DNA of 64,000 nt, from assembly GCF_001050275.1 (NCBI RefSeq), contig NZ_BBYA01000002.1, positions 62,001 to 126,000 on the forward strand, in the 5' to 3' direction. This DNA is from Leptolinea tardivitalis (lineage in GTDB: Bacteria; Chloroflexota; Anaerolineae; Anaerolineales; Anaerolineaceae). A program made the position numbers and the translations under genes. Below are positions 1-64,000 of the stretch, piece by piece. Each line of letters opens with the position of its first letter. Position 1 is the stretch's first letter. Under the pieces are notes generated by a model, which ran no database searches, had not been told where the DNA came from, and was given only the letters and a program-made list of their open reading frames with translations.

Positions 1-1662
1 ATCTGCTTTTTTAATCGTGCTCAATCGGTGCGCAACAATGAAGCTGGTACGCCCGTTCATCATGATCTCCATACCTTTTTGGATCTGGGCTTCGGTAAGG
101 GTATCTACTGAACTGGTGGCTTCATCCATCACAAAAATTTCCGGTTGAGCCAGGATGGCGCGTGCCAGACTGATCAATTGCTTTTGTCCAACAGACAGCA
201 TATTGCCGCCTTCACCTACCGGTTCATCAAACCCTCTGGGGAATTTGGTAATGAAGTCTGCTGCACCAGCCATACGGGCCGCTGATTCAACTTCATCACG
301 GGTGGCATTCAACCGGCCATACCGGATGTTTTCCGCAATTGTGCCTGAGAACAGATGGGGAGTCTGCAGGACAACACCGATGCGTGACTGGATGGCATAC
401 AATGAATAATCGCGGTAGTCACAGCCCCCGATCTTGATGGAACCGGAGGTGGGTTCATAGAACCGGCAAAGTAAATTGACAATGGTTGTCTTGCCGCCGC
501 CGGTCGGACCGACCAATGCGATGGTTTCCCCGCGTTTGACTGAAAGAGAAAAATCCTTCAATACCGGGCTGCCGTCATCATAACTGAACGAGACATGATC
601 GAACTGGATATCACCGGTGAGCTTTCCCGGATCGAAAGCATTTTCTCTGTCTAAAATTTCGGGGATGGCGTCTACCAGGGAAAAAATCCGTTCTGCTGAT
701 GCTATGGAAAGCTGGATTTCGGCATAGACACGGGCAAGATCCTGCACCGGCCACATCATAAAGGTGATGTAGGTTATGAATGCCTGAATGCCGCCAATTG
801 TCATGGCTGAAGAGGTGAAATTTCCTCCTGTATACCAGACCACGGCACTGATAGCAATGGCGGAAACAATTTGAACTGTTGGTAGGAACAGAGCACTTAA
901 CCAGGCCGCCCGATAACTGGCTTTATACATTTCTCCCGTTATATGGGAGAATTCCGCCAGATTTTCCGATTCACGTCCCAGTGATTTGACCACGCGAACA
1001 CCGGTGATGTTCTCGTTGAATGAACCAGTGATTTTTGAATTCAATTTACGAACAGTCCGGTAAGAATGCAAAATGCGCTTACGGAATTGGATGGCGATAT
1101 ATACCAGTATTGGAACCAGCACCAGTACGATTAATGCCAGCTGCCATTGGATAATGAACATGAAAACCAACGAAGTGGTGATATTCATCACCGCCCAGGT
1201 GGTATCCACCAGTCCCCAGGTGACCAGTTCGGCCACTCGATCGGAATCGGACGTCACACGAGACATAATCCAGCCGACCGGTGTCTTGCTGTAGTAGGAG
1301 AGCGAAAGGTCCTGCAGGTGGTTGAACATATTGCGGCGCAGGTCATACCGTACCCGTTCACCGAGTATCCCGGCCAGGTATATGAACAGGAACACCATTA
1401 CAGATTGAATAATGGTCAACCCACCATATAGATAGAAAATGCGCAGCAGGGCTGAAATATCTTTTCCGGCAATACCCACGTCAATAATTTGTTTACCCAG
1501 GTAGGTGAAAAAGGCATCCAACACCGATACCAGCATGATGGTCGTCAAAAAACCGACCACCCATTTCCAATGTGGTGCGGTTAACGCGAGTATCCGCCGG
1601 AAGGTTTTTCCGCTGAACCGGGTTTGAAAATCTTCTTCTTCGAATGTCTCAATTTCTGACAC
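1..1662 (-). CDS. ABC exporter subunit with canonical catalytic Glu (partial, 3' end cut by window)
   Basis: Translated from a GTG at 1662, which overlaps the end of the preceding exporter gene by 14 bp; a TAG lies directly upstream in frame, so no earlier start is possible. The 554 visible codons give a six-helix ABC exporter membrane domain followed by a nucleotide-binding domain. Visible motifs are Walker A GPTGGGKTT, the Q-loop segment GVVLQTPHLF, signature LSVGQ, Walker B FVMDEATSS and the H-loop segment VAHRLS. The signature deviates from LSGGQ while the Walker B keeps its catalytic Glu. That is the mirror image of the upstream subunit, so the two should form one heterodimeric exporter. 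The substrate cannot be told. The last residues and stop codon lie outside the window. Confidence 0.93.
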   Translation of the reverse strand, partial: MSEIETFEEEDFQTRFSGKTFRRILALTAPHWKWVVGFLTTIMLVSVLDAFFTYLGKQIIDVGIAGKDISALLRIFYLYGGLTIIQSVMVFLFIYLAGILGERVRYDLRRNMFNHLQDLSLSYYSKTPVGWIMSRVTSDSDRVAELVTWGLVDTTWAVMNITTSLVFMFIIQWQLALIVLVLVPILVYIAIQFRKRILHSYRTVRKLNSKITGSFNENITGVRVVKSLGRESENLAEFSHITGEMYKASYRAAWLSALFLPTVQIVSAIAISAVVWYTGGNFTSSAMTIGGIQAFITYITFMMWPVQDLARVYAEIQLSIASAERIFSLVDAIPEILDRENAFDPGKLTGDIQFDHVSFSYDDGSPVLKDFSLSVKRGETIALVGPTGGGKTTIVNLLCRFYEPTSGSIKIGGCDYRDYSLYAIQSRIGVVLQTPHLFSGTIAENIRYGRLNATRDEVESAARMAGAADFITKFPRGFDEPVGEGGNMLSVGQKQLISLARAILAQPEIFVMDEATSSVDTLTEAQIQKGMEIMMNGRTSFIVAHRLSTIKKAD

Positions 1663-3463
1663 TGGCTATCTCTCTTTCCAGTTCTTCTTCTACGCGTGTT
1701 TGGATTTCAAATATCTGCCGATACATTCCGGTCTGGTTTATCAGTTCGGAATGAGTTCCCCGCTGGGTGATGCATCCTTTATCCATAACCAGAATCAGGT
1801 CAGCCGATTGAATACTCTGGATTCGATGTGCAATGATGAATGTCGTACGGTCTTTCATCAGGGATTGCAGGGCAGATTGTATTTCAGCTTCTGTTTCTGT
1901 ATCCACCGAAGATGTGGAATCGTCGAGGATTAGTATGCGGGGGTTTTTTAATAATGTGCGGGCAATGGCAATACGCTGTTTCTGACCGCCGGAAAGGGTT
2001 ACCCCTTTTTCTCCAACTACCGTCCGGTACCCTTCAGGGAAGGAAAGAATGACATCGTGAATAGCTGCTGCACAGGCGGCTGCTTCAATCTCTTCTTTTG
2101 TGACCTTGCGGTCAACTCCATACGAAATGTTCTCTTCAATTGAACGGCTGAAAAGAAAGGGTTCCTGTTCCACAATGCCAATCTGATTACGCAACCAACG
2201 ACGAGGAATCGTATTTAATTCCTGCCCGTCCAGGAATATACGCCCCGAGGTGTATTCATAAAAACGGGGCAGCAGGTTGACCAGAGTGGTTTTACCCGAA
2301 CCGGTTGATCCAAGGAGAGCGATTACCTGACCTGGTTTTACAGAAAATGTAATGTTCTGCAGAGCAGTTGTACCGTCAGTGTAGGCAAAACCGACGTTTT
2401 CAAAATGGATTTCACCTTTGGCCTGCTCTGGATTGGTTAAGGTACCATCATCCAGCGGTTCGCGATCCTGTTTGATAATATCCATGACACGGCCATAGGA
2501 AACCATGCCGGTTGACATCTGCACAATTAAGCGGCCCAGGTTGCGCATGGGATAGATGATCCAGACGATTAATCCTGTGTAGGCCAGATATGTGCCAAGA
2601 GTGATTTCACCATGAATGGCCATTGAAGCGCCGGTGAAATAACCGTACAAAACCTGGGCTGTACATAAGACGTCAGTAACCGGCCAGAAGAAGGAATTCA
2701 AAATGAGCAGTCTCTTGCCGCGAATGAACTTCTCAAAGTTCTGGGTTTCAAATTTTTCTTTTTCAAAATCCTGACGGGCAAAAGCTTTCACCACACGCAC
2801 ACCGGCCAGGTTTTCCTGCAGGGCGGTGGATAAAACCGCTTCCTGTTCCTGGTAGGCTTCGTAGGCTTTGGAAATATAGTGGAAGAAGATGGTCGAGATT
2901 GCCACGACAATGGGTATCACCACCACAGACCGCCAGGCCAGGGAGGCGTTCAGGTTGATCAATGCGACGAAATTGACAATAAAAAGCAAAATGATACGCC
3001 CCACGCTGATAGCCTGATCAGCAAAGAATCGTTTGAGGGCATCAACATCAGAGGTGGAACGTTCGATCAGCTCACCGGTCTGGGTGTTGTCATGGTAGGT
3101 AAATGTGAGGTGCTGAATATGGTCATACAGATAATTACGCAGCCGCCGGGTGACACCTTCGGCCGTTCGGGAGGCAAAGGTGGCGGAAATAAATGTAAAC
3201 CCGCCTTCGAGCGCTGCCAGTGCCAGAAAGCTGACAGCCAGCAGCGGTAATGCTACAGTGCTGGCACCGGAAAGGTATGTGTCTACAAAGTAACGCAGCA
3301 GAAAATAGGTGGCAGTTTTCGCCAGGGCCGCCATACCCTGGGCCAGAGTGGCAACCATGTATGTCGAGCGGAAACCGGTCATCAAACGCCAGAGACCGGC
3401 GAGACGATTTTTTGAATAAGCTCGTTTTAGATCATAGTTCAATGTATCAGTAGATGGCTGCAT
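1649..3463 (-). CDS. ABC exporter subunit with degenerate Walker B (heterodimer partner)
   Basis: A 604-residue ABC exporter half-transporter: membrane domain in roughly residues 30-330, ATPase domain from about 360. Motifs are Walker A GSTGSGKTT, the Q-loop segment GIVEQEPFLF, signature LSGGQ, Walker B LILDDSTSS and the H-loop segment IAHRIQS. The catalytic Glu after Walker B is Asp (DD rather than DE). In characterised heterodimeric exporters such as TM287/288 one subunit supplies this degenerate site and the partner carries an altered signature, exactly as seen in the overlapping downstream gene. The ATG at 3463 is preceded by a weak GGATG-type ribosome site. It is probably a drug, lipid or peptide exporter; the substrate is not inferable. 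Confidence 0.93.
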   Translation of the reverse strand: MQPSTDTLNYDLKRAYSKNRLAGLWRLMTGFRSTYMVATLAQGMAALAKTATYFLLRYFVDTYLSGASTVALPLLAVSFLALAALEGGFTFISATFASRTAEGVTRRLRNYLYDHIQHLTFTYHDNTQTGELIERSTSDVDALKRFFADQAISVGRIILLFIVNFVALINLNASLAWRSVVVIPIVVAISTIFFHYISKAYEAYQEQEAVLSTALQENLAGVRVVKAFARQDFEKEKFETQNFEKFIRGKRLLILNSFFWPVTDVLCTAQVLYGYFTGASMAIHGEITLGTYLAYTGLIVWIIYPMRNLGRLIVQMSTGMVSYGRVMDIIKQDREPLDDGTLTNPEQAKGEIHFENVGFAYTDGTTALQNITFSVKPGQVIALLGSTGSGKTTLVNLLPRFYEYTSGRIFLDGQELNTIPRRWLRNQIGIVEQEPFLFSRSIEENISYGVDRKVTKEEIEAAACAAAIHDVILSFPEGYRTVVGEKGVTLSGGQKQRIAIARTLLKNPRILILDDSTSSVDTETEAEIQSALQSLMKDRTTFIIAHRIQSIQSADLILVMDKGCITQRGTHSELINQTGMYRQIFEIQTRVEEELEREIASVRN

Positions 3464-3739
3464 GATCGTTCATCCGATTCGTGTAACAGGGGAGAGCTAT
3501 TTTACTCTGAAATAGAACAAAAGGTCAAATCAGGTGAGGTACGAGTGATGATGGATTTCAAAATAGCTCAATAGTGAATACGATGATTTGCACCTGTATT
3601 ATGGCTCACAAAAGGCAGAAAATTTACCGATATGGGAATTAAATAGATCCCAGCTTGTTTAATTCAGTAGAGATGGCTCACTGTCTTCCTGCTTTTTTAT
3701 ATGGGTCTATCAGTACGGGTTTGTCATTCCTGCATATTC

Positions 3740-6700
3740 TCAAGTTGTTTTCCACAGCTTATTGACCTCGATCAGAGCATCAATCAGATACTGTTTCCAG
3801 GTCTCCTCATCGGCATCCATCGGCAGCCAGTAGGAATTTTTTCCGGCGCGGGAACGCAAAACAGGCAGGGTGGGCAGGTTCCGTGAAGTGGTTCCTTCTG
3901 GGAGAGCCGGGAATCTGAGGACGAGCTGATCGCTTTCCACTGTGACGGACGCCAGCCCGGCAGTTTCTGAAAGGATTTTTACTCGCAGCATATATAGCAA
4001 ATTTTTCAACTGGTCGGGCAGCGGACCGAACCGGTCAACGAATTCATCGGCCATTGCCTCAATATCTTCTTCCGTACGAACATCCGCCAGACGTCGATAG
4101 AGACGCAGGCGCATGGTCTGGTCTTCCACATAATCCAGGGGAATGCCTACAGAAAGCGGCAGGTCAACGGCCACCGGCATCTGTACTTCGCGCATGTTAA
4201 GCTGGTCTTCTTCCAAAGCCGGCATACCCTCTGACTGGCGCAACTGGCGGACGGCGGACGCCAGCATGCGGGTATACAGATGGAAACCCACGGTGGCAAT
4301 GACGCCATGTTGACGGTTGCCAAGAATTTCCCCGGCTCCGCGCATTTCAAGATCACGCATCGCGATGGAATATCCGGCACCCAGCTGGGTATTCTCGGCG
4401 ATTACCTCAAGCCGCTCCTGGCCTTCGGGAGTGGGCGGTTTGCGGCGGTGGCGGAAGAAATAGGCATATGCCCGTTGGGCACCCCGGCCTACCCGTCCGC
4501 GAAGCTGGTACAACTGAGCCAGGCCAAATGTATCCCCACGGTCAACGATCAGAGTATTGGCATTGGGGATATCCAGACCGGATTCAATGATGGATGTACA
4601 CAGCAGAATATCAATTTCACCGCGTGAGAACTGGTCCATTACACGTGCAAGTTCTCCCTCAGGCATTTGACCGTGGGCAACACCGACACGCGCTTCAGGC
4701 ACCAACTGGTGCAGATGACTTTCCATCGCGTGGATGGTCTGCACCCGATTATGGACAAAAAAGATCTGGCCTTCGCGGTCCAGCTCCCGCATCACAGCCT
4801 GCCGAACCATGCGCGGGGAGTACGGCCCGATATGGGTGATGATAGGCAAACGTTCTTCCGGGGGGGTATTGATGGTCGAGATATCACGCACACCTGTCAA
4901 AGCCATGTAGAGCGTTCGGGGAATGGGTGTGGCGGTCAGGGTGAGCACGTCAATTTCTGTGCGCAACTTCTTGAAGTGTTCCTTGTGAGTGACACCGAAA
5001 CGCTGCTCTTCATCAATGATGGCCAGACCGAGATCTTTAAAAATCACGTCTTGTGAAATCAGGCGGTGGGTGCCCACAATAATGTCAATTTCACCGCGCC
5101 AGAGCTTTCGGATGATTTCGTCTTGTTCTCGGGCAGATCGGAAACGTGAGAGCATCTCCACCTTCACCGGGAAGGCGGTCAGGCGCTGTCGAAAGGTTTC
5201 ATAATGCTGCTGTGCCAGAACGGTGGTGGGGACAAGCACTGCCACCTGTTTCCCATCCATCACGGCTTTAAACGCTGCCCGCAAAGCAACTTCAGTCTTA
5301 CCGTATCCTACATCACCGCACAACAAGCGATCCATAGGACGCGGTGCTTCCATATCTTTCTTGACAGAACGGATGGCGGCGAGCTGGTCTTTGGTTTCAA
5401 TATAAGGAAAACTGGCCTCCAATTCATATTGCCAGGGGGTGTCGTTGTGGAAGGCATACCCTTCCGAAACCTGACGGCGGGCGTACAACTCCAACAATTC
5501 GTGGGCTACCTGCTGGACAGCTTCACTGGCATGTTGACGGGCGGTTGACCATTCTGTGGTACCCAGGCGGGTAGGGGTGGGCGGTTCTCCCCCCGGACCA
5601 ATGTACCGGCTTAACCGGTCTGCCTGATGAACAGGGACAAACAGCTGGTCGCCGTTATCATATTCAATGCACAGGAATTCACCGGTAGTGTCGTCAATGT
5701 TGCGTTTGACCAGACCTACCAGCCGGCCAATGCCGTAATCCATGTGAACCACCCAGTCACCGGCTTTCAGGTCTGCATAACCGGCTTCCGGTGCTTCGGC
5801 AGATGGGGCGTGCCGCTGCCTGGCCTGGGGACGTTCCCAGCCGAATATTTCGCTGTCAGTCAGCAAAAGGGCAGCATGGTCATCGACATGCATCTCCCAG
5901 CCATCGCTTAATGTTCCATCAATGATCTCTGGCGTCTGAACGGTTCCGGTTTCATGCTGGCGTTCCCGCCACAGGTCGCATAAACGGGAGGCCTGCCGAG
6001 AGACGATCATCACCCGGCTATTTTCTTTAAGCCGGGTTTCGATATATTCGTTGAATGGTTTCAACCTCCCACCGAACCGTTGACCAGGCTGGATGACTTC
6101 GCCGAAATAACCAATTTCTGGCGAGGTACTGCGGCCCAGTTCTAACCAAGATTGTCCGGCCAGAGTGTCTTGTAATTCCGACCAGGTGTTATAAGGAATT
6201 GGATAATCTTCTTCCAGTACACCCTCTTTGATCATTTCTGACCGCAGCCTGACCGCCTGTTCCTCTATTTCATTGGCGGCCGTCTGTACAGCCATCAAAT
6301 CATCAACCAAGATCAGGCTGCCGCGCGGCATATAGTCCAGAAGACTGGCATGAGCCGGATGTACCAGCGGCAGGTGATACTCGTCCACTTCGCCAGTGAT
6401 GCCGATCCGGGAAGCGGCACCGGGAAGAACCTCTCGTGCCGGAGTGATCTGGAATTTTTCCAATTTGGCGATGGTACGCTGCGATACCGGATCAAATTGA
6501 CGCAGGGTATCCACCTCATCACCAAAGAATTCTAAACGCACCGGGTATTGTTCTGCCGGAGGCCAGATATCCAGAATCCCGCCGCGACGAGAGAAATATC
6601 CCACTTCCAAGACAGTGTCGGCAGATTGAAATCCAATTTCGACCCACTGGCGTAGCAGGTCGTCAATTGAAAGTTGAGCCCCAACTTTTATGGTCTTAAC

Positions 6701-7129
6701 CATCTTGATGAAATCACGGCGCGGTAATGTGCGCGCCATGACGGCCCGTACGGGGGCGAAAATCATGGGCGGGATGGCTGGTTTTTCTGATCCCAGCATG
6801 TGATATGGGATCAGGGATGCCAGGGTTTGCAGGCGTTCGCGCCGGGTGATATTTCCCCAAGAAGCCTGTTCGTAAAAGAGAGGGTTGGGTGCCGGAAAGG
6901 CCAGCCGGTTGGCTGTGGGATACCAGAATTTCAACTCATCCCCCAGCGTGAAAGCCCGTTCAGACCGGTCAGTGAGTACCAAAACGGGAGTTGCAACGTC
7001 TATCGCAAGAGCACAGGATACAGGCAGCCGGGCAGAACGAATCAATCCCAGTCCGGGAATGGTCTTTCCAGGACCCACGGAAGCAAGTATTTCAGCATAG
7101 CCTGGCAGATGGCGGATAAAGTCAAGCAT
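3740..7129 (-). CDS. mfd: Transcription-repair coupling factor Mfd
   Basis: A full-length Mfd of 1129 residues. It binds RNA polymerase stalled at DNA damage, removes it by ATP-driven translocation and recruits UvrA. The N-terminal third is the UvrB-like region. A CarD-like RNA-polymerase interaction domain (segment DWVVHMDYGIGRLVGL) lies near residue 460. It is followed by a RecG-type superfamily-2 motor with Walker A GDVGYGKTE and the DEEQ box in IIDEEQRFGV, then the C-terminal TRCF domain. The ATG at 7129 lies one base after the stop of pth, so the two are probably translationally coupled. No clear intrinsic terminator follows; the 276 bp to the ABC exporter start (3464-3739) hold nothing I can name. 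Confidence 0.97.
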   Translation of the reverse strand: MLDFIRHLPGYAEILASVGPGKTIPGLGLIRSARLPVSCALAIDVATPVLVLTDRSERAFTLGDELKFWYPTANRLAFPAPNPLFYEQASWGNITRRERLQTLASLIPYHMLGSEKPAIPPMIFAPVRAVMARTLPRRDFIKMVKTIKVGAQLSIDDLLRQWVEIGFQSADTVLEVGYFSRRGGILDIWPPAEQYPVRLEFFGDEVDTLRQFDPVSQRTIAKLEKFQITPAREVLPGAASRIGITGEVDEYHLPLVHPAHASLLDYMPRGSLILVDDLMAVQTAANEIEEQAVRLRSEMIKEGVLEEDYPIPYNTWSELQDTLAGQSWLELGRSTSPEIGYFGEVIQPGQRFGGRLKPFNEYIETRLKENSRVMIVSRQASRLCDLWRERQHETGTVQTPEIIDGTLSDGWEMHVDDHAALLLTDSEIFGWERPQARQRHAPSAEAPEAGYADLKAGDWVVHMDYGIGRLVGLVKRNIDDTTGEFLCIEYDNGDQLFVPVHQADRLSRYIGPGGEPPTPTRLGTTEWSTARQHASEAVQQVAHELLELYARRQVSEGYAFHNDTPWQYELEASFPYIETKDQLAAIRSVKKDMEAPRPMDRLLCGDVGYGKTEVALRAAFKAVMDGKQVAVLVPTTVLAQQHYETFRQRLTAFPVKVEMLSRFRSAREQDEIIRKLWRGEIDIIVGTHRLISQDVIFKDLGLAIIDEEQRFGVTHKEHFKKLRTEIDVLTLTATPIPRTLYMALTGVRDISTINTPPEERLPIITHIGPYSPRMVRQAVMRELDREGQIFFVHNRVQTIHAMESHLHQLVPEARVGVAHGQMPEGELARVMDQFSRGEIDILLCTSIIESGLDIPNANTLIVDRGDTFGLAQLYQLRGRVGRGAQRAYAYFFRHRRKPPTPEGQERLEVIAENTQLGAGYSIAMRDLEMRGAGEILGNRQHGVIATVGFHLYTRMLASAVRQLRQSEGMPALEEDQLNMREVQMPVAVDLPLSVGIPLDYVEDQTMRLRLYRRLADVRTEEDIEAMADEFVDRFGPLPDQLKNLLYMLRVKILSETAGLASVTVESDQLVLRFPALPEGTTSRNLPTLPVLRSRAGKNSYWLPMDADEETWKQYLIDALIEVNKLWKTT

Positions 7130-7130
7130 G

Positions 7131-7751
7131 TCAGTTCTTTTCGACAGAACCGTTGTACCGGTTCATGGCTGTATCCAGCCCATCACGTATGAATACCAGT
7201 GCAGCATCGGCAGCGGCATCGAGCATTGAATCAAGCATCTGCTGATCTGTGGAGGAAAACGGCTGCAACACATAATCGGTCACTTCCATACGGCCGGGCG
7301 GCCGGCCAATGCCCATGCGAAGGCGGGCAAAATCCTGCGTTCCCAGCCGGTCGATGGTGGAGCCTAACCCTTTCTGTCCGCCCGATCCACCTGAGGGACG
7401 AATGCGCAGACTGCCAAATGGGATATCCATATCATCGTGGATGACCAGCAGATGGTCTATGGGGATCTTATAGAAATGCAGCAACCCGCTGACGGATTGG
7501 CCGGAAAGATTCATATAGGTCTGCGGTTTCGCTAGAATAATTCGGTTGCGTGAATCTTTATAGGTGGCTGTCAATGCGTTGGCCTGCATCTTTCCCAGAA
7601 AGACATCCAGCTTTTTACAAAGGCGGTCAATGGTCATAAAACCAATATTGTGGCGGGTATTCATATATTCCCGGCCGGGATTGCCGAAACCGACGATTAG
7701 ATAGGTAGCCTGATCGGTTTCAGGTTGAGGTTTTCGAAGTAAACGAAACAT
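7131..7751 (-). CDS. pth: Peptidyl-tRNA hydrolase
   Basis: Cleaves peptidyl-tRNA released by stalled ribosomes and recycles the tRNA. The family motif YLIVGFGNPGREY is at the N-terminus, followed by TRHNIGFM, which holds the catalytic His, then KPQTYMNLSG and the HDDMDIPFG segment. I chose the ATG at 7751 (206 residues). The frame extends back to a TTG at 7796, but that would overlap the upstream gene, and the extra 15 residues are not family-like. The ATG has a GGAAAA element upstream. It lies between a membrane protein gene (17 bp gap) and mfd (1 bp gap) in a probable operon. Confidence 0.95.
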   Translation of the reverse strand: MFRLLRKPQPETDQATYLIVGFGNPGREYMNTRHNIGFMTIDRLCKKLDVFLGKMQANALTATYKDSRNRIILAKPQTYMNLSGQSVSGLLHFYKIPIDHLLVIHDDMDIPFGSLRIRPSGGSGGQKGLGSTIDRLGTQDFARLRMGIGRPPGRMEVTDYVLQPFSSTDQQMLDSMLDAAADAALVFIRDGLDTAMNRYNGSVEKN

Positions 7752-7768
7752 GCCAGTTTTCCAATGAT

Positions 7769-8407
7769 TTAAGATAATGATTTTTTGATGATCCAATAGA
7801 CGGCAAACGCCAGGAATGATCCAATTCCGGCAATGCCCCCGCGAACCAGGCTGGAATTCAGGTCTGCTCTGGATAGCACGGCAGGATTGGCAGCGAAGAC
7901 AGGTTGAGTAGGCCGTGGTGTGCGGGTGGGTACCTGTGTTTCCAGTGTGCTCATACTTTCAACTGCATTCAGCGTATTTGACGGGGTTGGAGTTTCGATC
8001 GGCGAATAATTACGCACCCGAATTCCTTTTATTTCTGCGGAGGTCGAAGTTCCATCTTTAAGGAATACGGAGACTCGCAGATCGTAAAATCCGTCAGTGA
8101 TCGTACTGGTATCCCATTCGGTGATCTTTCCCGGATTAACCGCCTGGTCAGTTTCGGCAATTAAAAACCAGGTTTCTTTTGGGTCATTCGTGTACCGAAA
8201 TTCAACCTCTGCGCGTTGAAATCCTTCCATCGCAGTAATCCCGTTAATCTCGACACGTCCTTGAAGTGCTTCACCGCCGCGCGGTGAAATTATGACCGGC
8301 TTTTTATCCGGCGCCTGTGCGTATCCAATAGCAGCAATCCAGAGGGCGGCTATCAATGAGATCAATGGGGACCATTTCGAAAGATGCATAGCATTTAATT
8401 CTATCAT
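7769..8407 (-). CDS. Membrane-anchored extracytoplasmic protein, function unknown
   Basis: I do not recognise a named family. The 212-residue protein starts with a signal-peptide-like hydrophobic stretch (about residues 12-30, ending near GYAQA). It continues with a beta-rich segment of about 100 residues resembling surface Ig-like modules (ISPRGGEALQGRVEI, later DGFYDLRVSVF). Then comes a Thr/Pro-rich linker with ETPTPSN and TRTPRPTQP, and it ends in a transmembrane helix followed by KKSLS. This predicts an outward-facing domain on a flexible stalk tethered by its C-terminus. The start could also be the second ATG at 8389. It is co-directional with pth and mfd, and divergent from the gene at 8509. 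Confidence 0.7.
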   Translation of the reverse strand: MIELNAMHLSKWSPLISLIAALWIAAIGYAQAPDKKPVIISPRGGEALQGRVEINGITAMEGFQRAEVEFRYTNDPKETWFLIAETDQAVNPGKITEWDTSTITDGFYDLRVSVFLKDGTSTSAEIKGIRVRNYSPIETPTPSNTLNAVESMSTLETQVPTRTPRPTQPVFAANPAVLSRADLNSSLVRGGIAGIGSFLAFAVYWIIKKSLS

Positions 8408-8492
8408 TACTCAAATCCATTTTTATTTAAAATTTTCCTGGCATTACTCTTGCGATCTTGTACGAGGTAATAAATCTTGATAGGGACAATGT

Positions 8493-8500
8493 GCTATAAT
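8493..8500 (+). promoter_or_regulatory. Extended -10 promoter with apparently leaderless start
   Basis: TGCTATAAT is an extended -10 element ending at 8500. The ATG of the next gene is at 8509, so transcription would begin at or within about two bases of the start codon. No Shine-Dalgarno sequence and no good -35 box are visible. Confidence 0.5.
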
Positions 8501-8508
8501 TTTTTCAA

Positions 8509-8955
8509 ATGAGCGAAGAACCTGCACAACAACCTGTTGAACCCGTTATCAAAGAAACAAGCGCTGTAACAGAAACCAGTCAAAATAAGGCGTTAATTTG
8601 GCTGGTTGTGATCATCATTCTGGTACTGGCGGCTCTGGCTGTGGGAACCATCTTTTTACTTCGCAGCGATGTCAGCACCACCGGGCACATCCGGGATATT
8701 TTCATCATCTTCATGGCGCTTGAATCCTTTATCATTGGTCTGGCGCTGATTGTTTTAATCGTTCAACTGGCGACCTTGATAAATCTGCTGCAAAATGAAA
8801 TCAAACCGATCATCAACTCGACCAGTGAAACGGTCAACACCCTGAGGGGTACGGCTACATTTCTAAGCAATAATCTGGCAGAACCGGTGATTAAATTGAA
8901 CGAGAGTGTCGCTGTCCTTCGCAAGCTGGTGGATTTTGTCAAGATTTGGAAATAG
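8509..8955 (+). CDS. Small two-helix membrane protein (DUF948-like), function unknown
   Basis: A 148-residue protein with an acidic, Gln/Pro-rich cytoplasmic N-terminus. It has two hydrophobic helices (around residues 28-52 and 66-90) and a C-terminal amphipathic tail containing IKPIINSTSETVNTLRGTA. That tail resembles the coiled-coil-like tails of DUF948/chemotaxis-like small membrane proteins. It is followed 49 bp downstream by a YtxH-type gene, a pairing that suggests a shared envelope or stress role. The start appears leaderless (see the promoter at 8493). The function is not known to me. Confidence 0.65.
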   Translation: MSEEPAQQPVEPVIKETSAVTETSQNKALIWLVVIIILVLAALAVGTIFLLRSDVSTTGHIRDIFIIFMALESFIIGLALIVLIVQLATLINLLQNEIKPIINSTSETVNTLRGTATFLSNNLAEPVIKLNESVAVLRKLVDFVKIWK

Positions 8956-9004
8956 CGTTAACTGGCGTATTAACCGGTCATACGAATCGTGAAAGGAGAA
9001 TAGA

Positions 9005-9316
9005 ATGTCAGATCGTGATGAATTTGGAGCTTTTTTAGTGGGGTTTGTGGTTGGTGGTCTGGCCGGTGCTGTCACTGCACTCTTGCTTGCACCGCAATCC
9101 GGCGAAGAAACCCGGACAGTCATCAAAGAGAAAGCAATTGAATTGCGTGATGTTGCCACGGATTCCTATAACGAAGTCTATGATGCTGCCGAGGATTTTG
9201 TAAAGACAACCAAGGATAAAGCCGTTGAGTTGGGACATCAGGGCCAGGTTATCCTTGAGGAACAAAAAGGCAAACTGGTTGGAAAGAAAGAATCCAAACC
9301 GGCAGCCGAAGCCTGA
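9005..9316 (+). CDS. YtxH-domain protein
   Basis: A 103-residue protein with one N-terminal glycine-rich transmembrane helix (GFVVGGLAGAVTALLLAP). Directly after it comes the YtxH hallmark QSGEETR, then a long charged helix ending in a Lys/Ala-rich tail. YtxH proteins are small membrane proteins of general-stress regulons in other bacteria; their biochemical role is not settled. The start has a GAAAGGAG ribosome site eight bases or so upstream. It is probably co-transcribed with the preceding membrane protein, and a strong terminator follows at 9336. Confidence 0.85.
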   Translation: MSDRDEFGAFLVGFVVGGLAGAVTALLLAPQSGEETRTVIKEKAIELRDVATDSYNEVYDAAEDFVKTTKDKAVELGHQGQVILEEQKGKLVGKKESKPAAEA

Positions 9317-9335
9317 TCGACATTTGATAATCATG

Positions 9336-9376
9336 AAACCCCTGTCAGTGTATTTTGACAGGGGTTTCCTTTTTTT
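9336..9376 (+). terminator. Intrinsic terminator after ytxH-like gene
   Basis: A perfect 12-bp stem (9336-9347 with 9356-9367), an 8-base loop and a CC-T7 tail. It ends the two-gene plus-strand unit and separates it from the converging nnr gene. Confidence 0.93.
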
Positions 9377-9400
9377 GAATAGATGAATATGCGTTTACAG

Positions 9401-11038
9401 TCAGGGCAGCAATCCGCGCAAGATGCTAAGGCTGGTAGGAATTTGTGCAATCAGATCGCTCGGTAAAATGGCGGCAGCATCCACATCTTCTGAGGCCAGG
9501 TCTCCGCAATTACCATGAATCCAGACTCCAAGTTGGGCGGCGGCAACCGGTTTGACTCCCTGTGCCAGGAAACCGGTGATCAAACCGGCCAGCAGGTCTC
9601 CGCTGCCAGCGCGGGCCAGGGATGGATTGGCACAGGTCGAAATGTACGCGTGTCCATCCGGTGAGGCGACCACGGTCAATGCACCTTTGAGAATGACGAT
9701 CTGGTTCCATTCTTTGGCGAAATGGAGCGCCAGATCCAACCGTTTTTCCTGAATTTCTTTAACAGATAATCCGGTGAGGGCAGACATTTCTCCAGGATGG
9801 GGAGTGAGAATGCAATTAGCCGGAAGCATTTTCCACCATTCAGGGATATCTGCCAGTATGCGCAGGGCATCAGCATCTATCACCAACGGGGGTAAAGTCT
9901 GGTTTGATTTAGGTTTCACATCTTCCGGTTCTGTAGGAACGAATCCAATGACGCTGCCTTTTCCTTTTTTACCCGACGGACTGAGCAGCCTGGTGAGGAA
10001 ATGCCGGGTTGTTTCTTCCGTCTCAAGACCGGGACCGATCAACATGGCACTCACTTTGTCCATATGTTTCTGAATTACCTCAACCCCCGACTCGGCGATT
10101 ACGCCGGCTTCATGTGGCAACAAAAGCCAGGTCACTTCAGGGATTGCTCCGGCAATGGCTGTGTGGATCATGCCGGGGATGGCGGCTCGAACCAATCCGA
10201 CACCACTTCGGTAGGCAGCTTCAGAAGCCAGGAGTACTGTTCCGGTATAGTTGATGGACCCGGCAACGATCATGGCTGTGCCAAATGTCCCTTTATGAGA
10301 ATCCAACGGCCGCTTGGGAAGCAGTCCGGCCATTTTCAACGGTGTAATGATTTCATGCAGTCCTTCTTCCCAGGACGGCAGGTGTTTTTCAAAACCGATG
10401 GGAATATTGACCAGGTTCCCACAATATTCGAAAGCAGGGAAGGTTAATAAACCGGATTTTACGGCTGCCATACTGAGTGTGTAATCGCAATGCAGAGTCT
10501 CCGCAGCCACTTCGCCGGTGGAACAGTCAATACCACTGGGACAGTCTACCCCAAGAATGACGAGTCCCTCGGCATATTTATTCACCGCCTTCAAAAGAGA
10601 TCGTATGGATTCATCCAGAGGTAAATGGGCGCCGGTACCCAGCACACCATCGAGCAGAAATTGGGCCTCACTGCACCACTTTTTCAAAGTGGAAAACTTT
10701 GGGTCTTCTGAATGTTTGACGAGTGTCCCGCCGGCTTCCGTGTAGCCTGTTGTCAGCGGATCAGCTTCATCGCGCTCTTTGATCAGATAAGCTCTGGTTG
10801 TCCATCCCTTTGACTGCAATTCACGCAAAGCGATTAAGGTATCGCCGCCGTTATTCCCTGATCCAACTAACCCTATTATGGAGCGTTCGGCATCCTCCTC
10901 GTATTCCATATAAAAACGGGTATCAATAAAGGAGGCAATCCCGGTCCCTGCCATCTCCATCATGGTTTCATAGGTATGACCGAGCTCATTGGCTTTCTTT
11001 TCCAGAGCACGCATCTGCTCAACGGTTGTTATTAACAT
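9401..11038 (-). CDS. nnr: Bifunctional NAD(P)H-hydrate epimerase / ADP-dependent dehydratase
   Basis: Repairs hydrated NADH and NADPH. The N-terminal YjeF_N domain (about residues 1-215, with GSGNNGGDTL) epimerises NAD(P)HX. The C-terminal ribokinase-like domain (about 225-545) dehydrates it with ADP and carries LTPHPGEM and the AGSGDLLAG motif with the catalytic Asp. The ATG at 11038 has AAGGAG four bases upstream; the frame also opens at a TTG at 11053, which I regard as untranslated. An apparent insertion of about 25 residues (KKGKGSVIGFVPTEPEDVKP) sits in the kinase-like domain. No linked pathway gene is nearby, as usual for this housekeeping repair enzyme. Confidence 0.95.
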   Translation of the reverse strand: MLITTVEQMRALEKKANELGHTYETMMEMAGTGIASFIDTRFYMEYEEDAERSIIGLVGSGNNGGDTLIALRELQSKGWTTRAYLIKERDEADPLTTGYTEAGGTLVKHSEDPKFSTLKKWCSEAQFLLDGVLGTGAHLPLDESIRSLLKAVNKYAEGLVILGVDCPSGIDCSTGEVAAETLHCDYTLSMAAVKSGLLTFPAFEYCGNLVNIPIGFEKHLPSWEEGLHEIITPLKMAGLLPKRPLDSHKGTFGTAMIVAGSINYTGTVLLASEAAYRSGVGLVRAAIPGMIHTAIAGAIPEVTWLLLPHEAGVIAESGVEVIQKHMDKVSAMLIGPGLETEETTRHFLTRLLSPSGKKGKGSVIGFVPTEPEDVKPKSNQTLPPLVIDADALRILADIPEWWKMLPANCILTPHPGEMSALTGLSVKEIQEKRLDLALHFAKEWNQIVILKGALTVVASPDGHAYISTCANPSLARAGSGDLLAGLITGFLAQGVKPVAAAQLGVWIHGNCGDLASEDVDAAAILPSDLIAQIPTSLSILRGLLP

Positions 11039-11160
11039 AAGACTCCTTGTCAAGGAAAAAGGTAAAGTGTGTTTCTATCATACAGGTTTAACTGTTAAAA
11101 TTCTAACCGGGATTTATAAGAAAGTTATATACCATTCTTCCACGAGCGAGCAACCTACCC

Positions 11161-12714
11161 ATGAAAAAATATCTGTTATTTACCGTTTTTATTTCCGGGT
11201 TGACCAGTTTGGCCGTTGAAATGGCGGCCTCGCGCCTGATGGGGAATTATTTTGGTTCCAGTAATCTGGTGTGGGCCAGCATCATCGGTTTGATACTGAT
11301 CTATTTAACCGTGGGGTACTTCATTGGCGGCAGCTGGGCAGACCGCTCTCCTCGTTATGGAACACTGTACCGTATTCTGGCCTGGGCAGGTTTGAGTGTG
11401 GCGGTAATTCCAGCCATCTCAAGACCTGTACTACGCTGGGCGGCGGATGCTTTTGATGCGATGCAATTGGGCGTATTGTTTGGATCTTTTGTGGCAGTCA
11501 TGATCCTGTTTGTTATCCCGATCATCCTGTTGGGGACGTCATCTCCATTTGCCATCCGGCTGGCAATCCAAAATAACAATGAAGCCGGGCGTATTTCCGG
11601 GAAGATCTATGCCATTTCTACATTGGGTTCGTTCATTGGAACATTCATCCCTGTGCTTTTGCTCATTCCCACTGTGGGGACGTATCGAACCTTCCTGATA
11701 CACGGGGCTGTCTTGCTGGTTTTTGCCCTTATTGGATTAAAACTGGAGGATGGGTGGAAGGCTCTCCTGCCTCTCTCATGGATGCCTATTGTTGTAATTA
11801 TCCTGTTCTTTACGATGAATATTGGCCGTGACAAGAACAGTGTCGGAATGATCTATGAGACAGAATCTGCTTATAACTATATTCAGGTGCTTGAACAAGA
11901 CGGCTTCCATATGCTGCGGTTGAATGACGGTCAGGGTGTGCATTCCATGTACCACCCGACGATTTATAATTATGCCGGTCCATGGGAACAGGTTCTTGTG
12001 GCACCTTTTTTTAATCCAGCGCCAGTCGAGGTGGCTGGCATCAACAGCATGGCCATAGTCGGACTGGCTGCAGGGACTACAGCCCGGCAGGCGATAAAGG
12101 TATACCCCAACATTTCGATTGACGGCTTTGAAATTGATCCGGAAATAGTGAAGGTAGGAAATACCTATTTTGGCATGAACCTGCCGCAATTACATGTTTT
12201 TGTGCAGGACGGCCGCTGGGGATTGGCACATTCAGGACGGAAATATCAGGTGATTAGTGTGGATGCCTATCGTCCGCCCTATATTCCCTGGCACCTCACC
12301 ACCCGCGAATTTTTTCAGACGGTTCATGACCATCTGACCGAGGATGGTGTTATGGTCATAAATATTGGTCGTGCGCCAGACGACCGCCGCCTGATCAACT
12401 CGCTGGCATCCACCATACGAACAGATTTTGCCTCCATTCATGTGATGGATTTACCTGGTACATTCAATTCCATCCTGTTTGCATCGGTTAAACCAACCAA
12501 TGCTGAAAACCTGGCGGCCAACTTTGACCAACTTCTGGCTTCCGGGAATACAGATCCGCTTCTTCTGGAGACGATGAATGTTACACTGGGAAACCTTCAA
12601 AAAGATCCTCCGGAAGCGCAGGTCTTCACCGATGACCTCGCTCCGGTGGAGGGTTTGACGAACAACATGATTTTAAAATTCCTGCTGGCTGGCGATGTGG
12701 AGATGTTGCAATGA
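11161..12714 (+). CDS. Membrane-fused spermidine synthase-like protein
   Basis: A 517-residue fusion. The N-terminal half (about residues 1-215) has seven or eight hydrophobic helices. The C-terminal half is a soluble Rossmann methyltransferase-like domain of the spermidine synthase superfamily. Its nucleotide-site segments are IVGLAAGTTARQA and GFEIDPEIV, followed by the catalytic-loop-like VISVDAYRPPYIPWHL. The family is usually annotated fused MFS/spermidine synthase; whether it makes polyamines is unproven, and the glycine motif is modified (GLAAG rather than GGGDG). It overlaps the next gene by ATGA, suggesting translational coupling. The start region has only a weak ribosome site. Confidence 0.88.
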   Translation: MKKYLLFTVFISGLTSLAVEMAASRLMGNYFGSSNLVWASIIGLILIYLTVGYFIGGSWADRSPRYGTLYRILAWAGLSVAVIPAISRPVLRWAADAFDAMQLGVLFGSFVAVMILFVIPIILLGTSSPFAIRLAIQNNNEAGRISGKIYAISTLGSFIGTFIPVLLLIPTVGTYRTFLIHGAVLLVFALIGLKLEDGWKALLPLSWMPIVVIILFFTMNIGRDKNSVGMIYETESAYNYIQVLEQDGFHMLRLNDGQGVHSMYHPTIYNYAGPWEQVLVAPFFNPAPVEVAGINSMAIVGLAAGTTARQAIKVYPNISIDGFEIDPEIVKVGNTYFGMNLPQLHVFVQDGRWGLAHSGRKYQVISVDAYRPPYIPWHLTTREFFQTVHDHLTEDGVMVINIGRAPDDRRLINSLASTIRTDFASIHVMDLPGTFNSILFASVKPTNAENLAANFDQLLASGNTDPLLLETMNVTLGNLQKDPPEAQVFTDDLAPVEGLTNNMILKFLLAGDVEMLQ

Positions 12715-13376
12715 ACTTTCTTCAAAAAATTTTGACATATCTCGTTGTGATTCTGATCCCCGTTTTCCTTTTGATGACTTCTGTGCGGTTACTTTTATTC
12801 CCCGTGTTTACGCAATTGGAATATTATCGTCCCGGTTTCCCGGCAGATCCCTATGGTTTTACCCTTCAGGATCGGCAGAAATGGAGCCAGATATCCGTCG
12901 ACTACCTGACAAATGCCGCTGGTATTGATTTCCTGGCCAATCAAAAACTGGATGAAAATACTCCGCTTTATAATGAACGGGAATTAAGCCATATGCAGGA
13001 TGTAAAAAACCTTGTTCAGGTGATGTTGATTGTCTGGCCTTTAATTGGCATCTTCATCCTTTGTGTGGGAGTCGTTTCCATGCGAAGTGGATGGCTGGCG
13101 GATTTTTGGCTGGCCGTCAGCCGAGGAGGATGGACAGCGGTTGGTTTGATCGCAGCCATACTCATCGCCGTTATGGTCAGTTTTAATGCATTATTCACAG
13201 GATTTCACCGGATTTTTTTCAGTGGGGATACCTGGTTATTCCTTTACTCTGATTCACTGATTCGGCTTTTCCCGTTGATGTTCTGGCAGGATGCCTTCAT
13301 TTTGATGGGGGCCATGGTGCTGATATTTGGCCTGGCACTTGGTTTCTTCGGTAGACGGCAATACCTTCATTCTTGA
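12711..13376 (+). CDS. TIGR01906-family integral membrane protein (DUF1461)
   Basis: A 221-residue protein with an N-terminal hydrophobic helix, an extracytoplasmic loop of about 80 residues rich in acidic and aromatic residues (DRQKWSQISVDYL, NERELSHMQDV), and three further helices. The YGFTLQDR segment and overall layout match TIGR01906 membrane proteins, whose function is unknown. The start codon overlaps the stop of the spermidine-synthase-like gene in an ATGA junction, so the two proteins probably act together at the membrane. A bidirectional-type terminator follows immediately. Confidence 0.8.
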   Translation: MNFLQKILTYLVVILIPVFLLMTSVRLLLFPVFTQLEYYRPGFPADPYGFTLQDRQKWSQISVDYLTNAAGIDFLANQKLDENTPLYNERELSHMQDVKNLVQVMLIVWPLIGIFILCVGVVSMRSGWLADFWLAVSRGGWTAVGLIAAILIAVMVSFNALFTGFHRIFFSGDTWLFLYSDSLIRLFPLMFWQDAFILMGAMVLIFGLALGFFGRRQYLHS

Positions 13377-13382
13377 AGAATC

Positions 13383-13410
13383 AAAAAGACGGCGAAAGCC
13401 GTCTTTTTTT
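13383..13410 (+). terminator. Intrinsic terminator between converging genes
   Basis: A 10-bp stem, AAAAGACGGC with its complement, around a GAAA tetraloop, with T7 on the right and A5 on the left. It can serve the plus-strand TIGR01906 gene and, more weakly, apgM on the minus strand. Confidence 0.92.
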
Positions 13411-13425
13411 CTGGAATTAACTGTC

Positions 13426-14634
13426 TTATGCACCAAATTTGTTCAGACGCAAAGCGTGAGCCAAAGACAATGGCATATTATCAAGTGCCGGGAAAATACC
13501 CAGTCCGCCATGCATACAGGCTCGTTCACCAAATTCCTTTTCCGTATCCGGGCGGACCGAAGCTGGAGCCCAAAGCAAATATGGAACCGGATGCCATGAA
13601 TGAGTCCTTAATTTTGCCGGGGTACTGTGGTCGCCGGTGATGACCAGCACGTCGGGATGAAGTCCAACGAGTTTGGGAAGGGCTGCATCAACACCTTCAA
13701 TGATCTTCACCTTGCCATCAAAATTGCCATCTTCACCGTATGAATCTGATTTCTTGATATGCACAAAGAAGAAATCGTATTCATTCCAATGGTCCGCGAC
13801 CGCTTTGAATTCATCCTCCGGTGTTTCTCCATCAAATTTAATCAAATCCATTCCTACGAGCTGGGCAACACCGCGATACATGGGGTAAACAGCCACACAG
13901 GCCGCCCGCAGGTTGTAAAGCTCTTTATAGGTTGGCAAACCAGGATCGGTGGCGAAGCCACGCAGGGTCAGCCCGTTGGCTTTTGGCTCATCTTTCATGA
14001 GCTTGTTAGCTTCTTCGATCCATTTATTGAAAAGATCGGCGGCTTTTTGCGCTGCACCGTTCTGGGCAACAACCTTCAGAGGGGCGGCACCGGTGCGTTG
14101 GGGATCAGTTTCTTCCAGATCAGGGGAAAGACCGGCTCCCCGCATCACCACCACAAAGCGGTATTCCTTTACATGTTTGACTTCGATTTCAACTCCGGGA
14201 ATTTTGATTGATTTCAATCTTTCACAGATCGGGGCGGCTTCTTCTGACGAAATGCGTCCGGCACGACGATCAATAATTATTCCATTGGAATCCAGGGTAC
14301 AAAAGTTTCCACGGGCTGCCACGTCTCCTTTGTTGACGGTTACGTTGACGCCGAATGCTTCCAAGACTCCACGGCCAACTTCTGTCTTGACGGGGTCGAT
14401 CCCAAACAGACTCAAATGAGCCGGTCCGGAACCGGGAGTGATACCTGCGCTGATCGGGCATGATTGACCAAGGATGCCTTCAGCCGCCAATTTGTCCATA
14501 TTGGGTGTATTGGCAGTTTCTAATTCAGTTTTTCCACCTGGTTCCATTGGCAGACCGCCCAATCCGTCCATTACCAGTAAAACGATTTTGCTATTGACAG
14601 GCGCCAGCAGAGATCCCAGATCTTCAATTTGCAT
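13426..14634 (-). CDS. apgM: 2,3-bisphosphoglycerate-independent phosphoglycerate mutase, archaeal type
   Basis: Interconverts 3- and 2-phosphoglycerate without a 2,3-bisphosphoglycerate cofactor. This is the aPGAM form of the alkaline-phosphatase superfamily: MDGLGGLP and NTPNMDKLAAEG at the N-terminus, the ITPGSGPAHLSLFG segment, and metal-ligand clusters VITGDHSTPAKL and HSWHPVP near the C-terminus. The ATG at 14634 is preceded by GAGGAG seven bases upstream. The open frame extends to a TTG at 14652, before that ribosome site, and is rejected. It is single-gene, flanked by terminators on both sides. A separate histidine-phosphatase-type PGM-like gene lies at 35775. Confidence 0.94.
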   Translation of the reverse strand: MQIEDLGSLLAPVNSKIVLLVMDGLGGLPMEPGGKTELETANTPNMDKLAAEGILGQSCPISAGITPGSGPAHLSLFGIDPVKTEVGRGVLEAFGVNVTVNKGDVAARGNFCTLDSNGIIIDRRAGRISSEEAAPICERLKSIKIPGVEIEVKHVKEYRFVVVMRGAGLSPDLEETDPQRTGAAPLKVVAQNGAAQKAADLFNKWIEEANKLMKDEPKANGLTLRGFATDPGLPTYKELYNLRAACVAVYPMYRGVAQLVGMDLIKFDGETPEDEFKAVADHWNEYDFFFVHIKKSDSYGEDGNFDGKVKIIEGVDAALPKLVGLHPDVLVITGDHSTPAKLRTHSWHPVPYLLWAPASVRPDTEKEFGERACMHGGLGIFPALDNMPLSLAHALRLNKFGA

Positions 14635-14668
14635 ATATGTCTCCTCGCACAATTTGGCAGATACAAAT

Positions 14669-14700
14669 AAAACAGCGCAAGAAGTCTCTTGCGCTGTTTT
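14669..14700 (-). terminator. Intrinsic terminator of the sugar-importer ATPase gene
   Basis: A perfect 14-bp stem (14669-14682 with 14687-14700) around a 4-base loop. Read on the minus strand it ends in TTTT and a further T-rich run. It stops transcripts from the gene at 14728 before apgM. Confidence 0.9.
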
Positions 14701-14727
14701 TCACAAAAGAGCCTTCAATTCAATATT

Positions 14728-15840
14728 TTACCGCACTGCAACCGGGTTTTCAGAATCCAGTGAAGGATCAAAGATGTGCATGTTGTCCATATTGAATACC
14801 AGTTTTACCTTCTCACCAATGGTGAAGCGGGTCCGTGGATCAACACGGGCAACATAATTATGTGTACCAGAGACCAGGTTCAGGTTGATTTCATTACCCA
14901 TTAACTCGATGATATCCACTTTAGCTTCCACTTCTGCGGCGTTTATATTGCTGGGAAGGAATTCGGGATTGTGGATATCTTCTGGGCGGATGCCAAAGAT
15001 CACAGGTTTGCCATCATATGCCATGTATTTTTCCGCTTTGTTCGCAGGAATTTTCATGGAGAAGCCGTTCATTTCAACAAAGGCTTCCTTGTCTGCTTTG
15101 CGGATCTTGGCATCAAAGAAGTTCATGGCAGGTGAACCGATGAAACCGGCCACAAAGAGGTTGTCCGGGCGGTCATACAATGCCTGCGGAGTATCTAACT
15201 GCTGTAAAACACCTTTGTTCATTACAGCGATACGGGAAGCCATCGTCATGGCTTCTGTTTGATCGTGGGTTACATAAATGAAGGTGGTCTGCAAACTCTG
15301 ATGCAATTTGCTGATCTGCGCACGGGTTTGGACTCTCAATTTGGCATCCAGGTTTGAGAGCGGTTCATCAAACAGGAAAACTTTTGGTTCCCGGACAATG
15401 GCGCGGCCTACAGCCACACGCTGACGCTGACCTCCGGAAAGTTCACGGGGGCGGCGTTTGAGTAATTGTTCAAGCCCCAGAATGCCTGCAGCTTCATTGA
15501 CACGGCGGTTTATTTCTTCTTTCTTCACACCGCGGAGTTTTAAGCCGAATGCCATATTATCAAAAACCGTCATATGCGGGTAAAGGGCGTATGATTGAAA
15601 TACCATGGCGATATCTCTATCCTTCGGAGGGGTGTCATTTACCCGGTTTTCTCCGATGAAAATATCGCCTTCTGTTACATCTTCGAGACCGGCCAGGCAG
15701 CGCAAGGCTGTGGTTTTACCACATCCGGATGGCCCCACCAGTACAAGGAATTCCTTGTCTTCTACGGTGATATCCAGATTGTTTAATGCCGTGAAATCAC
15801 CAAACTTCTTGAATACATGATTGAAACGAACGCTTGCCAT
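14728..15840 (-). CDS. ABC importer ATPase of the MalK/UgpC/MsmK type
   Basis: Energises binding-protein-dependent sugar import. The 370-residue protein has Walker A GPSGCGKTT, signature LSGGQRQRV, Walker B LFDEPLSNLD and the switch His in YVTHDQTEAM. They are followed by a C-terminal TOBE/OB regulatory domain of about 130 residues, typical for MalK. The ATG at 15840 has GGAGGG eight bases upstream; the longer frame to 15933 runs through the promoter and is rejected. No permease or binding-protein gene is adjacent, so it may be a shared ATPase for several carbohydrate importers, as MsmK is in some bacteria. It is monocistronic, with its own -10 element and terminator. Confidence 0.93.
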   Translation of the reverse strand: MASVRFNHVFKKFGDFTALNNLDITVEDKEFLVLVGPSGCGKTTALRCLAGLEDVTEGDIFIGENRVNDTPPKDRDIAMVFQSYALYPHMTVFDNMAFGLKLRGVKKEEINRRVNEAAGILGLEQLLKRRPRELSGGQRQRVAVGRAIVREPKVFLFDEPLSNLDAKLRVQTRAQISKLHQSLQTTFIYVTHDQTEAMTMASRIAVMNKGVLQQLDTPQALYDRPDNLFVAGFIGSPAMNFFDAKIRKADKEAFVEMNGFSMKIPANKAEKYMAYDGKPVIFGIRPEDIHNPEFLPSNINAAEVEAKVDIIELMGNEINLNLVSGTHNYVARVDPRTRFTIGEKVKLVFNMDNMHIFDPSLDSENPVAVR

Positions 15841-15876
15841 AAAACACCCTCCTAACGGAAAGAATATAGTGACTTT

Positions 15877-15932
15877 ATTATACGGTTTTTCCAAAAAAGC
15901 GATAATCCATTTTGTCACACTGGAGGGTGACA
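15877..15932 (-). promoter_or_regulatory. Promoter -10 box and operator-like inverted repeat of the MalK-type gene
   Basis: On the minus strand TATAAT lies at 15882-15877. Upstream of it an inverted repeat TGTCAC-N8-GTGACA spans 15932-15913, centred about 50 bases before the expected start of transcription. The position fits a dimeric regulator binding site. No regulator gene is adjacent, and the -35 box is poor. Confidence 0.45.
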
Positions 15933-15947
15933 TTTTTCTGGTTATTT

Positions 15948-15982
15948 ATAAAAAGAGGTCCGCTTTTACCGGCGGACCTCTT
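15948..15982 (-). terminator. Intrinsic terminator overlapping a stop codon
   Basis: Minus-strand stem AAGAGGTCCGC with its complement (15982-15972 with 15963-15953), loop of 8, then a T-rich tail. The 5' arm is coding: it encodes the last residues EEVRR of the nucleotidyltransferase-like gene, and the TAA stop lies in the loop. Confidence 0.9.
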
Positions 15983-16736
15983 CAACTTCTTCATACCAGA
16001 TGATGCGTTTCCCCATAATGGACCGCATTTTCCAACGGGTTGTTTTCGGGCAGGTTTGAAGTTCTTGAAAAATGGCATTCAGTCGTTCAATCACTGTTTC
16101 TTTTGAACCTGGTGGAAGTGTGATTTCTCCCGAAGTCACCATGTTGATGATCATTTTCACATTATCGGATACGGTTGTGTACAATCCCCAGTCATCTCCA
16201 CACAGGTTGTGGAGGATTGACTGATTGATGTAATCTCCATCGGTACTGCCGAGGTTATGGTCAAGCAAAAGGGCACAAACATCCAATACATCCTTCCTGT
16301 TCATCTCGATGATCTGTGTTTTTGTCAACATCAATTCACAGAGAGGCAGGGTGAGGGAATCAATCTTCAACCGTTTTGACAGGGGGATCTGGTGGCACAT
16401 CTCAAAAGTATCAATCAAGATATCCACCTGGCGGTGGTTGATTTCATCAAAATATAACTGGCGCCGGTCACCATATAGAGTATTCAGCGTCCGGTCTGCG
16501 GTATAACCGGATTTCTTGAAGAAGTCTTCAATGCTTCCCAGACTGGCCCAATCGGTCACGAAATCCAGATCACCGTAAGGGCGTTTCAACTCCGGTTTTC
16601 GGGTGGATGGGCAGCGTAAATGGACAGCCATACCGCCAAACAAACGCAACGTCAGGTTCTGCCTGTCGGCATCTTCCAGCAACCTGAGAGCTTCGGCCTG
16701 AAGATCAGTCAAAGGGATTAGTCTATGGTCACTCAA
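15966..16736 (-). CDS. Nucleotidyltransferase-fold protein (AbiEii/MNT-like), function unknown
   Basis: A 256-residue protein whose N-terminal part carries the minimal nucleotidyltransferase pattern: LFGGMAVHLR around residue 33 and PYGDLDFV around residue 55, with a further Asp in VDILIDTF near residue 102. This resembles the AbiEii-type family used for nucleotidyl transfer to RNA or protein. The C-terminal half has no motif I recognise. It starts at a TTG (16736) overlapping the end of the permease gene by 8 bp, with AGGAAATT upstream, so it is probably translationally coupled. No antitoxin-like partner is next to it, and a toxin role is not supported by context. Confidence 0.65.
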   Translation of the reverse strand: MSDHRLIPLTDLQAEALRLLEDADRQNLTLRLFGGMAVHLRCPSTRKPELKRPYGDLDFVTDWASLGSIEDFFKKSGYTADRTLNTLYGDRRQLYFDEINHRQVDILIDTFEMCHQIPLSKRLKIDSLTLPLCELMLTKTQIIEMNRKDVLDVCALLLDHNLGSTDGDYINQSILHNLCGDDWGLYTTVSDNVKMIINMVTSGEITLPPGSKETVIERLNAIFQELQTCPKTTRWKMRSIMGKRIIWYEEVEEVRR

Positions 16737-18378
16737 CCGGAATTTCCTGATGAACCTTGTCGATATCGATGCCTACTTTTTTGCGATACGATTTGAACCC
16801 TATGTAGATAAAGAAAGCCGTCAGGTAAAGTGCGGCAATGAAGATGATCGAAGATGTATTCATTAAACCGATATTATAGAGGCGGTTCGGGTCAATCAGC
16901 CAGGCATACAGGAGGTAAATGAGGAATCCACCAAAGATAACCCCTGCGACGGAGATCAGCGGAAACCCGAAGATTTTGAATTTCGCTATTGGCGAAGCAT
17001 TGTAGAGGTCAGGCTTCGAATACGGCAGGATGATGGCGGCAATGGTCGAGCCGAGGTAGGTGACAGCGATAACGAGCGTAGAATCCAGTGTCATGGATTG
17101 GAAGTTGAAAACATTCCATGCGAACAGGGCGGAAATAATGATGGATGGAATGACCATCAATAACAGGGCGATTACCGGAGTATGTGTACGCGGATTGACT
17201 TCACTTACCTTTTCGGGCAGTAGACGGTCAAAAGAGGCGGCAAAGATTACACGGGTAGAGCTGAGGAACACGGTGCCTGCCCAGCCAAACCACCATAGAC
17301 TCATCAAAAGTATGATGCCCAGTTGAATAATTCGATTGGGGGTCAGGAATGCTGCCAGCAAGGCCGGATACGGCCAGACAGGCAGAGGAGCCGGAACAGA
17401 AGATGTTCCCCATAAGGCTCCCCACCAGGCTGCGTTGGCATTCATGTAAAAGTTCCACGTGATGGTTTTATTGATCAAGAATAGGAAAGAAATGGCCAAT
17501 ATGGTGGTGATGATTAATGCTCCGGCCATACCCCAAAGGTTGCGTCTGAAATCTGTAGCTCCGCGTACTTCACCATACAATGTGGAACCCCAGTTGGGCC
17601 ACAGGTTGAAGAACACAATGAAGGGTATGGCACCGAAAATGGCAGCGAACGAACCACCTGTAAGGGGAGCTTCAGCTCCGGCGGCGGCACCGGCCGCAAT
17701 GGTGGCATCATATATTCCGGGTGTTGTTCCCAATAGCCGGGGGGCTTCATGTTCTAATCCGGCTTTGAATGTTTCAGGCGAATTGAACGCAAGAAGAGAA
17801 AAAACTATGATCAGGCCGATGAGGCCGCCAAAAAAACAGTAACGTTGAATGCGGGCATAGGTTTTCATCCCCATCGAAATAAAGGCTGAGACAATCGCAC
17901 ACACCAATACCGCGGTGACGAATAATCCAAGCGGTGTTTGCCCGAACCACAAAGCGGCATCCTTAAATCCGATAAGGGCCAGGGTGGGGGTGATGACAAT
18001 GTGCCGGAACATATCGCTATAAAGGGGAACCCATAACCACAGGATGAACCACCAGCCGGTGATGGAAAGGACGAAACCGATTCCACCTCCCAGAATGCGG
18101 CTCTGCCAGACGTAATCTCCACCAGACCGGGGCATTACTGCAATAAGGCTGGCATAAACAATGGTTTCAAAAAAAATGAAAATTGCACTGACAATCAGAG
18201 TGGGGAGCAGTCCACCCTTGAGGTAGAACATCTGACTGAAAATATACAAACCCAGTGTCACCAGATTGATTGAAAAAGTGGCATAGATAAAGGCATCCAT
18301 TACCGACCAGGAGCGAACCAGACCGGTGGCTTTACGTACAAAAAGGTTGGAATCACTCTGCAATTTTTGACGCGGCAT
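16729..18378 (-). CDS. APC-superfamily amino acid permease
   Basis: A 549-residue integral membrane protein with about twelve or more hydrophobic helices. The N-terminal helix pair is followed by PRSGGDYVWQSRILGGG, the APC-family signature between helices 2 and 3. The second half contains RVIFAASFDRLLPEKVSEVNP, also typical of the family. There is a long extracytoplasmic insertion around residues 210-245 rich in Ala and Gly. It is likely a proton- or sodium-coupled amino-acid importer; the substrate is not determinable. The ATG at 18378 has GGAGTGG upstream. It probably shares an mRNA with the nucleotidyltransferase-like gene, which overlaps its end. Confidence 0.88.
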   Translation of the reverse strand: MPRQKLQSDSNLFVRKATGLVRSWSVMDAFIYATFSINLVTLGLYIFSQMFYLKGGLLPTLIVSAIFIFFETIVYASLIAVMPRSGGDYVWQSRILGGGIGFVLSITGWWFILWLWVPLYSDMFRHIVITPTLALIGFKDAALWFGQTPLGLFVTAVLVCAIVSAFISMGMKTYARIQRYCFFGGLIGLIIVFSLLAFNSPETFKAGLEHEAPRLLGTTPGIYDATIAAGAAAGAEAPLTGGSFAAIFGAIPFIVFFNLWPNWGSTLYGEVRGATDFRRNLWGMAGALIITTILAISFLFLINKTITWNFYMNANAAWWGALWGTSSVPAPLPVWPYPALLAAFLTPNRIIQLGIILLMSLWWFGWAGTVFLSSTRVIFAASFDRLLPEKVSEVNPRTHTPVIALLLMVIPSIIISALFAWNVFNFQSMTLDSTLVIAVTYLGSTIAAIILPYSKPDLYNASPIAKFKIFGFPLISVAGVIFGGFLIYLLYAWLIDPNRLYNIGLMNTSSIIFIAALYLTAFFIYIGFKSYRKKVGIDIDKVHQEIPVE

Positions 18379-18401
18379 TTTCCACTCCTAACGATGAGGT
18401 G

Positions 18402-19343
18402 CTATCCATTCGTCAGCACAAAGCTCTTAATCTTGTTTTTTTCCAATACAACCAGAGCGCCAGATAAGAAACCCTGCTCATACATACTTCCGGGGTTGAT
18501 ACATAATGTCCGGCCAATGCGTGTAGTTGCCTTGCATTCATGAATGTGGCCGTGAAGGCCGAGCAGTGGTTGATGTTTTTCGAATGTCTCCCGGACGGCT
18601 TTGCTGCCTACGGGGGTTAATAAATTGCCTGCCAGCTTGGGGCGCAGGTCTTTTGTCAATTCGGGTGCTTCATCCAGCCCGGAATTGTATGGTGGAACAT
18701 GCAGGTTAAATATACAATTTTGCATATTGTTGACCTGGGCTGTCATGGCTGTTAACCGATCAGCCAGGTCTTCTTCGGTAGATTCGCGAAAGGTATGCCA
18801 GGGGGTGGGATTCGTCCAACCGGAAGATATCATTTCGTGGTGATCATCAATCTGAACAACCCGTCCTTCGCAGTGTTCCACCTGTTTGCAGGATTTCACC
18901 AGGTCGTCCAATTCAAACATATCATCATTGCCGGGAGCGATAAAACAGCGAATTCCCGTACCCTTCAATTTTTCACAGGCATAATCCAGCCATTCTTCTG
19001 CTGTTTTTAGGACGAGTTTTATAAAAATTGGATTAATCAAATCAGGCTTCTTTTCGAATTCAGCCACTTCTTCCCGGGTAGTACGGTATGGATAATACCC
19101 CCGGCTGCGAATTCGTTTTTCCATTTCCTTCACTTCATCTTCACCATGCAAAATAGATTCCTGCTCCAATAAAACAGAACGAAACGTGCCGTGCCCATTC
19201 TCAATGATCGGAACAATGGCTTTACCGGTCATATCACCCCCTAGAATCAATACGTCTGCTTCGTAGAACTTACCGGCGCTGATGAATTTTTTCCAGCAGA
19301 TTTCTGATCCATGGACATCGGTGGCAAAGAATAACTTGGTCAA
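18402..19343 (-). CDS. Calcineurin-like metallophosphoesterase
   Basis: A 313-residue protein with the complete dinuclear metal-site set of the family. These are DVH at residues 9-11 (TDVHGSE), GGDMTGK near 36, GNDDMFEL near 138, HVPPYNS near 210, and HGHIHE near 260. A long insertion (about residues 60-120) between the second and third motifs is specific to this subgroup. Substrates of such proteins range from cyclic nucleotides to nucleic acids and phosphoproteins; nothing here selects one. It lies 23 bp upstream of the permease gene and may be co-transcribed. Upstream sequence is AT-rich with a TATAAT near 19440 on the minus strand. Confidence 0.87.
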   Translation of the reverse strand: MTKLFFATDVHGSEICWKKFISAGKFYEADVLILGGDMTGKAIVPIIENGHGTFRSVLLEQESILHGEDEVKEMEKRIRSRGYYPYRTTREEVAEFEKKPDLINPIFIKLVLKTAEEWLDYACEKLKGTGIRCFIAPGNDDMFELDDLVKSCKQVEHCEGRVVQIDDHHEMISSGWTNPTPWHTFRESTEEDLADRLTAMTAQVNNMQNCIFNLHVPPYNSGLDEAPELTKDLRPKLAGNLLTPVGSKAVRETFEKHQPLLGLHGHIHECKATTRIGRTLCINPGSMYEQGFLSGALVVLEKNKIKSFVLTNG

Positions 19344-19453
19344 TTTTCTCGCAGCTCGAAAGGAAGTAATAGAAGCCCTGATTTTACTGTAGGAAGGTTA
19401 TTTGTACAATCTCATCATTAAAAAAATATTAATACATTATTATACAAAATGTC

Positions 19454-20542
19454 TCACGTTGGTTGAAGAAAATGACTGTATTGAATGGTTAATAACAAAA
19501 GGAAGAATTGAATCATTGTGGGAATAATTGAAGAGAACTGATCGAAATAGAAGAGCAGAGGAGTGAGAACTGTTAATGATAATAACAAGATGAAATAGAT
19601 ACAACTCAACAACCGTGGAAGCATATGTTTAATTCGGAAGAACAGAAGGCAGGCGCAGAGAAGAAGAAGAAATCCGGTTCCTGCCTGAAGTCCAATCAGA
19701 ATAATATACAAATCCAGAGATACATGGCCGCGAATATAATGCCCTGCCACCAATGGTTTGAGGATTTCCAATAAGACCGGTGAATTTTGAAATTTGACCA
19801 GAATGCGGAGAGAATCTGCCATGACCCAGATGCTCCAGGCGATCAGACCACCTACGAGAAATGAATGTATATAAAACGGAGAAAGTCGCGATTTTGCCAG
19901 CTCTTTTATTTTATGTAGCCAGCTTTGCGGTGATTCTGGAGCGAGGTACAAATCTTCATTACGAAGAAAATCCTGGAGATTTTCAGCCAGCAAGGTGATA
20001 TCTGTGCGGTCTGAGGTTTGAATCACCTGATCCAGCCGTTCCTGAAGGCGTTGGCGTTCTGAATCTGAAAGGTCGTTGTCAAGAATTTCCTGAAACTCAT
20101 CGAAAGCCTGATAGAGATGAGACCGCGGATCATGTGATATCGGTTGCCTGGTTTTGACATAGACTAAGACGATCAGAAGAAAAAAAACATAAACAACCGG
20201 TGCAGCAGGTGGATAAAAGTAATCATTGGTTGCTGTAATAAATTTGCCTACTTCATCAATAAACAAACCTATGCCGATACCAGATCCGGCTGCTGATACC
20301 TTATATATCCACCGGTTTGAAAACAGAAGCGGCAAGAGAGCACTGATAAACAGGATCAAACCTCCCCAGAGAACATGAGCAAAATGCAATTCGCCGCCGC
20401 CAATCTTTGGATAATTGGTGAGATGCAGAAAGAAGCGTGTTCCTGATACTGAAAAGGCAAAACTTAACATCAGGATCAGCAGGTAATTTTCTGCCTGGTC
20501 CCGGCGGATCAAATGACGCACAGGAGATAACATGGTTTTCAT
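19454..20542 (-). CDS. Polytopic membrane protein, function unknown
   Basis: A 362-residue protein that I cannot assign. Hydrophobic helices cover about residues 20-135 (four helices, with the conserved-looking segment FIDEVGKFITATNDYFYPPA). A hydrophilic domain of about 90 residues (140-230) follows, with a predicted helical, acidic stretch (FDEFQEILDNDLSDSERQRLQERL). Then come four or five further helices to the C-terminus. The start codon overlaps the preceding methionine-synthase-activation-like gene in an ATGA junction and lacks its own ribosome site, which indicates translational coupling. Confidence 0.65.
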   Translation of the reverse strand: MKTMLSPVRHLIRRDQAENYLLILMLSFAFSVSGTRFFLHLTNYPKIGGGELHFAHVLWGGLILFISALLPLLFSNRWIYKVSAAGSGIGIGLFIDEVGKFITATNDYFYPPAAPVVYVFFLLIVLVYVKTRQPISHDPRSHLYQAFDEFQEILDNDLSDSERQRLQERLDQVIQTSDRTDITLLAENLQDFLRNEDLYLAPESPQSWLHKIKELAKSRLSPFYIHSFLVGGLIAWSIWVMADSLRILVKFQNSPVLLEILKPLVAGHYIRGHVSLDLYIILIGLQAGTGFLLLLCACLLFFRIKHMLPRLLSCIYFILLLSLTVLTPLLFYFDQFSSIIPTMIQFFLLLLTIQYSHFLQPT

Positions 20543-21285
20543 AGGGGTGGTTTATATGTACAGGTTGCGCTCATGGCACAGAAATCACACGATCTGGATG
20601 ATTGATCCATCTGCCGGCCATACGGGATCAACATAGAGATGGATTTTACAGGCGTCATCATGCCTGATGAATTGATCTTGATATTGAGTGGCAGGCCGGC
20701 AAATAATGCGCCAAGTTGTCTGTGCCCTGTAGCGGCATCCCAATCTGGTGCTCCAGGACTGATCGGAATACCCGTTCTCAGGCCTGTCTGGTTCATCACG
20801 TCTTCTGACACCTGACACACAATTGTGCCGATACTATCAATCAGACAGGATGCCGATGCATCCATTGCGTATGCTAAGGCCGGATCTTCTTTGAATGAAT
20901 TCGAGATCACTACATCCACTCCCGAACCGAGAGTAGCAAAAAAGACGATTGCACCATCTGCCGGTCTCAATGCTCTCTCTATTGTCTTTCCTTCCAGGCG
21001 GATATGTTCATCCAGATATATGAAGCGATGGTCTTTCCGATGCACCGGTTTGCATATCAGGGTTAATTCCGGTCTGGCCAAATCTGTAATAATCTGAATT
21101 GCCTTACGGGTGAGATCTGCAAGTTCCGGTCTGCGTTTCATGAGAATATCCGGCCGGGATCCCTGTACACTCAATACACGGTCAACTGTGACTTCTGGAA
21201 TTTGATATGTCAACAGTCGTTGTTTGATAAGTTCGGGATAGCCTGATGGGCAGGTGTAAACTTGCATTGTCGTGATTTTCTTCAT
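20539..21285 (-). CDS. B12-dependent methionine synthase activation-domain-like protein with C-terminal Cys cluster
   Basis: The 248-residue protein contains the pattern of the MetH activation (AdoMet-binding) domain: IPISPGAPDWDAATGHRQLG followed by the segment SSGMMTPVKSISMLIPYG, plus TLGSGVDVVI upstream. It ends with SCDFCAMSATCTY, a CxxC...C cluster that could hold iron-sulfur or zinc. Free-standing versions of this domain reactivate corrinoid enzymes in anaerobes, but no MetH or corrinoid methyltransferase gene is in this window. I use the ATG at 21285; the frame extends to a GTG at 21378 with non-conserved residues. A second candidate is the ATG at 21267. Confidence 0.75.
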   Translation of the reverse strand: MKKITTMQVYTCPSGYPELIKQRLLTYQIPEVTVDRVLSVQGSRPDILMKRRPELADLTRKAIQIITDLARPELTLICKPVHRKDHRFIYLDEHIRLEGKTIERALRPADGAIVFFATLGSGVDVVISNSFKEDPALAYAMDASASCLIDSIGTIVCQVSEDVMNQTGLRTGIPISPGAPDWDAATGHRQLGALFAGLPLNIKINSSGMMTPVKSISMLIPYGRQMDQSSRSCDFCAMSATCTYKPPL

Positions 21286-21553
21286 GCTTATTGAAATTAT
21301 GCGATGAAAAAAAGAATATCGGAATACAGGGCAGGAATGGATTAGAATCAGGATATCAGGATCCCTCCCAAAAATCACCTGTTTTCATCGTTTCTTTTGA
21401 TTTTAAGATGTAATACGAAAATATTCCATGAGCGTTGTAGATTTGTATTAAAACAAACGATTTTGGTTTCTTCGGAGTTTTTCGCTTTTCCGATTTGTTG
21501 TCGTTTTTGCAGCCCTATGACCGGATATATGGCAGGAAGAAGGATGGAGCTCT

Positions 21554-22414
21554 ATGATCAATTCCAGATTTGCCTTAGGTGTGATGGTACGGGAAGTAAA
21601 ACGGCCGACATTCGAAGAATCTCTGGAACGCATTCACGATATGGGGTTCGAATGTGTACAATTCAATTTGAATGTACTCGGTCTGCCTACGGTGCCGGCT
21701 TCACTGCCACACGGCAAAGCGGGAGAAATAGGCGCTTCTTTCTGGGCGTATGGTTTGAGTCTGGCGGCCATTTCAGGAACGTTCAATACGGCTCATCCTG
21801 ATCCTGATGTTCGAAAAGCCGGTGTTACCGGGATTCGCACCTTATGCGAAGCTGCCGGTGATATGGGGACGCAGGTGGTCACTCTCAGCACCGGTACATG
21901 TAATCCAGACCATATGTGGCGGTCTCATCCGAATAATGATTCCACGGAAGCGTGGAAGGTGATGATATCAACCTATCGTGAATTGGTGCGAATTGCCGAA
22001 TCAAACTCTGTATTGCTGGCATTTGAACCGGAAGTCACCAATATTGTCAACACTGTTGACAAAGCGGTTCGCCTTTTGGATGAAATAAGTTCAGATAACT
22101 TGAAAATTGTTATGGATCCGGCTAATTTATTGTTTCCCCAGGATATAGAACGCCAGCAGGAGATCTTCGAAGATGCGTTTTCACGGCTGGGCAAGTTCAT
22201 AGTCCTGGCGCATGCCAAAGATGTCGGTGAATATGATGCCAGTATTGATGAATTGGTGCGGCTTCCAGCAGGAAAAGGAAAATTGGACTATGTCTGCTAT
22301 CTGCGATTGCTGAAAGAATCCGATTTCCAGGGACCCATAATCATTCACAATCTGCCCGAAGAGGAAATGCCTGTGAGTCTGGAGTTCCTGAATTCAACAC
22401 TATCCCGGGTATGA
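21554..22414 (+). CDS. Sugar phosphate isomerase/epimerase-like TIM-barrel protein
   Basis: A 286-residue AP-endonuclease-2/xylose-isomerase-like barrel. Metal-ligand positions are visible as Glu in LAFEPEV (about residue 158), Asp in IVMDPANLL (about 190), His in LAHAKDVG (about 218), and a C-terminal Glu in NLPEEE. The family isomerises or epimerises sugars and their derivatives; the substrate is unknown. The ATG at 21554 has GGAG seven bases upstream. It is upstream of and co-directional with a GH13 glucosidase gene (about 150 bp gap), so a role in carbohydrate breakdown is likely but unproven. The 268 bp before it (21286-21553) form the divergent promoter region and show nothing else I recognise. 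Confidence 0.85.
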   Translation: MINSRFALGVMVREVKRPTFEESLERIHDMGFECVQFNLNVLGLPTVPASLPHGKAGEIGASFWAYGLSLAAISGTFNTAHPDPDVRKAGVTGIRTLCEAAGDMGTQVVTLSTGTCNPDHMWRSHPNNDSTEAWKVMISTYRELVRIAESNSVLLAFEPEVTNIVNTVDKAVRLLDEISSDNLKIVMDPANLLFPQDIERQQEIFEDAFSRLGKFIVLAHAKDVGEYDASIDELVRLPAGKGKLDYVCYLRLLKESDFQGPIIIHNLPEEEMPVSLEFLNSTLSRV

Positions 22415-22571
22415 AAGAGACTTTTCTATCAGGATTTTGACTCAATCCCGGGGTTTTGTATGCATCTGTATCTGATAACAGGGCAATAAGCCGGGAAACG
22501 GTCATAGTTTCCAAGATAGAGCATAAATTTTTCTATTAATAAGCTGGAACAGGACCACAATGGAGAGACGT

Positions 22572-24206
22572 ATGGAAAAGGACGCTTCGCTTTGGTGGAA
22601 AACCGGAGTTATCTACCAGATTTATCCCCGTAGTTTTCAGGACAGCAACGCCGATGGCATTGGCGATCTGCAGGGAGTGATCAACCGTATGGATTATCTG
22701 GCCAAAACACTGGGGGTGGATGCCATCTGGTTGTCTCCCTTCTACCCGTCTCCCCAGGCTGATTTTGGGTATGACGTGTCTGACTATTGTGATGTTGACC
22801 CGATTTTCGGGAACCTTGCTGTTTTTGACCGGTTGGTGAGAGAAGCCCATGAACGGGGCATGAAGGTGATCATCGATATTGTCCCCAACCATACTTCTGA
22901 CCGGCATCCGTGGTTTCTCGAATCACGGTCAAGCAGAGACAATCCCAAACGAGACTGGTATATCTGGCGGGATGCCAGGCCAGATGGTACACCTCCGAAT
23001 AACTGGCTGGCGGTATTTGGAGGATCTTCCTGGGAATGGGATGAGACAACAGGCCAGTACTATATGCATTCTTTTTTGAAAGAACAACCTGATCTGAATT
23101 GGCGCAATCCTCTTGTTCGTCAGGCAATGTTTGATATCTACCGCTTCTGGCTGGATCGCGGTGTAGACGGTTTCCGAATTGATGTGGCACATTACATTCT
23201 TAAAGATCCTGAATTTCGCGATAATCCAATCAACCGGGATCCATCAAAAGGTGAGTTAAAGAAAACCGGTGACTATGACAAACTGTTGCATATATACGAC
23301 AAGGGACATCCTGATGTGCACGCTGTCTATCAGGAATTACGGGAAATACTGGATTCCTACTCCCCTCCACGATATTCTGTGGGCGAAATTCATATAGCAG
23401 ATTGGAAAACATGGGCGACGTATTACGGCCAGAACAACGATGAATTGCATATGCCCTTCAATTTCGCCCTCCTGGTCGCGCCCTGGAAGGCAACCGTTCT
23501 TCGCAAAATCGTAGAAAACGTGGAAAAAGTAACTCCCTCGTGGGGATGGCCGAATTATGTACTGGGTAATCATGACGAGCCGCGCATTGCCGGACGTTAT
23601 GGGCCATTGATCGCCCGACAGGCGGCCATGCTGCTTCTGACACTTCGCGGTACCCCCACACTCTACAATGGCGATGAGTTCGGCCAGACCAATGTGACCA
23701 TTCCATTGGAGGAACAAAAAGATCCCTGGGGCAAACGTGTTCCGGGTACTGGCAGAGATCAGAACCGTACACCCAATCAGTGGACGGCTGGACCCAATGC
23801 TGGTTTCACATCAGAAGGTGTCACGCCCTGGCTTCCACTGGCGGATGATTACAAAACAATCAATATGGAGACCGAATTAAAAGACCCGACATCCATGTTG
23901 AATCTTTATCGGCGCCTTCTGGCGTTCCGGAAACAATCAAAAGCCCTGCACTCTGGTCGTTATGAGAGCATTGACCCCGTGCCAGAAAATTGCTTCGCCT
24001 ATCTGCGAGAAGCCGGGGATGAAAAAATCATCACCGTCTTTAATCTGGGAGATACCACCATGCGCCTCAATTTGCGGCGTTTCGGCAGACTGGAGATTAT
24101 CGTTTCAACTGGCATGGACCGGTCAGGATTGGCTGAGAGTGATCATATCGACCTCTCGCCGTGGGAAGGTCTGGTATTACGGGTACTGGCTGATAAGAAA
24201 TCCTGA
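22572..24206 (+). CDS. GH13 alpha-glucosidase (oligo-1,6-glucosidase / alpha-amylase family)
   Basis: A 544-residue cytoplasmic glycoside hydrolase that releases glucose from alpha-linked oligosaccharides. Barrel motifs in order are DIVPNHTS, GVDGFRIDVAH with the nucleophile Asp, SVGEIHIAD with the acid/base Glu, and VLGNHDEPR with the stabilising Asp. The N-terminal YQIYPRSFQDSNADGIGDL is typical of this group. The ATG at 22572 has GGAGAG five bases upstream; another in-frame ATG at 22560 itself overlaps that ribosome site and is less likely. It converges on the trehalose synthase gene with only 17 bp between stop codons. No signal peptide is present. Confidence 0.92.
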   Translation: MEKDASLWWKTGVIYQIYPRSFQDSNADGIGDLQGVINRMDYLAKTLGVDAIWLSPFYPSPQADFGYDVSDYCDVDPIFGNLAVFDRLVREAHERGMKVIIDIVPNHTSDRHPWFLESRSSRDNPKRDWYIWRDARPDGTPPNNWLAVFGGSSWEWDETTGQYYMHSFLKEQPDLNWRNPLVRQAMFDIYRFWLDRGVDGFRIDVAHYILKDPEFRDNPINRDPSKGELKKTGDYDKLLHIYDKGHPDVHAVYQELREILDSYSPPRYSVGEIHIADWKTWATYYGQNNDELHMPFNFALLVAPWKATVLRKIVENVEKVTPSWGWPNYVLGNHDEPRIAGRYGPLIARQAAMLLLTLRGTPTLYNGDEFGQTNVTIPLEEQKDPWGKRVPGTGRDQNRTPNQWTAGPNAGFTSEGVTPWLPLADDYKTINMETELKDPTSMLNLYRRLLAFRKQSKALHSGRYESIDPVPENCFAYLREAGDEKIITVFNLGDTTMRLNLRRFGRLEIIVSTGMDRSGLAESDHIDLSPWEGLVLRVLADKKS

Positions 24207-24223
24207 TTCTATCTGTGGCGTTT

Positions 24224-25825
24224 TTATTCCAACCAGGCAGATTGGTGTGCCTTCAGTTGGATTGATTCTGATCCCTGTGGAATTACTGTATTGGTCAGCA
24301 GTTCCTTTCGGGGAGAGACATCCAATACTCCGGCAAGGGCTACACTGACAGTATCTTCACCAAGATTATGAAGAGCCATCATCCTGCGGCTGCCATCTTC
24401 ACGGAGATAACAGAGTACTGAAGGATTGCCTGCATCGATAAATTTGATCTGGCTGCCAGCCAGGAATGATCGTTCCTTGCGCAGACGGATAAGATGTTTC
24501 ATGAAGTTCAAAAAAGAAGACGGGTCCTTTTGCTGGTCAGCCACATTCACCTTTTGCGGGTTGTAGGTCGGACTATTGATCACCGGGGCATATAGCCGAT
24601 TGGAATCGGAGAAGCCGGCATTGGGTGCCTCAGCTGACCATTGCATGGGAGTGCGAACGCCGTTTCGATCAAAAAGGTCGATATTGTCGCCCATGCCGAT
24701 TTCATCCCCGTAATATATGATAGGGGTTCCCGGCAGAGAGAAGAGAATGGCTTCGGCCTGCCTCATTTTTGCAGGATCATTATCCATGAGTGGAGCAAAT
24801 CGGCGGCGGATACCCAGATTCAGTTTCATCTTCGGATCCGGAGCGTATTGCTGCCACATCCAATCGCGTTCTTCCGGAGTGACCATCTCCAACGTCAACT
24901 CATCATGGTTGCGCAGGAAAGTGCACCACTGGCAGCCTTCAGGAATGGACGGTGTGTTTTCAATCGCCCATTGGATGGGAGCTGGATCGCCTTTTTTCAT
25001 GGCCATATAGATGCGCGGCATCAATGGGAAATGGAAGGCCATCGTAAATTCATCACCATCACCAAAATACTCGCGTACGTCTGCCGGCCATTGATTGGCT
25101 TCTGCCAGCAGAATCCGACCGGGAAATTCGGCATCCAGTACTTTGCGGATTTTTTTCAGGTAATCATGAGTTTCAGGTAAATTTTCGCAGTTTGTGCCTT
25201 CCCGCTCAAATAAATAGGGAACGGCATCTGCCCGAAAACCGTCCAATCCCAACTTCGCCCAAAAGCGCATTACATTAAGCATTTCTTCCTGCAGAGCTGG
25301 ATTGCGATAATTCAAATCAGGCTGTGATGCAAAAAAACGGTGCCAGTAATACTCGCCTACTTCAGGGGAATAGGTCCAATTGGAAGGCTCGGTATCTACA
25401 AAGATGATACGGGCATCGGCAAATTCTTTGCCTGTTTTGCTCCACACATAGTAATCCTTGTAGGGTGAAGATGGATCTTTGAGGGCAGCCTGAAACCAGT
25501 GATGCTGATCAGATGTGTGGTTGAGAACCAGGTCAGCCACCACATGTATTCCACGTTTGTGGGCTTCATCAAGCAATTTCTTCAAATCTTCTATTGTCCC
25601 AAAATCGGGATGTATATGCATGTAATCGGCAATATCGTATCCGTCATCTTTCAGCGGGGATGGATACATAGGGAGAAGCCACAGGCAATCGACGCCAAGG
25701 TCTTTGAGGTAATCCAGTTTTTCAATCAAACCGGGAATATCGCCATTTCCATCATTGTTGCTGTCACGGTAAGCACGGACGTACACTTCATAAAAGATGG
25801 CATTCTGATACCAGTTGTCTGTCAT
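24224..25825 (-). CDS. treS: Trehalose synthase (maltose alpha-D-glucosyltransferase), GH13
   Basis: Interconverts maltose and trehalose intramolecularly. The N-terminus NWYQNAIFYEVYVRAYRDS is characteristic of TreS. GH13 motifs are DLVLNHTS, GLDGFRADAVPYL, ILLAEANQW and FLRNHDELTL. At 533 residues it has the usual TreS core length without a fused maltokinase domain, and no maltokinase gene is adjacent. The start at 25825 has AAGGAAT upstream and lies 20 bp after the MBOAT gene, so it is the last gene of a minus-strand run. It likely serves in trehalose compatible-solute metabolism or glucan recycling together with the converging alpha-glucosidase. Confidence 0.92.
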   Translation of the reverse strand: MTDNWYQNAIFYEVYVRAYRDSNNDGNGDIPGLIEKLDYLKDLGVDCLWLLPMYPSPLKDDGYDIADYMHIHPDFGTIEDLKKLLDEAHKRGIHVVADLVLNHTSDQHHWFQAALKDPSSPYKDYYVWSKTGKEFADARIIFVDTEPSNWTYSPEVGEYYWHRFFASQPDLNYRNPALQEEMLNVMRFWAKLGLDGFRADAVPYLFEREGTNCENLPETHDYLKKIRKVLDAEFPGRILLAEANQWPADVREYFGDGDEFTMAFHFPLMPRIYMAMKKGDPAPIQWAIENTPSIPEGCQWCTFLRNHDELTLEMVTPEERDWMWQQYAPDPKMKLNLGIRRRFAPLMDNDPAKMRQAEAILFSLPGTPIIYYGDEIGMGDNIDLFDRNGVRTPMQWSAEAPNAGFSDSNRLYAPVINSPTYNPQKVNVADQQKDPSSFLNFMKHLIRLRKERSFLAGSQIKFIDAGNPSVLCYLREDGSRRMMALHNLGEDTVSVALAGVLDVSPRKELLTNTVIPQGSESIQLKAHQSAWLE

Positions 25826-25845
25826 AGTAATTCCTTGTCAATGGA

Positions 25846-27285
25846 TTAGAAACCCTGATAAACAAAAGCGGCAGATGGGATATTGCTCCAAAGAATACTT
25901 AATACTACACATAAAATACCCAATCCAACCACTACAGATTGCACAGGTCGAGGGAAGGAAAAAACCGTTCGTTCTTCACCATGTTTTTCTTGAAAAGCAT
26001 CGAGGAAAAATGAAACCATGAGGGCAGCCATCGGAAATACCAGTTCCAACAGGCGAAAACGAGTGGTGCCACCGCCGGTGAATAACGACAAACAAAATCC
26101 GGCGGCCAGTTTCAAACTGCCGGCGGCGAAAAGCATCCAGGTTGGCAGCAGCAGACAATATACCCGCAGAGAAAAAAGGATCTGTTTCCATCGTGGTTGT
26201 TTTTTCGGTGAAATGAATCCGGGTTTCTGAGAGATCAAATGGTCTGCCATTTGATACAGGCTGTGCAGTGCACCCCATGCCAGCAAGGCCAGGGTAGCAT
26301 TATGCCAAATCCCGCTGACCAGCATGGTTACCAATGGCGGCAGTATGATACGCGCCGGTTTGCCGGCAGAAAATCCTCGCCGGATGAGAAATCTCTGGAT
26401 GGGGAAGAAGATATAGTCTCGCAGCCAGAAGGATAATGACATATGCCAGCGGTTCCAGAAATCCAGCATATTGTGCGCGAAAAACGGCTGCTTGAAATTC
26501 GGCGATAAACGGATTCCGAAGAGGAGACTGATTCCCCGTACAAGGCCGGTATAACCGGCGAAATCGTTATACAACCAGATTCCGTAGATCAATATCGCAA
26601 TCCACCGGTCGCTGGCGGCGAATTCCATCGGGCGGGCGAATATTCCTTCAGGTAAGAGTGTCACGAGAGTACCGGCAATGACCAGCTTGCGGAAAAGTCC
26701 GGTCAGAATCAGCCAGCCGCCTTCGGCCAGCTCGTTGTTCCCCACGAGGCGGTTTTGTTTGATCTGTGGAAGCAGATTTTTTCCTCGTTCAATTGGACCT
26801 GAGATCAGGTGTGGGAAGTACGCCAGGAAAAGGCCAAAATCAACCAGGTCATGTTCTGGTGAGATTTGCTTTTGATACACTTCGACCAGATAGGCAATGG
26901 CCTGAAGGGTATAAAAGGAAAATCCGATAGGCAGAAGGATTTTGGTGGAGAGTGAAGTTCCACCTGATAAAACCCTGAGGATCAGGTCAATGTAGCCGGT
27001 GGCAGCGAATCGGAAAAAGAGCAATCCAGCGGTATTCAATCCAATACCAGCCCACAGCCAGGCTTTTTTATGTAAAATTCCTGCCGCTATTCTCCGGGCA
27101 ATCAGGTAATTAATCAGAATGGAGCTGCCCAGTATGACGGCAAATTCCCAGCGCCAGGACGCGGCGAAATAGAGCGAACAAAGCAGCAGCCAGATGTTCT
27201 GCCCGCGCCGGGGAAGCAGGTGATACACCCCCAATGCCGCGGCCAAAAAGTACACAAATGGAAGACTAATGATTTCCATATTCAT
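25846..27285 (-). CDS. MBOAT-family O-acyltransferase (AlgI/DltB-like)
   Basis: A membrane enzyme of 479 residues with ten or more helices that transfers acyl groups to envelope polymers. Family segments are YFPHLISGPIERGKNLLPQI, then DFWNRWHMSLSFWLRDYIFFP, and GIWHNATLALLAWGALHS with the invariant catalytic-site His. The gene begins at the ATG at 27285 or the next ATG at 27279, both inside the end of the upstream SGNH-like gene, so translation is coupled. The pair resembles AlgI/AlgX- or DltB/DltD-type systems in which MBOAT moves an acyl group across the membrane and an SGNH protein attaches it. The polymer is unknown. Confidence 0.9.
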   Translation of the reverse strand: MNMEIISLPFVYFLAAALGVYHLLPRRGQNIWLLLCSLYFAASWRWEFAVILGSSILINYLIARRIAAGILHKKAWLWAGIGLNTAGLLFFRFAATGYIDLILRVLSGGTSLSTKILLPIGFSFYTLQAIAYLVEVYQKQISPEHDLVDFGLFLAYFPHLISGPIERGKNLLPQIKQNRLVGNNELAEGGWLILTGLFRKLVIAGTLVTLLPEGIFARPMEFAASDRWIAILIYGIWLYNDFAGYTGLVRGISLLFGIRLSPNFKQPFFAHNMLDFWNRWHMSLSFWLRDYIFFPIQRFLIRRGFSAGKPARIILPPLVTMLVSGIWHNATLALLAWGALHSLYQMADHLISQKPGFISPKKQPRWKQILFSLRVYCLLLPTWMLFAAGSLKLAAGFCLSLFTGGGTTRFRLLELVFPMAALMVSFFLDAFQEKHGEERTVFSFPRPVQSVVVGLGILCVVLSILWSNIPSAAFVYQGF

Positions 27286-28309
27286 TATTCCAAATCGTAT
27301 GGGTTGAGGTGTCATGCTGCAAGACTCCCGCGATCTTGCGGGCAACCCATACGCTGAAAGATTCTGCGCCGCTGGTATTGAGGTGTTTCACATCATTCCA
27401 TTGAGAATCACGAATCAACGAACCGATTTCTTCCTGGGAATAAATAAAAGGCACACGGTAAACATCAATGCGATTCTGAACCGGAGCTCGGAAAGCTGTG
27501 TAGTATTTTCTTTCGCTGCCTTCCACATAATCGGGTAAAAAGCCGGGATACACAGGCACTTCCAGAAGAATGATATGCACACCCTGATCTTTTAATGCCA
27601 TGACTTCATCCAGCCCCGAAAGGTCTTCTGCATTCAATTTAAACTTGGGGATGAAGCTGGTGGTATCAATGGTCAGGGTATTGCCGGTATATTGAAGGAA
27701 TCCATCTGGAGCGAGTTGTTGAAGCATACGGCTGCGCAATGCCTGGTAATCGGGATCGAGTGCAACCCGTATTTGTCCCAGAAAGCGATAGAAGAGGGAA
27801 TTTTCCGTGAGCCAACCGCCGGGGTTTTGATCTGTCAGGTTGTGTCTTACCCAGGGATCATCTGTCAACGGGCGGGCCAGCTCACCGAAATCACGGGAGA
27901 AATCGCGGGCAGAAATACCGAGGACCAGCATTTTAGGATGGTAACGGTACACCAGTAATGTGGCAATTCTGCCAGCCGGTCCGGCTGTCAGAGTGCCAAG
28001 GCTGAAGTTATAACAATGAAGTGTTTCACCCGTCAGTTTTTGATATTCATCCGAAAACACACCTGGATTGATGGCTGTATCCAGCTGGGAACTGCCCAGA
28101 AAAAGGCAGTCAACCGGTTGCTGTTTGACAAGTCTGTCAAGTGCCTGGACCTTGATATCCATCTCTGCATTGGCTGTACCCAGCAACGGTTCTGGCCATA
28201 GATTTGCCTGGATTCCGAGACGGACAATACCTTCTCCAGTCAACAGCACAACAATCAGGAATAAAATGGCACCCAACAGCACACCGCCGAATGGCGGTGT
28301 GATTTGCAA
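27266..28309 (-). CDS. SGNH/DltD-like membrane-anchored partner of the MBOAT acyltransferase
   Basis: A 347-residue protein with an N-terminal membrane anchor (about residues 9-28) and an extracytoplasmic domain. CLFLGSSQLDTAI near residue 69 resembles the nucleophile-Ser block of SGNH/DltD proteins. NDVKHLNTSGAE near residue 312 resembles the Asp-His block. That points to esterase/acyltransferase chemistry on envelope polymers, consistent with the MBOAT gene that overlaps its 3' end by 20 bp. No ATG is available in frame after the dcd stop. The TTG at 28309 is the best fit, with a GTG at 28282 as alternative, so the N-terminus is uncertain. Confidence 0.7.
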   Translation of the reverse strand: MQITPPFGGVLLGAILFLIVVLLTGEGIVRLGIQANLWPEPLLGTANAEMDIKVQALDRLVKQQPVDCLFLGSSQLDTAINPGVFSDEYQKLTGETLHCYNFSLGTLTAGPAGRIATLLVYRYHPKMLVLGISARDFSRDFGELARPLTDDPWVRHNLTDQNPGGWLTENSLFYRFLGQIRVALDPDYQALRSRMLQQLAPDGFLQYTGNTLTIDTTSFIPKFKLNAEDLSGLDEVMALKDQGVHIILLEVPVYPGFLPDYVEGSERKYYTAFRAPVQNRIDVYRVPFIYSQEEIGSLIRDSQWNDVKHLNTSGAESFSVWVARKIAGVLQHDTSTHTIWNNEYGNH

Positions 28310-28359
28310 AGAAGCAAACGATGATGGTACCTTTCGGGTTGTATTCGTAGTGCAGCCTC

Positions 28360-28914
28360 TTAGAGTTTTGGCAGAACGATATTTTGCTGTCCCTGGTATT
28401 TACCCTTCTTGTCGGCATAAGAAATTTCGCAGCCTTCATCAGCTTCGAAGAAGAGAACCTGGGCAATACCTTCATTGGAATAAATCTTGGCTGGAAGTGG
28501 AGTGGTATTGCTGATTTCCAGCGTAACATAACCTTCCCATTCTGGTTCGAAGGGGGTTACATTGACAATGATGCCGCAGCGGGCGTAGGTGCTTTTCCCG
28601 AGGCAGATGGTCAATACGCTGCGGGGAATGCGCATATATTCTACCGTCCGGGCAAGGGCGAAGGAGTTGGGGGGGATCACACAAACATCTCCCTTGAAAT
28701 CGACCATTGACCGTGGATCGAATTCTTTCGGATCGACAACGGCAGAGAAAACGTTGGTGAATATTTTGTATTCATCTGCCACACGGATATCATATCCGTA
28801 GGACGAAACTCCATACGAAATCACCCCCTGCCGGATCTGTCGGTCAGCGAAGGGTTCGATCATTTTATGTTCTTGTGCCATCTTGCGGATCCAGCTATCC
28901 GATTTAAGTCCCAT
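28360..28914 (-). CDS. dcd: dCTP deaminase
   Basis: Deaminates dCTP to dUTP in the thymidylate pathway. The 184-residue protein has the trimeric dUTPase-fold signature. The N-terminus carries [18 protein letters not shown] and [16 protein letters not shown]; the active-site segment is [20 protein letters not shown] with Arg and the catalytic Glu in the adjacent [12 protein letters not shown]. It has a GAGGAG ribosome site upstream of the ATG at 28914. Whether it also has dUTPase activity cannot be told from sequence alone. It lies 24 bp after FTCD; both feed one-carbon and nucleotide metabolism, and it is probably co-transcribed with it. Confidence 0.94.
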
Positions 28915-28938
28915 TTCGTGCTCCTCAAGGTATTGGAT

Positions 28939-30486
28939 TTATTCCAGTGGAAAATTCCCACGAGTGGATAAGACAGTTCTCAGCCTTGCCAGAATGTCTG
29001 CGGCAGATTTTTCGATTCCACGGACTTTTTCCATATAGTTGCGCGCGGTTGAAGAATCGGTCAACCCCTGGCAATTAATCCGCACATTGTATCCGGCTGC
29101 CGTGATGGCGGCTTTGGCCAATTCACCGGCGGAACCGGCGTCGGATATGGCGTTGATGTTCCCGGCCTCAGCCACTTCCAGAGCCAGTTGCATGGCCTGC
29201 AAGGCTTGTTCTGCGGTCTTGATTGGAACATCAATGGCTGTGCGGGTGGCTTTCTCCATCTCTTGAGCCCGTTGGGTTTGTTCTTCCTGGGTTTCTTTTG
29301 GTAATTTACTGGCAGTAATAAATGCTTCAAACGCGGCAGAATCTTCCTGCATAGAGGTTAATAACTTAAGGCGCAATGCTTCTGACTGTTCAATGATTAG
29401 CTTCATACGGGATTCAACAGCGGCATATTTCTTTTTGCCGATTGTTAACCGGGCTACCATGCTTACCAGACTGGCTGCCGCCGAACCGGCATATGCGGCT
29501 GCCGCGCCGCCGCCGGGAGTGGGTGTTTCGGCAGACAACTGATCCAGGAAATCTTTGCCCGGAATGGCAGGGACTGCGGCTTTTTCCAACCGTACCTGAT
29601 TCAATTTCTCTTCGAGAATCTGATCCGGTTCAAAACCATCGAGCTGCAGATACCAGGCGGCGGAATCACGAAGAGCATCCTGCGGGATCAGGCCAACCAG
29701 TTCGCTGTGATGCACAGCCACACCGTAGCGAGCGGCTTCAGAACGTACCGCTTCCATCACCCGGAAAACCGGAGTCTGACGGAAATTGGTAAGGTTCATG
29801 GAAACCTGCGCGCGGCCTTCGACCAGAAGTCCCAGCGCTTTGACGTATCGGAAACCGCCGGACGAATTACGCACCGATCTGGCGATCTTCTGTGCAATGG
29901 TAACATCATTGGTAGTCAGGTAGATATTGAAGGCAATCAATGGAGCGCGGGCGCCAATCACGGTTGCACCAGCGGTGGAAACTTTCGAAGGCCCGAAATC
30001 TGGATTACGGTCCGGGTTCACACCCATCTCAATTTTCAAGGCTTCATATTCCCCGCGCCGGATGTTTTCCAGGTTCTGACGTTCAGGGCGAGCGGCGGCC
30101 GCTTCATATAAATAGACCGGAATGGATAATTCATCACCCACACGTTTCCCTAAACGGCGGGCCATCTCCACGCATTCCTGCATGGTCACTCCGCTGATGG
30201 GCACAAACGGAACCACATCTGTCGCTCCGATGCGGGGGTGTTCGCCGGTATGCTGGTCGAGATTGATCAGTTTTCCTGCGGTTTTAATGGCTTGAAAGGC
30301 CGCTTCTTCCACAGCACCGGGCGTGCCTACATAGGTTACAACTGTACGATTATGGTCAAGGTCAGAGTGATGGTCAAGGATATGGATGCCATTCACAGAA
30401 CGGATGGCGGACATGATCTGTTCCACCACATCCGGACGACGTGCTTCAGAAAAATTGGGAATGCATTCCACAATTGGATCAGGCAT
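28939..30486 (-). CDS. Bifunctional glutamate formiminotransferase / formimidoyl-THF cyclodeaminase
   Basis: A 515-residue fusion. The N-terminal formiminotransferase part (about residues 1-300) shows VECIPNFSEARRPDVV and EHPRIGATDVVPFVPI. It transfers the formimino group from formiminoglutamate (histidine breakdown) to tetrahydrofolate. The C-terminal cyclodeaminase part (about 325-515, SAETPTPGGGAAAAYAGS) then releases ammonia to give methenyl-THF. The two activities are separate proteins in many bacteria, while the fused form is known from animals and some anaerobes. The ATG at 30486 has GAGGGA upstream; the frame runs to 30534 in sequence that precedes this ribosome site. No other hut gene is nearby. 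Confidence 0.93.
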   Translation of the reverse strand: MPDPIVECIPNFSEARRPDVVEQIMSAIRSVNGIHILDHHSDLDHNRTVVTYVGTPGAVEEAAFQAIKTAGKLINLDQHTGEHPRIGATDVVPFVPISGVTMQECVEMARRLGKRVGDELSIPVYLYEAAAARPERQNLENIRRGEYEALKIEMGVNPDRNPDFGPSKVSTAGATVIGARAPLIAFNIYLTTNDVTIAQKIARSVRNSSGGFRYVKALGLLVEGRAQVSMNLTNFRQTPVFRVMEAVRSEAARYGVAVHHSELVGLIPQDALRDSAAWYLQLDGFEPDQILEEKLNQVRLEKAAVPAIPGKDFLDQLSAETPTPGGGAAAAYAGSAAASLVSMVARLTIGKKKYAAVESRMKLIIEQSEALRLKLLTSMQEDSAAFEAFITASKLPKETQEEQTQRAQEMEKATRTAIDVPIKTAEQALQAMQLALEVAEAGNINAISDAGSAGELAKAAITAAGYNVRINCQGLTDSSTARNYMEKVRGIEKSAADILARLRTVLSTRGNFPLE

Positions 30487-30630
30487 ATGTCCCTCGTGAT
30501 CTTCAGGATTACGGTAATTATACCGAATGAACATGCGCTGCTTTTATTCTTGATGAAAATCCGGGGGTGTTCCGATGGGATAGTGTGTAGAACCCATTTG
30601 CGGAGGGCGTTGGAATCTGCCTTCGACGAG

Positions 30631-30838
30631 CTCAGGCAGCGGAAGAGTCAGACAATTTAAGCTCAGGCAGCGGAAGGCGGCAATTGCGTTGAAGATCAAG
30701 TAGCGGAAGAGTCAGTTGAGTTGAAACTCGGCAGCGGAAGGCGGCAATTGCGTTGAAGATCAGGCATCGGGAAAGTTACTTGAGTTGACGATCAGACATC
30801 GGAGGAGGCAAACTGTTGAAGATCGGGCAGTGGAGTAA
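30631..30838. repeat. Degenerate tandem repeat, unit about 32 bp, 6-7 copies
   Basis: The intergenic region between FTCD and the SRAP gene carries imperfect copies starting near 30631, 30662, 30695, 30728, 30760, 30792 and 30823. The shared core is CAGGCAGCGGAAG followed by a variable half and TTGAAGATC. Two copies (30666-30698 and 30730-30762) are identical over 33 bp and 64 bp apart, so two sub-types alternate. The array begins with TTCGACGAGCTCAGG, like common dispersed intergenic repeats. No open frame or unique spacers are present, so it is not a CRISPR array. The rest of the gap (30487-30630) shows nothing I recognise. Confidence 0.8.
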
Positions 30839-30857
30839 AGGTAGGAGAAAAATTCGC

Positions 30858-30863
30858 TATACT
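30858..30863 (+). promoter_or_regulatory. -10 box implying a leaderless SRAP mRNA
   Basis: TATACT ends seven bases before the ATG at 30870, which would put the transcription start on or next to the start codon. The only AGGAG lies about 25 bases upstream of the ATG, too far for initiation. No clear -35 box is visible. Confidence 0.45.
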
Positions 30864-30869
30864 TAAGTT

Positions 30870-31544
30870 ATGTGCGGACGTTTTACGATTGCTTTTGATC
30901 TGGCTGATTTGAGTGATGAGCTTGGGTTGAGTGAAATCCCTTTGAACTGGGAACCGCGATACAACGTGGCACCTGGCCAGCCGGTTCTGGCCGCCACTGA
31001 CGCAGTGTCTCGAAAGGCAGAATGGCTGCGCTGGGGGTTGATCCCTTCGTGGGCAAAAGATCCGGCTATTGGCTACAAGCTAATTAATGCCCGGGCGGAA
31101 ACTCTGACGGAGAAACCATCCTTTCGTCAGGCATTTCAAAAGAGGCGCTGCCTGATCTTCGCCGATGGATTCTATGAATGGCAGAAACCGGCTTTCGGAA
31201 AAGGCAAGACGCAGCCTTATTATTTCAAAAGAAAAGACGGCCGGCCTTTTGCTTTTGCCGGGTTGTGGGAAATCTGGCAGCCAGATGGTGAGGTGGAGCC
31301 AATAAAAACCTGCACTATCATCACCACCAGCGCCAACGAGGTTGTATCTCCGGTGCATGAGCGCATGCCGGTTATGCTTTTAAAAGAGGATGCCTGGAAC
31401 TGGGTAAAAGGCGGGCAGGGGGTTGAACTGCCGCGTTTACTGGCTCCGTTTAATCCGGCGTTAATGGAAACCTATCCGGTGGGACCGTATGTAAGCAAGC
31501 CGGGATATGAGGCGGCCATATGCAGGTCAAATATTGAACCGTGA
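30870..31544 (+). CDS. SRAP-domain protein (HMCES/YedK-like abasic-site shield)
   Basis: Forms a covalent thiazolidine link to abasic sites in single-stranded DNA and so protects them. The catalytic Cys is residue 2 (MCGRF, exposed after Met removal). The other conserved active-site residues are the Asn in EPRYNVAPGQ (about residue 35), the Glu in NARAETL (about 77) and the His in PVHERMPVML (about 164). Length (224 residues) is normal. It stands alone between the 32-bp repeat array and the fluoride-responsive block, and is codon-wise like the housekeeping genes. The start may be leaderless. Confidence 0.95.
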   Translation: MCGRFTIAFDLADLSDELGLSEIPLNWEPRYNVAPGQPVLAATDAVSRKAEWLRWGLIPSWAKDPAIGYKLINARAETLTEKPSFRQAFQKRRCLIFADGFYEWQKPAFGKGKTQPYYFKRKDGRPFAFAGLWEIWQPDGEVEPIKTCTIITTSANEVVSPVHERMPVMLLKEDAWNWVKGGQGVELPRLLAPFNPALMETYPVGPYVSKPGYEAAICRSNIEP

Positions 31545-31598
31545 ATTTTGAAAGCCACCGAATTGATTCATCTTTGTAAAGCCTTTTTGACGAAAAAA

Positions 31599-31627
31599 TT
31601 GAACGAACCTGATAAGAGGTGTAAAAT
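31599..31627 (+). promoter_or_regulatory. Promoter of fluoride riboswitch A
   Basis: TTGAAC at 31599-31604 and TAAAAT at 31622-31627 are separated by 17 bases. Transcription would begin about ten bases before the aptamer. Confidence 0.6.
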
Positions 31628-31644
31628 AATAAAAACAAAACCCA

Positions 31645-31713
31645 TGCGATGAAGCTCGCAGGTATACCATATTATTTGGTTAATGGCTTCTACCTTTTGG
31701 TAGAAGCTTTTTT
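31645..31713 (+). ncRNA. Fluoride riboswitch A (crcB motif) with terminator platform
   Basis: Aptamer P1 is TGCG/CGCA enclosing the loop ATGAAGCT. A small stem ACCA/TGGT is followed by TTAATG, and GCTTC at 31686-31690 pairs with GAAGC of the loop as the pseudoknot. This matches the fluoride aptamer known from Thermotoga petrophila. The same GCTTC opens a 9-bp terminator (31686-31694 with 31699-31707, loop TTTT, then T6). Ligand-stabilised pseudoknot and terminator are therefore mutually exclusive, which predicts gene activation by fluoride. Downstream are the CBS protein and MFS transporter genes. The 5' part of the gap (31545-31598) holds nothing recognised. Confidence 0.88.
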
Positions 31714-31824
31714 CATAAATAGAGACGAATTGCTTTTATTCCGAAAAATCTTTCTAAATGACAATCTGTATTGCAATTCATAAAGAGAAAATGGTCCATC
31801 GATTTTCAAGAATAGGAGTTAGAG

Positions 31825-32253
31825 ATGATTGTTAAAGACTTTATGCAGAAAGATTTTATGGTTGTATCAACTCGAAGTTCATTACGAACCATTGCTGAAG
31901 TTATGATCCAAAAAAAGGTAGAAACAGTCTTTGTTGTAGAGAATGAAAAAGTTTTAGGTGTTCTGGGAATTCGCGATTTGTTTACTCTACCAATTCCTGC
32001 AAGTTTTGGAGGCCCTATGCAACGACAGGTAGAGGAAAGTCTTATTAATAGGTGGACAGAGACGCCTGTTGAAAATTTGATGAACCCTGATGTGATTCGT
32101 ATCCCGGAGGATTATCCATTAATGTTAGCCGCAGAAATGATGGTTAATCGAGGCAAGCATCCATTGGCTGTTATGCAAGGAGAAAAAATGGTAGGAACAA
32201 TAGACAGGCGAGATATTGTTCAAGCTTTGCTGATGCTTAATACCCAAAAATAA
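31825..32253 (+). CDS. Tandem CBS-domain protein under fluoride riboswitch A
   Basis: A 142-residue protein consisting of two CBS domains (about residues 1-60 and 75-140) with no catalytic domain attached. The first holds DFMQKDFMVVSTRSSL and the second LMNPDVIRIPEDYPLM. Such Bateman modules bind adenine nucleotides or metals and regulate partners. An AGGAG lies six bases before the ATG at 31825, about 110 bases after the riboswitch terminator. Codons are AT-richer than in flanking housekeeping genes. CBS proteins have been noted downstream of fluoride riboswitches (recollection from the literature). A regulatory role on the neighbouring transporter or on pyrophosphate metabolism is inference. 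Confidence 0.88.
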   Translation: MIVKDFMQKDFMVVSTRSSLRTIAEVMIQKKVETVFVVENEKVLGVLGIRDLFTLPIPASFGGPMQRQVEESLINRWTETPVENLMNPDVIRIPEDYPLMLAAEMMVNRGKHPLAVMQGEKMVGTIDRRDIVQALLMLNTQK

Positions 32254-32373
32254 CAGGAAAATCGAATGGTATGAATTCTGCCAGAATCGTCCAATACACG
32301 GCATTGCGTTTCTGTAAAAAATAAGAATTCCGCTATCACATAGGATGACACAAGATTTCTATTTTTAATATAG

Positions 32374-32396
32374 GTTTGGGTATATAAGTCCCAAAC
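32374..32396 (+). promoter_or_regulatory. Hairpin just upstream of the MFS ribosome site
   Basis: GTTTGGG-N9-CCCAAAC forms a 7-bp stem ending four bases before the GGAG ribosome site of the MFS gene. There is no T-tract, so it is not a terminator. It may stabilise the processed mRNA or tune translation. The rest of the 154-bp gap after the CBS gene shows no further element. Confidence 0.5.
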
Positions 32397-32407
32397 TTTG
32401 GAGAAGC

Positions 32408-33631
32408 ATGACTATGGAAATAAACGACAAGATTGAAGAGAGTCCCAAGACCTGGTTAAATCGGAATGTAATAGGAATGGCATTAGCCAGTTTTTTTAGC
32501 GATGCTGGACACGAAGCGGCGACATCGATCTTACCTTTATTCTTGATTTCAATTGGAGCACCTGCTGCATCGCTTGGTTTTATTGAGGGTGTGGCCGATG
32601 CTGTTTCATCCTTTGTAAAATTGGGGGCAGGTTGGTTTAGTGATCGAATTGGACGGCGGAAACCAATTGCTGTACTTGGTTATTTACTTACAGGGATCAC
32701 CACTGGGCTATTTGCATTGGCTCATAGCTGGGGAAGCATCCTGCTAATAAGAACGGTTGGTTGGTTTGGTAGAGGAATTAGAGGTCCGGTTCGCGATGCC
32801 ATGTTGGCTGAATCCGTTTCTCCCGAAGCTCGTGGAAGGGCATTTGGTTTTCACCGTGCGGGAGATACTCTGGGAGCAGTAACTGGCCCAATTTTAGCCT
32901 TAGGATTGACTGCTTTACTTGCGGGACATAATGGTTCGGAGACAACATACCGGCAAATCTTCTGGATCACACTCATCCCTGGCATTTTATCTGCCTTATC
33001 TTTTGCTTTCTTTATTAAAGAACAAACTCGTACTCCAGCTCGGAACGGGAACCTTTTCCAAACCATTTCCACTCTTCCAAAGCGATTCAAGATATTCTTG
33101 ATTGGGGTCGGTATTTTTGGCGCGGGAGATTTTGCACACAGTCTGCTGACGTTACGTGCGATTGAAGTATTAACACCTGATTTAGGTGCAAAAGTTGCGG
33201 GGCAAACAGCGATTGCTCTTTATATCCTTCACAATGTTTTTTACGCAGGAATGTCTTATCCAATTGGTGCATTATCCGATCGTATTGGAAAACGAGGTTT
33301 ATTAACACTGGGCTATTTACTTGCAGCAATCATGGGAATAGGTTGGATTGTCTCTGTTCCGTCTGTTTGGATGTTAGGTTTACTTTTCGGGTTAGGCGGC
33401 ACTTTCATTGCTGCTGAAGATGCACTGGAAGGAGCTTTAGCAGCTGATTTATTACCTGAAGATGTTCGAGGTACCGGGTATGGCGTATTAGCTACCATAA
33501 ATGGGTTGGGTGACTTTTTATCCAGTGTCATCGTTGGAGCATTGTGGTCGGCATTTAATCCTATTGTCGGATTCACCTACGCCACAGTATTATTCGCTCT
33601 AGGTGCTCTTATTATTTACAAAGCAAGGTGA
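32408..33631 (+). CDS. MFS transporter, candidate fluoride-response exporter
   Basis: A 407-residue major facilitator protein with about twelve helices. The loop 2-3 signature is GWFSDRIGRRKP and its pseudo-repeat in the second half is GALSDRIGKRGL; FGFHRAGDTLGAVTGP is a helix-5-type motif. The N-terminal DAGHEAATSILPLFL segment is typical of a subgroup of unknown substrate. GGAG lies six bases before the ATG at 32408. It follows the CBS gene on the same strand with no terminator between, so it should be controlled by riboswitch A. No crcB/fluc or CLC-F gene is in the window, so this is the local candidate for relieving fluoride, which is not proven. Confidence 0.88.
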   Translation: MTMEINDKIEESPKTWLNRNVIGMALASFFSDAGHEAATSILPLFLISIGAPAASLGFIEGVADAVSSFVKLGAGWFSDRIGRRKPIAVLGYLLTGITTGLFALAHSWGSILLIRTVGWFGRGIRGPVRDAMLAESVSPEARGRAFGFHRAGDTLGAVTGPILALGLTALLAGHNGSETTYRQIFWITLIPGILSALSFAFFIKEQTRTPARNGNLFQTISTLPKRFKIFLIGVGIFGAGDFAHSLLTLRAIEVLTPDLGAKVAGQTAIALYILHNVFYAGMSYPIGALSDRIGKRGLLTLGYLLAAIMGIGWIVSVPSVWMLGLLFGLGGTFIAAEDALEGALAADLLPEDVRGTGYGVLATINGLGDFLSSVIVGALWSAFNPIVGFTYATVLFALGALIIYKAR

Positions 33632-33719
33632 TTATTTAATATATTAAAGACATACAAGATTCCGCCTGTATTCGGTTATATCTTTATAAGATCTTTACAG
33701 GCAAGAATGATTATCTAAA

Positions 33720-35183
33720 TTATTTATCGTTGTCACAGAGCGGTAAAACAGCCATGCAGCGTCGCATGGCTTCAAAACATTTATGGAATGCTCCTTCAGC
33801 CGGATAAGGAAAATTCAATTGAATTGATCGAGAGGTTTCTTTTTCGATAATATTAAAACAAATATGTGAATGGATTATTGATCCTGCATACTCTAAAGTT
33901 GCAATTTGGGTTAATGGATACTCCTGTTTACTGTCATTTTTTAATTCTGATTCAGAGATTACGAGTGCACGATTGTCAGTCACAATTAATACTCGGGCAA
34001 AACCAGTATTTTCATACCAGGATGGCCACAAAGCCCAGGCAAATGCAATTTCATCCGGTTTTAGAAGAGTGTGAAGTATCTCAGAAAAATGTTGATTCAG
34101 AGAATTTTCCAATTGTGGATTATTACTGGCTGGATCAACAAGAGCCGGAAGATCCGTTGGGTGAGAAATTACGGCCCGACGCAAAGTTTTGGGATTGATA
34201 TTTTGGGGTAAAAATTTGGCCAATATCTCCGTCATTTCTAAAAGAGCAGACCGAGAATATAGTGGTGCTTCCCATTCTAGAATTTCAACACCTTTAGAGG
34301 CTTCCCAGGAGGTTTGTAGAAGCATTACCTCTTCCCCTATTTGATCGCACTTGAAACTGATCAAACGTTCCAATGGGCCTATTTTCGCATTAAAGCCGTA
34401 ACGAACTCCACTATCTCCCAATGGCACTAACTCAACAAGCTGGATTAATCGTTGAGTCGTTAAAATCAGAACACCTGCATTGATTTTTTCTCTACCAAGC
34501 CAGGATTTATGTTTGAGACTTCGCATAGGGGGACGGTAGAGAGCGTAAAGAATACGTTCATCATCAGCCAGATGTTCACTTACATAATGCTGGATATGAT
34601 AAGGGAGCTGGAAAAAAGTGTATTCAGCAGGTGTGTAATGCTCTGTTTCGTCATAGCCTGTAATATGATGGTGAGAATCGACGGGTTTCCAGGTAGGTTG
34701 AGAAGCTGGCTGAAACCCTGCCTTATTAATCAAACGGAAATTGCGAGCCGATTCCTTTATTATTGGTTTTATTGTCTTCGTATCCAACCAGGTTATTGCA
34801 CCATCTTTTGACGGCTGAAAATAACGAGACAACTCGGTACGTTGTGGATCTGAAAGATCGGTATATGAAGTTACTGCTTTGAAATTATCATCCGCTACAG
34901 AAACAGCCAACAGGAATGGTGGTGTTCCGTTAGTTTGTACTCCGCCTAAAATGCGTGCAGGAACTTGCGTTTTCGGCGGATGAGAAGCATTGCCCAGAAG
35001 AATAACCTGCAGTGGATCCCCCTGGGATGTAATTGTATTTGGAAGAAATCCGATATCGAAAGGTAATACAATTTCTGGATATAGTATTCTGGCGAGCCGT
35101 AATTGATTTTGTTCTGTAGAATAATACTGACCTGTCGGCCGCCCAGGTTGACTCATTTCGATATCAAAAATTGTCTCTTCCAT
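33720..35183 (-). CDS. Degenerate inorganic pyrophosphatase-like domain plus two PH-like segments, under fluoride riboswitch B
   Basis: A 487-residue protein. Residues about 5-145 resemble a family-I soluble pyrophosphatase: FDIEMSQ at the start, LPFDIGFLPNT where the family has YPxxYGFIPxT, and SQGDPLQVILL where it has DGDPLDVLVL. The metal-binding Asp positions before and after GDP are Gln54 and Gln59 here, the KxE substrate motif is Gln19-Tyr-Tyr21, and the second Asp cluster is absent, so it is probably not a pyrophosphatase. Residues about 205-330 and 370-485 look like bacterial PH-like domains (GVLILTTQRLIQLVEL; ARVLIVTDNRALVIS). The ATG at 35183 is preferred over a TTG at 35192; the ribosome site is weak. 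Function unknown. Confidence 0.75.
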   Translation of the reverse strand: MEETIFDIEMSQPGRPTGQYYSTEQNQLRLARILYPEIVLPFDIGFLPNTITSQGDPLQVILLGNASHPPKTQVPARILGGVQTNGTPPFLLAVSVADDNFKAVTSYTDLSDPQRTELSRYFQPSKDGAITWLDTKTIKPIIKESARNFRLINKAGFQPASQPTWKPVDSHHHITGYDETEHYTPAEYTFFQLPYHIQHYVSEHLADDERILYALYRPPMRSLKHKSWLGREKINAGVLILTTQRLIQLVELVPLGDSGVRYGFNAKIGPLERLISFKCDQIGEEVMLLQTSWEASKGVEILEWEAPLYSRSALLEMTEILAKFLPQNINPKTLRRAVISHPTDLPALVDPASNNPQLENSLNQHFSEILHTLLKPDEIAFAWALWPSWYENTGFARVLIVTDNRALVISESELKNDSKQEYPLTQIATLEYAGSIIHSHICFNIIEKETSRSIQLNFPYPAEGAFHKCFEAMRRCMAVLPLCDNDK

Positions 35184-35326
35184 TTTTACCAATTATTTCC
35201 TTACATATCTTTCAGAGTTGATCAAACCACATAACCGGGTTGATTAACTCGGAACTGGAATAATATTTCTGGTTGTTTTAATAAAGGTGAATTATTCTGA
35301 ACTGGTATTAAGGATTGGATTATTTA

Positions 35327-35400
35327 AATAAAAAGCCTCCACTGAAGAATTCAGTAGAGGCTATCAGTCAAAGGACGGTTTCGGGTGAGCCTCATCACCA
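35327..35400 (-). ncRNA. Fluoride riboswitch B (crcB motif) with terminator platform
   Basis: Read on the minus strand: P1 GGTG/CACC (35399-35396 with 35387-35384) with loop ATGAGGCT. Then GTC-CTTT-GAC followed by CTGATAGCCTCTACTG, very close to the Thermotoga petrophila fluoride aptamer. Loop GAGGCT pairs with AGCCTC (35362-35357) as the pseudoknot. AGCCTC is also the 5' arm of a terminator, 35362-35350 with 35346-35334, one mismatch, 3-base loop, then TTTTATTT. It is placed to control the pseudo-pyrophosphatase gene, whose start is about 145 bases downstream. The leader between terminator and gene (35184-35326) shows nothing else I recognise. Confidence 0.92.
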
Positions 35401-35409
35401 ACGGAAATT

Positions 35410-35415
35410 ATTATA
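35410..35415 (-). promoter_or_regulatory. -10 box of riboswitch B transcript
   Basis: TATAAT on the minus strand at 35415-35410 puts the transcription start about two bases before the aptamer. The -35 box is weak. It is divergent from the promoter at 35437. Confidence 0.6.
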
Positions 35416-35436
35416 AATCATAATTTCGACTTTTTA

Positions 35437-35465
35437 TTGACGGGAAATTTTTCGATGCTTATAAT
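35437..35465 (+). promoter_or_regulatory. Consensus promoter of riboswitch C transcript
   Basis: TTGACG (35437-35442) and TATAAT (35460-35465) with a 17-base spacer are near-consensus for the housekeeping sigma factor. The start of transcription is about 35472, exactly where the aptamer begins. Confidence 0.85.
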
Positions 35466-35471
35466 AAATAT

Positions 35472-35556
35472 AGCGATGAGACTCGCAAAAAAGCAGCATA
35501 CTGCCAAAATTGGCTGATAGTCTCTATACAACCTGTTGGGTGTATAGAGACTTTTT
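35472..35556 (+). ncRNA. Fluoride riboswitch C (crcB motif) with terminator platform
   Basis: P1 is GCG/CGC with loop ATGAGACT (35476-35483). The hairpin GCCA-AAA-TTGGC is followed by CTGATAGTCTC. AGTCTC at 35519-35524 pairs with GAGACT of the loop as the pseudoknot. The same strand begins a perfect 12-bp terminator stem (35519-35530 with 35541-35552) followed by T5. This is a gene-on design as in switches A and B. The next gene is the histidine-phosphatase-family gene at 35775. Confidence 0.9.
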
Positions 35557-35774
35557 GATTAAGAAGCAACACAGATGGTTTTCCATTTTTCATAATGAGA
35601 ATTTGATGCGCTTTTCAATTATTTCGAAGAAACAAAATCTTTTTCTTTATGAAATACGAGCTATTCAAGAAATAATGGTTCCCGTTTTATCAAAAGTGCA
35701 AATTACTTGAATTCATTGGAATGTCGAAATGTGAAGAAAGATAACCAGGGAAAATTACAAGGAGATAGATATTT
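35557..35774 (+). other. Long leader between riboswitch C and the phosphatase gene, with a possible 34-codon ORF
   Basis: This 218-base leader is unusually long for a transcript that has already passed its terminator. It contains an ATG-initiated 34-codon frame at 35606-35710, Lys/Phe/Ile-rich, without a good ribosome site. I see no second terminator or promoter. It could be a leader peptide or simply AT-rich untranslated sequence; the latter is more likely. Confidence 0.3.
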
Positions 35775-36389
35775 ATGTCAGTCAAGATTATCTTAGTACG
35801 TCATGGTCAAACTGAATGGAATAGAATTGAACGATTTCGTGGTAGGTACGATATACCTCTTAATCAAACTGGACTTGATCAGGCAACCAGAACGGGCATG
35901 AAAATATCGAAAAAATGGAAACCCACTGCTATTTACTCCAGTCCGATGGGGAGAGCTTTAGAAACAGCCAAAAAGATCGGAGAGTTCTGTGATTTGCCGG
36001 TAGTTCCTTGCGATGGATTGAATGATATTGATTATGGTGAATGGCAGGGATTGACACCTGAAGACGTAAATAAAAGATGGCCTGATTTACTTAAGGTGTG
36101 GTATGAAATACCAGAAATGGCGTATATTCCTGAAGGCGAGAGCCTGACCCAGGTAAAAGAGCGTGCCATGAGCACAATCAGAGAATTATGTGAAAAACAC
36201 CCTGACAGCACGATTGTTCTGGTAAGTCATACAGTTGTTAATCGCATGATATTATTGTCTATTCTTGGAGCAGGGAAGGATCATTTCTGGCGAATTCATC
36301 AAGATCCATGTGCGATTAATATTTTTGAACAAAACCATACTTTTTATAACGTAGTCTGTTGGAATGATACATGTCATCTAGATGTTTGA
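35775..36389 (+). CDS. Histidine phosphatase / phosphoglycerate-mutase-like enzyme under fluoride riboswitch C
   Basis: A 204-residue member of the cofactor-dependent PGM/acid phosphatase superfamily. LVRHGQTEWN at the N-terminus has the phospho-accepting His. Next come FRGRYDIPLNQTG, SSPMGRALETA with the conserved Arg, the Glu in DYGEWQGLT, and the second His in VLVSHTVVNRM. The length fits the GpmB/phosphatase subgroup rather than the 230-250-residue dPGM. AGGAG lies about ten bases before the ATG at 35775. The organism also has apgM at 13426, so this is unlikely to be the main glycolytic mutase. Fluoride inhibits enolase and phosphatases, so detoxification of an accumulating phosphoester is a plausible role, but inferred. 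Confidence 0.88.
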   Translation: MSVKIILVRHGQTEWNRIERFRGRYDIPLNQTGLDQATRTGMKISKKWKPTAIYSSPMGRALETAKKIGEFCDLPVVPCDGLNDIDYGEWQGLTPEDVNKRWPDLLKVWYEIPEMAYIPEGESLTQVKERAMSTIRELCEKHPDSTIVLVSHTVVNRMILLSILGAGKDHFWRIHQDPCAINIFEQNHTFYNVVCWNDTCHLDV

Positions 36390-36445
36390 GGGTTCATTAT
36401 CAGGCATAACGATTTATTGAAAAACTGGGGATATTAAATTGATTT

Positions 36446-36463
36446 ACCATATATGGTTTCTTT
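36446..36463 (+). other. 12-bp palindrome followed by a T-rich run
   Basis: ACCATATATGGT (36446-36457) is self-complementary and followed by TTCTTTTTA. It may be a weak terminator for the phosphatase transcript or an operator for the LysE-type gene, whose start is about 20 bases downstream. Nothing decides between these. Confidence 0.35.
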
Positions 36464-36479
36464 TTAGAAAGTGAAAATC

Positions 36480-37115
36480 ATGGAACTGCCGGTCATCATC
36501 AAAGGGATCATCATGGGTTTTTCCATTGCAGCTCCGGTCGGGCCAATCGGGGTACTGTGCATTCGGCGGACGCTGAGCAGCGGGCGTATCTCCGGCCTGG
36601 TATCCGGGCTTGGAGCTGCCACCGCCGATGGAATGTACGGATGTGTGGCTGCGTTCGGACTGACATTCATCTCCAGTTTTTTAGTCAGCCAGCAGTTCTG
36701 GCTGCGTTTGATTGGCGGCGCTTTTCTAATTTACCTTGGCGTGAAAACTCTATTTTCACGGCCGGCGGAGCAGGCGGCCAATGCATCCAGCACGTCTATC
36801 TGGGGAGATTATTTATCCACCTTTTTTCTGACGATCACTAACCCGATGACTATTCTGTCTTTTGCTGCTGTGTTTGCCGGAATGGGACTGGCTGCGACTA
36901 ATGGAGGGTATACCTCAGCCGGCCTGCTCGTGTTGGGTGTGGTGATCGGGTCGGCGTTGTGGTGGTTGTGCCTTTCGGGTCTGGTCAGCCTGTTCCGGCA
37001 GAAATTTACCGCCACCGGCTTGATCTGGGTCAATCGCATATCCGGATTGATCATTGTGGTGTTCGGTCTGGCGGCAGTGGGCAGCCTGCTGCAGATGACC
37101 GGAAAAATTGGATAA
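36480..37115 (+). CDS. LysE/RhtB-family amino acid exporter
   Basis: A 211-residue membrane protein with six predicted helices. The N-terminal segment MGFSIAAPVGPIGVLCIRR is the LysE-family signature (GxxPGPxxxxxxxxxxxxG type). SGLGAATADGMYGCVAAFG follows, then TITNPMTILSFAAVFAG in the fifth helix region. The family exports amino acids or other small metabolites; the substrate is unknown. The ATG at 36480 is preferred, with an in-frame GTG at 36471 as alternative; both have poor ribosome sites. GC content rises again from here, marking the right edge of the AT-richer fluoride block. Confidence 0.88.
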   Translation: MELPVIIKGIIMGFSIAAPVGPIGVLCIRRTLSSGRISGLVSGLGAATADGMYGCVAAFGLTFISSFLVSQQFWLRLIGGAFLIYLGVKTLFSRPAEQAANASSTSIWGDYLSTFFLTITNPMTILSFAAVFAGMGLAATNGGYTSAGLLVLGVVIGSALWWLCLSGLVSLFRQKFTATGLIWVNRISGLIIVVFGLAAVGSLLQMTGKIG

Positions 37116-37134
37116 AAATTACCCTGAAAAATCC

Positions 37135-37162
37135 TTGACTACAGGGTACTATCTGGTAAAAT
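37135..37162 (+). promoter_or_regulatory. Promoter of tRNA-Glu
   Basis: TTGACT and TAAAAT separated by 16 bases lie directly upstream of the tRNA. The expected start is about four bases before the tRNA 5' end. Confidence 0.75.
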
Positions 37163-37172
37163 CTTGTCCGTT

Positions 37173-37245
37173 GCCTCCATCGTCTAGGGGACCAGGACGC
37201 AGCCCTTTCAAGGCTAAAACCAGAGTTCGAATCTCTGTGGAGGCA
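37173..37245 (+). tRNA. tRNA-Glu (anticodon UUC)
   Basis: A 73-base cloverleaf. The acceptor is GCCTCCA paired with TGGAGGC plus discriminator A, the anticodon loop CTTTCAA gives anticodon TTC, and the T-arm is CAGAG-TTCGAAT-CTCTG. The 3' CCA is not encoded and would be added by the CCA-adding enzyme; a candidate gene is at 39848. Confidence 0.97.
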
Positions 37246-37248
37246 CTG

Positions 37249-37323
37249 GTGACGCAAAAAAGACGTCACAAGAAATGGGATCCCTATCCCGACCGATTAA
37301 ACCGCCGGGGAACCGGCGGTTTT
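37249..37323 (+). promoter_or_regulatory. Two hairpins between tRNA-Glu and rplU
   Basis: First hairpin: GTGACG paired with CGTCAC (37249-37269). Second: a perfect 10-bp stem, 37299-37308 with 37313-37322, GGAA loop, ending in TTTT. The second looks like an intrinsic terminator for the tRNA, or an attenuator in the rplU leader. No separate promoter for rplU is obvious, so read-through from the tRNA promoter is possible. Confidence 0.6.
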
Positions 37324-37400
37324 CAACCCCCAACTTCCCCGCAACTCGGGTCAATGAAACAAGACGCGGTCTGCGGCGAAGTGAAGATTGGAGAGGCGTA

Positions 37401-37718
37401 ATGAAATATGCCATTTTGGAATGTGGCGGCAAGCAGTACAAAGCCGTCGAAGGTACCACAATTGATGTGGACCGCATGACCGTCGAAGCCGGCCAGGAAA
37501 TCAGCCTGGATTCGGTTTTAATGGTTGTTGACGGTGATACCGTCAAAGTAGGCACGCCCAGCGTCAAAGGGGCCACCATCAAAGCCACCGTAGAAGATGA
37601 GGTTAAAGGTCCGAAAGTGGTGGTTTTCAAATACCGCCCGAAGAAACGCATCCGTGTCAAAACTGGTCACCGCGCGAAATATACCCGCTTGATGATCAAA
37701 TCGATCGTACTGGAGTAG
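37401..37718 (+). CDS. rplU: 50S ribosomal protein L21
   Basis: A 105-residue L21, beginning with [16 protein letters not shown] and ending with [17 protein letters not shown] and TRLMIKSI, the family hallmarks. It binds 23S rRNA in the large subunit. The ATG at 37401 has GGAGAGG eight bases upstream; the frame is open further upstream through the leader but that region is not L21. It is followed five bases later by rpmA, the usual L21-L27 order. Unlike many genomes the next gene is rpmE rather than the GTPase obg. Confidence 0.97.
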
Positions 37719-37723
37719 GAACA

Positions 37724-37996
37724 ATGGCACATAAAAAAGGCGGCGGTTCAACCCGCAACGGACGCGATAGTAATTCACAGCGGCTGGGCGTGAAGAAGTT
37801 CGCTGGAGAGCATGTTCTCTCAGGCAACATCCTCGTGCGCCAGCGTGGTACTCACATCAAACCCGGTCATAATGTTGACATCGGAAAAGATGATACCCTC
37901 TTTGCGACTGCAGAAGGTGTCGTAGTGTTTGCCACCCTGCCGAACGGCCAGAAAATGGTCTCGGTTGACCCTGTTACAGAAACAGCGGCGGCATAA
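37724..37996 (+). CDS. rpmA: 50S ribosomal protein L27
   Basis: A 90-residue L27 whose N-terminus [16 protein letters not shown] reaches the peptidyl-transferase centre. The N-terminal extension that some Firmicutes cleave is absent, so no dedicated protease is needed. Further family segments are [10 protein letters not shown] and [13 protein letters not shown]. It lies 5 bp after rplU with a GTAGGA ribosome site overlapping the rplU stop. An 82-bp gap separates it from rpmE with no terminator in between. Confidence 0.97.
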
Positions 37997-38078
37997 CAAA
38001 AGGCAAGGCTGCTGCACCGTCAACCATCAGATGGATTGCCGGATGCAGTCAATTCCTTTGAAAGGATGGTAATTCGTA

Positions 38079-38555
38079 ATGAAAAAGGGTATTCACCCAA
38101 CGTATTACACCGATGCCCAGGTGATTTGCGCCTGCGGCAATACCTGGACAACAGGCTCCACCAAGAAAGTGATTCACACCGAGGTGTGCTCAAAATGCCA
38201 CCCGTTCTTTACCGGCCAGCAGCAGCGTATTCTGGATGTTGAAGGACAGGTTGACCGCTTCTACAAAAAATTGCAGGCTCGTCAGGATATTGTTGATTCT
38301 CAAAAAGCCCGCGAGAGCGCTAAAGTCTCACCCGAACGACCCATTGCCGAACTGGCACTGGGCAACCGTCCGACTGATGCCCTCTCTAAAGCCGGAATTA
38401 CCAATGTTGGTCAGTTCCTTGCAAAGTTAGGCGAGGGTGAAGATGCCGTTCTGGCTATTGAAGGCTTCGGCCGCAAATCTCTGATTGATCTCAAGAAAAA
38501 ATTGCGCCAGATGGGATACGAACTCCCGGTTGGTGCCGAAGAAGCCGCTGCTTAA
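38079..38555 (+). CDS. rpmE: 50S ribosomal protein L31 with RNA-polymerase alpha-CTD-like C-terminal extension
   Basis: Residues 1-70 are a zinc-binding (C+) L31: [15 protein letters not shown] and [12 protein letters not shown]. It then continues for about 85 residues to a total of 158, twice the usual length. After a charged linker, residues about 88-150 ([20 protein letters not shown], later [20 protein letters not shown]) closely resemble the helix-hairpin-helix C-terminal domain of RNA polymerase alpha. The extension may bind rRNA, DNA or a transcription factor; this is inference. The frame is uninterrupted and a strong terminator follows, so it is a genuine fusion. Confidence 0.93.
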
Positions 38556-38576
38556 GCGCAACGGACAGAAAAACAC

Positions 38577-38613
38577 TTCAGGCAGGTACGAAAATTACCT
38601 GCCTGAAATTTTT
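38577..38613 (+). terminator. Intrinsic terminator after rpmE
   Basis: A 12-bp stem TTCAGGCAGGTA with its complement (38577-38588 with 38596-38607), 7-base loop, A then T5. It ends the rplU-rpmA-rpmE unit. Confidence 0.93.
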
Positions 38614-38669
38614 AATATGCCGGGTGAAGGTTTGGTATAGAATTAATCCAAAAATATTCTGAGGATGGC

Positions 38670-39242
38670 ATGACGGATACGATTGGTTCTCTTGAAGTAG
38701 TATGCGGTTCGATGTTCTGCGGCAAGACGGATGAATTGATCAGGCGTCTCAGACGGGCTGTGATCGCACGAAAGAAAGTGCAGGTTTTTAAACCGGCCAT
38801 CGATATGCGCTATTCAGCAGAACAGATTAATTCACACGCCGGGTCTGCTTTTGATGCAGTTCCTATTGCCACGGCGCGGGAAATCCTTTCTCTTTTGGAA
38901 CCCGATGTCACGGTCGTCGGGATTGATGAAGCTCAATTTCTCGATGATGCCATTCTGGATGTCATCGATGAATTAATAGAAAAAGGTATCCGTGTAATTG
39001 TAGCTGGTTTGGATACGGATTTCCGAGCAGAACCCTTCGGCTGCATGCCTGTATTGATGGCCAAGGCAGAGCGCGTGGATAAATTGCAGGCAATCTGCAT
39101 GGTCTGTGGCGGTCCGGCCAGCCGGACACAACGATTGGTCAATGGGAAGCCTGCCCGTTATAGTGACCCGGTTGTTATTGTGGGAGCAGCAGAAATGTAT
39201 GAAGCCCGCTGCCGCGCCCACCATGAAGTCCCCCGATCTTGA
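38670..39242 (+). CDS. tdk: Thymidine kinase
   Basis: Phosphorylates thymidine to dTMP for salvage. The 190-residue type-II enzyme has the P-loop [11 protein letters not shown], the catalytic Glu in [11 protein letters not shown], the lasso-region [15 protein letters not shown] and the specificity loop [12 protein letters not shown]. The zinc-site Cys pair CxxC is present (MVCGG is CMVC), with a further Cys near the end. A GAGGAT ribosome site precedes the ATG at 38670. It starts a salvage cluster with hpt 35 bp downstream. Confidence 0.96.
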
Positions 39243-39277
39243 CGCCAATTTCTTACAGGTAAATAGAGGATTCCTCC

Positions 39278-39829
39278 ATGAAAGATTATCGCGATTTTTT
39301 AGCTGAAGTCTTGATTCCTGAAGATAAATTACAGAAACGGATCACCGAATTAGGGGCGGAAATCAGCCGTGATTATGCCGGTAAAGAAATTTTATTAATT
39401 TGCATCCTGCGGGGCGGTGTAATGTTCCTGACGGACCTGATCCGTCATATTGATACACCGCTTGCGATTGAGTTTATGGCCGTCTCCTCTTACGGGGTGG
39501 GAGGGCGAGAATCTCAAGGACAGGTTCGCATCACTCTTGATCTGAATTGTTCCATTCAAGACAAGCATGTCATTCTGGTTGAAGATATTATTGACAGCGG
39601 TCACACTCTGGCATCAGTGATAGAACTCCTTGAAACCAGAGATCCGGCCAGCCTGTGTATCTGTACCCTGTTGGATAAAGTGGAACGCCGCGAAGTTAAT
39701 GTGCCGGTGAAATACACTGGATTCACGATCCCGAATAAATTCGTTTTTGGATATGGTCTTGATATCGATGATTTCTACCGCAACCTTCCCTTTATTGGAG
39801 TGGTTGACCTGGAGCGATACCAACCATAA
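39278..39829 (+). CDS. hpt: Hypoxanthine phosphoribosyltransferase
   Basis: Salvages hypoxanthine (and often guanine) with PRPP. At 183 residues it has the expected length. Key segments are CILRGGVMFLTDLIRH, the flexible-loop SSYGVGG, the PRPP-binding VEDIIDSGHTL, and the purine-site IPNKFVFGYGLD with its conserved Lys. The ATG at 39278 has GAGG eight bases upstream, within a small inverted repeat GAGGATTCCTC that could weakly mask it. It lies between tdk and the CCA-type nucleotidyltransferase gene and is probably co-transcribed with both. Confidence 0.96.
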   Translation: MKDYRDFLAEVLIPEDKLQKRITELGAEISRDYAGKEILLICILRGGVMFLTDLIRHIDTPLAIEFMAVSSYGVGGRESQGQVRITLDLNCSIQDKHVILVEDIIDSGHTLASVIELLETRDPASLCICTLLDKVERREVNVPVKYTGFTIPNKFVFGYGLDIDDFYRNLPFIGVVDLERYQP

Positions 39830-39847
39830 TCCATTGGACTTGTGCCT

Positions 39848-41359
39848 ATGATTAAACAGGCAAATACGTCTTCCCTGGACATAATTTTTCGTCTGCGGGA
39901 TGTTATTGAACCTTCAGCCGATGCCTGGCTGGTGGGTGGTTCGGTGCGCGATCAACTGGCTGGAAAACTCAGCCATGATATTGATCTGATATTTCCTTTT
40001 GATCCGCGTCAGATTGCCCGGCAGGCAGCAGATAGACTGGGTGGCAACTTTTTCACCCTGGATGATTCCCGAGGCATGTACCGGATTCTGATAACAGAAA
40101 ATGGGCAAACCGATGTGGTTGATTTCGGGCGTTTTCAGGCAGAAACACTTGAGGAAGACCTGAAAAATCGCGATTTTACGATTAATGCGGTGGCATATCG
40201 GCTGCATAATCCCACTGATTGGAAGGATCCGCTGGGGGGAAGGCAGGACCTTAAAGACAGACTGCTTAGGCCTTGTTCCGAGCATGCTTTTATCAATGAT
40301 CCTGTGCGAACCATTCGGGCCGCCCGAATGGCGCTTGGATTCAATTTGCACATGGTTCCCGGCGTTATCCAGATGATCCGGGAAGCCAGTCTGGGTTTGA
40401 AGCATGTATCTGCTGAACGAAAAAGGGATGAATTTTTCAAACTGTTAGACAGCCCACATCCGGCCAGTGCCATTCGGCTGTTGGATTCGTTCAATGTTCT
40501 TCCTCAATTAATCCCGGAATTGATTGAACTCAAAGGAGTTCAACAATCCCTTCCGCACACCATGAATGTCTGGGAGCACACCCTGTCTGCTGTCAAACAT
40601 CTGGATCAATTGCTAGACCTGTTCATTGCACCGGAAGGTATGCTGGAAGACGGTGGAAACCTGATGCTTGGATTGACCGCCGGGAAATTGGGTAAATTCA
40701 GGCAGGATATTCAAAAGCATTACAACCACTCGCTTAATCCATTCCGAACCCGTAAAAGTCTTGGATTGCTGGGCGCGTTATTACACGATATTGGTAAGCC
40801 AGTCACGGCAAAAACGGGTGAGGATGGCCGGATCCATTTTTATGGACATCAGACGGTTGGTGCTGAAATAACAAGAAGAATTGGTCAATCTCTGGCGCTC
40901 AGCGAGGTGGAAGTAGATGGATTATCTGTCATGACGGAAAGTCATATGAAGCCACATTTTCCCATTATGAAGGATACTCTGCCTTCCCGACGCAATGTTT
41001 ACAGATATTACCGGTCAGCCAAAGATTTTGGCGTGGATACCTGTTTTCTCAGTCTGGCGGATTCCCTTTCACGAACAGATACATTGCCAGAACAGGAAGC
41101 CTGGACAGCCGTGTTGGATAAGATTTCTGTATATCTGGAAGGCTGGTTTGATAAACGGGAAACCTGGGTGCAACCACCTCGCCTTATTTCTGGCGACGAT
41201 ATCATGCGGCATTTTTCGCTTGAACCAGGGAAAATTATCGGTGATGTTTTAGATAAATTGGAGGAAGCCCAGGCTTCTGGAGAAATATCAACACGGGAAG
41301 AAGCCCTGGAACTGGCAAAAATTACAATTCACAATCACAAAAAGGAATCTGATGAATAA
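39848..41359 (+). CDS. CCA-adding-type tRNA nucleotidyltransferase with HD domain
   Basis: A 503-residue class-II nucleotidyltransferase of the CCA/poly(A) family. LVGGSVRDQLAG and SHDIDLIFPF hold the catalytic Asp pair, RDFTINAVAYR and GGRQDLKDRLLR follow, then the neck segment DPVRTIRAARMAL. From about residue 225 comes an HD domain (MNVWEHTLSAV; LLHDIGKPVTA), which in relatives has phosphodiesterase/phosphatase activity. CCA-adding, A-adding or CC-adding specificity cannot be separated here, but the tRNA at 37173 lacks an encoded CCA. The ATG at 39848 is preferred to a GTG at 39842. Its 3' end overlaps the next gene by 8 bp. Confidence 0.9.
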   Translation: MIKQANTSSLDIIFRLRDVIEPSADAWLVGGSVRDQLAGKLSHDIDLIFPFDPRQIARQAADRLGGNFFTLDDSRGMYRILITENGQTDVVDFGRFQAETLEEDLKNRDFTINAVAYRLHNPTDWKDPLGGRQDLKDRLLRPCSEHAFINDPVRTIRAARMALGFNLHMVPGVIQMIREASLGLKHVSAERKRDEFFKLLDSPHPASAIRLLDSFNVLPQLIPELIELKGVQQSLPHTMNVWEHTLSAVKHLDQLLDLFIAPEGMLEDGGNLMLGLTAGKLGKFRQDIQKHYNHSLNPFRTRKSLGLLGALLHDIGKPVTAKTGEDGRIHFYGHQTVGAEITRRIGQSLALSEVEVDGLSVMTESHMKPHFPIMKDTLPSRRNVYRYYRSAKDFGVDTCFLSLADSLSRTDTLPEQEAWTAVLDKISVYLEGWFDKRETWVQPPRLISGDDIMRHFSLEPGKIIGDVLDKLEEAQASGEISTREEALELAKITIHNHKKESDE

Positions 41360-42116
41360 TTTACCGGTTGATCTTTTTTATGAAGAATTTGGAAGTGGTC
41401 AGGTTTTTATTTTTATCCACGGTTTTCCGCTGGATCATACCACCTGGCTGCCTATAGCCAATATCATGAAAGAAAAAGTCCGCTGCATTCTTCCAGATGT
41501 ACGCGGATTGGGAAGATCCCCCATCACGGGAACAGAAGCCACCATCCCGGAGATGGCAGCAGATGTGATTCGGCTGATGGACAGGCTCAATATCCAACAG
41601 GCGGTAATCTCAGGACATTCCATGGGCGGATATATTGCCATGGAAATGGCACACACCTATCCTGACCGGGTTATTGGGCTCGGGTTAATCGCCACCCGTG
41701 CGGCGGCTGATACTCCTGAAAAGATGGCGGCTCGTCTGGAGAGCCGCCGGGAAGTTTTGAAGAATGGGCGTGCTTCCATTATCAAATCTATGGCACCCCG
41801 GTTGACGGAACAATCAGCGTTGCTGCCAAAACTGGTAAGGGTGATGGAAAAATCCGATCCACGGGGAATCGCCATGTGCCAATATGCCATGGTCAACCGG
41901 GCAGACGCTACAGCCTGGTTAAAGGCGATAAATTATCCGATTGTGGTGGCAGCCGGCGGTCGTGATGTAATTATTCCAGAAGATGAATTACGCCAGCTTT
42001 CACAAGAATTGAAAGATGGGCGGTTTTATTACAGCCCTGTTGCGGATCATATGTTGCCAATAATAGAGCCCGAACTCATCGCCCGGGCTCTTCTAGAAAC
42101 ATATGTGAAAGATTAA
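41352..42116 (+). CDS. Alpha/beta hydrolase
   Basis: A 254-residue alpha/beta-hydrolase-fold protein. HGFPLDHTTW forms the oxyanion region, SGHSMGGYIA holds the nucleophile Ser (about residue 89), Asp in AAGGRDVIIP (about 203) and His in VADHMLPI (about 232) complete the triad. The MGG and cap-region features resemble carboxylesterases and pimeloyl-ester-type hydrolases, but the substrate is unknown. Translation starts inside the end of the nucleotidyltransferase gene, so the two are coupled. It converges on the DUF4350-like gene, whose stop is two bases away, leaving no room for a separate terminator. Confidence 0.9.
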   Translation: MNNLPVDLFYEEFGSGQVFIFIHGFPLDHTTWLPIANIMKEKVRCILPDVRGLGRSPITGTEATIPEMAADVIRLMDRLNIQQAVISGHSMGGYIAMEMAHTYPDRVIGLGLIATRAAADTPEKMAARLESRREVLKNGRASIIKSMAPRLTEQSALLPKLVRVMEKSDPRGIAMCQYAMVNRADATAWLKAINYPIVVAAGGRDVIIPEDELRQLSQELKDGRFYYSPVADHMLPIIEPELIARALLETYVKD

Positions 42117-42118
42117 AT

Positions 42119-43645
42119 TTATCCCTTGGGTTCGAGGTCGCTGCCGGTCACTTTACAGGCAGCCACATTTCCGAAAACAAAACAACCGGTCAATTGATTC
42201 AACGCAATCTCTTTTACGAAACCACGGGTTTTTTCAGGGGTTTCTGCCATGATGATTAAGGTTGTCCGGTCTTTTTCATGAACCAGACCTACCAATCCGA
42301 GTTCAGAAGAGGCTAATCGCCCCATTCCGGGAACCTCAATCTCAGACCCTGAAACTTTAAGTTCTGTCGGTACTTCTGTTGCGAACTCTTCATTACCTCC
42401 CGGTTCTTCCACTGTTTCTTCTGGCAACGGAGTACGTGTAGTCTCCAATGTTGCTTTCAGGGTGGATACTGGTGTACTACTTGCGGTTTCTACAGGTTCA
42501 GGTTTGAGGTTGAGTTTTAATGCCTTAATAATGTCTTCCGGGTTGTCTTTTGAATCAAAAGTCGAAAGAATGATCCGATCAACAGATGATTTATCTTCTC
42601 TGGAGATGGTCAAATCACCTTCACGGGCATCCAACAATGATTCCAGTTTGGAAACCACGGTCAAAAATTCACCATCCACATCCATCTTTTTAACAGGTTG
42701 TATGAGGATTTTTCCTGAGAACAACCGTGGAAAATCGGCCAGAGTCTTTGACCGCAGAGGTTGGGTAATAAAGTCAGCCAGATTGTTTGCAAAAACCTGA
42801 TTATCAGCTGAATAGATATACTGTGATGTCAACAAGCTGAAATCTCCAATGGCCAGCACACTACCCTGACCGTATTTCACCAGGGCAAATGGCGAGAACT
42901 TGCCAGATTGATCTGTGGCTGAGGAGAAGGTGGTTTCATTATTTGTGGCAAGGGAATTTCCATTGGAAGTTACTGAATGTCCGCCATAAATCACTAATTG
43001 ATTGATATCTTGAGTCAGGTCATTATCTTCAAATTCTTTGAATATCACATTTCGGAAATTTCCCTCATTGCTCGACATATCGTACAGGTAGTCATCGGCG
43101 ATTGAAATATCAAAAGGTTCCAGAAGAATATTTGAAACTTCCACACTTGTGAAACCGCGGGCATATCCTGTTGTTGGATTTTCTGTTGACATAACATTTC
43201 GCGTAGGATCCGCAGAAACAATGAGCTTCCCCCCGCGATATACAAATTCTTTAATAGCGGTAATATCGGCCCCCGAAAATCCCTGAATTGGTGCCAATGT
43301 AACATAGGCGTTGGCCGATTTTAATAATTGAGCCAGATCGAATTCATTTTCGGTTACCCTGATTTCACCACCTTTTGCTTCAATGAAACGGATGAACGGG
43401 TCAATCTCAGAAAGGGTTGCCATATTGGAATGGCTCATATCAAACAATATGGTAGTAGAGGGAACAGCTGGAGGAGTGGCTCGGGGTATGAGCGTGGAGA
43501 CTGGTGGTTGAGGAATATCAATGGTGGGGTAATCTGGCAAATTCGAGGATTGGGTATTGGGTACGTTTGAGTAAAACCAACCAATAGTCAATAGGCCAGG
43601 GAGAAGCAGACAGATTAATGCCGTAAATAGTTTTGAGCGTGTCAT
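42119..43645 (-). CDS. Secreted/membrane-anchored protein with DUF4350/GldG-like domain
   Basis: A 508-residue protein with an N-terminal hydrophobic anchor (residues 5-24). A Pro/Thr-rich linker follows, then a domain of about 220 residues beginning ILFDMSHSNMATLSEIDPFI and containing VYRGGKLIVSADPTRN and ALVKYGQGSVLAIGDFSLL. This resembles the DUF4350/GldG-type periplasmic domain of ABC-associated proteins. The later part has an acidic Thr/Pro-rich stretch (TLETTRTPLPEETVEEPGG) and a beta-rich end with IIMAETPEKTRGFV. The start overlaps the sppA stop in an ATGA junction, so the protein likely works with SppA. Exact function unknown. Confidence 0.65.
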   Translation of the reverse strand: MTRSKLFTALICLLLPGLLTIGWFYSNVPNTQSSNLPDYPTIDIPQPPVSTLIPRATPPAVPSTTILFDMSHSNMATLSEIDPFIRFIEAKGGEIRVTENEFDLAQLLKSANAYVTLAPIQGFSGADITAIKEFVYRGGKLIVSADPTRNVMSTENPTTGYARGFTSVEVSNILLEPFDISIADDYLYDMSSNEGNFRNVIFKEFEDNDLTQDINQLVIYGGHSVTSNGNSLATNNETTFSSATDQSGKFSPFALVKYGQGSVLAIGDFSLLTSQYIYSADNQVFANNLADFITQPLRSKTLADFPRLFSGKILIQPVKKMDVDGEFLTVVSKLESLLDAREGDLTISREDKSSVDRIILSTFDSKDNPEDIIKALKLNLKPEPVETASSTPVSTLKATLETTRTPLPEETVEEPGGNEEFATEVPTELKVSGSEIEVPGMGRLASSELGLVGLVHEKDRTTLIIMAETPEKTRGFVKEIALNQLTGCFVFGNVAACKVTGSDLEPKG

Positions 43646-44511
43646 TGGTTATCTCCCAGACCGGGGATGTATAACAGGTACAAACCAGCTTTTGCCGGGT
43701 AAGAGGAAATATTGCCATCGGAATCTTTTCTGAAAAAGCCCATTGGCGCTACAACTGTCTCTTTCAGACCGGCAACATCAAACATATCCTTGACTGTGTA
43801 ATGTCGAATTCCAGCCATTTGAGCGGCTTTGGCTTCGGCTTCACTTTGTGAACCAAGAGCATCAATTAAACCGGCACGTAAGGCATCTCCACCGGAATAA
43901 ATCTCACCGCGCAGAATGGTCTCATCTGATAATTTCAATCGATCTCCGCGTCCAAGTTTTACTGCCTGAAGAAAACCCTGTTTGAGCATTTCCAGTTCAC
44001 GGGAAAATGAATCACGAGGCATCCCCCAGATCTTATAAGGGCCAGTTGAATAAATATCTTCATAGACTGCCGGTTTATCGGGTTGTGTTCCGATTACCCC
44101 AATATTGCCTATTTCAGAGCTGGCCTTGGCGAAAATATAATCTGTGGCACTGGCGGCGTAGTATCCACCGCTGGCAGCCATACCTTCAATGACGGTAACA
44201 ACTGGTTTCTGTTGTTTTAAGGCGATAATTTCGCGATAAACAGATTCTGTATCTGTTACGGTTCCTCCAGGTGAATTCATTACGATGACCACAGCTCGAA
44301 TTTCAGCAGAATTCCGAGCGGCTGTTAATTGCTGGATGATGTCATGGGCTGAATAGTAGTAGATCGCATCACTCAGATAGATCACGCCTACGGCAGGCCG
44401 CGGGATAAGCAGGGAAATCAAGATTCCCAGAACCAGCGGGATAAGTATCCATAGAGAAACCTGAGAGAGAGACCACGGTGAATGTTTTATTTCCTGTTGT
44501 TCGATGGTCAT
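43642..44511 (-). CDS. sppA: SppA-type signal peptide peptidase (S49 family)
   Basis: A membrane-bound serine peptidase that degrades signal peptides. The 289-residue protein has one N-terminal transmembrane helix (about residues 18-40). A crotonase-like fold follows with MNSPGGTVTDTE (oxyanion region), GMAASGGYYAA holding the nucleophile Ser, EIGNIGVIGTQ, and downstream Lys candidates in VKLGRGDRLKL. The ATG at 44511 has AAGGAG six bases upstream; the longer frame to 44553 includes promoter sequence. The -35/-10 pair at 44561-44534 drives it. The SppA-like length indicates the short bacterial form with a single catalytic domain. Confidence 0.87.
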   Translation of the reverse strand: MTIEQQEIKHSPWSLSQVSLWILIPLVLGILISLLIPRPAVGVIYLSDAIYYYSAHDIIQQLTAARNSAEIRAVVIVMNSPGGTVTDTESVYREIIALKQQKPVVTVIEGMAASGGYYAASATDYIFAKASSEIGNIGVIGTQPDKPAVYEDIYSTGPYKIWGMPRDSFSRELEMLKQGFLQAVKLGRGDRLKLSDETILRGEIYSGGDALRAGLIDALGSQSEAEAKAAQMAGIRHYTVKDMFDVAGLKETVVAPMGFFRKDSDGNISSYPAKAGLYLLYIPGLGDNQ

Positions 44512-44533
44512 GTATACTCCTTTTGATATGAGT

Positions 44534-44561
44534 ATTATACGGTTATCCCCCATTCAAGCAA
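44534..44561 (-). promoter_or_regulatory. Promoter of sppA operon
   Basis: Minus-strand TTGCTT (44561-44556) and TATAAT (44539-44534) with a 16-base spacer, about 23 bases before the sppA start codon. Confidence 0.65.
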
Positions 44562-44598
44562 TTGATGGTATTTTCAAGTTTATTCCACTGGTATTGTA

Positions 44599-45939
44599 AT
44601 GACTCCGACTCTTATTCTTGCTCGTGTGTTTCTAATTTGCCACCTGTTGGTTTCTAGCTGGTTTCCGACCATTTCCCTGCATCCCCATGAGGCGGATTGG
44701 TGCCAGTGTGTCATATTTGTCTTGAATTTCCTGGGAATCAAACAGATCCCTGGAGAGTATTGGACTGCCTCATCCCTGTCTGTACCTGATTCATCAGGAA
44801 AAACGTGGATGGATTACCAGGGATTCATGGAACGGCCAGCAGAGGAATTACCACAAACAGGAGATCTGTTGGTATTAAAAGGTGGAGCACAGGTTGTGAC
44901 GGTGCAAACCTGGGATGGAATGGAACATCTGGTTCCAGTACCTGTTGATGTTTGGGCAGGGCATATCGGTGTTGTTCTCGGTGCTGAGGTCACTGAAAAA
45001 GAGAACAATCCGTACATACAGGTTCATCTGCTCAGCGCCAACTGGGGTGTCAATGCCAGTCCATTAGGGGTAGTGGGATCGTGTTTCAATGCAGACGAAT
45101 CGACTTTTCTTGTTCCCCGGGGTTATGCGAAGGCGATTTTTTATAAAGCCGCTGATCCAGCGAAAATGCGCGAGAGAATGGTCAACCGGGCAAATCGCTG
45201 GGCACAATTAGGTCTTGCGGCAAATTCACAGGGATCACTGGATGGTTTTCCTTTATCACCATCTGGATTTATCAGTGAAGTCCTCCAGCCAGTCAACAGC
45301 CAGCCTCTTGTTCCGGGGATAACGGATATCGCCGGCTCCCTTGTTGAAGTTGATCCGAATGGTGTGCTGCCAGGAGATATTGTCATATTTGGTGAAAAAA
45401 ATAACCCCGCTCTAGGGGTGGTCGATTCGATCACACCGAACTTGCAATCTTCAGAAAGGGAATTCGGGGTTGTATCTTTTCGTCCGGCAGGCCGGGTAAC
45501 CGGTCCAGAATTATGGAAAATCACCGGGCAGGCCGGGAATTGGACAGGTACATTTTCTGATGGAGAAAAGGAGAAAATAAGGTTTTACCGGTATACTGGA
45601 TTGCCGACTTTCCCTGCCATAATTAATAGAATGAGCCTGACAGGTGCCCCCGGTGAAGATATACGTGTTGTGTTGGATCTCACAAATGGCGGATTGGGCG
45701 AATTGACTGTCAATCACCTTTATCTGAGATTGTATCCGGTTCAAACGGATGGAATTGTGCAAGCCAAACCGGTTGCTCAAATCAGTCTGCCCGATATAGT
45801 AGTGAAATCCGGAGAAAAGATAACAACAAATAGTGAGATTACACCACCATCAACCGGTGAATTCAGGCTTGTACTGGATTTTCAAGGTAATGATGGAAGA
45901 ATTCTTTCTCTGGAAGCAGGTCAATTAACAGTAAATTGA
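44599..45939 (+). CDS. Secreted CHAP-like protein with degenerate NlpC/P60-like second domain
   Basis: A 446-residue protein with an N-terminal hydrophobic segment (about residues 3-22). The first domain (about 25-175) has WCQCVIFVLNFLG and WAGHIGVVLG, the Cys and His of a CHAP/NlpC-type hydrolase, plus TGDLLVLKGG between them. The second domain (about 190-300) keeps the fold pattern: NRANRWAQLGL, LSPSGFISEVLQ in place of DCSGFV, and GVLPGDIVIFG. Its Cys is Pro and its His is Leu, so it should be inactive. Residues about 330-446 are an Ig-like beta domain. It probably acts on peptidoglycan or binds it. No clear ribosome site precedes the ATG. Confidence 0.65.
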   Translation: MTPTLILARVFLICHLLVSSWFPTISLHPHEADWCQCVIFVLNFLGIKQIPGEYWTASSLSVPDSSGKTWMDYQGFMERPAEELPQTGDLLVLKGGAQVVTVQTWDGMEHLVPVPVDVWAGHIGVVLGAEVTEKENNPYIQVHLLSANWGVNASPLGVVGSCFNADESTFLVPRGYAKAIFYKAADPAKMRERMVNRANRWAQLGLAANSQGSLDGFPLSPSGFISEVLQPVNSQPLVPGITDIAGSLVEVDPNGVLPGDIVIFGEKNNPALGVVDSITPNLQSSEREFGVVSFRPAGRVTGPELWKITGQAGNWTGTFSDGEKEKIRFYRYTGLPTFPAIINRMSLTGAPGEDIRVVLDLTNGGLGELTVNHLYLRLYPVQTDGIVQAKPVAQISLPDIVVKSGEKITTNSEITPPSTGEFRLVLDFQGNDGRILSLEAGQLTVN

Positions 45940-45953
45940 CATTTACCCTTCCG

Positions 45954-46250
45954 TCAGGGGTAGATTTCATTCAGGATTGGTTCATAAAAACAACGGCATC
46001 CGTTTTCATGGGAACATCCCTTTGCTGGAAGAATTGGAACATCTTCTTTTGAGTAGGTTCCTTCCAGTTTTCGGCAGGCCGGGCAGCAATCTGCAGCTAC
46101 GGCAACACGTAAAGATTGGACTCTGGGATTACTGCGGTATTTCTTCAAGGCAGCTGCCTGTTCAGATAATGTGGAAAGATCTGCCTTGCAGGCAGGGCAA
46201 ACATCTACAGAATCGGGTACTTGAGTATGACAAATGGAACAGGTTTGCAC
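45954..46250 (-). CDS. Small zinc-ribbon protein
   Basis: A 98-residue protein with two Cys clusters. An N-terminal zinc ribbon (TCSICHTQVP, DVCPACKADL) is followed by a helical linker and a C-terminal cluster DCCPACRKLEG...GCSHENGCRCFYEPI. This C-terminal arrangement is like small phage- or Chloroflexi-type metal-binding modules of unknown role. AAGGAG lies eight bases before a GTG at 46250, which decides the start; the frame continues to a GTG at 46271 upstream of that ribosome site. It lies 44 bp after the response regulator gene and is probably co-transcribed with it. Confidence 0.7.
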   Translation of the reverse strand: MQTCSICHTQVPDSVDVCPACKADLSTLSEQAAALKKYRSNPRVQSLRVAVAADCCPACRKLEGTYSKEDVPILPAKGCSHENGCRCFYEPILNEIYP

Positions 46251-46294
46251 GATCGGCACTCCTTTTTCCACTAATTCTACTATTTTTATATTCT

Positions 46295-46687
46295 TTAGAT
46301 GGCTGCTTGTGAAATGATTAACGGGCTGGTTTGCTGTACCCGTAAGAATTTTTTAATATAGGCATGCAAGATATTCTGAGACACCGGTTTGATAAGATAA
46401 TCATCAGCTCCGGCATCCAGGACTTCTGCAATGGTTTCCGGCGAATCAAGGGCAGAAAGGATTAATATGGGAACAGAACTGGAGCGCCGAATGGCTTTGC
46501 AAACCTGGCGTCCATCCATTTCAGGCATCCACAGGTCAAGCAAAATCAAATCGGGTTTCAATTTTTTGGCCAGATCAATTCCTTCGGCCGGCAGGTTGGT
46601 GGAAATAACTTCAGCGGGAAAACTGGCCAGAAGGATACGGATTAGTTCAGTTGAAGCGGGATCATCATCAATGATCAGAATACGCAC
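46295..46687 (-). CDS. Single-domain response regulator
   Basis: A 130-residue receiver domain with no output domain. The acidic pair is in IIDDDP, the phospho-accepting Asp in LILLDLWMPEMDG (about residue 52), the switch Ser in LILSALDS, and the conserved Lys in LIKPVS. A short tail follows. Start: GGAGGA lies five bases before a GTG at 46687, which fits better than the TTG at 46699 that overlaps the ribosome site. CheY-like stand-alone receivers act by protein contact; no histidine kinase is near. The downstream zinc-ribbon protein could be its partner. Confidence 0.88.
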   Translation of the reverse strand: MRILIIDDDPASTELIRILLASFPAEVISTNLPAEGIDLAKKLKPDLILLDLWMPEMDGRQVCKAIRRSSSVPILILSALDSPETIAEVLDAGADDYLIKPVSQNILHAYIKKFLRVQQTSPLIISQAAI

Positions 46688-46776
46688 AAAATCCTCCAAA
46701 AACTCTTATCCATATTATCCGGCAGATGTTGAAAATCGTACCTTTCAACTTCTTTACAGTACGGCAAACGATTCTT

Positions 46777-46806
46777 TTGAAGAACATTCTTCCATTGTGG
46801 TAGAAT
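46777..46806 (+). promoter_or_regulatory. Promoter of ppdK
   Basis: TTGAAG (46777-46782) and TAGAAT (46801-46806) with an 18-base spacer, about 70 bases upstream of the ppdK start. The leader has an AGGAGG ribosome site. Confidence 0.55.
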
Positions 46807-46875
46807 CCATGTTTTAAAGCGAATATTGCGATTTTCCCAAAAATTGCATTAATTGTTAATTCTCAGGAGGCACAC

Positions 46876-49689
46876 ATGGTTCAAAAGAAATGGGTTTATC
46901 TGTTCGACGAAGTTGAACAGGCCGAAAAATATTGCGGTGGAAGTTGGGATAAAGTTCGCGGTTTGCTGGGTGGCAAAGGCGCCAACCTGGCTGAAATGAC
47001 CAGGATTAAACTGCCGGTTCCACCCTTCTTCACCGTCACCACCGAAGCCTGCAATGCCTACCAACCTACTGGAAAGTTCCCTGAAGGTCAGTGGGATCAG
47101 ATGATGGAAGCCTTGAAAGCTATCGAAAAAGCATCTGGAAAGAAATTCGGCGATGCCACAAATCCTTTGTTGGTTTCCTGCCGATCTGGCGCCAAATTCT
47201 CCATGCCGGGTATGATGGATACTGTGCTCAATATCGGTTTGAATGATGAAACCGCTAAAGGCATGGTTGCACTTACAAAGAACGAACGCTTTGTGTATGA
47301 TTCCTACCGCCGATTGATCCAGATGTTCGGTTCTGTCGTGCTTGGTCTGCCCGATGAAGCATTTGAAGATGTTTTGGATGAGATGAAGAAAGAAAAGGGC
47401 GCCAAGGTTGATACTGACCTGGATGCCGCCGCTTTAAAAGAACTTGTTGAGAAATTCAAAGCTGTCACAAAAGCTCATAAGAAAGAATTTCCCCAGGATG
47501 TTCTCGAACAACTGCGTCTGGCTACCGAAGCCGTGTTTAAATCCTGGAACGGTAAACGCGCTGTAGACTACCGTCGCGCCACCAATATTCCCGATGACCT
47601 CGGAACCGCTGTCAACATTGTGACCATGGTCTTCGGTAATATGGGCAATGACTCCGGTACCGGTGTTGCTTTTACACGTAACCCTGCCACCGGCGAACGC
47701 AAACTGTACGGTGATTACCTGTTGAATGCCCAGGGTGAAGATGTTGTGGCTGGTATTCGCAACACAGAAAAAATTGAAAACCTCGGCAAAGACTTGAAAC
47801 CCGCTTATGATCAATTCCTGACGATCTGCGATACGCTTGAAAAACACTACAAAAACATGCAGGATATGGAATTCACTATTGAGCGTGGACGCCTGTGGAT
47901 GCTTCAGACACGCGATGGCAAACGCACTGCTGCTGCCGCCATCAAGATTGCCTATGACATGGTCAACGAAGGCCTGATCACCAAAGAAGAAGCTGTTTTG
48001 CGCATAACCACAGATAACGTTGACTCCATGCTGCACCCGCAGTTTGACCAGGAGGACAAGAAAGTGGCCAAGAAGGAAGGCCGCTTCTATGCTTCCGGTG
48101 TGAACGCTTCTCCCGGTTCCGCCGTTGGCCAGGTCTACTTTGATGCCGATCTGACCGAAAAGATGTCCAAAGAAGAAAAACAGGACACCATCATGGTTCG
48201 TCCGTTTACAAAACCAGATGATGTTCATGGTATGCTCGCTGCAAAAGGTATTTTGACTTCTGAAGGCGGCGCCACCTCCCATGCTGCCGTTGTTGCCCGC
48301 CAGTTTGGTGTTCCCTGTGTTGTCGGTGCCTCCGCCATCAAAATCGACCTTGATAAACGTCAGATGGTAGTTGATGGCAAAGTGGTCAAAGAAGGTGAAT
48401 GGATCTCCGTTGACGGCACTACCGGCGAAGTCTTCCTGGGCAAGATCAAATCTTTCAGCCCGTCTCTGGAAGAACAGAAAGAACTGCTCACCATCTTGAA
48501 CTGGGCTGATGAAATCTGCGCCCGCCCGGATGTTCGCGCTAAATTGGGCGTTACCGGTCCGAAACGCGGTCTGCAGGTTTGGGCCAATGCCGATTACCCG
48601 AAAGATGCCCGCCGCGCCCGTTCTTACGGTGCTGTTGGTATCGGCCTCTGCCGGACTGAGCACATGTTCTTCGAACCTGAACGTCTGCCGATTGTACAGC
48701 GCATGATTCTGGCTCCTACAAGCGAAGAACGCACCGCTGCTTTGAATGAACTGCTGCCTTCACAGCGCAGTGATTTCGAAGGCCTGTTCCGCGCCATGGT
48801 CGACAATGAAAAAGACAAGAACGGCTACCCGGTAATCATCCGCTTGATTGACCCGCCGCTGCATGAGTTCCTGCCTGCTGCTGAAGAATTGCAGGACAAG
48901 ATCATCACCCAGCGCATCGCCAACCTGGCCGGTTACACCCTGGGCAAGGGCGACACCAAAGAAATCGCTGCCGCCGAAAAGATGCTGCACGCGGTTGAAT
49001 CCCTGCACGAATCCAACCCCATGATGGGTCTGCGCGGTGTCCGCTTGAGCATCGCCATGCCTGAAATCGTTGAAATGCAGGTTCGCGCCATCTTCGAAGC
49101 CGCTGCCAATGTAGCCCTCGAAGGTTACAAACCGAAACCGGAAGTGATGATCCCGCTGACCGGCCATGTGAATGAACTGAAATGGATCCAGCCGCGGTTG
49201 GAACGCATTGCTAAAGCCGTTATGGAAGAGAAGAAAGTCAACTTCTCCTACAAATTCGGTACCATGATCGAAATTCCGCGCGCCGCTGTCACCGCCAATG
49301 AAATTGCCGGTCTGGCTGAATTCTTCTCCTTCGGTACCAATGACCTGACTCAGATGACCTTCGGCTACAGCCGTGACGATGCCGAACGCAACTTCCTGAT
49401 CACCTACGTTGAACAGGGCATTCTACCGAAGAATCCCTTCCAGACCCTCGACCGCGACGGCGTTGGCCGCCTGATGCGTCTGGCTGTGGAAGACGGCCGC
49501 AAAGCCCGCCCCGAACTGGAAGTGGGTATCTGCGGTGAACATGGTGGCGATCCGAACTCCATCGAGTTCTGCCACATGATCGGAAACAACTACGTTTCAT
49601 GCTCTCCGTTCCGCGTTCCGGTTGCCCGCCTGGCTGCCGCCCACGCCGCGTTGAAATTCTCTTCCGGCGCCGAAAACACCGACAAGTAA
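46876..49689 (+). CDS. ppdK: Pyruvate phosphate dikinase
   Basis: Interconverts pyruvate, ATP and phosphate with phosphoenolpyruvate, AMP and pyrophosphate; in anaerobes it often runs toward ATP using pyrophosphate. Domains: N-terminal ATP-grasp (LGGKGANLAEM, SCRSGAKFSMPGMMDTVLN), central swivelling domain with the phospho-His in GGATSHAAVVARQFG (about residue 463), and C-terminal PEP/pyruvate barrel with LCRTEHMFFEPERLP and GICGEHGGDP. At 937 residues it is somewhat longer than the usual 870-890. Codon use is strongly biased and the ribosome site is AGGAGG, suggesting high expression. It links the pyrophosphate pool to glycolysis. Confidence 0.97.
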   Translation: MVQKKWVYLFDEVEQAEKYCGGSWDKVRGLLGGKGANLAEMTRIKLPVPPFFTVTTEACNAYQPTGKFPEGQWDQMMEALKAIEKASGKKFGDATNPLLVSCRSGAKFSMPGMMDTVLNIGLNDETAKGMVALTKNERFVYDSYRRLIQMFGSVVLGLPDEAFEDVLDEMKKEKGAKVDTDLDAAALKELVEKFKAVTKAHKKEFPQDVLEQLRLATEAVFKSWNGKRAVDYRRATNIPDDLGTAVNIVTMVFGNMGNDSGTGVAFTRNPATGERKLYGDYLLNAQGEDVVAGIRNTEKIENLGKDLKPAYDQFLTICDTLEKHYKNMQDMEFTIERGRLWMLQTRDGKRTAAAAIKIAYDMVNEGLITKEEAVLRITTDNVDSMLHPQFDQEDKKVAKKEGRFYASGVNASPGSAVGQVYFDADLTEKMSKEEKQDTIMVRPFTKPDDVHGMLAAKGILTSEGGATSHAAVVARQFGVPCVVGASAIKIDLDKRQMVVDGKVVKEGEWISVDGTTGEVFLGKIKSFSPSLEEQKELLTILNWADEICARPDVRAKLGVTGPKRGLQVWANADYPKDARRARSYGAVGIGLCRTEHMFFEPERLPIVQRMILAPTSEERTAALNELLPSQRSDFEGLFRAMVDNEKDKNGYPVIIRLIDPPLHEFLPAAEELQDKIITQRIANLAGYTLGKGDTKEIAAAEKMLHAVESLHESNPMMGLRGVRLSIAMPEIVEMQVRAIFEAAANVALEGYKPKPEVMIPLTGHVNELKWIQPRLERIAKAVMEEKKVNFSYKFGTMIEIPRAAVTANEIAGLAEFFSFGTNDLTQMTFGYSRDDAERNFLITYVEQGILPKNPFQTLDRDGVGRLMRLAVEDGRKARPELEVGICGEHGGDPNSIEFCHMIGNNYVSCSPFRVPVARLAAAHAALKFSSGAENTDK

Positions 49690-49718
49690 TCCGGTCTTTT
49701 TTCGGGAACAAAGATAAC

Positions 49719-49756
49719 AAAAGGAGCACATCCATTTCGGATGTGCTCCTTTTTTT
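49719..49756 (+). terminator. Intrinsic terminator after ppdK
   Basis: A perfect 15-bp stem (49719-49733 with 49739-49753), 5-base loop and a run of T. With A4 on the left arm it could also work for corA on the other strand. Confidence 0.95.
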
Positions 49757-49807
49757 CAACTAAGATTTTTTGATAATTTATTGGTAGATTTATTGCCTGA
49801 AACTGAT

Positions 49808-50740
49808 TCAAAACCAATCCCGCTTAAGAAACGCGTATACCACGAATGCCATCAAAATGACAAAGAGCAGGATCACACCGATATAGGCATAGGGATGGTC
49901 GGACATCGGGAGAGGTACGTTCATCCCGAAGAAACCGACCACAATAGACGGGATACTCAATACAATGGTCATGGACGCCAGGAATTTCATCACATCATTT
50001 ACGTTGTTCGAAACGATCGTGGCAAAGGCATCCACCATGGAACTCATAATGTTGGTGCTGATCTCCGTCATGCTGATGGCTTGCTGGTTTTCTGTGATCA
50101 CATCTTCAAGCAGATCTTCATCTTCTTCATACTGGGTGAAGAGCTTCATACGCTGAAGACGTTCCATGAGTACTTCATTCGACCGGATACCCTGAGTGAA
50201 ATAAACCAGGGATTTCTGATATTTCAATAATTCCATTACTTCTTTGTTTTTAATGGAACTTTGAAGCCGGTCTTCCACCTGTTCGGTTAGTTTATTGATC
50301 TCGCGCAAAAAAACCAGATAGTTGTTGGCAACATTCAAGAGCAGGCGCAGAATAAAGCGATAGCGTTTTCCGGTGGAGAAACCGCGCATTTTCCCGGCAG
50401 CAAAATCGTCCAACAATGCGTAGGATTGCCGGGTGATGGTGACGATGTATTTATTGCTGACAATAATTCCAAGTGGAATAGTGGAATAGGGAATATCCGA
50501 TGTCTTCCCCTGGAAAATCGGGATGCGAACAATAATGAGCAGCGTTCCGTCATCTTCACGTTCTGAACGAGAAAGCTCATCAATATCCAGAGGATAAGTG
50601 ATAAAGTCACGGGGAATATCCATGGCGACCAGATGATTGATCTCCTCTGGCGTTGGATCTGTGACCTTGATCCAGCAGTTGTTTATCAATTCATTGAACT
50701 GTTCAATGCCATTCTCGGTGGTCTTGTAAATATTGATCAT
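49808..50740 (-). CDS. corA: CorA-family magnesium/divalent cation channel
   Basis: A pentameric Mg2+ channel family member of 310 residues. The N-terminal alpha/beta cytoplasmic domain is followed by the long stalk helix with LLKYQKSLVYFTQGIRSNEVLM. Two C-terminal transmembrane helices follow, the first ending in the GMN signature (VVGFFGMNVPLP) and the second leading to a basic tail KRDWF. The ATG at 50740 has GGGAGGT upstream. It could transport Co2+ or Zn2+ as well as Mg2+. The gene stands alone between two terminators. Confidence 0.93.
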   Translation of the reverse strand: MINIYKTTENGIEQFNELINNCWIKVTDPTPEEINHLVAMDIPRDFITYPLDIDELSRSEREDDGTLLIIVRIPIFQGKTSDIPYSTIPLGIIVSNKYIVTITRQSYALLDDFAAGKMRGFSTGKRYRFILRLLLNVANNYLVFLREINKLTEQVEDRLQSSIKNKEVMELLKYQKSLVYFTQGIRSNEVLMERLQRMKLFTQYEEDEDLLEDVITENQQAISMTEISTNIMSSMVDAFATIVSNNVNDVMKFLASMTIVLSIPSIVVGFFGMNVPLPMSDHPYAYIGVILLFVILMAFVVYAFLKRDWF

Positions 50741-50832
50741 GGGTTACCTCCCCGATGTTGGAATGGCTGATTAAATGACGGCACATGATTTTACACTCAA
50801 CATCGAGAAGAGGTAAGGCTATTTCTGGCAAA

Positions 50833-50868
50833 AAAAACACTTCTGAAGGTTGTTTCAGAAGTGTTTTT
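50833..50868 (-). terminator. Intrinsic terminator of the OsmC / XRE-cupin-NifX unit
   Basis: A perfect 15-bp stem (50833-50847 with 50854-50868) around a 6-base loop, with T-runs on both strands. It lies 10 bp downstream of the XRE-cupin-NifX gene. Confidence 0.93.
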
Positions 50869-50878
50869 AAAGAGAACC

Positions 50879-51901
50879 TTAGTGGAGTTTTTCGATATGA
50901 TCAACCAGTTTCCCTTCAAGATATGACTTTACAGCAGTTTCTGGGTCAGTTGAGTCCGTGACAAATGGTTGAATATTCAAACGCCGCATGCTTTCATAGG
51001 CACCCATCCCCATGCCACCGCAGATCAAGACTTCACAATCGGCGATAGCTTGAGCCATAGTGGCATGTTTGCCGTGTGAGGCATCATCCAATCCGTGATG
51101 TTGGCCATGATCATGTTCGTGATTGTGTTCAGCGGCAAATTGGTTATGGCCCATTTTCTCGCGAATTTCTTTTCCTGTAATTTTGCCTTCTTGGATGGAG
51201 AAAACAATATAGTAGGGAGCCCGGCCAAAGTGCTGGCTCAAATTTTGGCCGTCATCTGAAACAACTGCAATTTTCATGTTTATCTCCTTAATTCTTTCGT
51301 TACTTATTGAAGAAAAATGCCGGCCGCCCAATTCTTCCCGCGTATCTGTGGGAATAATGACAAGCAACAATTTTGCCGGTTCATTTCCGGGATTCTTCCA
51401 ACAGTGAGGCAGGTGAGCCTGAAATAGCAAGCTGTCACCTGTCTCGAGCGTGAAATCCTCTCCGTTGACCCGATATAAAACACATCCCTTAAGGCAATAG
51501 ACAAATTCATTGCCCGTATGGACTACCGGACAATCACCAATATTTGATCCTGCATCCAACGTAATTTCAAAGGGTTGGACAGCATTGTTTACGAAATTCT
51601 TCCCCAGGCTGGCCATTTGTATATTATCGGCCTGGTTTTGCGAACGATCGGTACACCGGGTAAATACAATTTGTTTTGAAACAGGTGACACCTCAAAAAA
51701 ACTGGTGATTGGTGTCTTTAATGCTGTGGATAATTGTTGAAGTGTACTGACGGATGGAGAAATCTTTCCATTCTCTATCAGGCTCAACGTGTTGATATTT
51801 AATTTACTGATATCAGCAAGAGCCTTTAACGACAAACCCTGATTAACACGCAAGGCATGTAATCTGCGGCCGACGAGTTCTTCCGCCGTTGGTTTTGTCA
51901 T
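50879..51901 (-). CDS. XRE regulator - cupin - NifX/NifB-like (dinitrogenase cofactor-family) fusion
   Basis: A 340-residue continuous frame with three parts. Residues about 5-65 are an XRE helix-turn-helix (GLSLKALADISKLNINTLSLIENG). About 110-190 are a cupin sensor domain (HTGNEFVYCLKGCVLYRV; ETGDSLLFQAHLPHCW). From residue 209 comes a NifX/NifB-C-like domain: MKIAVVSDDGQNLSQHFGRA, a His-rich insert HNHEHDHGQHHG, and ICGGMGMGAYESM. XRE-cupin proteins sense small ligands; the C-terminal family binds metal clusters. An internal AAGGAG precedes the Met209 codon, so the domain may also be made alone. The ATG at 51901 has GGAG nine bases upstream; the ATG at 51949 lacks one. Confidence 0.85.
   Translation of the reverse strand: MTKPTAEELVGRRLHALRVNQGLSLKALADISKLNINTLSLIENGKISPSVSTLQQLSTALKTPITSFFEVSPVSKQIVFTRCTDRSQNQADNIQMASLGKNFVNNAVQPFEITLDAGSNIGDCPVVHTGNEFVYCLKGCVLYRVNGEDFTLETGDSLLFQAHLPHCWKNPGNEPAKLLLVIIPTDTREELGGRHFSSISNERIKEINMKIAVVSDDGQNLSQHFGRAPYYIVFSIQEGKITGKEIREKMGHNQFAAEHNHEHDHGQHHGLDDASHGKHATMAQAIADCEVLICGGMGMGAYESMRRLNIQPFVTDSTDPETAVKSYLEGKLVDHIEKLH
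51277..51291 (-). promoter_or_regulatory. Internal ribosome site and ATG inside the fusion gene
   Basis: Minus-strand AAGGAGATAAACATG places a strong Shine-Dalgarno element at ideal spacing before the in-frame ATG at 51277. Translation from here would give a free 132-residue NifX-like protein (50879-51277). Confidence 0.7.
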
Positions 51902-51952
51902 TTCAGATTCTCCAATCTGATCATCCACAATATTAATCCTTAATCCCATTAT

Positions 51953-52387
51953 CTATTCAACTACCAGCTCGATGGGAGTGATGTTGGCGATATTATCTGA
52001 GATCGGGCAGCGGGAATCCACAAGGTGCAGGAATTTTTCCTTTTCTTCTTTTGTCATATCACCATCAATGGTGGTGATTACCTTGATACCAGAAAAACCA
52101 GGGCGTGTTTCAGTGCTCTTACCCATCAAAATATCTGTATTCAGATCGCCTTCAACTCTGACAGAAATATTGCGAATCGGTAAATTCTGCTGCCGGGCAA
52201 CAATGTGACCAATGGTGATAATGCAACCGGAAAGCGAAACGAATAAATACTCAAGAGGGGTGGGGCCCAAATCTTTTCCGCCACCGGCTTGAGGTTGATC
52301 AACAATACTGACATGCTGTCTTGATTTGACCTCGATAGTATATCCGTCTTTCTGAGTTGCCGATATTTCTACTTTTTTTAATGCCAT
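51953..52387 (-). CDS. OsmC/Ohr-family protein
   Basis: A 144-residue OsmC-fold protein. The family signature is LGPTPLEYLFVSLSGCIITIGH with the first catalytic-type Cys; the second Cys is in DSRCPISDNI. OsmC/Ohr proteins reduce organic hydroperoxides with these cysteines; the YhfA-like subgroup (GPTPLEY) is less well defined. The ATG at 52387 has AAAGGA nine bases upstream. It precedes the XRE-cupin-NifX gene by 51 bp and is bounded by terminators, so the two form a redox- or metal-related two-gene unit. AT-rich upstream sequence contains a TATAAT (minus strand, 52427-52422). Confidence 0.88.
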   Translation of the reverse strand: MALKKVEISATQKDGYTIEVKSRQHVSIVDQPQAGGGKDLGPTPLEYLFVSLSGCIITIGHIVARQQNLPIRNISVRVEGDLNTDILMGKSTETRPGFSGIKVITTIDGDMTKEEKEKFLHLVDSRCPISDNIANITPIELVVE

Positions 52388-52520
52388 GATGTGTTTTCCT
52401 TTCAAAATTAAAGATACTAATATTATAGTACGTTATATGATTATATGTATTATTATTACCAGTATATTGTGATTAGAATAATTTAAGTTTTCGCAGTTTA
52501 CCATGTTTAATCGCTTGAAT

Positions 52521-52552
52521 AAAAAAGAGGAGGAAGTTTATTCTTCCTCCTC
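52521..52552 (-). terminator. Intrinsic terminator of thrS
   Basis: A perfect 10-bp stem GAGGAGGAAG with its complement (52527-52536 with 52543-52552), 6-base loop, followed on the minus strand by T6. Confidence 0.94.
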
Positions 52553-52563
52553 AATGCATCAAC

Positions 52564-54348
52564 CTAAATTTTCTTTTCTATATCGTCTTTGGCCTGTTCA
52601 ATGAACGCGGTTACTGACATTGGTCCAGGATTTTCATTATTCCGCAGCCGCAGGGCGACTTCATTGTTTTCCATTTCCTTATCACCTATGACCAGCATGT
52701 ATGGAATTTTCTGGTTCTGAGCATCACGGATTTTGGCATTCATACGTTCGGGCCGCTCATCAACGTTGACTCGGATGCCGGCTTTTTTCAAGTCACCGGC
52801 TACCTTATAGGCATAATCGATGTGTCGGTCAGCAATGGGAATCAGTGTTGCCTGGATGGGAGACAGCCACACGGGGAATGCTCCGGCATAATGTTCGATC
52901 AATACTCCAAAGAAGCGTTCCAGGCTGCCCAGCAGTGCGCGGTGGACCATATACGGCCGGTGAGGCAGGCCGTCTTCGCCAATATAATTCAGGTCGAACC
53001 GTTCGGGCAGGTTGAAGTCAAACTGAATGGTAGAAAGCTGCCATTCACGTCCGATGGCATCTTTAACCTTCAGGTCAATTTTGGGACCGTAGAAGGCGCC
53101 GCCGCCTTTATCTACCTGATAATCAATTCCTTCCCGTTTCAGGGAATCTTCCAGAGCTTTTTCGGCGGCTGTCCATTGTTCCGGGTTACCCACTGATTTC
53201 TCCGGTTTCGTACTTAAATATGCCTGAATGTCTTTGAACCCGAAGCTGCGCAAAATGTGCAGGCTGAATCCAAGAACGAAATCAATTTCACCGGGCATCT
53301 GATCAGGCCGGCAGAAGTGGTGGGCATCATCCTGAGTAAAGCCGCGAACCCGCATCAGACCGTGCATGACGCCGGAACGCTCATACCGATACACAGTCCC
53401 TTCCTCGGCATACCGAATGGGTAGTTCACGATATGACCGCAGGGAGCTTTTATAGATATGAATGTGGAAGGGGCAGTTCATGGGCTTGAGGAAGTATTGC
53501 TGGCCTTCGATATCAACCGGGGAGTACATATTCTCTTTGTAGAAACCGAGATGACCGCTGGTTTCCCACAACTGCGCTTTACCGATATGCGGGGTAAATA
53601 CAAAATCATACCCGTTGGCTTCATGTTCCTGTGTCCAGAAATTTTCGATCAACTTGCGGATCTTGCCACCCTTCGGGTGCCAGAGGATCAATCCTGCGCC
53701 TACCTCTTCCACAATGCTGAACAGGTCGAGGTCATGGCCAATTTTCCGATGGTCGCGTCTTTTAGCTTCTTCCATGCGCCACAGGTAATCCTTCAACTCA
53801 TCTGGAGTAGTCCAGGCTGTTCCGTAAATACGTTGCAGCATGGGGCGTTTTTCATCCCCGCGCCAGTAGGCACCGGCAACTGACAGGAGTTTGATGGCCT
53901 GGGGATTAATCTCTGAAGAGTTATCCACATGAGGCCCGCGGCAAAGGTCGGTGAAGGCTCCCTGACTGTAAAGGGAGATTTCAGGTTTCTCGAGAATGGG
54001 ATTGCCGTCTTCATCTTCCTTGCCCTCTTCCAATCCGGCGATCAGTTCCAGCTTGAAAGGTTGATCATGAAACACTTTCTTGGCTTCATCCGCGCTGACC
54101 ACTTTCCGTTCGAATTTGACTTTCGATTGGATGATCCCGCGCATTCGTTTCTCGATACTTTCCAGATCTTCGGGGGTCAAAGCGCGAGGGAGATCAAAGT
54201 CATAATAAAAACCGTCATCAATTGCCGGGCCGATGGCAACCTTTCCTTCAGGGAATTTTTCCAGCACAGCCTGCGCCATGATGTGGGCTGTGGAATGCCG
54301 GATGCGGTACAGCTTAGATGATTCGTATTCTGCCTTCTTATCGATCAT
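52564..54348 (-). CDS. thrS: Threonyl-tRNA synthetase lacking the N-terminal TGS domain
   Basis: Charges tRNA-Thr. The 594-residue protein starts directly with the editing-type N2 domain (RIRHSTAHIMAQAVLEKF with the HxxxH metal motif; GPAIDDGFYYDF). It then has the class-II core: FTPHIGKAQLWETSGH, FLKPMNCPFHI with the zinc-ligand Cys, RVRGFTQDDAHHFC, and DRHIDYAYKVAGDLKKAGIRV in the anticodon domain. The usual N-terminal TGS/N1 domain of about 60 residues is absent; such forms exist in several phyla. The ATG at 54348 has GGAGGAAG upstream; the frame to 54411 runs through the terminator of the T-box leader. It is preceded by a T-box riboswitch. Confidence 0.95.
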   Translation of the reverse strand: MIDKKAEYESSKLYRIRHSTAHIMAQAVLEKFPEGKVAIGPAIDDGFYYDFDLPRALTPEDLESIEKRMRGIIQSKVKFERKVVSADEAKKVFHDQPFKLELIAGLEEGKEDEDGNPILEKPEISLYSQGAFTDLCRGPHVDNSSEINPQAIKLLSVAGAYWRGDEKRPMLQRIYGTAWTTPDELKDYLWRMEEAKRRDHRKIGHDLDLFSIVEEVGAGLILWHPKGGKIRKLIENFWTQEHEANGYDFVFTPHIGKAQLWETSGHLGFYKENMYSPVDIEGQQYFLKPMNCPFHIHIYKSSLRSYRELPIRYAEEGTVYRYERSGVMHGLMRVRGFTQDDAHHFCRPDQMPGEIDFVLGFSLHILRSFGFKDIQAYLSTKPEKSVGNPEQWTAAEKALEDSLKREGIDYQVDKGGGAFYGPKIDLKVKDAIGREWQLSTIQFDFNLPERFDLNYIGEDGLPHRPYMVHRALLGSLERFFGVLIEHYAGAFPVWLSPIQATLIPIADRHIDYAYKVAGDLKKAGIRVNVDERPERMNAKIRDAQNQKIPYMLVIGDKEMENNEVALRLRNNENPGPMSVTAFIEQAKDDIEKKI

Positions 54349-54374
54349 TCTTCCTCCGAAATAATTAAACAAAC

Positions 54375-54633
54375 ACTCCCGCCCAAAACTGGGGCGGGAG
54401 TAAAAACTCACGCGGTTCCACCCAGATTAGTCTTTGATTGACCATCTTTGTTGACTGATAACGGAGTCATCCGTTCACCATACATGGAATAGATCCATTC
54501 AGGTTTCCGCTCGCGGGTGGTTTTCGTCGGGTCAACATGAGAACCTTTTCAGCTTCCGATTCTCTCTCTGTAATGGTGATTGTCCGATTACTCTTCCCGG
54601 TCATCACGTTTTGTTTTGACATTAGCAATTATA
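54375..54633 (-). ncRNA. T-box riboswitch leader of thrS with promoter
   Basis: On the minus strand the -10 box TATAAT is at 54633-54628. The leader then shows Stem I features (AGAGAGAGAATCGGAAGCTG near 54570-54550), the T-box core GGGTGGAACCGCG (54423-54411), and a 10-bp terminator (54401-54392 with 54384-54375) followed by GTTTGTTT. Uncharged tRNA-Thr should pair with the T-box and form the antiterminator. Candidate specifier codons ACC lie at 54521-54516; the exact one needs structural modelling. Confidence 0.9.
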
Positions 54634-54773
54634 CGACATTCCTTTTTTTTCTTCTATTCAGACTATTTGAAAAATAACCTGCTACAAAAAACTGTACTTG
54701 GGTGCATGAAATATTACAATTATTATGAAAAATGTCATATAAATTATTCTATCTACCTTGAAAGAGGTTTGGT

Positions 54774-55730
54774 GTGGAAAAACAGGATTATCTGGAACTA
54801 TACAGGCAAATGGTTGTTATACGACGGCTGGAAGAGAAATCTGCTGAACTCTACCAGCAGGGAAAAATTGGCGGTTTCCTGCATTTATATATCGGGCAAG
54901 AAGCCGTCAGTACCGGGTTAATCTCCACCAGGCGGCCGGAAGACCGCGTTATAACAGCGTACCGCGATCATGGTGTGGCCATTAATTGTGGAATTCCCGC
55001 CCGTGAGGTGATGGCTGAATTACTGGGAAAGGCTACCGGTGTGGCCGGAGGAAGGGGCGGATCCATGCACATGGCCGATGTGAATCGGAATTTCTGGGGA
55101 GGTCATGCCATTGTTGGGGCACACCTGCCCATAGCCGCCGGACTGGCCATTGGTGACCAGTATCAAGAAACCGGGGGCGTTACCATCTGCATGTTTGGCG
55201 ATGGCGCCACCAACATCGGATACTTCCATGAAGCCATAAACCTTTCCAAAGTCTGGCATTTACCCGTTCTCTGGGTCTGTGAGAACAACCTGTACGGCAT
55301 GGGAACGGCTGTCAACCGGGCTTCGGCTGTTTCATCTATTCAACAAAAAGCCAGGGGTTTTGGTATTCCGCACAGTAAGGTGGATGGGATGGATCTCATT
55401 AAAGTACGCGAAGCAGCTCAGAATGCCATTGATCTGGTTCGCGGGGGCAACGGCCCGTACTTTCTGGAAATCTCCACGTATCGATTTCGAGGGCATTCCA
55501 TGGGTGATCCGGAACGTTACCGCAAACCTGATGAGGTTCAAAAATGGCAGGAGAATGACCCGATCTGTATTTATGGCGAGTATCTGGTCAATACTTCCAT
55601 GGCATCGCGTGATGAATTGAATGAAATTGAAACACAGGCGGAAGAAGAAATCAAAGAAGCCGTGGAATTTGCAGAACAGAGTCCGGAGCCAGCACCGGAT
55701 AGCTTGTTTGACCATATTTATGTCGAATAG
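54774..55730 (+). CDS. pdhA: Pyruvate dehydrogenase E1 component, alpha subunit
   Basis: Thiamine-diphosphate-dependent E1 alpha of a 2-oxoacid dehydrogenase, 318 residues. LHLYIGQEAVSTG and YRDHG are the N-terminal family motifs; GRGGSMHMADV and GGHAIVGAHLPIAAGLA follow. The ThDP site is FGDGATNIGYFHEAIN, and RFRGHSMGDPERYR is the phosphorylation-loop region. Start is a GTG at 54774 with AGAGG upstream. It begins the E1alpha-E1beta-E2 operon. Acetoin dehydrogenase and branched-chain enzymes share this architecture, so pyruvate is the likely but not certain substrate. Confidence 0.9.
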   Translation: MEKQDYLELYRQMVVIRRLEEKSAELYQQGKIGGFLHLYIGQEAVSTGLISTRRPEDRVITAYRDHGVAINCGIPAREVMAELLGKATGVAGGRGGSMHMADVNRNFWGGHAIVGAHLPIAAGLAIGDQYQETGGVTICMFGDGATNIGYFHEAINLSKVWHLPVLWVCENNLYGMGTAVNRASAVSSIQQKARGFGIPHSKVDGMDLIKVREAAQNAIDLVRGGNGPYFLEISTYRFRGHSMGDPERYRKPDEVQKWQENDPICIYGEYLVNTSMASRDELNEIETQAEEEIKEAVEFAEQSPEPAPDSLFDHIYVE

Positions 55731-55740
55731 GTAGGAATGA

Positions 55741-56712
55741 ATGGCTAAGATAACAGTCAGAGAAGCCATCTCCCAGGCATTGTGGGAGGAAATGGAAGCT
55801 GATCCGAAAGTCTTCATCATAGGTGAAGAGGTGGGTGTCTGGGGCGGAACTTATGCCGTTACGAAAGGATTCTATGATCATTTTGGCCCCAAACGAGTTA
55901 AAGATACACCAATTGCCGAGGCAGCCATTGTGGGTGGAGCGATTGGTGCTGCATTAACCGGACTGCGTCCGGTGGCGGAATTAATGACGATCAATTTTGC
56001 ATTTTCCGCCATGGAACATATCGTCAATGAAGCCGCCAAGCTGCACTACATGTTCAACGGCCAATTCGTTTTGCCGCTGGTTATTCGAACAGTGGGAGGA
56101 GGCGGCCGTCAACTGGGTGCCACCCATTCTCAAACACCGGACGCCATATTTGCTCATTTTCCCGGCTTAAAAGTTGTGGCTCCGGGATCAGCAGCCGATG
56201 CCAAAGGATTATTAAAAGCCGCCATTCGCAGTGATGACCCGGTAATGTTCATTGAGCATGCCACCCTGTACCAGCTTCGGGGGGAGGTGCCAGAAGGTGA
56301 TTACCTGATCCCGATCGGCAAATCTGTCATCCAACGCCCTGGCAAGCATGTGACGATTGTGACATACAGCAAGATGCTGGATATCAGTCAAAAGGCAGCC
56401 GACCAGCTGGCAGCCGATGGTGTTGAAGCTGAAATTGTTGATTTGCGGACGCTTCGTCCGCTGGATATGGAACCTATTCTGGAATCCGTTAAGAAAACCA
56501 ATCGTGTTGTCATTGTGGAAGAAGGCTGGAAATCTTTCGGGGTGGGTGCAGAAGTGGCGTCTCGAATTTATGAAGAAGCATTTGATGATCTGGATGCACC
56601 CATTCAACGTGTGGCACAGCTCGAAGTTCCCCTGCCATACAACCAGAATCTGGAACAACTTGCCCTGCCGAAGCCTGAATGGGTTGTCAGGGCTGTTCAT
56701 GAGGTGCTCTGA
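55741..56712 (+). CDS. pdhB: Pyruvate dehydrogenase E1 component, beta subunit
   Basis: The 323-residue E1 beta subunit. KITVREAISQALWEEME is the standard N-terminus; GEEVGVWGGTYAVTKG supplies the Glu that activates ThDP. Further segments are DTPIAEAAIVGGAIGAALTG, GGGRQLGATHSQ and the transketolase C-terminal domain with DLRTLRPLD and VEEGWKSFGVGAEVAS. It starts 10 bp after pdhA with a GTAGGAATGA-type ribosome site, and its stop overlaps the pdhC start by one base (TGATG). It forms the alpha2-beta2 E1 with the preceding gene product. Confidence 0.93.
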   Translation: MAKITVREAISQALWEEMEADPKVFIIGEEVGVWGGTYAVTKGFYDHFGPKRVKDTPIAEAAIVGGAIGAALTGLRPVAELMTINFAFSAMEHIVNEAAKLHYMFNGQFVLPLVIRTVGGGGRQLGATHSQTPDAIFAHFPGLKVVAPGSAADAKGLLKAAIRSDDPVMFIEHATLYQLRGEVPEGDYLIPIGKSVIQRPGKHVTIVTYSKMLDISQKAADQLAADGVEAEIVDLRTLRPLDMEPILESVKKTNRVVIVEEGWKSFGVGAEVASRIYEEAFDDLDAPIQRVAQLEVPLPYNQNLEQLALPKPEWVVRAVHEVL

Positions 56713-57995
56713 TGGCTGATACGGTGATTATGCCCAAACTCGGTTTTGATATGGCTGAAGGTACCCTGGTTCGCTGGGTAAAACCCCTGGGAGTTGGTGT
56801 TTCAAAGGGCGATGTACTGGCTGAAATCGAAACGGATAAAGCCACTGTGGAAGTGGAAAGTAATTTCACCGGGGTAATGAATCAATATCTGGTGGAAGAG
56901 GGAAGTGTTGTTCCGGTCAATACACCCATTGCTATTATTGCCGCTCCTGGAGAGCAAGTGGATGGCGCAGTTGCGATCACCCATAACGCGGCTCCAGCCA
57001 GCTCTGCCGCCCCCCAATCGGCAGGTGGCATTCATGATTTGCCGGTTGCTTCAGGAAACAAATCTTCACCCGGTCATAACGGTAGCCGGATTAAAGCCTC
57101 ACCTCTGGCGAAAAGGGTGGCGGAGAAATCCGGGATATCCCTGGATAGTATTTTGGGAACAGGTCCGAATGGACGGATTGTGCGGAGAGATGTTGAGAAG
57201 GTCATACAATCAATATCACCCGCATCCCCGATTAAACCACCTGTGATATCCGCAGGTAGTGTATCGGCGCCTGTTCGTCTGCCTGAACCAGCGGCGGAAG
57301 AATTCATCCCTTCCACCGACAAGGTCATTCCATTAACCCGGTTACGATCGGTCATTGCCCGCCGGATGGTCGAGGCTAAACAGGTGCCCCATTTTTACCT
57401 GACACATGAGTACGATATGGGACCCATGATGAAACTCCGCAAGGAGATAAATGAGATGTTGTCAGAAGAAGAACGTCTTTCCGTCAATGATTTTATTGTA
57501 AGGGCGGTTGCCTTGACGCTTCGTGCGTTCCCTAACCTCAATGCTTCCTTTGTGTCTGATGGCATTCTGCCACATAGTTCCGTGAACATCGGTGTTGCCG
57601 TCGCTCTGGACGGCGGATTGATGACCGTTGTCATTCGGAATGCCGATCAAAAACCACTCAGACAAATTTCTTCGGAGGTCAAATCATTGGCTGAAAAGGC
57701 CCGGACGGGAAAAATGAAACCAGAGGATATTGAAGGTTCCACATTCTCAATAAGTAATCTGGGGATGTATGATGTGCAGGATTTCACCGCTATCATCAAT
57801 CCACCAGAAGCGGCCATTCTGGCTGTCTCTTCCGTGAGACAGACTCCTGTGGTGGTTGATGGTAATCTGACAGTCGGTACACGCATGAACGCCACATTAT
57901 CTGCCGATCACAGGATAACAGATGGAGCCGAGGCAGCATTGTTCATGAAAAAGTTGGCTGATTACCTTGAAAAACCAGTCCGTCTATTGATATAA
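56712..57995 (+). CDS. pdhC: Dihydrolipoamide acyltransferase (E2)
   Basis: A 427-residue E2. The N-terminal lipoyl domain has the modified Lys in EIETDKATVEVES (about residue 43). An Ala/Pro/Ser-rich linker follows, then the peripheral subunit-binding domain (ASPLAKRVAEKSGI; GTGPNGRIVRRDVEK, about residues 128-165). The CoA-dependent acyltransferase domain (about 205-427) ends with the catalytic His motif DHRITDGAEAALFM. It has one lipoyl domain. No E3 (lipoamide dehydrogenase) gene or lipoate ligase is in the window, so E3 must be encoded elsewhere. Confidence 0.93.
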   Translation: MADTVIMPKLGFDMAEGTLVRWVKPLGVGVSKGDVLAEIETDKATVEVESNFTGVMNQYLVEEGSVVPVNTPIAIIAAPGEQVDGAVAITHNAAPASSAAPQSAGGIHDLPVASGNKSSPGHNGSRIKASPLAKRVAEKSGISLDSILGTGPNGRIVRRDVEKVIQSISPASPIKPPVISAGSVSAPVRLPEPAAEEFIPSTDKVIPLTRLRSVIARRMVEAKQVPHFYLTHEYDMGPMMKLRKEINEMLSEEERLSVNDFIVRAVALTLRAFPNLNASFVSDGILPHSSVNIGVAVALDGGLMTVVIRNADQKPLRQISSEVKSLAEKARTGKMKPEDIEGSTFSISNLGMYDVQDFTAIINPPEAAILAVSSVRQTPVVVDGNLTVGTRMNATLSADHRITDGAEAALFMKKLADYLEKPVRLLI

Positions 57996-58010
57996 GGAAC
58001 ATTTCAGTAG

Positions 58011-58065
58011 AAAAAAAGAACTGCACCCCAAAAGTTCGATAAGACCGACAGAAAGGGGTGCAGTT
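58011..58065 (-). terminator. Terminator-like hairpin between pdhC and converging gene
   Basis: An 11-bp perfect stem AACTGCACCCC with its complement (58019-58029 with 58055-58065) but a 25-base loop. On the minus strand it is followed by C and T7, so it suits the gene at 58094 better than pdhC. Confidence 0.75.
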
Positions 58066-58093
58066 TATATTCATTTCAGGAAAGATTCTGAAA

Positions 58094-58918
58094 TTATGTC
58101 TGTTTGTTGGCAGGTAATTCAGCATTTTCAGACTGAGCTAAAGGTTCGGCAGTTTTTACGGCAGCAGGCGGCTCAACAGTGATATTGAATTCATACGTCT
58201 GGCTGGTCAATTCGCCTTCCGTTTCCTGCTGTATGTCCAAATAGGGTTTCCCTTTACCGCTCAGATAGATGGTGTAATCGTTGGAACCTTCACCCTGTTT
58301 TTTCATCAGGTTAATCATGGCCATGATGGTCACCAGATGGTAGAAGAGCTCGGCTATTTTGGGATCACTTTTTGCCAATGCTTCTATGGCTTCAGAATCA
58401 AGAACGTAAGATACCGACTTATTTCCCGAATCCCGGAATACATCTCTTAATGCAGTTACCAGGTCTTGCATGATCTCTTCTGGAGTTCGAAGTGTCTTGA
58501 CCTGTTGGATGGTCAGTTTCTGAGAAATCTGCAACTGAGATTGTGAATACATCAATTTGATGGTCATCGGTTTAGTGGGATCGATAAAATCCTCTTTTGT
58601 CAGTCCCATTGATTCGGCTGAAAGCGTAATATCGAACCGGTATTCTTCCGTCCTGGTTTTAAGGTTGGTCTGGCTTCTGGCCTGAATGGCCAGACTATTA
58701 TCTGACCGGTATGTGAATTGGGTGGTCGTGCTGCTCAGGCTTAATTCAGACAGATGCATGGCCATGGCAAACGATGAAACGCCGGAAAAACCATCACTGG
58801 ATTCCAGGGTGCGCTGCTCATTGGTCTCTTTGCTTTCTACCGACAGATTAGAAAGAGGTGAGCTGGTTGTTACCGCGCTGGAAGAAACAGATGTGGGGTT
58901 TATCGTTGATATAGTCAT
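58094..58918 (-). CDS. Protein of unknown function, Ser/Thr-rich N-terminus
   Basis: A 274-residue protein without recognisable family motifs. The N-terminal 40 residues are Ser/Thr/Val-rich and probably disordered. The middle contains beta-like segments (TRTEEYRFDITLSAESMGL) followed by LTIQQVKTLRTPEEIMQDL. An alpha-helical stretch and a C-terminal beta segment (DIQQETEGELTSQTYEFNITVEP) end in an acidic tail. It has no signal peptide or transmembrane helix. The N-terminal style recalls flagellar- or fibre-like proteins, but that is only an impression. GGAGGG five bases before the ATG at 58918 fixes the start. It is a single-gene unit. Confidence 0.6.
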   Translation of the reverse strand: MTISTINPTSVSSSAVTTSSPLSNLSVESKETNEQRTLESSDGFSGVSSFAMAMHLSELSLSSTTTQFTYRSDNSLAIQARSQTNLKTRTEEYRFDITLSAESMGLTKEDFIDPTKPMTIKLMYSQSQLQISQKLTIQQVKTLRTPEEIMQDLVTALRDVFRDSGNKSVSYVLDSEAIEALAKSDPKIAELFYHLVTIMAMINLMKKQGEGSNDYTIYLSGKGKPYLDIQQETEGELTSQTYEFNITVEPPAAVKTAEPLAQSENAELPANKQT

Positions 58919-58998
58919 AAGCCCTCCACTTTTACTATCGGTATTTTTATGTATAAGCTTTAGGCGAATGTCAGACCAATTTAGAATGTAATTCACCT

Positions 58999-59029
58999 AA
59001 AAAAAGAATGGCTTTTCAGGCCATTCTTT
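58999..59029 (-). terminator. Intrinsic terminator of the lytic transglycosylase gene
   Basis: A perfect 10-bp stem AAAGAATGGC with its complement (59003-59012 with 59020-59029), 7-base loop, and T7 on the minus strand. Confidence 0.93.
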
Positions 59030-59060
59030 CTGAAACGATGTTTTCACATTTTAGAGTAAT

Positions 59061-61484
59061 CTAAGGCATTCTTTCGTAAAGACGAGAATAGATACCGTTG
59101 AATTCAGCAATCTGTGTCAGATAACGGCGGGTTTCTTCATAACGGATGATCTCAAGGAACAGATCGGTATCCTGATTGGCCAGATTGAACCAGATTTCCG
59201 TATTGCCCGGTCCGGCATTATACGCGGCCAGCGCTGCCATCAGATTACCGCCAAAATAATCTCGCTGGCGGGCCAGGTAACGGGCACCCAGCCGAATGCT
59301 GACCATTGGGCGGAAGAGATCATCATTTTTATAATTTGCCGGCCAACCCATTCCACTGGATATTTCCTGTCCGGTAGCGGGCATGATTTGCATGATGCCG
59401 CGTGCTCCAGCTGATGATTCGACAAACCCCTCGAACATACTCTCCTGTCGTAAAACACTGAAAAGTACGAACGGATGGATGTTTTCATTCTGAGCAGCCT
59501 TCAAGACATCTTCGCGGAAGTAGGCACCAAAACGGATATGGTTGAAATAAACCGGTGCTTTCAAGGTGGCAGCGTCGTTCAATTGGGCGAGATTTAGAAT
59601 CTGCCGGCTGGTTGTAATTGCAGTTCGATATAATCCGAGGTCAAGGAGTGGATCAAGGAGGCGGAATAATTCAGCCGGATCAGATTCCACTCCAGATATC
59701 AGGGAAGACATTTCACGGCTGGCTTCACTATATAAACCCAATACATGAAATTCCTGTGCACGTTGAAAATGTGGGTCTGCAGAAAGGTTCCCCGGCGAAG
59801 AAAGATCGGTATCGGCAGGAAGGTTGAAGGTTTTGATCACCCAGTTAGCGGCTTCCGGCCGTTCACCAGACAGGTCATAACCCAGGTCATAGGAAGGTGA
59901 GGCGGATAATGGCTGCTGGTCAGTGAGCAACAATTTTGCACGTTCACTGTAATACCCTGTTGGGTCTATCTGTACAGTCGTCTCCCATGATGTTCGGGCG
60001 GCTGTGTTGTCATTCTGGGCAAACTGGGTTTTACCAATCCAGAAGGATGCAGAAGCCTGGTCAGTGGGTGTGGTGGCCAGAACAAGGCTGCGTTGGAAAG
60101 TGTTCTGTGCACCGGCGTAGTCAAGGATACGGTAGCGGGTGATGCCGGCAAGAAATAAAGCCCGGTAGGAATCGGAATATGTGGGATATTCGTTAATGAT
60201 CCGTTCCCAGGTATCAATTGCCTGCTGGTACATTTCGCCGCGTTCATAGATACGTCCAGCTTCAAAAAGAAAATCGGGGGCATTGGAATCCGTCGGATAC
60301 AGACGGACATAAGAAAGGAGGGTTTCAGCGGCTGCCTGGAAACGGTCCAGGTACGCCCACTGTGTGTAGGCTTTTTCCTGCCATGCTTTGACAAAGTACT
60401 CCGTTCCGGGGGCAATCTCGATCAATGTATCAAAATCCTGGTCAGCATTTTCATATTGTTGCATTTCCCGTAAACTGAGTGCCCGCAAATAAACAGCCGA
60501 TGGATCGGGCTTATCGGACGATTTAATATAACGAGTGAGGGCATCCACAGCCAGCGAATACTTTTGCATGTTGTAATCAATGGTTCCACGTTGTAACTCA
60601 TTGACCTGGACACCTGCGTCAATCAGTGCAGACAGGGCGGAAAAACTATCGAACGCCCTGGGAAAATTGTTGACTGAATCTTGAAAACGGGCATAAGCCT
60701 GCTCCGTTTCACCCATTTCAAGATATATCTGACCCAGGAGAAGATTGGCCTGAGACTTGTTATATTCGTTTGAAGCCGGGTTGTCATAAATTGTTTGCAA
60801 TTGACGTATGGTGTTCTCGTTATCCCCACTGGCGCGCAGTGATCTGGCAATTTTCAGATCGATTTCTATCGGGCTGGTCTGCAGCCCGGGTGCAGCTTCT
60901 GCCGCCAGATAGGCATTAATGGCTTCAGAGTAATTTCCGGCAGAGAAAAGGCTGTCTCCCAATTTTTCTTGAACGTAATAATCCAGAACACCTGGCCGTC
61001 GGTCAAGGTACTTACGATAATGAATGACTGCTTCCGCCGGCTTTTCCTGGGTATCGGCGATCTCTCCCAGGAGTAATTCGCCCAATGCCGCACGCGGACT
61101 ATCTGAATAGTCGGCTGTTAGCGTACCGAGTGTGGCAGAGGCATTTTGCCAGTCGTCATTTTTATAGTAGGTCAACCCCTGTCCATACAGGGCAGCGGCA
61201 CGGGTTTCGTCATCGGATGCCTGCGTGTAGGCGAATTTATATTGAGCCAGGGCCTGGTCATAATCACCGCGAAACAAAAGATCATCTGCCTCATGAAGCC
61301 GTACAATGGGCAATGGTGTAGGAGTAGGGAGAGGGGTGGATGTGGGAATTTCGACCGGTGCGGCCGGCACGATGAAAGGTGTCTCTGTCGGCAGGGAGAG
61401 AAGTTTTAACGGATTTGACGATGTTTTGCAGGCGATTGTTGAAAGGATCAATGCACTGAGAAGGATCAGTAAATTTTTTTTCAT
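59061..61484 (-). CDS. TPR-repeat lytic transglycosylase (Slt-like), probable lipoprotein
   Basis: An 807-residue envelope protein. The N-terminus is a short signal peptide ending near LSTIAC, a lipobox-like site although the -3 residue is Thr. A Pro/Thr-rich linker (TSTPLPTPTPLP) leads into about ten TPR-type helical repeats (residues about 70-560). The C-terminal 150 residues are an SLT domain: SVLRQESMFEGF with the catalytic Glu, ARGIMQIMPATGQ and LAAYNAGPGN. The enzyme would cleave peptidoglycan glycan strands to 1,6-anhydro products. This organism group has an unusual envelope, so the substrate layer is not certain. The ATG at 61484 is preferred to the one at 61508. Confidence 0.92.
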   Translation of the reverse strand: MKKNLLILLSALILSTIACKTSSNPLKLLSLPTETPFIVPAAPVEIPTSTPLPTPTPLPIVRLHEADDLLFRGDYDQALAQYKFAYTQASDDETRAAALYGQGLTYYKNDDWQNASATLGTLTADYSDSPRAALGELLLGEIADTQEKPAEAVIHYRKYLDRRPGVLDYYVQEKLGDSLFSAGNYSEAINAYLAAEAAPGLQTSPIEIDLKIARSLRASGDNENTIRQLQTIYDNPASNEYNKSQANLLLGQIYLEMGETEQAYARFQDSVNNFPRAFDSFSALSALIDAGVQVNELQRGTIDYNMQKYSLAVDALTRYIKSSDKPDPSAVYLRALSLREMQQYENADQDFDTLIEIAPGTEYFVKAWQEKAYTQWAYLDRFQAAAETLLSYVRLYPTDSNAPDFLFEAGRIYERGEMYQQAIDTWERIINEYPTYSDSYRALFLAGITRYRILDYAGAQNTFQRSLVLATTPTDQASASFWIGKTQFAQNDNTAARTSWETTVQIDPTGYYSERAKLLLTDQQPLSASPSYDLGYDLSGERPEAANWVIKTFNLPADTDLSSPGNLSADPHFQRAQEFHVLGLYSEASREMSSLISGVESDPAELFRLLDPLLDLGLYRTAITTSRQILNLAQLNDAATLKAPVYFNHIRFGAYFREDVLKAAQNENIHPFVLFSVLRQESMFEGFVESSAGARGIMQIMPATGQEISSGMGWPANYKNDDLFRPMVSIRLGARYLARQRDYFGGNLMAALAAYNAGPGNTEIWFNLANQDTDLFLEIIRYEETRRYLTQIAEFNGIYSRLYERMP

Positions 61485-61635
61485 TGTTGGATTTTCCAGA
61501 ATATGCATTAAAGATCAATATGATGGCGTATTATGGTTTACAGTACATAATGGTAACAGATTATCTGGATATGAATTTACACTACTTGTTTTATCTACTA
61601 TTGTCTGATATGCATGATATACTTGCGCCGCATGG

Positions 61636-61656
61636 TACGCTCTCAAAGAGGGCGTA
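61636..61656 (+). promoter_or_regulatory. Hairpin in the leader of the PfkB-ahcY unit
   Basis: TACGCTCTC pairs with GAGGGCGTA (one G-T wobble) around an AAA loop, 42 bases before the start codon. No T-tract follows directly, so termination is unlikely. It is flanked by GCATGGTAC and GCATGTAC, near-repeats. It does not match the SAH or SAM riboswitch patterns I know. Confidence 0.45.
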
Positions 61657-61697
61657 TTTGCATGTACTTTTCTCATTTTCAATTTGCGAGGTTGTAA

Positions 61698-63939
<2,242 letters not shown>

Positions 63940-64000
63940 ACCTTAATTTCCGGCCATAATTGCCATATTGTTCAGAGCGCTCCAGGATGCAAGAAAGACC

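Follow-up and report, generated by a model that had tools for sequence, protein, structure and literature searches.

A candidate fluoride-response island of Leptolinea tardivitalis with three riboswitches and a pyrophosphatase-like predicted pseudoenzyme

We analyzed a 64,000-nt window of the Leptolinea tardivitalis genome (assembly GCF_001050275.1, contig NZ_BBYA01000002.1, forward-strand positions 62,001-126,000). Positions 31590-36390 of the window hold three fluoride aptamers and genes for a CBS protein, an MFS transporter, a pyrophosphatase (PPase)-like protein with a bacterial PH (bPH) match and a His_Phos_1 protein (Table 1), and the gene calls of an initial annotation were correct. Judged by sequence, the block is a fluoride-switch regulon, as that annotation had proposed: besides the three aptamers, relatives of all four block proteins recurred in fluoride-switch loci when related genomes were searched by sequence comparison. 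The RNA class is already known, and the regulon content is partly new.

The block is probably a mobile island with three ON switches, an auxiliary MFS transporter and its CBS protein, a PPase-PH pseudoenzyme and a phosphatase. We propose that this laterally mobile fluoride-response island would work as follows. Because the 3′ pseudoknot strand is common to aptamer and terminator, bound fluoride should prevent terminator formation, turning all three transcripts ON. Fluoride would induce (a) the MFS transporter and its CBS protein, as auxiliaries of the CrcB exporter that is switched from a second island; (b) a pseudoenzyme that combines two PH-like domains with a PPase barrel lacking most metal ligands and that most likely serves in binding or scaffolding and not in hydrolysis; and (c) a PspA/PhoE-related histidine phosphatase, whose probable role is to relieve an accumulation of phosphoesters or to restore flux around enolase when fluoride inhibits it.

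Table 1. Features of the block, in positions of the window
Feature	Position	Strand	Basis
Candidate sigma-70-like promoter of CBS-MFS transcript, TTGAAC-17-TAAAAT	31599..31627	+	9/12 consensus matches
Aptamer 1, fluoride riboswitch	31636..31699	+	Rfam RF01734 26.0 bits; R1 33.3 bits, genome-wide E 6.7e-6
Intrinsic terminator of aptamer 1, over its 3′ pseudoknot strand	31685..31714	+	Simple terminator scan; shuffle test
Two-CBS-domain protein, 142 aa	31825..32253	+	Domain search
MFS transporter, 407 aa	32408..33631	+	Domain search
490-aa protein	33720..35192	-	Degenerate family I PPase-like domain ~8-156; predicted PH-like domains ~188-327, ~359-488
Intrinsic terminator of aptamer 2, over its 3′ pseudoknot strand	35334..35362	-	Simple terminator scan; shuffle test
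Aptamer 2, fluoride riboswitch	35348..35408	-	RF01734 40.1 bits; R1 62.2 bits, E 3.3e-14
Candidate sigma-70-like promoter of histidine phosphatase transcript, TTGACG-17-TATAAT	35437..35465	+	11/12 consensus matches
Aptamer 3, fluoride riboswitch, long-linker type	35463..35533	+	RF01734 18.2 bits; R1 38.0 bits, E 2.9e-7
Terminator hairpin and U run of aptamer 3	35519..35557	+	Shuffle test; absent from simple terminator scan
Histidine phosphatase branch 1, 204 aa	35775..36389	+	Domain search

The aptamers were scored with Rfam RF01734 (curated gathering cut-off, 34 bits) and with R1, a lineage covariance model of 65 aptamers from same-family genomes, the L. tardivitalis genome excluded. Ten of the 75 extracted aptamers were omitted from R1 training, some as near-copies and others by free choice for a short set, and the training set includes the same-genus counterpart of aptamer 2 (L038:10064-10123). 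Both models match the three crcB-type aptamers initially placed at 31645+, 35400- and 35472+, where we find P1 starting at ~31645, ~35399 and ~35473. The Rfam model upheld aptamer 2 (40.1 bits), but aptamers 1 (26.0) and 3 (18.2) fell below its cut-off, yet lie well above genome background with R1; we regard all three aptamers as real on these scores and on their structure. The next R1 match in the genome (C11:244885-244946, 20.5 bits, E 0.03) was rejected as a ninth switch because it lies within a long ORF. In a set of 20 loci around MFS genes (L215-L234), 19 had no R1 match at E <=1, and L215 carried two switches.

The N-terminal domain of the 490-aa protein has the fold and sequence of family I soluble inorganic pyrophosphatase (PF00719), but the protein lacks 10 of 13 catalytic residues and continues into C-terminal tandem PH-like domains. 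The 13 columns comprise metal and substrate residues invariant in 26 ordinary PPases, numbered here as in the E. coli enzyme. With only three of the 13 kept, the protein was not classed as a PPase, and the "pyrophosphatase" is, by these residues, a predicted pseudoenzyme. Six family members compared keep 3, 0, 2, 3, 3 and 2 of 13, so the earlier idea that the protein handles pyrophosphate found no support. In our view the domain is unlikely to be part of a fluoride or phosphate sensor, one that would keep the binding of pyrophosphate, phosphate or Mg-F but not the hydrolysis and would signal through the PH-like domains. Fluoride is a ligand of the metal centre in family I PPases, the PPase fold is retained in the predicted model (VIA Z 15.8-17.4 among the 50 PPase entries listed) and single acidic positions survive (D67 and D97, each in 3/6 members), but the D65 and D70 equivalents are changed in six of six members and that of D102 in five of six, and in four further members a Pfam scan gave no PPase domain at E <=0.01. 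In a search covering family I (PF00719) and membrane PPases, a role as partner of an ordinary PPase was also rejected, the sole PF00719 match of the genome being the 490-aa protein itself; a membrane PPase gene is present on contig 8.

For the C-terminal half, the predicted model contains a PH-like barrel plus a C-terminal helix (pLDDT 86). Bacterial PH proteins, among them 3dcx and 3hsa (Z 9.1, 111 and 116 residues, rmsd 2.9 and 4.0), head the list of its structural matches; these matches mostly cover the first PH-like domain, and the lack of other folds there is uninformative. The second PH-like domain matches Pfam bPH_3 at 26.5 bits versus 23, and a sequence profile of the whole C-terminal half gave no match in the PDB at E <=1. 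Unlike the known bPH proteins, the Leptolinea protein has two such predicted domains in a row, joined to a PPase-like barrel, and is encoded behind a fluoride switch, as are family members elsewhere.

PPase-PH loci were gathered by protein search, not RNA search. Of 17 near-full-length family loci, 10 carry a same-strand switch no more than 250 nt upstream, six carry one at 0.8-6.6 kb and one lacks a switch; the five partial matches divide into two at <=250 nt, one distant and two without. An unbroken same-strand run was traced in one of the seven distant-switch loci (L104). The family is rare and patchy, with full-length members in 3/147 family, 4/298 class and 8/400 phylum genomes (own genome included). 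Tentatively, the PPase-PH protein may represent a fluoride-resistance factor of a new class. In this reading a fluoride-poisoned enzyme would have given rise to a pseudoenzyme that, with its PH-like domains, serves as a fluoride-induced scaffold or sensor and that mobile fluoride islands have carried through the Chloroflexota.

The CBS protein has four relatives in switch loci, each adjoining a transporter gene. A scan between the CBS and MFS genes found no terminator, making their co-transcription plausible. In an MFS tree from which one row below 60 bits was omitted, and in which the switch-linked rows of two groups were chosen for lying in switch loci, switch-linked members occur in three clades. 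The clade of the Leptolinea protein has five members, four of them switch-linked. A close MFS relative (G618, 48% identity) lacks a neighboring switch.

As initially noted, neither classical exporter, CrcB or CLC-F, is in the block. The CrcB of this genome, used as a tblastn query, had no match in the window at E <=1 (the same probe recovers itself in L006), and the single CLC match of the genome is on contig 11 (C11:68078-69106). No R1 switch is listed near this CLC gene; besides the rejected 20.5-bit match, contig 11 has one weak R1 match (13.0 bits at 191284). CrcB lies on contig 10, in the second island and behind its own fluoride aptamer (R1, 46.4 bits), so a canonical exporter exists in the genome. 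For this reason we rejected the MFS protein as sole fluoride exporter, and its designation as the transporter of the block is unsupported. The fuller reading, in which fluoride export by the block falls to the MFS protein and the enzymes clear pyrophosphate, is quite unlikely: the gene does stand behind a fluoride switch and switch-linked members do occur in three MFS clades, but CrcB has its own switch, the PPase-like domain lacks most catalytic residues and we know of no MFS fluoride exporter.

The second island carries five more switches, with CrcB and DUF190-CBS, a MutS-like pair, enolase and unknown proteins, giving the genome eight switches in two islands. This second island, the PH-like domains and the odd composition of the first island are observations absent from the initial annotation. 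A 294-aa protein of the second island has no Pfam match, and its kinship with the first PH-like domain is suggestive only (hhalign probability 64, pairwise E 6e-5). Counted by genomes, the genes downstream of switches in 71 loci include CrcB (27), DUF190-CBS/CBS (21), enolase (19), MutS-like genes (19 and 18), MFS (10) and HisP (9). According to portions of PMC5533749, the fluoride operon of Enterobacter cloacae FRM, ppaC-uspA-eno-gpmA-crcB-orf5249, likewise puts an exporter, enolase and genes for phosphoglycerate mutase and pyrophosphatase under a fluoride switch. There, however, a single operon holds these genes and its PPase is Mn-dependent, whereas Leptolinea has two islands, eight switches and a family I PPase-like domain that has lost most of its catalytic residues.

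The histidine phosphatase has full-length similarity to branch 1 enzymes (PspA, 4ij5; PhoE-type, 1h2e) and their catalytic motifs (RHG, SSP, the acidic EWQG and SHT), but its gene is behind a fluoride switch, and its scores do not reach the curated cut-offs of the NCBIfam models matched, so we assign no substrate. Of 10 close orthologues, eight are downstream of a switch and five beside enolase; the orthologues of G033 and G092 lack a direct switch. On this enzyme the earlier reading is half right: the motifs and the frequent enolase neighbor are there, but a substrate is not assigned.

The switches themselves share the aptamer fold, pseudoknot, overlapping terminator and predicted ON logic of the fluoride (crcB) riboswitch as outlined in portions of PMC2864571, but have a CBS-MFS pair and a PPase-like plus PH protein downstream and not CrcB or CLC-F. 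Reading by eye, we found P1, P3, UGAU or UAAU and a 6-bp pseudoknot in each copy; all but P3 were annotated initially (pseudoknot of 5-6 bp). The pseudoknot strands are GAAGCU/GGCUUC (one G-U), GAGGCU/AGCCUC and GAGACU/AGUCUC for aptamers 1 to 3. UAAU replaces UGAU in aptamer 1, as it does in 3/65 relatives. Across the 65 relatives, pairing holds in 98.0% of cells overall and 98.7% in the pseudoknot, and four of six pseudoknot pairs change on both sides. In all three copies, as first reported, a terminator hairpin with a trailing U run includes the 3′ pseudoknot strand in its 5′ arm (shuffle z -4.6, -4.4 and -4.8). For the candidate CBS-MFS promoter, matches of its quality arise often by chance (17 in the region versus 14.6 expected). 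That only aptamer 2 is a functional riboswitch, with aptamers 1 and 3 as decayed relics, would fit their Rfam scores (26.0 and 18.2, cut-off 34) but is very unlikely given their genome-wide R1 E-values (7e-6 and 3e-7), intact pseudoknots and terminators (z below -4) and upstream promoter-like hexamers.

We infer that the island is mobile from its low G+C and from its non-shared flanks; it is also placed elsewhere in a same-genus genome. Against mobility, the G+C of the fluoride genes is not below that of their neighbors in 16/61 loci.

In the papers searched, which did not include Baker et al. 2012, the main survey of fluoride-switch genes, we found none on the PPase-PH protein or a fluoride link for it, none joining PPase, PH domain and pseudoenzyme and none joining the fluoride riboswitch with pleckstrin homology, CBS domain or DUF190. 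For the riboswitch in Chloroflexi there was one Megasphaera paper, and for the riboswitch with a major facilitator one review, whose MFS goes with an FMN switch. The portions consulted of PMC7266159 and PMC9495176 hold nothing on these block proteins.

Fluoride riboswitches are a good pointer to genes of fluoride resistance, and here they mark a PPase-PH architecture in distant members of one phylum. Some bacteria appear to arrange fluoride defence as multi-switch islands, which may be useful for work on defluorinating microbes. As the N-terminal domain descends from a fluoride target, a sharp question becomes testable: how might a dead copy of a poisoned enzyme aid the cell under fluoride?

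A scan of the window with RF01734 placed only the middle aptamer (copy 2) above the curated cut-off of 34 bits; a permissive scan found copies 1 and 3 below it. Because these two score under the Rfam cut-off, we built a lineage covariance model, R1, from 65 of 75 aptamers extracted from same-family genomes, with the window's own genome excluded. In this alignment 98.0% of cells pair in the named structure, and 4 of the 6 pseudoknot pairs change on both sides. Same-genus aptamers are part of the training set: the copy 2 counterpart at locus L038 is included, while that of copy 3 at the same locus is not. R1 detected all three copies at low genome-wide E-values. The next-best match in the genome (20.5 bits) lies inside an ORF and was rejected. 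A search of 20 loci around MFS genes and of L163, a partial PPase-PH locus, with R1 at E up to 1 gave two matches in L215, one in L163 and none in the remaining 19 sources. Judged from sequence, the three fluoride riboswitches of the initial annotation are genuine, and are members of an already known class.

Positions and scores of the features discussed (bits; E, genome-wide; z, terminator fold)
Feature	Source	Position (strand)	Detail
Aptamer copy 1	window	31636-31699 (+)	Rfam 26.0; R1 33.3, E 6.7e-6; pseudoknot 3′ strand GGCUUC; z -4.6
Aptamer copy 2	window	35348-35408 (-)	Rfam 40.1; R1 62.2, E 3.3e-14; AGCCUC; z -4.4
Aptamer copy 3	window	35463-35533 (+)	Rfam 18.2; R1 38.0, E 2.9e-7; AGUCUC; z -4.8
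Promoter-like match	window	35437	11 of 12
PPase-PH gene	window	33720-35192 (-)	490 aa
HisP gene	window	35775-36389 (+)	
Similarity to G065	window	33742-36328	
tRNA gene	window	37173-37245 (+)	
T-box leader	window	54387-54613 (-)	98.3 bits
Second island	L006 (C10:698000-717000)	4228-13469	five switches
Copy 2 counterpart	L038	10064-10123	
Copy 3 counterpart	L038	9925-9996	
P-type ATPase	L045	8292-10736	CBS partner gene; behind fluoride switch
NUDIX hydrolase	L106	12490-13035	
Na+/H+ exchanger	L106	13057-14301	
DUF6062 protein	L043	8126-8935	
DUF6062 protein	L061	8370-9146	
DUF6062 protein	L104	11759-13324	
Dynamin-like GTPase domain	L045	11920-13728	with DUF6062
Small proteins	L042	8060-8887	
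Small proteins	L048	8363-9389	
Small proteins	L053	6822-7843	
Small proteins	L062	7535-8041	
Small proteins	L065	7068-8454	

In each copy the 3′ strand of the pseudoknot doubles as the first part of the 5′ arm of a terminator, whose hairpin leads into a U run, and 0/200 shuffles were as stable as the terminator fold. Copies 2 and 3 are divergent and 54 nt apart. Promoter-like hexamers lie upstream of copies 1 and 3; because such matches occur across the region at about the chance number (17 vs 14.6 expected), only one is notable. Under the established logic of the class (PMC2864571), fluoride turns the transcript on, and all three window transcripts should respond in this way.

The pseudo-pyrophosphatase of the initial annotation does lie behind a switch, but needs recasting as a recurrent putative pseudoenzyme with predicted PH-like domains, which is the new part of the finding. 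The literature searched, which lacks the Baker 2012 survey, yielded no published account of such a protein with fluoride switches. Pfam recognises a family I PPase domain in it at 55.6 bits, the sole PF00719 match in the genome, and the fold gave VIA Z 15.8-17.4 across 50 PPase entries among the matches listed. The C-terminal half is predicted to form two PH-like domains (pLDDT 86), with the bacterial PH proteins 3hsa and 3dcx as best structural matches (Z 9.1). Many other matches are titled PH, PTB, myotubularin or GLUE domains, which share the PH-like fold; Foldseek itself returned nothing with an E-value of 0.001 or lower. Thirteen columns that are invariant across 26 ordinary PPases of the class correspond to catalytic positions of the E. 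coli enzyme. The window protein keeps 3 of the 13, and five relatives keep 0-3.

A protein search found relatives in a Leptolinea sp., Anaerolinea thermolimosa IMO-1 and Chloroflexota MAGs. The family is patchy, with full-length members in 3/147 family, 4/298 class and 8/400 phylum genomes sampled, each count taking in the window's own genome; the remaining matches are mostly the N-terminal part alone, in frames of ordinary PPase length. After merging duplicates filed under two locus ids, 22 distinct loci were obtained, 17 near full-length and 5 partial. Among the 17, a switch lies upstream on the same strand at 47-234 nt in ten (window, 156 nt); it is at 790 nt in one and at 2.2-6.6 kb in five, and L155 has none in just 1.7 kb of upstream contig. 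In the partial loci it is found at 27 nt (L160, 198 aa), 46 nt (L159) and 6.7 kb (L163), with none in L162 or L164. L118, whose frame is too short for the 22-locus count, has a switch directly before the match. Given eight switches in a 3.7-Mb genome, we judge the association to be far above chance. Only for L104 was the run followed without a break between a distant switch and the PPase-PH gene. We note in L106 a NUDIX hydrolase gene and a Na+/H+ exchanger gene in a switch-led run that also heads towards a PPase-PH gene.

The window MFS protein falls in a supported clade of five (99/97). Its closest relative there, in G180 (64% identity over 397 columns), sits in a switch operon; that in G719 (58%) has a switch 51 nt upstream and that in G466 (49%) a weak one of 22.5 bits, and the one in G618 (48%) has none. 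No switch was found near the 13 members of the neighbouring clade. Two other MFS groups, with members picked from switch loci, are entirely switch-linked (10/10 and 3/3). Four other switch loci hold relatives of the 142-aa CBS protein, in each case next to a transporter gene: a P-type ATPase in L045, L094 and L049 (fragmentary), and an MFS gene in L064. The 784-aa neighbour in L094 was assigned by likeness to the L045 protein. We infer that the CBS protein is a regulatory partner of a fluoride-induced transporter.

The histidine phosphatase (HisP) has its active-site motifs, and among solved structures it is closest to phosphoserine phosphatase 1 (4ij5) and the phosphatase 1h2e; no NCBIfam model matches it at the model's cut-off. 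Orthologues at at least 51% identity occur in 10/147 family genomes, eight downstream of a switch and five adjoining enolase; the exceptions, without a direct switch, are those in G033 and G092. In E. cloacae FRM, too, the operon contains eno and gpmA (PMC5533749).

The genome (3.69 Mb, 15 contigs) holds eight fluoride switches, five of them in a single island on contig 10. Downstream of these lie CrcB and a DUF190-CBS protein, a pair of MutS-like genes, enolase together with a zinc-ribbon/HEAT protein, a 294-aa protein with weak likeness to the first PH-like domain of PPase-PH, and two small proteins (140 and 130 aa) of no assigned kind. The reported absence of an exporter thus holds within the window but not for the genome, and the functional story is partly right: the window block is accompanied by a second island, and it is there that the canonical exporter, CrcB, lies.

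No other 4.8-kb stretch of the window has a G+C content as low as that of its island (39.6% vs 51.0 and 50.1% in measured flanks), and the contig 10 island is similarly low (39.2% vs 50.9%). Fluoride genes are lower in G+C than their neighbours in 45/61 loci (median difference 3.3 points) and not lower in 16/61. In the same-genus genome G065, DNA similarity is limited to HisP, two switches and the PPase-PH gene, with other flanks; the CBS-MFS pair was not found in the stretch compared. The low G+C and this partial similarity between different flanks suggest modular, lateral spread of the island. A tRNA gene lies near its right side, and the window also holds a T-box leader.

RF01734 matches occur in 53/147 same-family genomes at E up to 0.01, and in 34/147 over the cut-off. 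Small u130/u134/u140 proteins recur after switches (one cluster in 15 genomes), with no Pfam match in the two scanned. DUF6062 proteins also lie downstream of switches; one of them comes with a dynamin-like GTPase domain. Enolase and pyrophosphatase are among the frequent fluoride-switch genes according to a review (PMC11139923). Mechanical gene calls in 71 loci selected for holding switches gave downstream clusters of, by genomes, CrcB (27), DUF190-CBS/CBS (21), enolase (19), MutS-like (19 and 18), small unknowns (15), MFS (10) and HisP (9). As these switch-linked clusters recur in same-family genomes, the window block belongs to a larger fluoride super-regulon that a sizeable fraction of the family has.
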